DNA of 64,000 nt from Tridacna crocea (Eukaryota > Mollusca > Bivalvia > Cardiida > Cardiidae), in assembly GCA_943736015.1 (NCBI GenBank), contig OX031060.1, forward strand, positions 9,251,501-9,315,500, given 5' to 3'. Each line of letters starts with the position of its first letter. Position 1 is the first letter of the stretch. Below, piece by piece: positions 1 to 64,000 of this stretch. The notes under the pieces were generated by a model, which was not told the origin of the DNA, did no database searches, and saw only the letters and a program-made list of their open reading frames with translations. Both the position numbers and the translations under genes were made by a program.

Positions 1-256
1 AAAGCATGGTTTGGGATTCCCAACAAATTGGCCAAGATGATATGTGGATGAAACTCTTTCAGATATTGTGATGTGTTTTTGATCTTTCATTACAAACATC
101 TGCTTTAGGCTTTGCTTAATTGGACTTTATAAGCTATAGCTAAGCTTAGTATATCAAAGGGAGATAATCCCTATTTCTCCATAGCAGATATTTGTTACCA
201 ATTATCACCTTTGATTATTATACACCACACAATAATGTGCCTTAAGTGTTGCACTT
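1..256. other. intron sequence without recognised element
   Basis: This is the 3' part of the intron that begins before the window. It is AT-rich, and no ORF or repeat was recognised. Confidence 0.5.
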
Positions 257-485
257 TTAACTCTTTACCACACAATCCCTAGTTTAAACGACCCTGAGAA
301 AGAAGTCTGTTGAAAACACTGTGGGAAAAGGAGAAAATGCTGGTAACCAGCATTTTCTCCTTTTCCAACAGTGTTTTCTACCCTTCCCAGACCAAATTTT
401 AATTTTTCAGCTACCTTTATTTTGTCATCTGCAAATGCTTTCAATTTAGACTGGTCTAAAATTTTCTTGTTTGGTAAAGAGTTAA
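257..485 (+). mobile_element. TTAA MITE, form A, full length
   Basis: It runs from TTAACTCTTTACCA to GGTAAAGAGTTAA with the core palindrome around 345-350. At 229 bp it is the typical size and serves as the reference for form A. Confidence 0.85.
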
Positions 486-550
486 GGATATCTTCTTTGC
501 TTGGTTTATTTTCTTAGTGGAATTTTATTGTACCAGAGGCTTGTTACAGT

Positions 551-779
551 TTAACTCATAATCAAACGACAAAATTTTAGCCCTATCCAAGATAAAAGCA
601 TTTGCAGACGAAAATTTCAACGTTGCTCAAATGGTGCAGTTGTTTATTGATGGGAAAGAAAACATTGTGGGAAAAGGAGAAAATACTGGTTACCAGCATT
701 TTCTCCTTTTCCCACAAAGTTTTCAGAAGGCTTCTTTCTCAGGGGCGTCAAAAGTAGGTATTGTGTGGTAATGGGTTAA
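551..779 (-). mobile_element. TTAA MITE, form B, full length
   Basis: It runs from TTAACTCATAATCAAACGAC to GTGTGGTAATGGGTTAA, with an intact core palindrome at 660-727. It is the reverse of form A and shares its last TTAA with the next copy. Confidence 0.85.
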
Positions 780-1030
780 CTCATAACTAAACGAAAATGT
801 TCTAGGCTTGTCCAAATCAAAAGCATTTGCAGGAGACAAAATAAAAGTGACTGAAAATTTGAAATTTATTTTGTGAAGGGTTGGAAACATTTTGGGAACC
901 CCTACAATATTTTTTTCACGCTATCAAAGACAATTTTCACTGATTGCGCCTCATTTATATTGTCATCTACAAATGCCTTCGATTTAGGCATGTCTTCTTA
1001 TCTACCATGTGATAAAGAAGAAACTCGTTA
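776..1030. mobile_element. TTAA MITE, degraded
   Basis: It begins as form B (TTAACTCATAACTAAACGA), loses most of the core, and continues with form-A-like right-half sequence (TTTATATTGTCATCTACAAA) into the next copy. Confidence 0.55.
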
Positions 1031-1248
1031 CCACACAATCCGTACTTTTAACGACCCTGACAAAAAAGCCTTTTTTAAACATCTTAGGAAAAGGAGAAAA
1101 TGCTGATAACCAGCATTTTCTCCTTTTCCCACAATGTTTTCTACCCTTCCCAAATCAAATTTTAATTTTTTAGTTACATTTATTTTGTCGTCTGCAAATG
1201 CTTTCAATTTGGACCTGCCTATAAATCTGTCGTTTGGAAAAGAGTTAA
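1022..1248 (+). mobile_element. TTAA MITE, form A
   Basis: The left end has lost its TTAA (AACTCGTTACCACACAATCC). The core and right end (TTTGGAAAAGAGTTAA) are intact. Confidence 0.8.
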
Positions 1249-1464
1249 ACACCTAAGTGTATTTTAAACATAGGATTGATTGGTAAAGGGTTAAAGAATA
1301 TTGAATACAAACTTGCCCTAAATGATATTTGACCCATTCTGTGCAATATCTCCTTTTGCCACAACAGTTTGTCTAAAAAAAAATTATCAGACAAAAAATA
1401 TAAAAAAACCATGTGAATGAAGCTATGTGATGTAAGTAGGTTCTTTTTCCCATTTCTGTTACAG
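1249..1464. other. intron 3' end before the first visible exon
   Basis: T-rich and A-rich sequence ends in the acceptor TTTCTGTTACAG. No repeat was recognised. Confidence 0.5.
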
Positions 1465-1593
1465 AGGAAAGAAAACTATTTATTGGAATGTTGTCCAAAA
1501 AATTTAACGAGACCGATGTCAAGATGATGTTTGCTCCCTTTGGTAACATTGAAGACTGTACAGTGTTGCGCGACCAGAACGGACAAAGTCGAG
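1465..1593 (+). CDS. CELF: CELF exon: first half of RRM2
   Basis: The acceptor is TTCTGTTACAG and the donor CGAG|GTTGGT. Two bases complete a split codon, then 42 codons run from ERKLFIGM to GQSR, and one base (G) starts the next codon. It carries the RNP2 strand LFIGML and helix 1 ([12 protein letters not shown]). This is the first exon of the gene in the window. The preceding intron starts before base 1, and the RRM1 exons are not here. Confidence 0.95.
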
Positions 1594-4500
1594 GTTGGTA
1601 TACATGTATTTTGTTTTACTGTCAAATTTCAGTTCTTTGACATTAAGGAAAGCAATAGTTGCTATAATGCATTATCTCCTGCTAGATGGCATTCTATAAG
1701 TACTAATCTATCTAATTTGGGCTTCCTGGGTACAGAACCAAACCACTTTCCTACACGACAGCAGTTACTTTGAATTTCAATGTAAAATAAACATTTACTC
1801 AATAAAACGCAACCTCGTGCAATTCACTCAGCTATGATCAGCAGTCTAGAGAAACCTGGAGCTAAGGCAGGTCTCATTTCTCCTCAAACGTATTGATAAA
1901 AGCTATTTTCCACATTGCTACTTTGAAGAGCGTAATATTACAGTCAGCCCACTTTTGGGGCTAGTGGTGCGTCATATAAGACAGTCGAATCTTCAAAGAA
2001 TATGGCATGCACAGACAACATGCTATAATGGAGCGGCATGTGTTGATGTGTAACGCTTTACCACACAGTATCTAGTTTTAATGATTCCAAGAAAATATAC
2101 TACTCACACTTTGATAGGGATCACTTAAATATTTCTGTATGGGTTTATAAGTTGCAACAGTTTTGGAGAAACTCTTTACCATACTGTAAAACTCTAGATT
2201 TGTCCAAGTTGATTGCATTTGCTGTCCAAAAACTAAATGCAACATGCACTGTGCTGTCTGTCATAGGGTAGAAAACATTGTTGGAAAAGGAGAAAATTCT
2301 GGTATCTATTTCCACTGGTCATTTTATTGCTCAGTGTGGCAATGTAACTTATTGTAGAATCATACATGATGCATGCCACATATATATTTAGGGTGAATCT
2401 TTTAGGGTAATCTCTAGCAAATTTTGAGAAGTATATTATTAAAAAAAGGGAAAATGCTGGTTTTTCCAATGTTGTCTATCCTTTCAGAAACAAAATGAAA
2501 TATTTTAATCACATTTATTTTGTCATCTGAAAAATTATGCTTTCAGTAGGACCAGTCAAAAATTTTGTCATTTGGTAAAGAGATTAGAAAGCATTTTATG
2601 CCGCCCCACGCCCCCCCCTCCAAAAATGAAATTATACCTTATGTAGTTTGGGTATGCCTCTATTGTTCATTTTAAGAAAGTATAGCATTATGATCATTTC
2701 CAAATAGCCTGTATATTAACCTATTACCACACAATCCCTACTTTTGACGCGCCTGAGAAAGAAGCCTTTAGAAAACATTGTGGGAAAAGGAGAAAATGCT
2801 GGTAACCAGCATTTTCTCCTTTTCCCACAATGCTTTCTACCTTTTACAAGACAAATTTCAATTTTTCAGTCACTTTTATTTTGTCGTCAGCAAATGCTTT
2901 TGATTTTGACAGTCCTAAAATTTTGTCGTTTGGTAATGAGCTAATGAGTTACCCACTTTACGGTATTCTTTACTAGACAGTCATTAGTTTTAGCAGACTG
3001 TTTTTGGAAACATTATTGGGAAAGGAGAAAGTGCTGATATGCAACATTTTCTGTTCATCCACAATGATATGTATAATTTCAAAGATGGTACAGACCACAT
3101 GCTCGGATCCAGATAACTTTCTCGGGGGGGTGGGTCCCCACCGAAAACGCACTCATCTTATTCAAATGATACTTTGATTTCCGGATTTCAGTGGATGTTA
3201 GCCGTTTATAAGAAAAGTCAACGTTTCCAGTTCTAACCGTGAAGAGGTCTCCACATTTAGAACCTTTCTTTATAACTTTATGACTGTATTTTACATAAAT
3301 GCTGCGCAATATTAAACCAGTACCATTTCCCGAATCCGATAACCACATTTTTGCCAAAATTCCAGGGGGGGTCCGGACCCCCGGTCCCCCCTCTGGATCT
3401 GCCCGTGGACCATAAAAGAAGGGTTACAATAAGATTTTCTACCCCTCCTTTTGCACAGGAATTCCACATGCCTACCTAATTTGTAATGGGTAACTGGCTT
3501 GCATTAACTACACCTGTATTTTCCATTAGCTCTGAGTATTTTAATGAAGTAATCCAACCAGTTACCATGTCAAATTTTAGACAGCATTAACCTTCAAATT
3601 ACCTGCAATCAATCTTAATTCTCTCCCACAAATCTCTCACACACTCTGTAATGTGTTTACCTACAGTGTGTGGCAGTTTTGGAAAATCTGTGATAGAACA
3701 TCAATCACTACTGCAGAATTATATCCCATGGAACTCTTTTAAGATATGTCGTGTATAAGTTTCATACCATGCCGAACATTCCAGTGCTGTAATGACCCTA
3801 GATATGAAAGCTTTTGAATACAGTGTGGTAAAAGGAAATCAGATGCTGGACTCGAGCTTTTTGTTCCTTTCCAAAAAGGTTTTTTACCCTTGAAAAGACA
3901 ATCCAATCATTTGTCACTGAATAGAATGTCTGGAAATGCTACTAAGATTCCTCAAACCATAGCCCGGGACCAAATTTGGTCCAGTTTGTTTGGGACACGA
4001 GTTTTACATTGACTTACATGGTGAAAACTGAGAAAAAATTCAATCCTTGCAGTAAAGGGTAGGGCTACTAAATTTGCGCATAGATTTATTTTATAGATTC
4101 ATTGTCTGAATTTCATCAAAATTTTGCTTAAGAAATATGCCCCCCCTCGTGTTTTACAGGGCTTTTATGTTAAGGTAGTTTTTAGAATCCTCTTGTCTTT
4201 AACCATGCAACTAGAACAGTCTTATTTGGAATGTGGTGGTATCTTGTGGATCTCTAACAGGATATAAGTATAGCTATGGCAACAATAGCTTTGCCTGAGA
4301 TCACAACTTTCATTTGGCCTGCAACAGGCGAAAAGGGACATTCAGATGTTGGCGTAAAGTGTGGTCTTGTATCAGCTTGCGCAGTCTGTTCACACTAATT
4401 TGAGACAACGCTTTTTGTCGTCATGAAATTTTCAGCTTTGTGCAAGTCTATGGTTAGACAAAATTTAATATAGTCGTAAAGTGCAGTCTCAGATTAGCCT

Positions 4501-7500
4501 GTGCAGGCTGCCAGGATGGGGGTTAAACGTTCTGGGAACTAGTCTCGTCTGACAGCAGCTTAACCCTTTGCTACGCAATGCCTACTTTTTATGACCCTTG
4601 GAAAGAAGCCTTTTGAAAACACTATAGGAAAACGAAAAAATGCTGGTAACCAGCATTTTGTTTCTTTTCCTCCGATGTTTTCTAACTTGTAATGGGTTGT
4701 CTGCAAATGCTGTCAATTTGCACAAGGCTAAAATTTTGTGGTCTGGTAAAGAGTTACAGAGTTCTACCATTTCTCTACTTCCAATGACCTTTTTCCTGTA
4801 TATTTTGTATAAAATCTTCTATATCTCATTTTGAGATAAAAGAGAATATTCATGACATTACAGTTGTTACTTTATCAAAATTTTATTTTTTTTAATAGAA
4901 TTTTAAAACCCTTAAATGTCTTATTATACAATATAAAGTCTGAGCACTAGCAATAATTTTTGGTGCTTATCAGGCTTGATTTTAAAAAAATGTTTCTTTT
5001 GTATAGGCCCTTACAATACAGTTCCGAGTTCCAATGGCTCTTGGGTAGAAGGCTTTTGAAAACATTGTGGAATAAGGAGAAAACTGGTAACCAGAATTTT
5101 CTCCTTTGTCCATAATGTCTTCTCTTTCAAAGGTTCGAGTTTTTGATCTATATCTAATTGGGTAATTTGTGGACATGGCTTTTTTGGGGGGCGTGGTCTC
5201 AAAAATGGATGAAAAATTATTATTTCTTGCAGTTGCTTCTTTGTTTGCTCTCAAATGTTTTGTTCAAGTCTAAAATGTCGTTTGATAAAGAGGTAAGATT
5301 TGACTGCACATAGAAGGACGCGCACAGCCTATTTTTCTAATTCTTTGGATAAAATTACATGCCAATTGTCATATTTTTTGGTCAGTTTCTACGGAGTCGG
5401 AATGTCAGTTTCATTTTTTGCTCTTTACCAAATAACAAAATTTTATACCTATCCAAATTGAAAACACTTGCAAAGGACAAAATTCATGTAACTCAAAAAT
5501 TAAGATTTGTTTTGAGCAAGGTAGAAAACATTGCAGGAATTTGAAAAAATGCTGGTTTTCTCCTCTTCCCGCAATGTTTTCAAAAGACTTCTATCTCAGG
5601 GTTAAGGACAACAAAGCACTTGAAGACAACATAATTTGCATGGCACAAATGTTTGGATTTGAATCAAAATTATAGTCCAGAAAACATTTTCTTCTATTCC
5701 TACAATGTTTTCAAAAGGCCTACTTCTCACGTGGTAAAAACTCTGGGTTGTGTGGTAATCATCTTCGCAAGTCAAGGGTGACAGTCCACTACGCTATTCT
5801 ACCCTTGGCGGATCAAGCTTGATTTGACATTCCCGTAATACGCATTTTCATTGGTTGAAGATAGCTTTAACTGCACAAATCAAATCGCTCATAGCATTTC
5901 ATCTTTGATAAAAATAGAACAAGGTCGCAACCTTTCATATAAAAATAGATGGTAAACATGGATACCTCTGTGGATGTATGCAGGATCTGTATGATTTATT
6001 ATGGAAAAAACACAGGCGAACAATATTTACAGAAAATTTCAATGTGACCAATCAGTTATCAGAGGTTGTAGGCAATATCCAAGCACCTGACCATGGAATG
6101 TGGGAGTATGTTTGTGGGTATTGCTTCATGTGAATTATTATATCTGTAAAAGGATATTTCATTGACTATGAGAGAGATGATGTATGGGGGATAATAACCA
6201 CCATCCAATTGGGGGCGTATCGCGGGAATCTCGAAATCAGGCTCAGTCCTCCAAGGTAAGATCCATGTAGTGATTGTAACCTTGGCTCGCGAAGATATGC
6301 AGTAAAGGGTTAACTTTAATTTCAAACATCTTCTCAAACAGTAGTGTTCTCATATTAATAGACATTCAAAGATGAATCTATGTTAACTCTCTTAAGACCA
6401 CTTACAGGCTCTTTACTTACAGCTTTAACCCTCAAGATGCTGTAAGTCACTAAAATCAGCACTTGCAGACAGCATAGATCAAGATCAGACAACACAGAAC
6501 TTGCAGTCTAATCTAGAATCTAATCTTATTGGTATCCAATACATATTTTTTGCCAAAAAAACCCTTAAAACATTCTGCTATTCCGTATGTTTCTCCTGTA
6601 CTGAATCGAGATGATTGCTATGTTTCTGAAGCACTGTAATAGTTCAAACCATAGAGGAAACTGATTTATAGACAAACATAATCTTTTCAATATATGAAAC
6701 AATAAAACCTCTTAACTCAGTTCCATAAATAAGCTTTTTCCTCCGAATATTATCCATTATTTAACTTCCACCCTTAGAACGCCAGCTGAACGAACTCGGA
6801 AATCCACTTGGGTAAAAAACATACAAATAACTGCTGTTTAACCCATTACCACACCTGCCCTATTTTTAATGACTTTATGCAGAAGCCTTTGAAAACATTG
6901 TGGGAAAAGGAGAAACAGCATTTTCTCTTTTTCCCACAAAGTTTTCTACTCTTCACAAAACAAATTTCAAATTTTCAGTCACTTTTATTTTGTCCTCTGC
7001 AAATGCTTTCAATTTGGACAAGCCTAAAATGATTATTGCCTTTTGGTAATGAGTTATGCTGTTTTACTGTTGTGTTTGGCTAAACTGTTACAGCCAAGGG
7101 AATTTTCAAAACATCAAGATAAGATTGAAAGTTTTCTGCAGTCTCATCTTTGATCTGCACTGGCTGTAAAGAAGTCTGAGATGAAGAGGAAAAAAGTAAG
7201 GGAGGGGATTAATGTCTGCTGAATCTCCACATTTTCATATGAACTCTTTACCAAGGACCAAATTTTAGACTTGTCTAGATTAAAAGTGGTATAGAGTTAA
7301 AGTGCTGCATATTTTAAGTTATTACTGTTCAGTGTCCAATTTTTTTTTTATTTCCAGGTTGTGCTTTTATTACCTATTCTAACAGACAATCAGCTCAAAA
7401 TTGTATTAAACAGATGCATCATTCACAAACTATGGAGGTAAGATTTCATTGTTATTACAACACCCCCTTTCCCCCAGCCAACAAAACAAATCACTTCTGC

Positions 7501-10500
7501 ATCGGCAAAACAGGGTTAAACCCTTTCCCAAACAACAAATTTTAGACTCTTCCAAACTGAAAGAGTTTGCAGACAACAATTTCAAATTTGATAAAAATGG
7601 TAGAAGGTTCTCCTAAAGGCTAGAAAACACTGGGGGAAAAGGAGAAATTGCTTGTTACGAGCAATTTCTCCTTTTCCCACAGTGTTTTCAAAAGACTTGT
7701 ACTGCAGTCACGTAAAAACCAGGACTTGTTTGGGAAAGGGTTAAGTGCATCTTTGTGATGTAATATACGGAGCAGGTATTTATAGGTTTAATAAGGTATG
7801 GGTAAAATCCTTTTTTTCAGACAACAGTAAGTTGTACTAGGTAGAATGGTCCTTGGACATGCAGAGAATTTACTCAAAACAAAATACATGAAGATTCTTT
7901 ACATGTTTATGACAAACAAGGGATTGTAAATATACTGAAGCTTTGCTCTGGCAAACGTGAGCTTTATGCATATCTGTGATGCATTATACTAAGCAATATT
8001 TCACATAATTATAGATCCATTTGATAAATTTTGTCTAAAAAATAATTAAGTCATAAGGTAGATAGGTCCTTTGAGATACAGAAAATTGGCCAGTTAGAAT
8101 TTCGGTCCAGGTCAGCCTGTGTGGACTGCCCAGGCTGACCAGGGTCGATAATTTTTGCAGATGTTTCAACTCACTACCAAACAACAATGTTTTAGACTTG
8201 TCCAAATTGAAAGCATTTGCAGACAACAACATAAAAGTTACTGAAAATTTTAAATTTGTTTTGTGAAGGGTAGAAAATGTTGTGGGAAAAGGAGAAAATG
8301 CTGGTTACCAGCATTTTCTCCTTTTCCCTCAATGTTTTCTAGAGGCTTCTCTCTCAAGAGTCGTCAAAAGTAGGGATTGTGTCGTAATGGGTTAAGCCCC
8401 GTTTTCAAAGAGCATGGCTCATTTTTATGTTGCGCGAAAAATGCAAGCAGGATTGAAATTCATGACTAAAAAAGATTGTAGTGACATGCCGACACATTGT
8501 GTAGGATTTGCATTGCAGCTTCTCACTCTAAGCATGTATAATTTTCTTCTTCTGATGAATTAGCTTCATATCCAAATTGAAATCTGGCGTATTTTCACCT
8601 CTCACCTCTGCTGAAGCATGTGAGAAAAAAAGTTGTGTTAGTACTGGTGTGAGAAAGCCAGGAAACACATGTGCGTCACTTACTGCCATGATATGACCTT
8701 AGCTGTTAAAGTGGTGTTAAGCCCAAATTCAACCAACCAAATTGAAAACCAGTTCTCATAAAATTACAGTATTTGATTAATATGGTTTTCAGGTTAAAAA
8801 AAACAGTTGAGAAAACATCATGGAAAAGAGAAAAAGTATAGAAAGTTTGCAGATAGTTGTTTTGCAGGAGTTGATTCTCTGAACTCTTTACTGCACAATC
8901 TTGACTTTTAACGTGAAAGCTTTCAATTTGGACAAGTTTGAAATTTGATCATTTTAAAAAGAATATAAAGACTGTGACTACAGTGTGATTAAAATTTTTG
9001 AAATGCAACTATGAAAGCCGAATGCATAAATTTGTTCTTTTTTGACATTTCAGGGTTGTAGCTCACCTCTTGTAGTAAAATTAGCAGATACACAGAAAGA
9101 AAAAGAACAGAAGAAATTTCAACAAATGAACGCAAATTTACTCATGTCTCTGGCTGGTGGAAATACAGGGGGCGGGGGAGGCTTTACAGCTAATATAGGT
9201 CCTCAATATTTGGCGGTAAGTACTCTATTCATAAACTCTATACCACATGGCAAAATTTCGACTCGTCCAAATAAAAGACATTTGCAGACAAAATATTAGT
9301 AGCTGCTGAAAGAATTGGATTTGGCTATGAAAGGTTAGACAACTTTTGTTGGAAACTGAGAAAAAATTCATGGTTTTAAGTTTTTCCTTCTTTTTCCCCC
9401 ACAATGCTTAAAAATCCTTTTTCCTGAGGGCTCTCCCTGCTCGGTCAAGCTCGGCCAAGCTCTCCCTGCACAACCAAGCTCTCCCTGCTTGGCCAAGCTC
9501 TTCCTACATGGCCAAGCTCATGCAAGGACAGGTGATTATGTGGGAAAGTAGCCAGTGGAGTGGAAAAAATGTTGACCAAGTCAGGCTTTTCCTTGTACTG
9601 TGTCAAACAGGATGTCATTTGATCTCTTTGAAAGAGTGAAAGGAGGCAACCATTGAAATTTTTTTAGACATTTAGAAAAACTTAGGGTCTGAAAGGGATT
9701 AAAGCAACAATGCAAAGTACAACTTGCAGAAACTTGTGGGTAGGTGCACTGTTGGAAACTACATTATCACTCTACAGGACAACAAAATTTGAGACTTTGC
9801 TGGTATCCAGCATTTTCTCCTTTTCCCACAATATTTTCTGCCATAAGACAGAAATCACTTACTTACAACATTTAATTTGTTGTCTGCAAATGATTTAAAT
9901 TTGGTCCAGTCCAAACTTTTATCATTTGATTAAGAGATAAGTTCTAAACTTTTGAAGACATGAATTCAGTTTAAGATCACATTATATTTCTGCCGGCTTA
10001 ACTCTTTCCCAAACGACAAACTTTTGGACTAGACCAAATTGAAAGCATTTGCAGACAACAAGTCAGCTCTTGCTGAATAGATGATTTCTGTCTATGGTAC
10101 GGTAGAAAACATTGTGGGAAAAGGAGAAAATGCTGGTTACCAGCATTTTCTCTTTTTCCCACAATGTTTTCAAAAGGTTACTATTCAGCACCCATAAAAA
10201 CCAGGGATTGTTTGGGAAAGGGTTAACTGAATATAAAGGTCACATAAAGAAAACAAAGAAGGAGGAGCATTAACAACTTTTAACACATGAAAATCAACAA
10301 GAATGTGCTAAATGTTAAAATTCAAAGCAGTGAAAGTACTTTCTACAAAGAAAATCAAAGCACTGATATCACTGAAAATTTTTTAAAACTTTTATATTTT
10401 AACTTTATCAGACAGAAATCATGAGATAAGCTACATTTGGTAGTTTGAAAATACTTTTAGGCTGCTTCAGTCCAAAATTTGTCATTTGGTAAGGTTAAGC

Positions 10501-13500
10501 TTATCATTTTGTTCTATATCATGTCTTTATCCTGTTACCTATTGTCTAAATTTGATCATTTAACTCTTAATCAAACAGTCCCATGTTTTAACGACCCTGA
10601 GGAAAAAGCCCCTTGAAAACTTTTTGAAAAAGAAGAAAGTATGCTGATAACCAGCATTTTCTTCTTTTCCTTTAATGTTTCTAAGCATTTATTGACAAAT
10701 TTCACCTTTTGAGTAACTTTTTAGTCGCTATCTGTAAATGCTTAAAGTGGACAGGTCTAAATTTTTGTTGTTTTGTTATTGGTCAACCCTTTACAACACA
10801 ATATTGACTTTACAACCCTGACAGAAAAGCGTTGGAAAGGGGGGGGGGGAAGGAAACTGCTTTTTGCTTTCTGCCTATCCAGTGACAAACTCTACAACTC
10901 CGAGAAAAAAAAAATTGAGGGAAAAAAAAAAAAACGAAAAGTTGTTGTCTGTAAATTCCATGAGTATAGCATTTTCCGGTATGGTTAAACAGAACGAATT
11001 GTGTCAACCAAATTCATAGTAACGATGATCATATTGTTCAATTCTATGTTCTAGTTACTACAACAAGCTGTGGCCAATGGAAACCTTGGGATGTTCGCTA
11101 ATATGGGGAGCCTCGGTAAGTTCTATATGTGCTATATTTAGATGGGAATGTGGCAGCATCGTTATTGCATCTTTATTTTAGGTTAACCCCATTTGTTTCT
11201 TCGAATGCCCTTTTTGTTATGTTTTAGATAAAAAAATAAGGTATTGGAAAGGATACAAAACTTTTATGAACATGGATGAAAACTGCTATAAATCACTATG
11301 CCATAAAGGTAAGGTTTTAATCCCTGCTGAAAGTTGTAGGTATATTGTTTTGATATCTGTCCTAAACTGGTAGACTTGATATCACCCTCTTAATAACAGG
11401 TAACTCAATAATGCTGTCAGAATTCTGCAGGGTACTCGGCATTGCAATTGCCATGGAGACTTGGAATTTCCAGTTTTCACACTATCGTGTCTGTATTGCA
11501 ACAGATTATAATTTCTAGAGCTTTTCTTATTGTTCCTGGACTTGATAATAGTATGTTTTTAATGAAAATTTCAGCAGGGTTTAGAACTTTTTCCTTACTT
11601 TGAAACAAAATTTAAGGCACTTGGATACCTGCTGTTTAATTAGTGCTTGTCACAAGCAATAGCTTCCATCCATAGATCAGGTTGTCTTTCGAATAGTTAC
11701 AGGAGATATTATGGGTAACAGTGTATATCTGTACTTCTGCCCTGTGTTACAGTCTCATTTTTGGTCTGCAACATGACTGTAATGCTTACATAGGTCAAGG
11801 TTATGGTAAACAGTCCTTCATCCAATGACATTCACACCATTTGGACAAGGTTTACTTGAAGCATTTGGAAGATATTTCACCCAAATGGTTGGAAAATCCA
11901 AATATGAGTGCATTTGATGGTGTGGCCTTTTTAAGGAAAAAATAATGAATTCAAACCAAACAACAAAATTTCAGACGGGTCCAAATTGAAAGAATTTGCA
12001 GACGACAAATTAAAAGTGACTCAAAAATTAAGACTTGACTTTGGACGAGAAGAAAGCATCGTAGGAAAAGGAGAAAATGCTGGTGACCAGCATTTTCTCC
12101 TTTTCCCACAATGTTTTCAGAAGGCTTCTTTCTCTGGGTCGTAAAAATCAGGAACTGTTTGGTAGAACGTTAAATATATAATATGAGTCATTGATTTTTG
12201 CCATAAACTGACAAAGTGTTTAATGGATGAAGTGATATTTACCATTGCAATCTAAGATGTCTTTAAATTTTGTTTAAGCATAATTATTTCGCATCGGTTG
12301 CAAAACAAGATCAGCTTAAATTTATCACTGTCAGTGATTGCTTCCTGGAAACCTCAACTAACTGAGATGATGGTAGTTGAAAGGTTGAATCTGCTCACCA
12401 TGGAATTCAAACCAAGAACCTTTGATGTGTCGGGCCAATGTTCTACCCTTTACATTACTGTCCCTCACTTTCAATTTGATAACAACAGACTGTACAGCTT
12501 CCAAATACAGCAAATTGACAAATAATCAGCATAAAAATGTTTATGTAAAGCAGGGTTTTCCATGACGCACAAATCCTGCGTCATAGACGCAATTTTTTTT
12601 CAAATGACCCCCAAAATAAGTGACAGTGCGTCACCGGTGACGCAACTTTCCAAAATCTAAATAATGTACGAAATTCAATAAAGCGTCATAATTCCAAGTC
12701 TGCTCTTGTTTCAATGTCAGATGGACACCATTCTTTTTTTTTTTAATTACGGGGTTTATTATAGATAAAAGTGGTCTTCCGGTAATTTATTTATAGAATA
12801 AGACTGGTTTACACATTATTGGTGTAAAGTATATTGGACACATGTCGTAAATATGGGCCCAGTTGAAGTTGTGGTTGGGTTCTCTGTATTTCATTTTAAA
12901 GGTAAAATGCATTGTAAATCATGCTTGAAGTTGATGACGATGAGATCCATTTTTTTGACCCCCTAAATTAGTGAAATGACCCTCAACTAATGAGGAAGGG
13001 GGTCACTATGACCCCCAATTTTCAAAGCCGAGGGAAAACCCTGTGTAAAGTGTTGTCAGCTTTTGTATCAAACATTTACCAAGCAGTCCGGAGTTTTTGT
13101 GACCCTTGGAGAATACTGATAAAATCCTTTTGGGAACAGGAAAAAATAGCACATAAGCATTGTCTCCAGTTCCCATAGCTTTTTATACCATTTCATAATT
13201 CCCATATTTGAGGACTCGGTTCAAATCACTGTCCGGAAATGCTTTCAATTTGGAAAATTTAAAAAGATCTGTCTTCTGCTAAAGAGTGAAAGATCTATGA
13301 TACTTATTGCAAATGACTTTAAAAGATTTTGCTCTGGCTGTGGCTTTACTGTGTTACTCTTTATGGTATCCTGTTTTATTTTGGTACCTGTAATATCCGT
13401 TTTATTTGCAATTTACCATGGATTTATTTATATTGATGTCAACTTATTTACAGTGTTTTCTATATAATTTAGTGTGAAATGTAGCTAAAAGTGAAATTTA

Positions 13501-16500
13501 AATGAATTGCCACCATTTCATTTTTTTCACATTGAATATCAGTGGAAAAATCGAAAGAACATGTTCGAAAGTGATACGTGAAAGTAGGTACTATCAAGAA
13601 AACAAACTGGCATGTGGAAAAATTAGTGTTACCCAACTCCTATGGTTCCAATTTTCCTAACTTTCTTAATACCAGTCCATGGAATTCACATATATTTCTC
13701 CCTTCGTCAGATTTGTGATAAAGTGTTTTTGTGTTATTGTTAAAAGTTAGGGAAGAGTATTCGGGTAGTCCTGCCGGACTTCAGAGTAGTACTGTTTGAA
13801 AACATTAGACCTTCACATAGTTATGCTATGGTAAAGCTAAGAGGAATTTTCAAGGTTAAGTTCTTATGTTGTAAAGGCAAATGTTTCAGCCATGCAGAGC
13901 ATGATGTAGTCTCTTGTGCATTTGATGTTGTGGCAAATTTCTGTTGTATTTAAGTGGAAAATCATGAAGGACATACATGCAAATATTCTGAAATAATGAA
14001 AAGGAATTCAGTTTTCATGCACTGTGTTGTGCCCTCAGATAAAAGATTATGAAGAAAGCTTGGTATTTTACTAAGCTATTAGATTGGTTTGTAGCACTAT
14101 GACTTTAGTTTAGTTCTGTAGATACCTGCTACAGCCAACATAATGAATGATTAAAGTAGATGGTACACATAACTGTATAACAGATAAATGTCCCCAAAGG
14201 CAATTTTGATTTTTGACTGGTCGCCCCGAGCACACAATAAATGTCTTAAATATGAAAAAAATCACTATTGCCTCTCCTATTTTGGGACAGAGTTGTGGAG
14301 ATTAAAGTTGTTTTGATACTTTGCAAATTCACAACCATTATATAAGAGATCTTTTATCATTTTCATTTTAAATACAACAGAGTTAAATTTGTTTTTAATG
14401 CTGCTCAAGATTGTTGACAGATTGCATAAATTGAATGCCAATTAACCCTTTACCTCGTGATCCCAAGTTTTAATGACCCTAAGAAAGAAATGATTTTGAA
14501 AACATGGTAAAAAAATGCTTTTGAAAACATTGCAAGAAAAGGAGAAATACTGGTAACCAGTAATTTTTGCTTTTCCTACCATGTTTTCTACCTTACAAAA
14601 GACAAAAAACATTAATTTGTCACACAATTGATTCGTTGTCTGCAGATGCTCCGAATTTTGAATAGTTTTGTCTTCTGGTAAAGAGTTAAGATGTTTGATT
14701 AACTCTTTATCTTTGTTTTCCAACATGTTGCAGCAAGTTTCTGTGAAACACTCATGAAATATTTATAGAATTTATTGTGAAATTCACAGTGGTGTGAACA
14801 AATAGTCAGATCTATATCATGGTAGCTTTTTATGACACTGGACCATTGAAATTTGTTGTGAAGATAGGTTTGCTGTACTTTGTCCTTCTTTTTGTTTTTT
14901 TTTTTACTCTTTACCACACAATCCTGACTTTTTACAACCCTAAGAAAGAAAGCCTTTGAAAGCATTGTGGGAAAATGAGAAAATGCTGGTAACCAGCATT
15001 TTCTCATTTTCCCACAATGTTTTCTGTCCTTTTCATATCAAATTTTCATTTTTGATTCACATTTATTTTGTTGTCTGCAAATGCTTTAAATTTGGACTAG
15101 TCCAAAAATTTTGTCATTTGGTATAGAGTTAACTGAGCTAGAATTATGGAAAGTGAAGAAGATTCAAACTACACATACAGATTACAAAAGTTTAGCTTGG
15201 CTGTAAAATCATGGAACTTTTGTCACAGCCCTGATGTCCTCTACTTCATTGTCATACAAAATCTTTGGCATTTTAGGATAGAAAACCTTGTGGAAAAAAG
15301 AGAAAATGCATTTTCTCCTTTTCCTAAAAATTGAAAAGCTTTTCTTCCAAAGTTAGTGAAAACCAGGGCTTGTTTGGTAAAGAGTTCAGCAAGGTTGGTG
15401 AATACAGACCGTGATGAATTTTACTTCTTCACTGCGTATCCCAGAGTTTAAACAAGCAAGTCTTTGAAAACATTGTGGGAAAAGAAGTTGCTGGTAACCA
15501 GCATTTCCTTTTTTTCTTACTATATTTTCTAATGATTTGCAAAAAAAAAAAAATTGAATCATTCAACCCTTTTCCACACAATTACATTTTTTAGTGTCCC
15601 TGAGAAAGAAGCCCTATGAAAACATTGTGGCTTTTTCCCACAATGTTTTCTACCCTTCTCAAACCAAATTTCAATTTCTTTAGTCTCATTTTGCTGTCTG
15701 CAAAATTAATGCTTTCAGTTTGGACCTGTCTATATTTTTGTCATTTGGTAAAAAGTTAAGCCATATTTCATGTCATCTTTATTGTGGTCTCTTTGGACAA
15801 TTCAGAAATCATATAATTTGGTCAAGTTACTCATTTTATACACCATCCAAATAAGGAATTTATGTATTATCCTACCTGATGGGCTATCTAAAAGAAAATG
15901 ATTTCTCTACAAGAATAGAAACTCAGATCTAGCGATAATTGAGGAAATGGCGATAAAATCCTTAATGTCTGACTTTCTTTCTCCCTACACTTTTGGGAAT
16001 TTCTAGTTGGTGACGGAGTTTGTTTGCTAAAGAGAATTGTTTGAAGATTTTAACCCTTTACCTCATATGCCAATTTTAGGCTCTTCTGATTCAGCTGCAA
16101 ATAAACATACGATGTCAAAAACATGGACAAATGGGGAAACAGTTATCTTATTGAGTGAAAAACATTGTGGGAAAAGGAGAAATTGCTTGTTATGAGCAAT
16201 TTCTCCTTTTCCCACAATGTTTTCGCAAGCTGTCTGTTGTTGATGCGTCAAAATGAATATCTATGGAGTAAACGGTTAAAAGACATTAGCATGCAGGCAA
16301 AACTTGCACCAAACAAAAAAACCTTGGACTTGACAAAATCGAAAGCATTTCCAGACAGCAAAGAAAATGTAGCTTAACTCTTTACCAAACGACAAAATTT
16401 TAGACTGGCTCAAATTGAAAGAACTTGCAGATGACAAAATTAACGTAACTCAAAAATTGAAATTAATTTCTAGCAGGGTAGAAAACATTGTGGGAACAGG

Positions 16501-19500
16501 AGAAAATGCAGATTACCAGCATTTTCTCCTTTTCCCACAATGTTTTCAGAAGGCCTCTACCTCAAAGTCGTAAAAACCAGTGATTGTTTTAGGCTTGTCC
16601 ATATCGAAAGCATTTGCAGACGACAAAATAAAAGTGACTGAACATTTGAAATTTGTTTTGTGAAGGGTAGAAAACATTGTTGGAAAAGGAGAAAATGCTG
16701 GTTACCAGCATTTTCTCCTTTTCCCGAAATGTTTTCTTAAGGCTTCTTTCTCAGGGTTGTCAAGAGTGTAGGGATTGTTTGGTAATAGGTTAAATGATAT
16801 AATTATAGGTCTAATAGGACAGAAAACATTTTGGGGAAAAAAGAGAAAAAGCTGGTTACCACTGTTTTTATAAGCCTTCCTTTTCAGGGTTGTGAAATAA
16901 GGGGCCTTTTTTGATCGGATTAAATACTTACAAAACTGTGAAGCGTTTCTGTAGCCCCATGGATGGAAGGATTTTACCAAAAAAAAGAAGGGAGAAAAAT
17001 GCTGGTTATATGCAATTTCTCCTTTTCTCAAAGTGTTTTCAAAAAGCTTCTCTTTCAGGATCGTTAAAAGTTGGGATTGTGTGGTAAATAGTTCAAAGAC
17101 AGACCCCATCATTCTAAACATGTACTGGACGATCAAATTTTGGACAAGTTCGAATTGTTAACATTTGCAGACATCATTTGTAATTGGGCTCAGGTGATTG
17201 AATTTGTCTCTGAAGATCGGATGGAAAACATTGTGAGAAAAAGAGAAAAATTGCTGGTTGCCAGCATTTTCTCTTTTTCGCATGATGTTTTCTAAAGGCT
17301 TCTTCTCCAAGGTTACTGAAATCTGAGACTGTTTGGCAAAGGGTTAACTCATAACCAAGTGACGAAATTTTAGTCTGGTCTCTCTGATGATTCCAATCTC
17401 TTTAAGGAAAGAAAACATTGTGGAAAAAGGAGAAAATGCTGGTTACCAGCATTTTCTCCATTTCCCTCAATGCTTTCAGAATGCATTTTTTTCGGGGTCG
17501 AAAATTTTAGACTGGTTCAAAATGAAAGATGATAGTTTAAATGGGGATCAAATGATGAATTCTGTCATTGATAGTGAAGAAAAAATTGTAGGAAAAGGAG
17601 AAAATGCTGGAAACCAGCAGTGTTTTTAAAAGCTATCTCTTTTAGTTCCGTTTAAACCCGGTATTATGTGGTAAACAGTTCATGAAGAGCACAAATAAAT
17701 GTTTGTTGAACCAGGTTTTGCCAGAGTAAGGCTGAAATAGGTATTCTTTTATCAGTCATAATCTTTGTATACCAGTATATGTTTCTGTGATAAGTTGTCA
17801 AAATAGGATGTCTTTTCATTGTTTCTTTGTATAAAGCGTTAAGCTGTGCTCTTTGAAATGGGGGCATAACATATCCGCAAAAAAAGTATCCACCCAGGTA
17901 AGCCCTTACAGTCCAGGCAGGCTGACCTACATCTAAAATTTTTGCTTTTCCTATATTTTCTGCATGTTAAAGGGCTTGACTACTGCAGGATTCAGTCCGT
18001 TATAATACGAAATGGAACTTACGAATACATAAATTTGTGACAGTTATTTTGTATTCATGTTGGAGATGCATTAACTGTTTACCAAGCAACAAATTTTTGG
18101 ACTAGACCAAACTGAAAACATTTGCAGACAACAAAGTAAACATGACCCGAAATTTGAAACTTTGCTTTAGAAGGTTAGAAAACATTGTGGAAAAAGGAAA
18201 AAATGCTGGTTACCAGCATTTTCTCCTTTTCCCACAATGTTTTCAAAAGGCTGTTTCCATGTGGTCATTAAAAGTCAATGCCAACTTTTAATGACACAGT
18301 GCTGACTTTTAATGACCCTGAGGAAAAAAGCCTTTTAAAACATTGTAGGAAAAAGGAGAAAATGCAGGTAACCAGCATTTTCTTCTTTTCTCACCATGTT
18401 TTCTACTCTTCCCAAATCAAATTTCTATTTTTGATTCCCACTTATTTTGTCATCTGCAAATGCTTTCAATTTGGACTGGTAAAAAGTTCTGTTGTTTGGT
18501 AAGTCTTTTAAAATATTGTGGGAAAAGGATAGAATGCTGATAACCAGCATTTTCTCCTTTTCCCACAATGTTTTCTACACTTCCCAAATCAAATTTCTAT
18601 TTTTTTTATTCCCATTTATTTTGTCGTCTGCAAATGCTTTCAATTTTGGCTAGTAAAAAACTTTGTCGTTTGGTAAAGAGTTAAGCCTCCTTTTGCCAGA
18701 GCATTATCTTGTTTGGTATCTGTATTGAAATATCTTCCAATGGTCTTTTTTAGGCATTCATTTAGTTCAGAAAAGATTTAAGATACAATTGAGATCTCTG
18801 ATGTATATACATGTATTGCTGATGGGACTTAAAAAGATAGGATTGTCTTTTAGATTCAACACATTTATTGTGAAGAGATGTAGATACCTGTTATACAGTC
18901 TTACTCTATTCAAATTCGAATTTCAGAAAAGATCTTTTGTTCTTTTTACTTCATCAGGACATGGTAAAATATTGTCCACAATGAAACATAAATAGATAAA
19001 ATGACTATTGTGATGTATCGTTTTGAGATTATCCCCTTTCCACACAAAGGAATTTTACACTAGCCCAAATTGAATCAGCATTTTCTCCTGTTCCCACAAT
19101 GTTTTCAAAAGCTTTCTCTTTCAGGGGCATTAAAAGTCATCACTGTGTGGTAAAAGGTTAATCACCTGGAAGAAGGTTTTTGGTAATGAGCATTTTCTCC
19201 TTTTCCAACAATGCTCTGTGCCCTTTTCAATAGAAGTCTGAGTTTTGAGTCACGTTTATTTTGTCGTCTGCAAGTGGTTACATTTTGAACTTGTTAGAAA
19301 CTTTATCATTTGGTTGAAAATTTAACCTGTTACCATAGAACCCTGCAGAGGAAGGCTTTTGAAAACATCATGCTAAAAGGAGAAAATGCTGGTAAGCAGC
19401 ATTTTTTTCTTTTCACATTCTGTTTTTTGCTTTATCAGAGACAGAAATAATCATTTGAACTGCATTTACTCTGTCGTCTACAAAATGCTTTCAATTTGGT

Positions 19501-22500
19501 CAAGGTTTAGATTTTGTCGCAGGTAAAGAGTTAACCTAATAATTACTTCTTGAAATAAACTTGAAGCAGACAACATAGACAAGATTCTTGTTAAATACAA
19601 AGAGTGACTTTAACCCTCTGCTAGATGATACAATTTTAGTTGTCCAAAATGATGTAAAAATTTGCCAACAACTTTTGAAATATGCTTCTAATGGTGCGAC
19701 TTGCAGTTTAACTCTGTACCAAGCGAGGAAACTTTAGACATGCCCAAATTCAAAGCATTTGCAGACAATAAAGTGAATATGACTTAAAATTGAAACTTGT
19801 CTTGGGAAGGAACAAAGTGAATATGACTTACAAAAGTTGAAACTTGTCTTGGGAAGGAACAAAGTGAATATGACTTACAAAAGTTGAAACATGTCTTGGG
19901 AAGGAACAAAGTGAATATGACTAAAAATTGAAACTTGTCTTGGAAAGGATCAAATAAAATATGACTTAAAAATTGAAACTTGTCATGAGAAGGAACAAAG
20001 TGAATATGACTTGAAAATTGAAACTTGTCTTGGGAAGGAACAAATAGAATATGAATGACTCAAAAATTGAAACTTGTCTTGGGAAGGAACAAAGTGAATA
20101 TGACTTAAAAATTGAAACTTGTCTTGGGAAGGAACAAATAGAATATGACTCAAACATTGAAACTTGTCATGGGAAGGAACAAAGTGAATATGACTTAGAA
20201 ATTGAAACTGGTCTTGTGAAGGAACCAAATGGATTTGGCTTAAAAATTGAAATTGCCTTGGGAAGGAACATGGCTTAGAAATTGAAACTTGTTTTGGAAA
20301 GGATAGAAATCATTGTAGGAAAGGGAGAAAATGCTGGTTACCTGCATTTTCTCCTTTTCTTAGGGTCGTTAAATGTCAGTATTGCTTGGTAAAGAGTCAA
20401 TAGGATAATGGTTAACAACCAAAATGACAACAGTATCTCATGTTTGTGGCTTTGGTACCTTTTTGCAGGTTTAAATGCTCTGACATTACAACAACTTTTG
20501 ACAGCCTTAGCTACCGCCAGCACCAATCCAGGTATATAACAAAAGTCACCATACTTCACATTGTATTTCTGTATTTATCTCAAAACCACACACTTGACAT
20601 TATTGTGCTGTGATGTAGTTTTGGTGTTGTGCTGTTTTCTTTCTTTTATACCCCACAACATAACGTAGTGGAGGGGGGTATACTGGAATTGCCATGCCTG
20701 TCTATCCGTCTGTGTGTCCATCTGTCCGTCTGTAGACACAAATTTGTCTGGAGCAGTACTCCTAGAGTTTTTGACATACTGAACTCAAATTTAAGCACAG
20801 GGTTCCTATATATATGAAGTTGTGCATGAGCAATTTTCATGACCCTGCTGCCATTTGTTACGGAATTATCTTCCCTTGAACTTTTTTCAACTCTTACTTT
20901 TGTACTAAACTAAACCATTCTGCACTCTGTGACAAAGACCAGGACAGGGAGCTGGAGGGGGTATAATCACTTTCAGTGATAGCTCTAGCTTTCAGTCTGA
21001 ACTCCGTTTCTACTCCTTATCAAGGGAAACAATTCATATTGTGTCCAAATTGAGTGCAATTCAAGACAGAAATTCAAGTGTATCTCAATTGATGATCTGT
21101 CTTATTCCTTATTGTTATTTTGAAGACAATTATGTTGGTAAGTAGCAAGGGGTTCAGACAGAATACTGCACAAAGTACTGGTTAACTCTTTACCAAACAA
21201 CAAATTTTTTAGACTTGTCCAAATTTAAATTTACACACAACAAAATGAATACGACTCAAAAAATTTAATTTTGACTTTTGAAGAGTAGAAAACACTGTGG
21301 TAAAAGGAGAAAATGCTGGTTACCAGCATTTTCTCCTTTTCCCCTCATTGTTTTTAGAAGGCTTTGCCTTCTTGGTCAATAGAATGAGGGTTGTAGAATT
21401 AACCCTTTACCACACAATCCCAATTTTTAACAGCCTTGAAGATGAAGCCACAACCCTGAAGAAAAAGCCTTTTGAAAATACTGGGAAAAGGAAAAAATGC
21501 TGGTAACCAGGATTTTCTCCCTTTCCCACAATGTTTTCTATCCTTCCAAAATCAAATTTCAATTTTTGAGTCACTTTTGTTTTGTTGTCTGCAAATACTT
21601 TGAATTTGGACTAGTTCAAAATTTTGGCATTTTGTAAAGAGTTAAGCCAAATTTCTCTGCTTTTTAATTTGGAAAATATTTAATGGTGATCATAATGATT
21701 GGATGTTGTGAAGAAACATTGGGTGTTGTGGAGAAAAATGAGTTTAAATTATGGCCTTAATTCCAAGTTGATTAAAATGCAGCAGAAAATTTGATTGGGT
21801 CATTAATGTTTAATCTGCCTTGTTAAAACTGAAGAGTTTCAAATTAGGTAGTTTAGCGGCTAAATGAATTAGTCTCAGTGCCATAGTCTAAGCTTAAATC
21901 TTTCACTGCGTCTTGGACCTTAACTTTTTACCACATAATCTTGACTTTTGACCCTATGAAAGAAAGCTTTTGAAAACATTTTAGGAAAAGGAGAAAATGC
22001 TGGTAACCAGCATTTTCTCCTTTTCCTACAATGTTTTTTACCCTTCCAAAATCAAATTTCAATTTTTCAGTCACATTTATTTTGTCATCTGCAAATGCTT
22101 TCAATTTGGACTAGCCCAAAAATTTTGTCATTTGGTAAAGAGTTGAATAGCTTTTTGGATGACATAGACCAACAGTGGGCTACACATACTCTGCACAGAC
22201 TAAGCCATCTGATCTTCAATTAGCACCCTCCTCTGCCAAATACAAAACTTTAATGAAAATTGTCTTCAAATATAGTTGAAATGTGCTATCCTTAACTGTT
22301 TACCATGCAATCCCCAGTTTTAATAACTCTGAAAAAGAAGGCATTTGAAAATATTGTGGGAAATGGAGAAAATGCTGGTGATAAATATTTTCTCCTTTTC
22401 TACCCTTTCAAGAACAAATTTCATAATTATACCCCTTACAATGAAGTGGAGGGGATATACTGGAATTGTCATGGCTGTCTGTCCATCCATCCGTCTGTCA

Positions 22501-25500
22501 GTTTGTGTATTGTCTGTCCATCCATCTGTTTGTCAGTTTGTGTATTGCTCTGGACAAAATGTGTTTAGGGACAATAAACACATATTTTGTCCAGAGCAAT
22601 ACACAAACTGAGCTTTTCACATACTGAACGCAAATTTAAACACAGTTCCTATGTATGTGAAGTTGTTCATGTGCAATTTTCATGACTCGGCTGCGATTTG
22701 TCACAGAATTATCTCCCCTTGATCTTTTTACAACTCTTACTTTTGTACTAAACCATTCTGCATTCTGTGACGAAGACCTGTTTTTGTCACAAGGAGCTGG
22801 TGGGTGACTGTATAATCAGATTTCTTGAATTCTAATTTTCTTATCTTATAATATTGTATACCTTTGATGTTGTGATGTGGTATTGTCTGGTGAAAAATCC
22901 TGCAACATGTAAAGTGCATGACATCATATTTTATTACTATGAAGTTTTCGATCCTTTTGGTCGTTTTGAGTATGTTTTAACCCATTACCACACAATCCCT
23001 ACTTTTGACGCCTCTGAGAAAGAAGCCTTTTGAAAACACTGTGGGAAAAGGAGAAAATGCTGGTAACCAGCATTTTCTCCTTTTCCCACAGTGTTTTCTA
23101 TCCTTTCCAGAACAAATTTCAATTTTTCACTTACCTTTATTTTGTCGTCTGCAAATGCTTTCAATTTGAACCAGTCTAAATTTTTTTCGAGTGGTAATGG
23201 GTTAACCCTTTACCACTCTAAATTCTGAAAAAAGGAGAAAACGCTGCAAACTAGCATTTTCTCTGTTTTGAAGAACGGTTATCACCTACCCAAAAATTTA
23301 TTTGAGGTTTTGACTCATACTGAAACTGTTTGTTGTCTGCATATGCTTTCAGTTTTGACCAATCTAAGAATTTATATGTTTTTGAAAGAGTCTAAGCTTT
23401 TGACGGAATGTAGAAGGCAGTGCTTATAGGTGATATCTTAGGGAAACAGACATCTATGTTTATGCTTATTTTGTAATTTAACAGGTCATTTCATATGGAA
23501 GTTAGTCAAAGTTATAGTTTTGTAGACTGTTAACTTTTTACCAAAACAAGAAAATTTTAGACTCGTCAAAAATGCAAGCCTTTGCAGATGACAAAAAAAA
23601 CATGAATCAGAAATTGAAAATTGACTTGGAAAGAATAGAAAACATTGTTGGAAAAGGAGAAAATGCTGGTTACCAGCATTTTCTCCCTTTCCCTCATCGT
23701 TTTCGGATGGCTTCTTCTTCTGGATTGTAAAAACCTAGGATTGTTTGGCAAAGGGTAGGAGTGATAAATGGTGCTTAAAAAAGAAAAGGCAATATTTCAT
23801 GTACTGTTAGAAAGCCCAAACAGTTTCTAATACAGTTTATGCTTGACTGTTTTCTTTTATCTTTTTCAACATCATCATTGTAAAAAAATGTGATTGTTTT
23901 CTGAGTTTTCTCATTGAACCATTAGGCTGCTAAGCACAGCTCACTGACCTTTTGCGGATAGTATGGGTCAAGATCAGACTGTACAGAACATGCAAAAATA
24001 AGTGCCTGTTTGCATTGTTCTGGTTTTTAGTGAGGGTTATCTGAATTGTCACTGCCGGTAAAGACAACTGAAAGCACTCGATGCATCTGAAAGTTAATTG
24101 GATCTTTCATCAATCCCTTTACCACAAAGTTCCTGGTTTTTACTGACCCTTGAAAAGAAGCCATTTGAAAACATTGGAAAAAGAGAAAATACTGGCAGCC
24201 AGCATTTTCTCCTTTTCCGAGAAAGTTTTCAATCACATCCAATTCAAATTGTATCGGTTTAGCCAGGTGTATATTGTTATCTGCAAGTTAAATTCAGACA
24301 TGTCTATATTTTGTTGTTTTGTAGAAAGCAATTCTGTCCGCTTTGCTCACATTTTGGATAACAGAAATCTGACTATTGCAGTCATTTGGATTTTTGTTTC
24401 TTGAGTAAAAATATTAATATGGTTTTTCTTACCTCTTTAAAGAATGACCCAGTACTAAACAATCCAGTGTTTTCTTGGCCTTGGAGTCGGAGGTCTTTGA
24501 AAACATTGTAGGAAAAGGAGAAAATGCTGGCATCCAGCATTTTTCCTTTTCCCCCACTGTGTTTTTAACCCTTCAAAGACAAATTTTAGTATTTAAGTCA
24601 CATTTGTCATCTGCTAGTGCTTTCAATTTGGAAAAGTCTAAATTTTTGTCCTCTGGTAATCCCTTCTGAATGAATTGATAGAATATTATCAGACAGTACC
24701 TGAAATTAATGCATTGATAGAATATTATCAGCCAGTACATGAAAGCGATAAATTCCCCCACCCACCCCCTGAATTGATACAATATTATCAGTCAGTACAT
24801 GAAGTCCAGAAATCCTCCCTGAATTAATTGATAGAATATTATCACTCAGTACATGAAATCCTCCCTGAATGAACTGATAGAATATTATGTCAGTACATGA
24901 AGGCAAGAAATCCTCCCCTGAATGAATTGATAGAATATTATCAGTCAGTACATGAAGTCCAGAAATCCTCCCCGAATTTATTGATTGAATATTATCACTC
25001 AGTACATGAAATCCTCCCTGAATGAATTGATAGAATAGTATGTCAGTACATGAAGGCAAGAAATCCTCCCCTGAATGAATTGATAGAATATAATCCTCCC
25101 CTGAATGAATTGATAGAATATTATCAGTCAGTACAAGAAGTCAAGAAATCCTCTCCGAATGAATTGATAGAATATTATCACTAAGTACATGAAGGCGAGA
25201 AATCCTCCCCGAATGAATTGATAGAATATTATCACTCAGTACATGTAGTCGAGAAATCCTCCCCGATTTAATTGATAGAATATTATCACTCAGTACATGA
25301 AGTCGAGAAATCCTCCCCGAATTAATTGACAGAATTATTATCACTCAGTACATGAAGTCGAGAAATGTGCACCTGTTGGCATATCATTTGTGCTGAAGGA
25401 ATGTGCTGGTTGGTTCCAACTGCCATTCATTATTTTGTCAGCATTCAGTTTTCTGCCAATGATTTTGTCGTATTGGGTTTCTTCATAGCTCTTAAAACTA

Positions 25501-28500
25501 AACCTTAGACTTGTCCAAATTGACAGGGTTTGCAGACAACAAAATGAATATAAGAAAAAAACTTTTTTTTTTTTTGAACAGGTTGAAAACTGTGAAAAAA
25601 AAGCATAAATGTTGTATACTAGTGTTTTCTACATTTTCCACAATGTTTTCAAAATTCTTCTTTGTAAGGGTGTTTTAAACTCAGGATTGTTTTATTAAGG
25701 CATAAACTGCAATTTTTAAATGATATTTGACAACAAGAATAAATTTAATTTTAAAATAAAACTAGGTAAAAAGTTTTTTAAAAAAATGATAGCAACCTGT
25801 CAACTTTTGACAGTTTGAAAATTCATTTTTCTACCAGCAACTTACACTTGGATAGATCATGCATTAGCAGATTGTCATCTGAATAATAACCATACTTTCA
25901 AATGGTATGATTTAAATCCAAATGCATTTTACAAAACCCTTTGTTTACTTTTAGTTGCTACTTAGCCTTTAACCCAGTACCACACAGCAAAATTTTAGAC
26001 CTATAATGGGTTAAGAAGAAGTGTTTTGAAAACATTATGGAAGAAGAAGAAAATTCTTGTAACTAGAGTTTTCTCCTTTTCCCACATTGTTTTCTCTTAC
26101 TCTGCCAAGACGAGTTTCAATTTTTAATTCACTTCCTAATTTTCATCTGCAAAGGCTTTCAATTTTGAGGAGTCTGAAAGTTTTGAGGATTTGTAAAAGG
26201 TTGATAAGTGATCTCTGATGCCCAACCATATCCACAGCTAGAAAGATGGGTAAACCTACAAATTTGCTAATATTATGCTCAAGTCTTGATAACACTGGTA
26301 TTAATGTGCGAATGGTAATGTAAGAGTTGTTTCCCTTGATATAGGGCTATTCAAATACATCTCAATACAGTCTTTGGACAATGGACATCTTTGATACAGT
26401 TTCGTGTTCAGGCAGTTTTCTTTTATAGAACTTTTCAAGATAAATAACAGATCTTTATGCCTGGAGCACTCTGGTCACATGGTTGGATGAAAGGAAATAT
26501 TTTAATCTTGAATAAAAAGGAAAAAATAACATAAAAAATAGGGAAGATGGGAAAAAAATGAAAGAAAAAAGAGTGACACTGATTTTTTAGCTGATCTGAG
26601 CGCTAAGTGCTCAAGGGTGAGCTTTTTTGGTCAAAGTGCTAGTCTCGGGAAGAAAAAATTATTTTTCAACCAAGATACAGCAGTTTGGTAACTTTTGACC
26701 TACTTTTAACTCTTTACCACACAATCCCGACTTCTAACGACCCCCAAGGAAGTAGCCTTTTGAAAATATTGTGGGGAAAAGGAGAAAATGCTGGTAAGCA
26801 GCATTTTCTCCTTTTCCCACAGTGTTTTCTACCCTACCAAAGACAGAAATCATCATTTGGGTTACATTCAATTTGTTGTCTGCAAATGCTTTCAATTTGG
26901 ACTAGTCTAAAATTTTGTTGTTTGGTAAAGAGTTAAATTTTATTTTTCTACCAGAGACAAACATTGATAAGACCTGATGATGACAGAATGTCACTTTTAC
27001 ACTTATTTGCATACTTTAATATGATATGATTTTAAGATGTCTTACCAACTTACTTAACTCTTTACCGAATGACAAAATTTGGGACCAGACCAAATTGAAA
27101 GCACTTGCAGACGACAAAAAAAATCTGAATGAAAAATGGAAATAATGTTTTGGGAAGGGTAGAAAACATTGTGGGAAAAGGAGATGAAATAAAATTCAAT
27201 CTTTATTGGAAAAAAAAATTGAATATGCTATTTATTTCATGCTTTTAATCCTGTCTGGGAGGAACCTATCCGAAAGCAAGAAATAATGACTTCTAACTAC
27301 TTTCTTAGGAATACTGACAACACAGCAGAATGGTTCTTAGAAGTGTGGTTTAAGGAAAAATTTATTTCATAAAGTGCAATCTCTTTAAACCCTGATCGGT
27401 CATCATATTGATATATAAGACCCTTATATATGTTGAGAGTCATGTTGTTTTGATTGCTGTGAATTTCCCCAATGTTTCATGACTTCCAAAAACCAGAATC
27501 ACTTTCATATAAATATTTGTAAATGTTTATATTGTCATCAGGCGGACCCAGTTACCAGCTTAATGTAGGAAAAAACATTTTGACAAAATTAGTTTCTACA
27601 TTTCTCACATTTGAAGCAATTAGTTTGATTGTGAGTTTATATTGTTTGTAGTGATGTATGTTTTTCTCAGACAGATTAGATGTCACTACAGTACATCATT
27701 TTTTTGTACTTTTGAAATAGCTTGATAGTAGTTTTGGTTTAAAAATTCTTATTTAAACCATATTTTCATAAATAGGCCTTCTTGCCGCATTAGCTGCCCT
27801 TGCGTCAGGGAACTCGGGGAGTAATAATAACTCGGCTTCATCAAACAACACGAATGGAAGCAATACAGCGGCAGGTACAATGTATCGTACACCTTAATTT
27901 TTTTTTCTGTGCAGCCGCTATTTATATTGTCTGCTCTTACACAGTTTATTTCATTAAAGTATTTTTTGGCTAGCTACATCTGCCTTGGTTTTTTTATTTC
28001 TGTCTGCATGAGATTTTATTATGGATTACTTCCTTACAAAACTCTCTCTGTGTTACAAAAGTTGCTTGAACTTACTTTTTTCTTTTAACCCTTTACATAA
28101 CAAACCCATGTTTTAACAATCTTGGGAAGAGAGCTTTTTGAAAACGTGCAGGAAATTGAGAAAATGCTGTTCAACAGCATTTCTCCATTTCCCACATGTT
28201 TTCTTCCCTCCCAAAGTCAAATTTCAGGTTAGGAGTCACCTTTATTTTGTTGTCTGCAAAATCTGTCTAATTGGACAAGTCTAAAAATATTGTTGTTTGG
28301 TAAAGGGTTTCGGACTTATTTGTTTGCATGACATTATAACAAAACATTACTTAACTCTTTACCAAATGACAAAATTGTAGACTTGTCCAAATTGAAAGCA
28401 TTTGCAGACAACAGAATAAATGTGGCTCAGAAACTGAAATTTGTTTCCGGAAGGTTAGAAAACATAGTTGGAAAAGGAGGAAATGCTTGTTACCAGCATT

Positions 28501-31500
28501 TTTGCCTATTCCCACAACGTTTTCAAAAGGCTTCTGTTTCAGCGTCGTTAAAAGTCAGTATTGCGTGGTAAAGAGTTAAAGATTTTTTTTTGTGCAAAAA
28601 GAGTGGTTTTTTTTTAGTTTATGTTCTTCATATTTTCTTTGTCTACAATACAGACATACAATAGAATAATACATGTGATATTATGGGAGAAATAATGGAA
28701 GGAAAACAAAAAATATTTTCAAATAAAAATATGTCAAGGAAAGGAATATTTGTGAATAATATTTTACTCCCTTTTGACATTGTTTTCAAAACCCATATTA
28801 TACTATGGTGGCTTAACTCTTTACCACACAATGACAACTTTAGAAGACCCTGTGATAGAAGCCTTTTGAAAAAATTGTGGGAAAAGGAGAAAATGCCAGT
28901 AACCAGCATTTTCTCATTTTCCCACAATGTTTTCTACCCTTCCCAGATCAAATTTCGATTTTTCAGTCATATTTATTGTGGCGTCTGCAAGTGCTTTCAG
29001 TTTGGTCCACTCTATAAATTTGTCGTTTGGTATAGAGTTAAAAGAGGTTATGTTTTGCCTGTGATGAGATGACCAGCTATCTTAGTTACATATGGCTGTA
29101 AAAAGAAATCCCCTTTTTTTTCTTTCATGATATTTTTATAGGGAAAAGTCAAATATAAAAAGAGTGTTTTTTTTCTTCCCTATATCAATATTTTTTTTAG
29201 AGAAAAGTCAAATATAGAAAGAAATTATTCATTACCTTTTGAAGCAACTTTTGTAATTATATTTGCTTTCCATTTTTAGTTACAAATTAAAAAAAGTATA
29301 GCATATCATTCTGAGAATTACTCTTGTTCACATGTTTAGGAAGGCAGAGTGACAGAAAGATAGAGAAGTGCATTGCAAACTTTCAGATGTCCAGAAAAAA
29401 AGTTTAAATCAGTTACTTATTTTTCAGCAATTATGTATCTATTTGTCTATGATGAAATGAGCTGAAAATTGGAAAAGGAAATGGGAAGCAAATTATCTAT
29501 TTCTATTGTCTATACAATATTGAAGATGATGTTCATTTTATTGTTGTGTGCCACATAACTCTCTTCACCATTGTATCATGTGATTTATTAAAGCTTCTGT
29601 TTATATTATTCCTAGTGCATTAATAGCTGTTGTTTTCCTTTCCTTTTTTTATTGCATGATTTGTTATAGTATTCTTAATTGCATTTTGATTTTGAACTTC
29701 CACGTTTTCCTGTAGAATATTTTTAGACATTGTTCATTTGAGTATTTGATTTTGCATGATACCGGTATGTTGATTCATAACACGAAATAACTTGGTGGCA
29801 TAATGTTTCGAGACAGTTTGACTCACAATACCAAGCAGACCAATGTCAGATCTTGGGGATGAGAAGGAACATGGAAAAAGTGTTTCAACCGTATACTTAA
29901 CTAAAAAATTATGTTTGTATTTTAGAACTTCAACACAAAATTCTTAGATCTGGCTGAACTATCCTGAATACAAAAGAAAGAAGTAACGAAAATGCTAGGA
30001 ATATAATTATACTGCACCCTTTTATATTTTAATCCTTTGATTGCTTAGTAAATTAAATGCACAGTTCTAAGGTCAATTTGTAGCCTGTATTTGTAGCAAA
30101 ATAGTAGATAATGTAGATCTAAGATTGTACTGGAGCAACTAAGTCTTTGTATGAAAAATGTTTCATATTTGTATGCGGCAATCAAAATCCATTAAAATCC
30201 ATGAAAAAATACTATTTGAATATTTATTGAATTACAATTAGAATATTTGTAAACTTTTAGAAAGACGGTCCAGAAGATATACATACATATTTAATATTAT
30301 TCTTACTGAAACTTATGCAAAAATGGTGAAAGACATATAGTAAATACAAACATGAATACACCTTATTGTAATAAATGCATGTTTTTGAGTTTTTCTTCCT
30401 CTGTTGAGTGTTTGCATGCTACACTTTTATTCTGTTTGGCCCAAAGATGGTTTGTGTTTGTGTCATTAGATGTAACAGAATTTTCCCCTTTGTATTCTTA
30501 TTGATATGAGATCATTGTATTGCATGATTTCCTGACATGTTTGTTCTTCTTGACAACTTGTTCTGGACTGCAGAAACACTTGCGGAGAAAATTGAGTTTT
30601 TGACTAGAGATAAGTCAGTCAGCTTTTGTCATGGCCATGTGTGTCCATCAGACCATGCATCTGTCTGTCTTGTAAGTTTATTTCAAAGATCTTGGATACT
30701 GAATGTCCAATTTTGACTAAAAAACATAGAAAAAGGGACAGAAATTCACTGGAAATTGGCCAATGGCGAACATTTTTCAGATAGAATACTGTATGGGTCT
30801 AATTTGCTCATGCCTCGACAAAGTTATAGGCTAATGCAAAAATCCATCGCACAATTAAGAAGATTTCACTAGCGAACTCAAAACAACTCAACTTAAGATC
30901 ATGGTTGGTGCTCATAAATCTTTTTTTTTAAACTCAACTCAGCTGAACATGAAATTTCAAAATTACACAGAATTGGTTTGATACACAGCACATAGCAACT
31001 TCTTAAATGTGTCAAAGGGTATTATTAGTTAATTATGGTAAAAAACTAAGGCATTGCATCAAGTCTTAAAAATGTTATGATACATTTGATACCTAGAATA
31101 TGAGGCTCTTGGGTTTACTTCATTTACAAGTGGCATCAGCAGATGACACTTCTCACCTCAAAGGACAAGTATCTATTAAATTTAGATTTCTACCATGAAT
31201 GTAAAGTAAAAAGAGACAAAAGGGAGGGTGTTTGCATGTATGAAGATAGATGTATGGAATGAGAGATATAATTTGTGTTAATTATGTCAGTGTTTCTGAA
31301 GTCCTAGCAGACATTATTGCATGATGTGTTAGCACATGGTGTCATTTCATATTTTGTGCAGGGCACATAAATTTATGAGTTTTGTATTGGTTTTTGTTAT
31401 TTCCTTTTCATGGCAGTTTTCTGTTTGTATTGTTTTCTATTGGGGGACAGTTCTCCACTTATCTGTTATAATCTAATTAAGATGACAACTTGTTGATATT

Positions 31501-34500
31501 TAGATCAAGATGAGAGTGCTCAAAATTGCAGTCAAATTTAAATCTTTTTTGTCTGAAACATTTATTTCATCTAAAGATGATTGTATGGGTTATGAAGGCA
31601 GTTAATCTTAGACACAAATAAGCAAAATTAAGACTTTTTGCCCTTTTACCACACCATTCCTAGTTTTAGTGGACCTGAGACAAAGGACTTTTGAAACCAT
31701 AGTGAGGAAAAGAGAAAATACTGGTTACCAGCATTTACTACTTTTCCAACAGAGGTTTCTGTCCTTTGGAAAAGTTCCATAATTTATGTTATATTTATTT
31801 TATTATCTGCAAAAGCTTTCAGTTTGAACCAGTCTGAAATTTTCTTACCTGGTAAAGAGTTAAAACTTCAAGTAAATTTGGGCTAAAAAATCTCAAGAGA
31901 ACATGGATGATGCATTACATCTTTTTGGCTATTTATTTTTTTGTGTGTCTTTAAGAAATGAGGAGGTAGGAAATGTACAATAATGATCAAGCCTGTGCTT
32001 GAGAAGCCACAAAGCTGTATGGAAGCTTGTATCGTATTGAAGAATAAATGTGCAATGAATAATTTTTGTATTAAATGAAAACCGTTTAATAGTTGCAATG
32101 AATTGATATATTCTGGTATGCGTCATGCATTGTAGTTATCAGCACTTATTGCAAAGTAGAGTGCTTAGCCTGCAGTCTTTTGAATCTCTTTAACTTTATA
32201 AATTCTGGACTAGGATTGTTCTCTCTAGCTCTCATAACCAGAGATGATATTGTTTAAGGCCCTAGACTTTTCCCATTTCATACTACATCAGTCTTGTTGA
32301 TAATGAAAGAATTGATAGCTCAAATGATGAATTTTTCTTTTTTGAAAGTGGAGAAAAAATTTTTCTCATCTTAACATTTTCTCATCTTCTCACAATGTTT
32401 AGGAAAGCAAACTTCTCAGGATTTTAGAAAAGCAGGCTTTTTGGTAAAACTGACTAGTGAACTGTAAATTGTGTTCACTTAGTAAAATATCTGTGTCAAT
32501 TGGACAACTGTTTCTGATCTAGACTGTTGGATATTTTATGACATACTCTACTTTAAATGCAAAATTAAGATCTTCTTTCCAACTCTGAAAATGGTCTGTC
32601 ATTAACGCTTGACAACTAGAAATGACTAAAGTTGCCCATAGGGTGGGTATAGAACAAGATCAGATAGCACAATTATTTGATCTAAGATCTACCCTGTTAG
32701 CTTCCTTGATATATATTCTGGCCAAAGGAATCTTAAAATATTAGATTTGAGCTGTGTCCTGGAAAGGAGGTTTAACTCTTTACCAAATGACAAAATTACA
32801 GACTGGTCCAAATTGAAAGCATTTGCAGAATGACAAAATTAATATGACCGAAAATTTAAAATTTGGTTAGGAAGGGTAGAAATTGTTTGGGAAAAGGAGA
32901 AAATGCTGGTTAACAGCATTTTCTCCTTTCCCCAAGGAGTTTTCAAAGGCTTCCCTTCTATGGGTTGGGAATGTGTGGTAAAGAGTTAATGCATCATCAA
33001 GACGCATGATGACAAGCAAGGCATCCCATGTATGATATCCATTTTGTCTAACAAGCCGCTGAGTCATGAAATAGACTGGTCCCAGACATGCAGAAAATTA
33101 TCAGTGATAAGAAGTTTCATCCCAGGTTAGCCTGCCTGGACTGTGCAGGCTGACAGGAGTTAATACTTTTTGCAAATGTATATAGCTTCCTTTTCACAGA
33201 AACAGTTCATTTCATTAATTTATGTTATCTTATCAAAACTATAATTCATGTTATGGATTTCTGGATTTTTTACCATTTTGTGACCATAGATATGTTTCTA
33301 TAGGAATCAAGTAATTTTTTTAAAAACTTATAAAGATAAAGTTGAAAGTGTCCTTGCAATTACATAAAGCTTCTGAAATGTTAGGAAAAAACATTATGTT
33401 GAAAATAAGAAGGGAAAGAAAAATGCAACATTTTGTATATCTCAATACTTTATCAATTTCAGTTACAAGTTGAGATAATTATGGTGATAAAATGTAGATA
33501 GAACAATACTTTTTTTAGAAGTAAAGATTTGCTGTATTTTCTTTTTAGACAAAAATATGAAAGTCTTTCTCCAATTAATGAGATGTTTATAGACAGTTTC
33601 CAACTCTAATAACACTTTACCAAATAACACTTTACCAACAGAAATTTCAACATGTCAAAATTGAAAGTATTTGCAGGAAAAAAAATTAATAGGTCTTGAA
33701 AATTAGTTTTGGGAAGGAAAAGAAGAAGAAAATGATGATTACCAACCTTTTTTCTTATTCTCACAACATTTTCAGAAGGCTTCTTTCTCAAGGTTGTTAA
33801 AAGTCGGCAAAACCTTTCTTTCTCATTAAGAGTTGAGTTAGCTTTGTGGACCCAGTAGGCACAAAATGTCTTTTGGATTTGGAAGAGAAAACAATATGCT
33901 AATTAGAAAAAATTTGCAACCAGTGTTTTGTAAAGGATGATTATTGTAACAATCTCAGTTTTTACAATAATTTCAGCACTTTGATTTGGTATTAACTCTC
34001 TTTATAAAAAAAGTACTTTCAGTGCTTTGATTGAAAGAGAATTGATTCCAAATCAAAGTGCTGAAACTACCGTAAAAGTGGAGACTGTTAACAATAATCA
34101 AAGCACTGGAAAAATCAACGTGGTGAAACAACCGTAAAAAATGATACTGTTACATAATGTCATATGCCCTTTGTATTTTGCAGGTGATGCATCTAACAGT
34201 ATGCATATACAAAATTTACAAGGTTTGGCAGCACTGGCAAATGCCACTAGTAATCCAGGTAGGTCAAATTTGAATTTTTTTTTTAAATAGCTAACATGTC
34301 ATATTCTGATGCTAAGAGACATTTGAAGCAGTTCTACTTTATAACTCAGTGGGTTATGATGCAGGAACTGGCTTTTTTGTGGCATGACCCTATGAAAAGA
34401 AACACAAATACTTCGTCTAATTTTTGTAAATTCTATGGACAATAGTGTTGGAACATTGTTAGAACAAATCAAGATTGGAAGCATGTTTTGCACAAAGTTA

Positions 34501-37500
34501 GACAAACTTTCTGGTAAGTTTTATACCTAGTACACCATTCTACTTATGGGGAGCATTGGAGCTTCCTCAGTGGTTCAGGAGAAATCATTACTGTAGAATT
34601 ATGATTTGGATAACGACTCGTTCCGCATGTCAGTTTAGAAGAATAAATGGCGTAGTCTTAAATATGTGACTTTTGCAGTTAAAGATGTCTAGGTTGAGAT
34701 GATTTTTTCCCACAATGATTTTAAAAGCTTCTTTTCTCAGGGTTCTTTAAGTCGGGATTATGTGGCAAAGGGTTACATGATCTTAGTGGACTACATATGT
34801 TCACAAATCTATGATAGAGTGGAAAGATTCAGTCATGTAAAACAAGGTGTATTTTAGTTTCAGTCTTTGCACATCAAAGTCTTGCTGCCCCTTTTTAACA
34901 AGTTACTGAGGTTCAAAGTTAGAGAAAGTCACACAAAAACAGTATTGTAGCTGTAAAGTGACATTGTGCTACCGGTAACTCTGGTGGTTTTAAAATGTTA
35001 ATGCAAGGCCACCAGAATTGTATGGAGCCGTAACTTGGTTGCAATTTCTTCCATGCTGGGTCAAGTTAAGAAGATTTTTGACTGTTTAATTAGTAGAACA
35101 AGATTAAACTGTTGAAACCAAGGCACTTAACTCTTTACCAAACGACAAAATTTTGGAGGTCTCCAAACTGAAAGCATTTGCTGACTACATAATAAAGGTG
35201 ACTGAAAATTTGAAATTGCTTTGTGAAGGGTAGAAAACATTGTGAGAAAGGAGAAAATGATGGTTACGAGCATTTTCTTCTTTCTCCACAATGTATTCTA
35301 AAGGCTTCTTTCTTAGTTTTTCTCAGAGTCATCAAAATTAGGGATTGTGTGGTAATAGGTCAAAGTCTAACCTTGAAATTACTTTGTCCAATATATTGTA
35401 ACAAACCCATCCCAAGCTGCATATGATAACAGAAAATTACAGTAAATTCTTACATCATGACAACCCCAAGAATACAAGCACATCAAGAATCGAGAATACA
35501 AGCACATCGCCTCTAGGAATTATTACTTCAGAATAGAAATTTGCCTTCTTAAATTCAATGAACGGAAACCCCTGAAATACCAGCCCCCCCCCCCCCAACA
35601 TATTTTCCAATAGATTTCAAACCCATGCAATGACCACTCTCAATCAGTGTAAAATAAATTTGTTAAAATAATATGAGGTTATTTAATACACAATACTGAA
35701 TTCTATTGGATGAGTACACTGCGAACCAGTTTATATTTTGGACAGCCGAGTCCAAAATACAGGCTGGTTCTGCAGTTTACAAATCCATTTGAATGCAGTA
35801 TTGTACCAAAGCATGTTAAATGACCTCTTTATTTCACACTTCTGAATTGACTTTACAGTAACAACAAATAGAGGGCCATTTCAATTAAGATATGTAATAA
35901 AGAATAAATTAGAAAAATTAAAAAAGGATTATCAATTACATACATCTTCAATTATGGAAAAATAAAGAATGAAAGAATAATCAAAGAATAATAGAAATTG
36001 CTTTATTTAACAACAGACGTCGGTAGACTACTGCTGTGATAAAATATCGATATTCAGGACTTTAGCCTCATTTTGAAAAATCCATATTGGACTCGCGCCT
36101 CATTCTAATCCAATACGGATAAAGATATTCTGTACACATGTAGTAGTGTTGCAGCGATTTCATTGGACATTACAATGGAGGTGTGAAATAATATAAATTA
36201 CCAACCGCATGCGAAAACTTTCATTGTCATTTTTATTGCATGCATAGGCTTTCCAGGTTAAGAATCATATTACTGTAATCTTAATTTATTTCTTAACACT
36301 TTACCACACAATGCTGACTTTAACCAACCTTTGGAAAGAACATGTGAGAAAAGGAGAAAATGCTGGTCACCAACATTTTCTTATTGATTTCTACTCTATC
36401 AAGGCACAATTCGAGCCACTTTGAAATTGTCTTCTGCAAATTCTGACAAGGCAAACATTTTGTCTTCTGGTAAAGGGTTAAAGAGGCAAGTCTACACCAA
36501 GCAAGATTTTGTTTCCATGTCAGTTCATAGATATGTGAAACTGCATAATCAGACAGTAAGACTACATATGTTTATAAAGATAGACCATGTTCCATTGCTT
36601 TCTTTAATAGAGCCAAAATTCATGTGTCATATTAGAATCATTAATATTCTCAATCTCAATTACAAACTGATAGGTGTTTATTTCACAAAATTTCAGAGTA
36701 TAACTTTGAAAAACTGTCACTTTGACCCTTTGCCTTGCAATCCAGACTTTTAAGGATCCTGGGTTAGAGGCTATTCAAAAGCAATGTTGGGAAAAAAAAT
36801 GTAATTAGCATTTTCTCCTCTTCTCACAATGTTTTCGAAACCTTTCTTTCTCATGGTCATCAAAAGCCCCAGCATTGTGTGCTTAAGGGTTAAGTGCCAA
36901 ATAAGCAAAGCTGACATAGTCAAGAATAAAACCCACATATTTGCGATTTCATGGTTGTTTATAGTGTTTCAGCAACATTGAAGATCAAAGATAAAACTGC
37001 ATGTTTTTGTGCAGTCAGATCTTGATCTACATTCTTAAAAATTACTAAATGATTGTTATCTGAAGCATTTGTACAATATATGGGCTTCAGACTTTTTTTA
37101 AAGTCTCCCCCCATTTTTTCAAGAATTTTTAGCTCCACTGGCCGAAGGCCGGCAGAGCTTATCTCATGGCCCTGTGTCTGTCGTCGTCCATCCGTCTGTG
37201 CGTGTGTTAACTTTTATTTCAAACATCTTCTTAGAAACTACCCTTCTAATTTTGATGAAACTTCACAGAAATGATCCTGCCACAGTCCTCTTCAGAATTT
37301 CCTGAAAGAATTTGCTTCCATCAAAACATTTTTCTTTTTATGTCTTCAAGTTTGAAACCAATTAGCTAAGTATTGTAATGTTTTGCTTGTAGTGTTTTTA
37401 CTTATTAGCCAGTGGAGCGATACAGGGCCATCATGGCCTTCTTGTTTGTTCACTGTTATTATTTTTGAAGCTTCATTACTGTGATTATACCTATTAATGC

Positions 37501-40500
37501 CCCATTTTTAATTTCTTCATACTTGTTTCTTTCAATATATTCTGACATTTTCTCACTATCTTTTATTCCAATATTTTTTTATTTCTTTTGACAATTCTTT
37601 TCAGTTCTCCTCCCTTTTGTTGCACCAGAACTGTATTGTCTTCCCTTGTTTTGAAACATTTGTGTGGTGTGAAACTGTTGACAAAAATGTGCCATGTTTT
37701 ATTTTGACCCATGTTTTGTTAAGTTGTTTAAACAATTATGGTTTGATGTCCCTTTACAATGTTTGAGTTTATGTACTTGTTTTAGAACGTGGTTTAATGT
37801 TTGTTTCCAAGTGTGCCTTGTTTTCATGTCTGTGCTTTGTAGTGTTAATGTTACAGAGATTGAAAAAATCCAAACAGGGTTGTGGGTTTGGTCTAAAAGG
37901 AAAATTCTATGCCACCAGCACTGCTGTTGATGAGACTGATATTTGTATGTTTAATAGTTGTTTCAGTTTCAAATGTGGATATATTGCTTTGCTAAAACCT
38001 TACTAATCCAGAACTTGGTTTTGTCTGCTTTTAAAGCATTAAGCATTTGCTCTCTGTACCCGATACATGCAGTTTCTTTCTGTTAAGCAATTGGATAAAA
38101 TCCAAAATTCATCAAACAGGTTTTGGTTAAATTTACAAATAGCTGTACCAGATAAGGTTGTTGATTTTTTTATTCCCAAATTTACTTAAATTTACCCATA
38201 TAAGACTGCTACAGTTGTAATAAAGATGTTTCCAAGATTTGAGATGAACATGTTCTTTATTATTCCATGTAATTTATTTGAATCAAATCTGAAAGAAGCA
38301 GCGGCTTGGTCCACTGTTACTAAACAATCTACTAGATCAAATTTTGACTTCCATGATAGCCCCAACAGGAAGTCAAACAATTATAACTGATGAATTCAAC
38401 TTTCTTTACAACACTAATAGTCTATTCATATTAAGATAGAGAAGACGTATTGACTGAATAATGAAAATAAAGAAGTATTGGGTGACTATACTGGAACTGC
38501 TTGCAAGCTTTAGATGATAATGAGGCTAAACAGTTTACTGTGGTCAAGTTCCACATTATGTCTAGATACATAAACATCAGCCACATCTTTTACTGAAAAT
38601 TTTCTTCATTTTACTGACAAAACACGGACTGTGGTCAAGTTCCACAATTTTTGCTGAAGATTTTCTTCATGTTACTGACAAAACACGGATATATAACAAA
38701 AGAGAGCAAATGTATACTTCTTTTCCATGTTATGTGTTAAGCCAAAATGTGGCGTCTGTTTTGTTTGTAGGAGGTTTCAATGCTGGACAGGGTAACCAAG
38801 GAAACATCGCTAGTGCTATGGCCTCATTAATGCAGAATATGGCAAACTTCAGTGGAAACATGGGACCCAACATGATGGGTATGAAGATGGATGGAAACAT
38901 GGGCAACATGATGGGAGGGAATATGGGCAGTAACATGAGTGGCAGTATGGGAGGAAATATGGGTGGTAACATGGGTGGTAATATGGGTAATAACATGGGT
39001 GGAAATATGGGAAACATGGGTGGAAACATGGGAGGAAATATGGGTAACATGATGAATAATGGGATGGGAGGCAATATGAATGGCAACATGGCCAACATGC
39101 AAAGGAACAACATGGGCAACATGGGTGGAAACATGATGCAGAATATGGGTGGAGCCAACCAGCAATCAACCAATGGTGGAGCAGATGGACTCAACAATCA
39201 AAGTAAACCAGGTATCGATACAGAAAGTTGTAATGGTCAGATTTTTTTTGCCAAATTATTTATTCAGTGTTTGAGTGATTCATGTTAGCTTAATGTTACT
39301 TGTCTCCCCAAACCTTGAGGTGTGGAATAAACTTTCTGATCACTATTAGTATATACTTCGATGACTCGTGTTTAGTTTTGGAAAAAGCTAAAAAAGTTTG
39401 TCGCCCAATAATTGTCATCAATACATGAAGTTGTTCAGAATCTAGACAATTCTTTAATAGAAATATTGAAATGAAATAATAGAGACTGGTCATTGTTTAG
39501 TCTAAAATTAGTCTAAAATTTAGTGCAGAATACTCAAAATCAAAAAGGACATTTTCTGTCCCCCAATTTGTCTCTTCTGGTATTAGTATTTGGGATAGAC
39601 ATGTCTTTGGCTGCATACAATTTTTTGTTCATCTGATCAAAGTTTAGACTGCCTTGGAGGTTGTTCTGTGTTTCATGTTCAAATACATGTTTTCAAGTGT
39701 TAGGATTCTTGTGAGTCCATGTAAGAAAAATTCTTGTAGGACACCTCTTGTTAGCTTATCCTTGACAGCTTATTTCCTGTCTAACCTGTGTTTACATGTA
39801 ATTTTAAGTGTTTGAATAAATGTTTTAACTGCCACTTTAAGTGTTTTTTTAAAACATAAAAGTAGATTTTTACCTATATCAAAATTATTGAGGGACACTA
39901 GTTATGTTATTGTTCCCTATGTCAAATATAGGCAGAATCACAGATAAGCTCTCTTTTTGAACTCTTCTTTTTGTCATCATAAGCAGGAGGTTGTCTAATC
40001 AATGTAATTTTGTTTTTCATATTAAATAGATATAGACTGTGGTATATTATGAGACACTAATTTCATGTTGTTGTTTTTTTTCAATTCTTAATATTTGTTT
40101 CATGACATGTATGCAAAATTAGAAAAGAATCAACTTTTGAAAAGTTTCTGGAGCAGATATGCTTACTTCAATAGTTCAAGATAGGAGGAAAGAAAGCAGT
40201 AATAAAATCCAAGTAATACTAATCAAGACCAACATAGACATGTATAGAGGAACCAAGGGAGATAACCAACTAATGTCCCTCCTAATATGTTTTATGTATA
40301 AGAATTGCTCTGTGTAAGTGTGTCTTTGTCCATATTTATGTCTTTAACTGCTTTTAGACAGTGTCTTGCAAAATTGCCCAAACTTCATGTTTGAAAGAGA
40401 CAGTCTCTGTTTAACTCTTTACCAAACGACAAATTTATAGACTTCGTCCAAAATGAAAGCATTTGCAGACTACATAATAAACGTGACTGAAAAATCGAAA

Positions 40501-43500
40501 TTTGAATTGGAAAGGATGGAAAACCTTGTGGGTAAAGGAAAAAATGCTGGTTACCAGCATTTCCTCGTTTTCCCACAATGTTTTTAAAAGGCTTCTTTCT
40601 CAGGGTCATCAAAAGTAGGGATTGTGTTTTAATGGTTTAAGTCTTTTTCAAGTAACCTCTCCAGTTGGACACACTGTCTCATTATGACTGTCTGTGAGAA
40701 GATTGGAAATGATGTTGACCATGCTTCGTCAAAGTATATATACCTAGGAAAAGCAACAGAAATCAAGATGGCTTTTTCAGTTTGGGAAAAAGACCTAAAT
40801 ACTGTAGTGCATTTCAAGGCGTCTTTGATTGTAGTATATTGTAAAAGATTGGGTTAGTGTAGATTCACCATCAGACTGCAGAGAGGATACAGTCTTATTT
40901 TGAATCTCTTCTGGGTCCGTATTCACCAACCATTCTTAAGATCATTCTTTGCCATGTTCTTCAACATTTTTCTAACAGTGAAAGCAACAGAACATCTGAT
41001 TGGCTAAACCAAATAGTATTTGGTTTAGCCAATCTGAAGTTCTGTTACTTTCACATTGACAAAATTCTGAAGAATAATACTAAGAATGTTTTTAAGAATG
41101 GTTGGTGAATACAGACCCTGTTTAGAGGTGTGCACAGTGCTAAGTCATTTCCAATTGACAATCATATATGTTACATGTTACACCCACATTCATATAGCCA
41201 AGGTCATATGGAAGCGCAATAAATCTTTATTATCGTGTTTTTCAGCATCACTTTCTGGGTCTCTGTCCACTTCTAACAGCTCACTGAGTGGTTTTGCTGG
41301 CATACAGAGTATTGGCAATAACAACATGGCTGCCACAAGCATGTCCCCAAGCATCACCAATGGCCTCAATAATAATACATCGGGCATCGACGCCTTAACC
41401 CAGGCGTACACTGGAATTCAACAATACGCAGGTTTGTCAGGTTTACTCAGCCCCGCTACAGGTAAATGGCTCATTTTATATAATTTCAAAAATTGTCCAA
41501 TATCAATTCTGTGTTGAAGTGCTCCAGCAGGCTAAAGGGACGGGGATCCATGTGTTTTTATCTCTGTGTGGAACATTCATTGTTCTTGTTTGCTTTTTCA
41601 TACACTTGTTGCTTTGTGTATTCCAGGTTGTTTTTATCAAAATCGCACAATTTTTAACAAAATTTCTCATAGATTTCATACTTTTGTATTACTGTCCTCA
41701 AGTGCCATAGGTTAATACAAGAGCAGGGTTAGAAATAGTTGGGAAAAAAAAAAACATTTTACAAGAGAAAAATTCAATTGAGGATCCTAATATCTGTTTC
41801 TCTTAAGAATGATAGAAATTGACATTTGTTGTGGCTGTTAAAATGCATATAATATTCTAAAGGGAAAAAAAAAGGAAACCTGAGTACAGCAAACAAGAGT
41901 TATGTTTCTCTGCCTAAAAGTTTTAAACTATAAAAAATATTGAAAGTAACACTACAGTATGAAATCTACAGAAAGATAACCCACACATCCCAATACAATA
42001 ACTGACAGCTGAATTTGTTCCTTTTTATTAATCATCAAATTATGGAATGTTAAGGACGGAATTTTTATGGTTTGTTTTTGAAACCAGCCTTTACATTATT
42101 TTCACAAGATGTTCGTTACAGTGAAATAAGGAAATGAATTCAAATGGATGTTTTGTTTTCATCTTAACTCATTACCATACAAATGTAATTTTTGCTTTCT
42201 AAAACTATAGGAAAAGCAATTTCATTGTTGCCTGTATTGTTTAATATTTCACTGAAAAATAGATGGGTTTCTTAGGGGAAAGGTTGCTACTTTATACTAC
42301 CTGTACTGCTTGTGAAATACATTGACTCTTTGTGACCATTCTGTGTTTTTACTACCTTGAAGAAGAGGGCTTTTGGGAACATTGTGGGGAAAAGATGAGT
42401 TGCTGGTAGCAGGCATTTTCTCCTCATTCACAAATTTTTTGTACCATTTTGGAGACAATTTCGATCATTCATGTCATGTTTGTCAGTTATCTGCAAATGC
42501 TTTAAATGTGGAAAGATGTGTCATTTTGTAATTTACTGAAATGTATGGTAACAAGCTAATTTCTTGTTAAGAGGAATATAGGACACTTATTCCAAAATCA
42601 CCAAGTTTGATATAAGAAAGGAGAATTTTTATTTAGATAAGTAAATTTCATATTTACCATGTCATATTTTGAGATTTTCGTAAGCCCCAATGGCTAATGG
42701 AAAATGAATTTATGTCATGGGACAGTCTCTGTAGATGTATCTGTGCATCTTTAAACCTAAATTTTAATTCAAATATATTTGCTAGCTTTGGGCTAAGTCA
42801 AAATCCTCTACAGATTTTTGTCGAAAAAATTCAGTTCCATGGCTACCATGCTGATATAATCTTTATAATTCTCTTGTTTGGTTGTTTCAACAAGATTATT
42901 TTCACTACAAAATGACATGCATAATCTTTTTGTAGACTTTTTCATGCTGAATAGCGACTATGTTGAGAGAGAACATTTCTGATTTCATACAAAATGATTC
43001 TTTGTATCAAAATCTAGTATTAGTAGAAAATAGTTGTTATGATAATTATTTTTATAATATGAAATATAACAGTGTCCTGATGGCTACTAGGAAGGGTTAT
43101 TTGTTTTATTGGTCAGTGGAGCAATGCAAGGCCGTCGTGGCCCTTTTGCTACGGTAATTTATATCATAAAACCGCCAACCTATATTCTTCAATTGAATGT
43201 ATTTGTCCTTAAGGGTGTCTTTTTCTGACTTTCTATTCTATAATACCATGTAACTTGTTTGTCTGCAAGTGATTTATTTAACTTTTGTGAAATTTCAAAC
43301 GCGTGCAAAATTATCCTTTATAGCAGTGTGATATCTGTTCAGAAATTGTTAGTAAAATAACTCTGATATTAACTCATTACCAAACGAAAAATTTTAGGTT
43401 TGTCCAAATCGAAAGCATTTGCAGAAGACAAAATAAAAGTGACTGAAAATTTGAAATTTGTTTTGTGAAGGATAAAAAACATCGTGGGAAAAGGAGAAAA

Positions 43501-46500
43501 TGCTGGTTACCAGCATTTTCTCCGTTTCCCACAATGTTTTCCAAAGGCTTCTTTCTTAGGGTCGTCAAAAGTAGGTAATGGGTTAAGTCTGGGACTTGCT
43601 TAATTCGGAGCATTATTGAAATAAAAGCAAGTATACCATAAATGGATTAATGGTAAACAGAACTGAATATTCTAGTTTTTTGTTACACAACTCCCAGAAA
43701 AACCTTTGGAAGACTGAGCTTGAATGTTTGAGAGTGAATAGAATTCTTTTTGAGGATTTTGATTCATTCTTTAGAGCACACCCAGGAGCTTTAACAGCTC
43801 CAAGGAAAAGGCCTTCTGAATAACATTTTGGGAAAAGGAGAAAGTCTGTTAACCAGCATTGTCGCCTTTTCCCAAATTGTTTTCAATTTCTATTTTTGAG
43901 GTAGAGCTATTTTGTCATCTGCAAAAGCAATTTTAACAAGTCAAAAATTTTGCTGGGTCATAAAGATTTGACAGAATAAGGTTGTAAGAGGGTATTTTGA
44001 AAATTCTGAAATTCATTTGTCTGATTAAGAGTTTCAAGAGGACAGAATACAGAGTATAGCTATCTTGGCACTTTCTCAGCAAAAGGGATGACAACAAGGC
44101 TGTGCAGAGCATGAAGTACACTGGATTCATCAGTGTTTAATGTTCTGCATAATGCACCACAAATTTGGAAAATCTTTATTTGGTTATCTTTATTGACATT
44201 ATTGTCTCTGTCATCAATTTTGCACATTTTCTGTGGGGTTTTTTTTTTACAGAAGAAGGATGGTTGTTTTATTGTTATTAACTACTTTTTATTTGTTTAC
44301 ATGTTGGAGTGCATTATTTCCTAGCTACACAGTGTCTCTGCATGCCTCAGTACATTGCGCTAGAGATTGTTAAAAAAATGATAAAATTTACTCCAGAATA
44401 AATAATTAATTCTTTTTTGAAGAAGATTAAGAAATGAAATGATTATGGTCACAAGGTTGATCCTTGTTGTTTTTCATGATAAAATGAGCCATGACCCAGG
44501 CAAAGATATCTAGCTTTAGATATTGTATGGCATGCAGTTGTAGTCTCTTGTAACTTCTTGTGTTTTTTGCCTTTTCCTATCCCTGAGTGTATTGCATGCA
44601 CAATTTCATAATGTACGCTGTATCTGTAATTTGTCTCAGGTTTGAGTGCTGACATCAACTTTGGTGTTTTTTTTTCAAACTTGAAAACCAAATATTTTAG
44701 CACAATGTAGAAAAAAAAATAGGGTAAAAAAGTTACTCTGAAAGAAATACATTTTTAGCTCACCTGAGCAGGAAGTGCTAAGAGTGAGCGACTGTGATAG
44801 TGCTGTGTCCATCGCCAACTTTTTACCTTATGTACGCTCTAGAGGCCACATTTTTCGTCCGATAATCATGAAACTTGATCAGAATGTTTGCCTCAATGAA
44901 ATCTTGGACGAGTTTTAAAATTGGGTCATGTCGGTTCAAAAACTAGGTCACTAGGTCAATTTTAGAAAAACCTTGTGTACGGTCTAGAGGCCACATTTTC
45001 AGTTCGATACTCATGGAAGTTGGTCAGAAAGTTTGCCTTGATAAAATCGTGGACGAGTTTGAAAATGGGTCATGTGGGGTCAAAAACTAGGTCACTTGGT
45101 CAAATCTTAGAAAAACATTTATTATGCTCTAGAGGCCACATTTTCAGTCCGATAAACATGAAACTTGGTCAGAATGTTTGCCTCGATGGTATCTCGGATG
45201 AGTTTGAAAATGGGTGATGTCAGATCAAAAACTAGGTGATCTTGTGTAAGCTCTAGAGGCCACATTTTGAGTCCAAAACTCTTGAAAGTTGGTCAGAATG
45301 TTTGTCTTGATGATATCTTGGATGAGTTTGAAAATGGGTCATATCGGTTGAAAAACTAGGGTCAGAAACTAGGTCACCAGGTCAAATATTATGCCACATT
45401 TTCAGACAAAAACTCTTGAAAGTTGGTCAGAATGTTTGTCTTGATGATATCTCGGACGAGATTGAAAATGGATCATGTTGGGTCAAAAACTAGGTTACCA
45501 ATCTTAGAAAAACCTTGTATATGCTCTGGATGCCTGATTTTCAGTCCAACACTCTTGAAAATTGGTCAGAATGTTTGCCTTGATAATATCTTGGATGAGT
45601 TTGAAAATGGGTCTTGTTGGGTCAAAAACTAGGTCAATAGATCAAATTTTATATAAACCTTGTGTATGCTCTGGAGGACACATTTTCAATCTGATACTCC
45701 TGAAACTTGTTCATAATATTTGTCTTGGTGATATCTTGAATGAGTTTGAAAATGGGTCATGTGGAGTCAAAATCTAGGTCACTGGGTCAAATATTAGAAA
45801 AATCTCGTGTACACTCTAGAGGCCATATTCTCTGCCTGATACTCTTCAAACTTGGTCAGAATGTTTGTTTTGGTAATGTCTCAAAAGAGTTTGATAATGG
45901 GTAATTGTTGGGTCCAAAACTAGGTCACTTGGTCAAATCTTAGAAAAACCTTTTGTACGCTGTAGAGGCCACATTTTTAGTCCAATACTCATGAAATTTG
46001 GTCAGAATGTTTGTCTTACTGATATCTGAAAAGTGTTTGATAATGGGTAATGTCTGATACAAAACAAGGTCACTGGGAAACTAGATGGAAAATGGTTCAT
46101 GTTTGGTCAATAGACTCCGGTGAGCGATTTCAGGGCCATCATGGCTTTACCAAACTCTTTACCAAACAATTTTGACTTTTAACAACCCTGAGAAAGAAGC
46201 CTTGTGGTAACCAGCATTTTCTCCTTTTCCTACAATGTTTTCTACTCTTCCCAAAACAATTTTCAATTTTTGAGCCGCATTTATTTTGTTGTCTGCAAAT
46301 GCTTTCAATTTGAACCAGTCTTCAATTTCGTCGTCTGGTAAAGAGTTAATTGATGATATAATAATAAACTTAAATAATCCCAGAAGATTGAATGACCAGG
46401 ACCCTTTTTCCTTGCATAACAAGAATTTTTACAGCAAAAATTCAGAGACAGTTACTTAAAATTGAGACATGGTATTTGTGCTTCATATCCTGTCTTGGTG

Positions 46501-49500
46501 CAGTGATTTCCTGTTTATCCAGGTATAAATTCATGTTGAATGGGTTTCATCATGTCCTACTTGCCAAAAACCTTTATGAGTAGATTATTTTAGCTCCACT
46601 GCAAAAGTCATATGGGCTAATTTCATGGCCCAGTGTATGTCATGCTTCAAGGGATCAAAAATGGGTTCTTACAACCTTGAGGATGAAGCTGTTTAAAAAC
46701 ACTATGGAAAAGGAGAAAGTGCAGGTGACCAGCATTTTGTGCCTTTTTCACTATGTGCTTTATCCAAGCAAAAACAAATCCCATTGTTTGAGCATGCACT
46801 TGTAATTTGGATAAGTCTAAAATTTTGTCAATTAGCACAGAGGTAAAGGTCTTTGATCGATTTTCTTCTCCAACAGCTATGTTTGAATTCTATGGAGAAT
46901 GGCATGGATGATTTTTAGCTCACGTGAGCACAACGTGCTCAGGGGGGGCTATTGTGACCGGTCATCATCCATCCGTCTGTCCGTCCGTCCGTCCGTCCGT
47001 TAACAATTTCTTTAAAAATCTTCACCTCCAAAACCAGATGGCCAATCTTGATAGAACTTGGCAGGGATGTTCCTTGGGTGAAACTCTACAAAAGTTGTTC
47101 AAAGAATTTAATTCCATCAAAAACTCTGGTTGCCATGGCAACAAAATGGCTGAAAATGGAAAAAAATCTTCTTGTGACAAATTGTAAGGCAGGGAGCATT
47201 CATATTTTGTATGAAGCATCATTGGGTGACCCTTTACCAAAATTGTTAAAATTATTCCCCTGGGGTCATATTTGGGCTAGAGCATTCATATTTGCACACC
47301 CTATTTTACATAGAAACAAAGAAGGAAATCTTTAAAAAATCTTCTTCTGACAAACCATAATGGCTAGAGCATTCATATTTGGTATGTAGCATTATCTGAT
47401 GATCCTCTACCAAAACTGTTAAAATTATTCCTCTGTGCTCATATTTGGGCTCTGCCCGGGTGCAGCCTATTTTAAAATCTTTAAAAATCTTCTTGTGTCA
47501 AAACATAAGGCTGGGAGCATTCATATTTTGTTTGAAACATCATTGGTTGACCCCTTGCCAAAATTGTTAAAATCATTCAGATGGGGTCATATTTGGGCTT
47601 TGCCCGGGCACTCTCTATTTTACATAGAAACAAAGAAGGAAATCTTTAAAACTTCTGATGACAAATCAAAATGGCTAGAACATTTCTATTTAGTATGTAG
47701 CATTAACTGATGATCTTCTACCAAAATTGTTAACATTATCCTTCTGCAGTCATATTTGGGCTCTGCCTGGGCGCACCCTATTTTAAAATCTTTAAAAATC
47801 TTCTTGTGACAAACCATAAGGCGGAGGGCATTCATATTTTGTTTGAAGCATCATTGGGTGACACCTTACCAAAATTGTTAAAATTATTCCCCTGGGGTCA
47901 TATTTGGGCCTTTTCCCGGGCGCACCCTATTTTACAAAAAAAACAAAGAAGGAAATCTTTAAAAAGTTTTCTTCAGACAAATCATAATGGCTAGAGCATT
48001 CATATTTGGTATGTAGCATTATCTGATATCTTCTACCAAAACTGTTAAAATTATCCCTCTGCAGTCATATTTAGGCTCTGCCTGGGTGCACCCTATTTTA
48101 AAATCTGTAAACAACTTTTTGTGACAAACCATAACGGCTAGAGCATTCATATTTTGTTTGAAGCATCATTGGTTGACCCCTTACCAAAATTGTTAAAAAT
48201 TATTCCCCTGGGGTCATATTTGGGCTTTTGCCTGGGCGTACCCTATTATACATAGAAACAGAGAAGGAAATCTTTAAAAAATCGTCTTCTGACAAGTCAT
48301 AATGGCTAGAGCATTCCTATTTAGTATGTAGCATTACCTGATTATCCTCATCCAAAATTATTAAAATTATTCCTGTGCGGTCATATTTTGGCTCTGTCCA
48401 GGTGCACCCTATTTTAAAATCTTTAAAAATCTTCTTGTGACAAACCATAATGCCAAGAGCATTCATATTTTGTTTGAAGCATCATTTGGTGACCCCTTAT
48501 CAAAATTGTTAAAATTATTCCCCTTGGGTCATATTTGGGCTTTGCCCGGGCACACCCTATTTTACATAGAAATAAAGAAGGAAACCTTTAATAAATCTTT
48601 TTCTGACAAACCGTAATGGCCAGAGCATTCATATTTGCTATGTAGCATAATCTGATAATCTTCTACCAAAATTGCTAGAATTATCCCTCTGTGGTCATAT
48701 TTGGGCTCTGCCCGGGCGCACCCTATTTTACATAGAAACAAAGAAGGACATCTTTTAAAAATCTACTTGTGGCAAACCATAAGGGCTAGAGCATTCATAT
48801 TTTGCATGTAGCATCATCTAGTGACCCTTTATAAAAATAATTGAAATTATCCCCTTTGGGTCATATTTGGGCTCTGTGCCTTGGTGCACACTATTTCACT
48901 TAGAATCATGGAAGGAAATCTTTTAAAGTCAATTCCATCTAAAAAGGAGAAATTGTTTGTAACAAGCAATTTCTCCTTTCTCACAATCTTTTCTACCATA
49001 TAGATCACTTATTTTTCATTTCAAATACATTTTAAAATGTCATCTGCAATTTGTTTCAATTTGGAAAGGTCTAAAATTTTGTGGTCTGGTAATGGCTTAA
49101 ACAGCAAGTCAAAAAGGGAACAAGACACTGTGAAGAGAATAACTGATGATAAGCAGCAGTTTTTAGCTCCACTGGCCAAAGACAAAGAAGAAAATCTATA
49201 AACATCTTTTTGTGACATACCCCAGGGTATGCCTTATTTGAAAAGAATTAATGGCCTGCCCTTGATAAACCATATAAGTTACAAATATACTCAGGTGAGC
49301 GATATAAGACCATCATGGTCCTCTTGTTGACTGGATTTTGTTCTGATTTCTCAATAGATTATTTTTTAAAATATTGCTATGATGGGCTTCTTGACTTCTG
49401 TCTCTACACTATATATTTGATTAACGCATTACCAAATGACAATATTACAGGCTTGTCCAAATCGAAAGCATTTCCAGACGACGAAATAAAAATGACCAAA

Positions 49501-52500
49501 AATTTGAAGAAAAAATGCTGGTTACCAGCATTTTCTTCTTTACCCACAATGTTTTGTAAATGTTTCTTTCTCAGGGTCGTCAAAAGTAGGGATTGTGTAG
49601 TAATGAGTTAAACAAGCCAGAACATAGCTAGCCAAAAATAAAGTATACACAAAAGTAATACAGAAGGTATTACCAAAGGCACAATGCTCGGCAATGGGCG
49701 GTAAAGCAAGGGAAATTCAATTAATTGTCCCAGGGGTCGATGTAGCGTAGCAAATAGGGAGACCCCGGGGTATCCGAGGATGGGGTTGTATTGTATATAT
49801 ACAAGTTACTTGGATAGAAAATGTTCAGTCTTCATGAATATTTATTTTGATGTTATTTATAATCCTCTTATGTGTTGGACATATACATGAAGCAGCATTA
49901 GAAACAATCTGTTCTCCCCCAAGAAGATTCTTCAAACTGTGCCATGATATTATTTTTTTGCCTCATTCAAAATGTTTTAACATATTTTAAACATTCTGTT
50001 GGTCAGAGTCAGTTGATATTGCTTCTGAATCATAATGCTTGTATTCATTGAGGTTATCTTAACATGTGTAAAGGATAGTACTTTTAGCTCACCTGAGCAC
50101 GAAGTGCTCAGAGTGAGCTATTGTGATAGTGCTGTATCCGTCGTCTGTCGTCCACTTTTTACCTTGTGTACACTATAGAGGCCACATTTTTTGTCCGATA
50201 CTCATGAAACTTGGTCAGAATGTTTGCCTTTATGATATCTCAGACGAGTTTGAAAATGGGTCATGTCAGGTCAAAAACTAGGTCACTGGGTCAAATCTTA
50301 GGAAAACCTTTTGTACGCTATAGAGGCCACATTTTCAGTCCAATACTCATGAAAAGTGGTCAGAATGTTTGCCTTGATAAAATCTCGGACGAGGTCGAAA
50401 ATGGATCATGTCGGGTGAAAAACTAGGTCAGTAGGTCAAATCTTAGAAAAACCTTGTGTACACTCTAGAGGCCACGTTTTCAGTCCGATACTCATGAAAC
50501 TTTCAGAATGTTTGCCTTGATGATATCTCGGACAAGTTCAAAAATGGGTCATGTTGGGTCAAAAACTAAGTCACTAGGTCACATCTTAGAAAAACCTTAT
50601 GTATGCTCTAGAGGCTACATTTTCAGTCCGATACTCATGAAACGTGGTCAGAATGTTTGCCTTGATGATATCTCAGAAGAGTTTGACAATGGGTCATGTC
50701 TGGTGAAAAATTAGGTCAGTAGGTCACATCTTAGACAAACCTTGTGTACACTCTAGAGGCCACATTTTCAGTCCGGTACTTATGAAACTTGGTCAGAATG
50801 CTTGTTTTGATGATATCTTGTATGAGTCTGAAAATGGGTCATGTTGGGTCAAAAACTAGATCACCAGGTCAAAATGTTAAACCTTTTGTACACTCTAGAG
50901 GCCACATTTTCAGTCCAAAACTCTTGTAAGTTAGTCAGAATGTTTGTCTTTTGACTTCTCGGACGAGTTTGAAAGTGGGTCATGTTTGGTCAAGAACTAG
51001 GTTACCAGGTCGAATCTTAGAAAAAAATTGTATACCTTCTGGATGCCACATTTTCAGTCCAACACTGGAAAATTGGTCAGAATGTTTGCCTTGATAATAT
51101 CTTGGATGAGTTTGAAAATGGGCCATGTTTGGTCAAAAACTAGGTCAATAGGTCAAATTTTATAAAAACCTTGTGTATGCTCTGGAGGACACATTTTCAG
51201 TATCACCATAATTGTCCTGGTGATACTTTGAATGAGTTTGGAAATGGGTCGTGTGGAGTCAAAAACTAGGTCCCGGGGTCAAATATAAGAAAAACCTTGT
51301 GTACACTTTAGAGGCCACATTTTCTGCCTGATACTCTTCAAACTTGGCCAGAATGTTTGTTTTAGTGATGTCTCAAAAGAGTTTGATAATGGGTAATTGT
51401 CGGGTCCAAAACTAGGTCACTTGGTCAAATCTTAGAAAAACCCTTTGTACGCTGTAGAGGCCACATTTTCAGTCCAATACTCATGAAACTTGGTCAGAAT
51501 GTTTGTCTTATTGATATTTCAAAAGTGTTTGATAATGGGCAATGTCTGATAAAAAAACTAGGTCACTGGGAAACTAGATTGAAAATGGTTCATGTTTGGT
51601 CAATAGACTCAGGTGAGCGATTTCAGGGCCAGCACGGCCCTCTTGTTTAGGGAAGTAGCCTTATTTTCTCAATGGCATTTCATTCCACTTCAAGCTTTTT
51701 ACTTTTAACTCTTTTCCATGTGATGAAATTGTAGATTTTTCCAAATTGAAAGCATCTGCCAACAACAATTCACATGTGGCTCAAATGATCTTTGATAGAG
51801 TATAAAACAACCTGGGAAAAGGAGAAAATGCTGATGTTACCAACTTTTTCTCCTTTCCCCAGAATGTTTTAAAAGGCGACTTTTTCAGGGTCTCTTAAAA
51901 CCAGGGATTTCATGACAACGGATTCAGTGTTTCTGTTGATACCAATTACACGCCTGGCACATTCCAGTAGCTTGGAAATCATGTTGTTCAGAGATTTTCA
52001 TTCGTAGTTCTGATCAACAAGAGTAATTTATCGTTGTATTTTGTATCATGTCTTTAACATGCCCTAGACTTAAATGTACAATACCAGTGAATATGCTGAG
52101 TAATATTAGGCATTTAATCAAGTCAATCAATTTCAGTTTTGAATACTGGTAAAAAGAACTTATGATTGTGAGATATGTATAGGTACACTGGCTCCTGAAA
52201 TTTAACTGAAAAACTACTGTACTTCAAAAACTAGTCTGTTATATCAAACAAGTATACATACACTTTCTTACACAATAGAACACTTTCTTTAACCCATTAC
52301 CACACATCCCTATTTTTAACAATCCTGAGAAAGAACCCTTTAGAAAACTTTGTGAGAAAAGGAGAAAATGCTGGTTACCAGCAATTTCTCCTTTTCCCAC
52401 AATATTTTCCACCCTGCAGGGAAAAAAGTTTCAAATTTTTATTTACGTTTATTTTGTCGTTTGCAAGTGCTTTCAATTTGGAACAGTCTGAAATTTTATC

Positions 52501-55500
52501 ATTTGCTAAATAGTTAATAATGAAAACTGTCAGCCTGGAAAGAAATTTAGTATGCTTTTGGAAATTATAGTCACCTTTGTGGCCAGTTATAATCAAGATA
52601 AGTCTTCTTATTTGGTGAAATGTAATCTTTGATTTACACTGTTTTGTCTGGGACATTTGTGGTCATAAGCCAACTTTAAGCTTCAGTTATTCTGGTCTTA
52701 AAAAGAATTTGCAGACAAGTTAAATGTAATTGAAAGGATGATTTTTGTGTTTGATGGGGAAGAAAACATTGCAGGAAAAGGTGAAAATGCTGGCTACCAG
52801 CATTTTCTCCTTTTCCCACAATGTTTTCAAAAGGCTTCTATCTCAGGGTTATATAAACTCGGAATTATGTGGTAATGGGATAGAGTAACAAGGTAGTTCA
52901 ATTAAGAATACTGGATAATTAGGATAGTGCCTGCTTACCTAAAGCGCTGGTTTCTAAGATGATGTTGTAATTTCTATAATGACTGGTTTCCTTTTCAGCA
53001 TCATTCCCTGGAGCTTTCAGCACACAAGCAGCTCAGCAGTTACAGGCTGCTAATTCTCCTGCTGGGAAACAAACTGAAGGTAACATACCCCTAATCTTAG
53101 TAGGGAAATTATCATAACCCCACGAAACGAATATTTTCAGGGGTATACTGGAATCAGCCAGTCTGTCCATGTGTCTGTCCAAAATCGAAGCACTGGCAGG
53201 GGGATTAACCCATTACCACACAATCCCTACTTTTGACGCCCTTGAGAAAAAAGCCATTTGAAAACACTGTTGGAAAATGAGAAAATGCTGGTAACCAGCA
53301 TTTTCTCCTTTTCCCACAGTGTTTTCTACCCTTCCCAGATCAAATTTCAATTTTTTAGTAACCTTAATTTTGTCGTCTGCAAATGCTTTCAAATTGGACC
53401 AGTCTAAAATTTTCTCGTGTGGTAAAGAGTTAAGACATATTCAGTAACAGCTCTAGTTTCTTTTTAAACAACTACATGCTGTATTTTCATTTCCATCATG
53501 GCTGTTATCGAAGTATTTTCATAGCCTCTGTGTCAGGAAAAAAGATACTTTCTGATATCACTGCCATTACTGAAGATATTAATGTTAGACTCCGGCTAGT
53601 TTTTAACGTCAAATGTGGAGACTAATATCAGAAGGACAGGTAATTCTAAACCTATTTCTGGCACAGTTATGCCCCATTTTATATTTGAATTTTCATTTAG
53701 TGTGGACTGTCACATGCTGTTCAGGGTGCGTATTCACCAACCATTCTTAAAGGTGGGTATTTAGAATTTTTACATCTCACCAAATTAAAAAATATATATA
53801 TCACTGAAATTCATATGAAAAAATAGTACAAATCATCAATAATTAAGATTCATAAAATCACAAAAAAAAATTTTTTTTGATGGTATTCCCTTAAAAGGCT
53901 ACATAGCCTCTTAAGCTATTTTTAGATTTCGCGCCAAAAATCATTAAAGCATTGTGGGAATGTCAAGTAACTGGCACGTGACTCATAACGCTTAAATTCC
54001 CTATCATAACAAACATGTAATAATTATTTTCCATAATGTCTTCTTCAGACGCTATGTTTGAAGCTTCTTCTGTGTATTCCTGTAAGTAAATGATGATCTA
54101 AAAATAGAACGTGTCTCCCGTTGGTGTCAACCTGGGCCGTAGTAAATCTCTAATTTCTCGTGTTGTCGGACAGTTTTCGACTACTGGGGTTTTATGAATG
54201 AAAATTAAAAGGCTTTGGGGGTATAAGGATGATTTTTTTGCACTTTTGTAAAATTTTCATCCCAAAATCTGAAGGGCCACCATTAATGCCATTCTTTGTC
54301 TTATTCTCCAAGATTTTCCAAATTTGAAAGTAACACACCGTCTGATTGGCTGAACCAAATAGTGTAGCCAATCAGAAGGTGTGTTACTTTAACCTATCAC
54401 CACACAATCCATACTTTTGACGACCCTGGGAAAGAAGCCTTTTTAAAACGGTCACCAGTATTTTCTCCTTTTCCCACAATGTTTTCCTCCCGTCTTACAA
54501 CAAATTTCAAATTTTGAGTCATATTAATGTTGTCATCTGCAAATGCTTCCAATTTGGACAAGCCCAACATTTTGTCATATGGTAAAGAATTAAAATTTGG
54601 ACAAATCTAGAGAATAAGGCAAAAAAAATATTCCTAAGGACGGTTGGTGAAAATGAACCCAGGTTTCCTGCTTTCCATACAGACTGAACTCTTTGCAGAC
54701 CATAGTCGTAACCAGGAAAAAGTAAATTATATGCACACTGAAGTTGGCCATTTTTGAGGCAAGTGACGAGAGCAATTCGGAATCAGCCGAATGGAATGGG
54801 AGCCATAAAATTAAGATATTTCTGGGTCCGTATTCACCAACCATTCTTGAGAATATTCTTTATCTTATTCTCCAGAATTTTCTACATTTGTAAGAAACAT
54901 AACTTTGATTGGCTAAACCCAATGGTTTAGCCAGTCAGAAGTTGTACAAAACCTTGTAGAATAAGACTAAGATTACTCTCAAGAATGATTGGTGAATACG
55001 AGCCTTGATCTTGGCTGTTTTAGAAAACGTCCAAACTGAAAAATACGCGAAAAGAATCAACCTTGATTTTTTTGCATGTGCGTGGTGTGCATAATAGAAG
55101 TAACGCCTATGCAGACTGACATGACTTTGCCACAAATAATTCGAGTAACTTGTAAGGTATTGAGGATTTAGAAGAATTATAGCTTGATACATAAAAACAT
55201 GTACCGGTAAGCATTGTTGCTGGAAGAAAAAGTGCAAACAGGGTAACTTTTTCACCCTTGACATCAATGTTTTTAATCAAAGACTGCTGTAAAATGAAAA
55301 AATATAATGCTTCAGGGTTGACATATACAAATTTGTCAGTAACACAACTTCTGATTGGCTAAACCATTCGGTTTAGCCAATCAGAAGTTGTGTTACTTAC
55401 AAAATTTTTAATGTAACTGGAAGCTTTAACTTTTTTAAAGTTTCTGCCGTTAAATAAATGATACAAGAATGCCTTGTATTAATTCAAATATTGATAAAAA

Positions 55501-58240: not shown

Positions 58241-59459
58241 TGATTAGTAAACAAAGGTGAGTTAACAAAACTTTGTTTTTGCTTTCATTTTATTTTTTAG
58301 ACTTCATACTTGTATTTAACCTTTCATGGATTTGAATGCTCTTTCAAATTGGTGAGAATAATGCTTGAAAACACTCTAATATGATGAGCAGTCTGTCATT
58401 GTGTTACAGTGTTTTTGTGTTTGGAAATTCCACATAATTTCTGCTCAGTTAACATGTCTTTGGCTTAGAAAAGTGCCAAATACAAATTTATAATTGCCTC
58501 AAAGGTAAGTAAAGGTCACATCAATGTCACTGAACTTTGTATGCTACACTCTGGAAAGTGTTTTTCTTCTTTTGGTATTTTACACCTTGAAAAATTAGAT
58601 TTGAAGATAGTTAAAAAAAGAAAACGCTCATAGAATATGAAAGAATCTATGATATAATTATTTATTATGTGGAACCTCATCATGTTATTCATATTACCAG
58701 CCTTGTTCTATATTTGCAGTGAATCTACTATTGTACATGTGAATTGCTCAAGAAAGGCAATCATACCTTGCCTCTTGATGCTGTTAAGAATTTGAAGTTT
58801 TGTTGAAATTTGAGACTTGTGTTATTGAAATTGCAATATAAAATGAAAGCATACTTTTCAGATAAGTACATTCAAGGAAATCCATAAGAACAACATTTTG
58901 AAACAGGGTGTGGCACAAGGTACAGACCAAGGCAGCTGATCTTAATAACTTGATTTTCCATCAATTTATGACCGATATTTTTAAAAAAATGGTGGGAAAT
59001 AGTTAAGCAACTTGTTATGTCAATAGTTTTGATCTATTGAAAGACAGCCATATATCCTTTAAATGTTGGCTTTGCAGTGTAGGGACAGACTTGATTGCAT
59101 GGAAAGTACATGCTGAGTTTTATCTACACTGATATTTAAATTTATGAGAAACAAGTTAGCATTCCTATTCTGGCTAAAGAATCTTTTTCTTACCATTACT
59201 AGTCTAAGGTTAAGTGACTCAAGTATTTCTTGTAAGGATAAGTTCTACTATGAAGGAATCATACTAAATAGATAGAGCATGTCTATAAAATGGCACATGT
59301 ATGGAGCAGAATGGAAACAGATCCCCAACAATGAATGACAAAGACATGAATTTTTTATCTTCTGTAATTGCACACAGTTGTATATCATTGTGCTTGTTTT
59401 TGGAACGTCTGATGCTTAAGAGTTGAAGAGCTTGACAAGTATCTCATATGTACAATTAA
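58241..59459 (+). other. CELF: 3' UTR start, with a possible intron donor
   Basis: AT-rich sequence follows the stop. At 58251-58262 ACAAAG|GTGAGT matches the donor consensus very well, so the 3' UTR may be spliced 16 bases after the stop, or it may run on. No ORF and no palindromic MITE was found here. Confidence 0.5.
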
Positions 59460-59800
59460 TATTATCGTCCCCCCCACAGAGAAGTGGAGGAGAGGTATAC
59501 TGGAATGGCCATGGCTGTCTGTCTGTCTGTCCATAGACACAAATTTGTCTGACGAAATACTCTTGACAGGTACTGAAAACAAATTTGCACACATTGTGCC
59601 TATATAGATGAAGTTGTGCACATGCAATTTTCATCACCCTGCTGCAGTTTGTTGTGGAATTCTCTCCCCTTGAACTCTTATCAACTTTTACTTTATCAAC
59701 TCTTACTTTTGCACTAAACCATTCTGCATTCTGTGACAAAGACCTGTTTTGTGACAAGGAGCTGGAGGGGGGTATAATCACGTTTATTGATAGCTCTAGT
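59460..59800 (+). mobile_element. TATACCCC family element in the 3' region
   Basis: It starts ATCGTCCCCCCCACAGAG with GAGGTATACTGGAATGG and ends GGAGGGGGGTATAATCACG with ATAGCTCTAG. The left TATACCCC has decayed. Confidence 0.72.
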
Positions 59801-60138
59801 TGACTTCTAATTGTGATAGCAATATTAAAAGGAATAGGCCCTGAACTATGATGGCAGCTAGTTTGTAAGTTATGTAGAAAAGTGATGTTCCAGAAATAAG
59901 CAGTTTATACAATATTTATCTGATGTGATGATTGTTATAAACCTCCATTCATCTTTACCCTGATTGCAGTGGGTCTTATAATTAACAGGATTCTGTTGTA
60001 AACAATACATCCATCAACCTCTGTGTAGTATAATGGAAGGTATGTAATGAAATTAACATGTTATTAGAAGTCAAAATTTGTAATGCATCAGCTCTCACTG
60101 AGCAATACCCACCCTCATTTTGTAGAATACGGCATGCA
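59801..60138. other. 3' region without recognised element
   Basis: Nothing recognised. Confidence 0.4.
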
Positions 60139-60373
60139 ACACGCAAAAAGAGGCATTCGGACATTTGGGTCAAGTTTTGTCCAGATCAGCCTGTTCAAGT
60201 TAACCAGAACTACACTCTCCGTTTTGATGTAATTTTCTGTTTTGCGTAAGTCTACTGTTTTGCGAGATCCAATGTAGGTGAAAATGCTATCTCGGATTAG
60301 TCTGTGGAGAATGTGCAGGCTGATCGGACAAAGCACACCTTAAATAAATGTCTGAAAGCCCCTTTTCGCGTGT
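60139..60373. mobile_element. 235-bp element with about 27-bp inverted ends
   Basis: ACACGCAAAAAGAGGCATTC with GGACATTT at the left matches AAATGTCTGAAAGCCCCTTT with TCGCGTGT at the right, inverted with several mismatches. The interior holds AGATCAGCCTGTTC and GTGCAGGCTGATC, the core seen at 4351, 8111 and 33126. Confidence 0.72.
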
Positions 60374-62040
60374 TTTAAGCCATTTGTTGTCTGATATCTT
60401 TCTTTTCATGAAAACATCTATGTTGTCACCTTTGATTGAGCAAAGGTTGTCACACTTCCTTTTTATAATTGTGTATGAAACTACATCAATAAAAGATATT
60501 GCTAAAGTGTAATAGCAGGGAAAAGATGATTGGATATACAGTAAGGCAAAACTTAGATGCTGTTTGTATACTTCTTTAAATGCATAGCAAAGCCTTTGAT
60601 AATGCATAAATTACAAAACACCATCATTCTTATCATAGATAAGAGTGATTCCTTGAAGATACCTTAAAAATGAAAAAAAGGATTTTTATTATTTTACAAA
60701 TGAATTGCCATATTTTGATTTGATTTAGATTCAGTCAGGATTTACTTAAATTTTTGGAAGCCGAGTTAGATGTTAATCCATCCTTGGATTATTGTTCAGC
60801 CAGTCACATATTTGGCTACAACCCTACTTAGCCAACTTCAACCAGCATAAACTAATTTCTACGGCTAAAAATGCAATGAAAATGAGTAACATTTTTGTTC
60901 TGAGATCCTCTAAAGAGCTCATTCTGTTTGCTTTCTCACTAAGATCTTTTTTGCAATAAATCTACCTCAAAATAACTTATTTTTCCTTGAAGAAGTATTG
61001 ACTATTTATTCTTTTTGTATCTTTTTGTTCTGTAGATATTTTTCATATTTTGTATTATATGTATTAAGATTTTCATTGTGCCTTTGATAGGACATAATTG
61101 TACCAGATTTCTACTTTTATACTGCTTTATTGGACCACCATTAATCACTTTTTGCATAAATGCATACTGTATCTCAAAATAGTATATCCAATACTCCTTT
61201 TTGGTTTGATACCAGCATTCCAATGGGTTTTGGTGATGTGTGATAATCAGTAAAAAGAAACAGCTACTTTTTAAGCCAAAATGCACATATCTGTTCCTTA
61301 ATTGTTAGTATAGATTTTCTCTGTTTCTTTTTTCTGTGGAAGGTTAATACTTATATTAACATGATGCTGCCTTGAAGCAGGAATACTCTCTTTCTTTATG
61401 TATCAAGTTACTGTTCTTTATGTGTCACAGCTTAATATCTAATTTGTCATGTTTGTTTCATGGTATGGTTGTTCCCATATACAGCCTCTTGCTAAATTAG
61501 TTGTTCACTGTATGACAAAGAAAACCAGTCTTGTAAGATCTGTTTCCCAGCTCAATGTGATGTCACTAAAATATGTTCTTGTATATTTTGAATATCCTGT
61601 GTCATTCAAAGGCAAACAATGACTTAATGTTGGCTTATCTAAGCAAATGTTATCAGCTTGTTAACATCAGTGTTATATGTTACAGTATTTGTGTTGAAGC
61701 AATCATAGGCACTCAGTAAAACTCTCTGTGATTATCCCAGATACAAGGGACAACAGATGACTACCATTTCTTGGCATTTGTCTTGTTCAAAGTTCAAAAA
61801 TGGTTTTCAGAAACTATTCAATTGTAATCTTCATAAGCTATCTTTAAGGTCTTTGTTCTTCCTTTTCTAGTCTTTTTTTGGCAAGTTTAACTTTCCTGCA
61901 TGTCTGTATGTTGTCTGGCAATTACATAAATTATATTTGTCCAAAACAAAACAGAGGTAAAGAAAAGCTTTAAGTTATTGAAGGCTTTGTGAGACAACAG
62001 TTTTATTGTTAATATCGCCAATCTGGTGTGGCTTTATTTA
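60374..62040. other. 3' region without recognised element
   Basis: 1.7 kb of AT-rich sequence with an AATAAA at 60955. No MITE, no exon-like ORF. Confidence 0.4.
60955..60960 (+). promoter_or_regulatory. candidate poly(A) signal AATAAA
   Basis: AATAAA lies in a T-rich stretch (TTTTTTGCAATAAATCTACC) 2.7 kb after the stop. No clear GU-rich element follows directly. Confidence 0.25.
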
Positions 62041-62960
62041 TTTTTAGCTTCACTGGCCAAAGACCAGCAAGCTTATGTCATGGCCTTGTGTCTGTTGTTT
62101 ATTGCATGTACATACATGCAAGTGCTAATTTTTATTTCAAACACTTTCTTTGAAGTTACCTTTAGAAACTTCTGAAACTGCCATTTTATACTTACTATCT
62201 TAAAAATTATTCTCTCATGGTGCTGTTTAGGATTCCTTCCTATGAAACCAAAACTGAATAGTAATTAAAATCTTCAAAAATCCTTTCCAGAATGGCAGGT
62301 TTTATCTTGAAGATCTCTTCAAGATGGCAAAAATGAATCTTTGAGGGACTTCTTTCAGTTTTCTTAATTCCATTTTGATTCTTCAAAGAACATGGCTGCT
62401 TTGGTGTCTGCTTTACTAGCCTAATGATCAGGGGAAATGAATTCATTAAAGATAAACTGTAGTTTGTCGCAATCTCTATCTCTCTTGTTTATGAAGTGTT
62501 CTGTAACATGATTGGTATTGCGTGTTCAAGCGTTTTAGCTAGAAAATGTTGAGTAAGCTTTTACCAATGGTTTATCCTGATACATATTAATGCTAATTTT
62601 TAGACAAGTTGAATATTCAACATGTGGTATGGTTTGTAATGTTGTTGTTTATTTCTCAAAAACTTTATTATTCATGCCATTGAAAAATCTATTTCTGCTG
62701 AGTTTTAGAAATTTTCTTGTCAAGATGGAAGGTTTTATCTCTCAAGTTGTCCATGCTCATTGATATTTTGTATGATTGATACTTAATTAGACTTGCTTGT
62801 ATTTAATAAGCTTTTTGGCTATGCTTATTTTATTTATGAACTTGTACTGCCATCATACAGATTATTTATGGTTTACTGTCTCTGTGATTGCCAAGTAATT
62901 TTCATACCCATTTACTTAGTAAGACAGTGGAGCGACACTGGGCCATCATGGCCCCCTTAG
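62041..62960 (+). mobile_element. AGCTC-ended element, CACTGGC variant, long copy
   Basis: It starts TTTTTAGCTTCACTGGCC with AAAGACCAGCAAGCTTATG and ends GACAGTGGAGCGACACTGGG with CCATCATGGCCCCCTTAG. The interior has decayed, with no array. Confidence 0.7.
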
Positions 62961-63193
62961 TCATTTCTTTAATTATTATTATGCAGAAATGAATGAAAGA
63001 AATGCAGCCTAGCTAAACTGCATAAAAGATGCCTGTTTAATGACAAATGTTCAAAACCTGTAGAAATTGCTTAGAAGCTTGTGCTATTTTTTGAAAACAT
63101 TGTTTATGACCAAAGTGTTATTTGTTTTAGTGTGAGTCACCTTTCTATTGTTGCCTTAAAATCAACATGTTAATGTAGAATTATGTATGGGAA

Positions 63194-63199
63194 AATAAA
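63194..63199 (+). promoter_or_regulatory. candidate poly(A) signal AATAAA
   Basis: GGAAAATAAACATAG is followed within 30 bases by a GT-rich run (TTTTTGTGGTGT), the usual layout of a cleavage and polyadenylation site. It is the best candidate end of the CELF transcript, giving a 3' UTR of about 4.9 kb if unspliced. Confidence 0.4.
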
Positions 63200-63673
63200 C
63201 ATAGAGTTTTTGTGGTGTAACAAACTTTATTTTTGCCTTATTTAATGATTTTATGCAAATTCATTGGAACTTGAAGGTAAAGGGGATTTTTTCTATTTGA
63301 ATGGACAACAACAACAACAACAGTAAAAAAAAAGTTTTACATCTTTTACAATATGTAAATTACAACCAATTTATTTGAGATTAGTTCCAAGAATTAGGTA
63401 CATGTATAAAGACAGCTGTACAACTACACAGAAAAGTTGGGCAAACACTTATATTGTGCAAACCCTTCAATTTCACAAGAGCAGCCAGTGCTCATAGTGC
63501 CCTTATAGTTTGGCTTTTGTTCAGGTGGAAATCATGCAATATCTGTCATAAACAAGAAATACCCTTCAAAGATAGACTCCAAAGTAGTGACTCCAAACTT
63601 CTAGTGGATGTAAAAATGATTAACCAAATTGCTTTTGTTTGCAGAAATTACATGTACCCTTTTTGTCTATGCT

Positions 63674-63679
63674 AATAAA
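63674..63679 (+). promoter_or_regulatory. candidate poly(A) signal AATAAA
   Basis: GCTAATAAAAGC stands 480 bp after the previous candidate and is followed by T-rich sequence with TTCTGTTTTACAG. That CAG could instead be a 3' acceptor (after 63718). Confidence 0.3.
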
Positions 63680-64000
63680 AGCTTCGATTTCAGGATTTAA
63701 ACTGTTTCTGTTTTACAGATTTACACTAGACATTATACTTTATGTAAGCCAGGCAGCACTGTGTGTTAGTAATTCATTTATAGTTCTATGATGTTTGTAT
63801 ATTACATATACATGTACATATATCAATTCATTTATTCTTATTCCTTGCTTTTCTATGTTCAGACACATACAAGTGATGTACCTGTTATCCTCATGTTACA
63901 CGTCGTACCAGCGTTCGTCCATGCATAACGTACTTCATGTTGCCTCAACACTGCTAGGTTGGTCGCTATCACCGTGGAAACTGACTGGTGTTTGACTGTA

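Follow-up and report, generated by a model that had tools for sequence, protein, structure and literature searches.

The closest published relatives that we have seen of the MITE family described here are the CMITEs of the coral Acropora, which are of the piggyBac type (PMC2872659). As characterised in that paper, they resemble our family in being small and non-coding, in having TTAA duplications and left termini starting from CCCTTT, and in occurring as arrayed copies with right ends that drift from the piggyBac hallmark terminus, given there as CC[C/T]T. A further likeness is that both a filled and an empty allele are described for one CMITE locus. The length of CMITEs is about 100 bp, whereas the consensus of the present family measures 229 bp and harbours a palindrome, roughly 70 nt long, in its interior, and comparison of its internal region with the CMITE internal consensus gave no similarity above that of shuffled sequences (216 and 496 of 500 shuffles reached the score). 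The left terminus agrees with those of CMITE families I and VI at 9 of 13 and 9 of 14 bases, respectively. The coral piggyBac-like transposon AmiPB4, from the same paper, shares the TTAA, and its terminus CCCATTCCC... resembles the variant CCCATTACC found here; measured against our consensus, the agreement is 9 of 16 bases on the left and 7 of 16 on the right, and no transposase was seen in the 20 of 41 open reading frames of at least 90 aa that were scanned in the window, by which we mean the whole stretch of 64,000 bases that was analysed. The T2-MITE/Kolobok elements, as portrayed in PMC6004289 and PMC9587614, have the TTAA duplication in common with our family but carry RR termini where ours are CY.

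Past mobility of such elements can be revealed by RESites, in which the joined flanks of an insertion are compared with a paralogous unfilled copy (PMC2213677). Our analysis proceeds in the same way, except that the opposite arm of the foldback itself serves as the unfilled copy, and this foldback-arm control is a special case of the standard method as set out in that paper.

The MITE family in the window

A profile built from 16 MITE copies and searched against the 64,000-base window gave 166 matches; with overlaps removed these amount to 91 copies or fragments, of which 40 are near full length. Copies were aligned with MAFFT. The family covers 16,412 of the 64,000 bases (25.6%), and its density peaks at 16–24 kb (4,228 of 8,000 bases). 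Near-full copies are 61–93% identical to the consensus, and the family is therefore not uniformly young. When folded as single-stranded DNA, one copy reached -57.4 kcal/mol, whereas shuffles averaged -20.6 (z -10.8) and none of 200 was as good. The focal copy is missing the left arm of the internal palindrome, which accounts for 24 gap columns in its alignment to the consensus; over the other columns the two are 86.8% identical. The left arm is absent from three of the 40 near-full copies (54389-54593, 46153-46349, and 15565-15759), the right arm from none. An exact search of viral contigs with 25 bases of the internal palindrome returned no matches, and short strings from the repeats had no match in the published text that was searched.

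The G+C content of the window ranges from 0.31 to 0.39 in 2-kb steps. An open reading frame on the plus strand (56324-56773) encodes half an RRM, most like that of CELF (CUGBP/Elav-like) proteins (a human-type CELF1 structure scored best, at E 2e-25), and is apparently an exon; because of this CELF-like RRM part the window is of animal origin and probably intronic. One MITE copy, starting at 56670, lies within the span of this frame. A Pfam scan of 20 of the 41 window open reading frames of at least 90 aa found no transposase domains at the thresholds used. A match of 59419-59904 (minus strand) to an atypical CARD domain is weak and probably due to chance (E 0.0044; 17.4 bits where the cut-off is 28.6), and the remaining matches in the 20 scanned frames were weak and under their cut-offs.

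The termini of the family are CCCTTTACCA and CTCTTTACCA. They form imperfect inverted repeats, in which the 15 bases next to TTAA agree at 12 positions and the first 10 of them at 9. Several features are those of piggyBac-type MITEs, namely a TTAA target and duplication, small size and high copy number (229 bp, 91 copies or fragments in 64 kb), and terminal inverted repeats in the range of 12–19 bp, here imperfect. The left termini, CCC[T/A]TT, appear to fit the hallmark, with CCCT and CCCA the commonest forms and C as second base in 61% of 49 ends; the right termini are mostly CTCT, which falls outside the strict CC[C/T]T, with T as second base in 84% of 55 ends. Taken with the small non-coding size, these termini broadly fit piggyBac MITEs as described in PMC2872659. 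The other superfamily to be weighed is Kolobok, which also makes TTAA duplications and is common in bivalves, and in which TTAA is followed by 5'-RR (PMC9587614, PMC6004289). In our family TTAA is followed by C at 98% of the 49 left ends and 96% of the 55 right ends, and then by C or T. A Kolobok-type MITE was rejected on these termini despite the shared TTAA, and we regard it as quite unlikely; by their sequence the termini appear to fit piggyBac better.

The focal insertion and its unfilled arm

The focal MITE copy lies within one arm of a foldback, and the opposite arm is unfilled (Table 1), as the preliminary description had recognised. Joined across a single TTAA, the flanks of the insertion align with the other arm of the same foldback in 84 of 100 columns (2 gap columns, E 4e-24), and the junction itself is gap-free. 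At the junction the joined flanks read GTTACTTTAAAATTTGG and the reverse complement of 54318-54334 reads GTTACTTTCAAATTTGG. These are 17 bases each, identical at 16 of 17, and the mismatch is the third base of TTAA; the earlier claim of two 17-base arms with one difference, inside the TTAA, was thus exact to the letter on recheck. Pairing between the arms is 96% over the inner 25 nt and 78% over the outer 37 nt that span the insertion. The bases that flank the two focal TTAA repeats differ (T and A before, C and A after), so that the direct repeat is no longer than TTAA.

The host foldback is a real repeat, with two related copies and a partial one elsewhere in the window; the likeness of the fourth, partial copy to the focal foldback (55328-55407) stops near the junction. 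Two short fragments, at 53717-53751 and 15385-15413, match the outer ends of the foldback family. In an ungapped comparison of 34 bases over both strands of the window, the foldback's own arm ranked top at 28 of 34 and another foldback copy was runner-up at 25 of 34. The locus is represented by a single assembly, and an empty site could in principle be mimicked by chance resemblance or an assembly artefact. Chance resemblance of the arms was rejected, however, on the E-value of the joined alignment and the rank of the own arm in the window, and related foldbacks without the insert, together with the 40 near-full copies of the insert elsewhere, make either explanation hardly conceivable.

Table 1. 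Positions of the focal insertion, its host repeats, and MITE junctions in the window
Feature	Position	Strand	Remarks
Focal MITE copy	54389..54593	+	205 bp including both TTAA
Target duplication, left TTAA	54389..54392		
Target duplication, right TTAA	54590..54593		
Focal foldback, unfilled left arm	54291..54351		Contains the reference 17-mer 54318-54334
Focal foldback, right arm, inner part up to the insertion	54366..54388		
Focal foldback, right arm, outer part past the insertion	54594..54662		
Second foldback copy	54820..55006		No MITE at the corresponding place
Third foldback copy	40909..41118		Both arms present, unfilled
Fourth foldback-like copy	55297..55436		Inner part, partial relative
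MITE copy inside a different host repeat	8166..8395	-	Flanks TCAA and TTAA
Empty paralog of the repeat hosting 8166-8395	17847..17928	-	76.8% over 82 columns, E 4.7e-12
Second empty paralog of the repeat hosting 8166-8395	33122..33200	+	75.9% over 79 columns, E 5.7e-11
MITE copy with downstream context TTAAGCCCC as at 8166-8395	55755..55980	+	
Junction with a single TTAA	767..788		Common to MITE copies 551-779 and 776-898
Junction with a single TTAA	17335..17356		Common to MITE copies 17124-17347 and 17344-17500
Right MITE end, TTAA, then terminal-repeat-like sequence	23193..23214		Right end of copy 22977-23205

Length and sequence of the duplication

Length scans, in which the number of bases removed at the joined junction was varied under ungapped or free-end scoring, gave a best value of 4 bp for the focal insertion against its own arm (free-end scores of 76 at 4 bp, 74 at 5 bp, and 71 at 3 bp; ungapped matches of 28, 27, and 25 of 34, respectively). 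Against the 40909 copy, 4 bp was best on the plus strand (45) and 5 bp on the minus strand (41 vs 38 at 4 bp), and against the 54820 copy 3 and 4 bp tied. The two comparisons with the 55297 copy scored low, with maxima at 10 and 2, since its resemblance to the focal foldback gives out close to the junction.

A different repeat that also hosts MITE copies has the motif TTAAGCCCC; this second host repeat occurs at 8091-8455, 17847-17928, 33122-33200, and 55695-56055, and presumably resembles one that is abundant in bivalve genomes. The MITE copy at 8166-8395 gave 4 bp as best value against the empty paralog at 17847 (37) and a tie of 3 and 4 bp against that at 33122. The copy at 55755-55980 probably lies in the same host repeat, a tentative placement that rests on its downstream context, which is 83.9% identical to that of 8166-8395 over 31 nt (E 5e-4), and on a match of its flank to 33169-33200 (E 0.097); its length profile was flat against both paralogs. 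A candidate empty site for copy 26706-26936 at 25802-25837 was rejected as too short (E 1.5e-5, 38 nt, 2-nt gap). Matches spanning the junctions of the copies at 22977, 551, and 10560 were set aside because the flank is itself MITE sequence, and those of the copies at 53205 (E 0.34) and 13068 (E 0.097) because they are weak.

A single comparison pins the length down no more closely than to about one base, and some of the references carry no information on it. Over all comparisons a duplication of 4 bp, give or take one, would be the best fit. The preliminary description had proposed that the host carries its own empty-site control, from which a 4-bp TTAA duplication can be inferred without a second genome. 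The length held up, with the qualification that the one arm pair scores 5 bp close behind 4 bp. The sequence was not borne out by the control arm, which reads TTCA on the minus strand at the target position and so does not itself show a TTAA target. The control gives the length of the duplication and not its sequence, because the C of this TTCA, at the position where the inserted arm has A, is invariant in six of six reference foldback arms. At the target the foldback reference arms are of the TTCA, TTAC, or TGAC type, and TTAT (17847) and TATA (33122) stand there in the second host repeat's empty paralogs; TTAA was found in none of these empty references.

It is chiefly the other MITE copies in the window that identify the duplicated sequence as TTAA. 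Exact TTAA stands at the left end of 29 and the right end of 29 of the 40 near-full copies (at both ends in 20), against a background frequency in the window of 0.0083 per position. Among ends reached by the profile it stands at 36 of 49 on the left and 39 of 55 on the right, to be read with the seed ends of the 16 profile copies having mostly been chosen at TTAA, which favours seeing it there. The next four bases outward are TTAA at none of the 49 left or 55 right ends. Conservation is 0.90–0.91 at the first T but 0.41 and 0.35 at the base just outside it, and both T and both A of TTAA are about equally conserved at both ends.

Copies of the family also abut each other and share one TTAA. The window contains two such junctions between called copies and a third site, 23193-23214, from which no second MITE copy was called; a search for the junction pattern found six matches (three sites, both strands) against a mean of 0.04 in shuffles. 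The abutting pairs are 71% and 83% identical, within the range of 60 random pairs (median 75%, range 65–94%), so recent tandem copying is not indicated and was rejected as the source of the junctions. The junctions are explained, without tandem duplication, if one copy had inserted at the TTAA that ends another. For the coral CMITE arrays, the authors of PMC2872659 favoured replication slippage.

These observations bear on two other ways of reading the repeat. The TTAA could belong to the element, the insertion having replaced four target bases, or a shorter duplication (TA, TAA/TTA) could lie inside an obligatory TTAA, modelled on Tc1/mariner-like (2-bp) or PIF/Harbinger-like (3-bp) elements. 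All of these readings predict the identical joined length, a 2- or 3-bp duplication within an obligatory TTAA is formally indistinguishable by sequence comparison, and TTAA is read in none of the empty references. Replacement, however, predicts unrelated bases at the empty site, whereas 8 of the 12 target bases in three independent empty references agree with TTAA (P ~0.02 in a rough binomial test with a chance of 1/3 per position), and abutting copies that each carried a TTAA of their own would not be expected to share one. The about equal conservation of all four bases at both ends, for its part, would not be needed for a target of 2 or 3 bp alone. We consider these readings unlikely.

Proposed history and significance

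We are confident, short of certainty, that a trans-acting piggyBac-like transposase inserted a non-autonomous piggyBac-type MITE at a TTAA within one arm of a foldback that was already there, duplicating that TTAA. The foldback would have formed first, and an ancestral TTCA in one arm most likely mutated to TTAA, a change private to that arm. A piggyBac-like transposase acting in trans would then have inserted the MITE at the mutated TTAA, and staggered joining would have duplicated it. For piggyBac, opening of a TTAA hairpin is described to leave a 4-nt overhang, and the ends are then joined, 4 bp apart, to the two strands of a TTAA target (PMC7351741).

It is very unlikely, by our estimate, that the element's own TTAA overhangs were instead written into a non-canonical TTCA target on both sides, which would make the duplication donor-templated and only apparent. 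Such a course fits the invariant C of the six reference arms and the TTAA overhang that hairpin opening leaves, but piggyBac integration, in the account of PMC7351741, occurs overwhelmingly at TTAA. The mutation-first order, with a C-to-A change preceding insertion, would be the simpler of the two.

The insertion is an ordinary process with a neat built-in control. More striking than this control is the local density, with a single MITE family making up a quarter of the window, and every insertion of the MITE adds a TTAA, a possible target for later ones. Foldback repeats carry their own unfilled control, so that old insertions become datable, and the length of their duplications can be estimated, within one genome.
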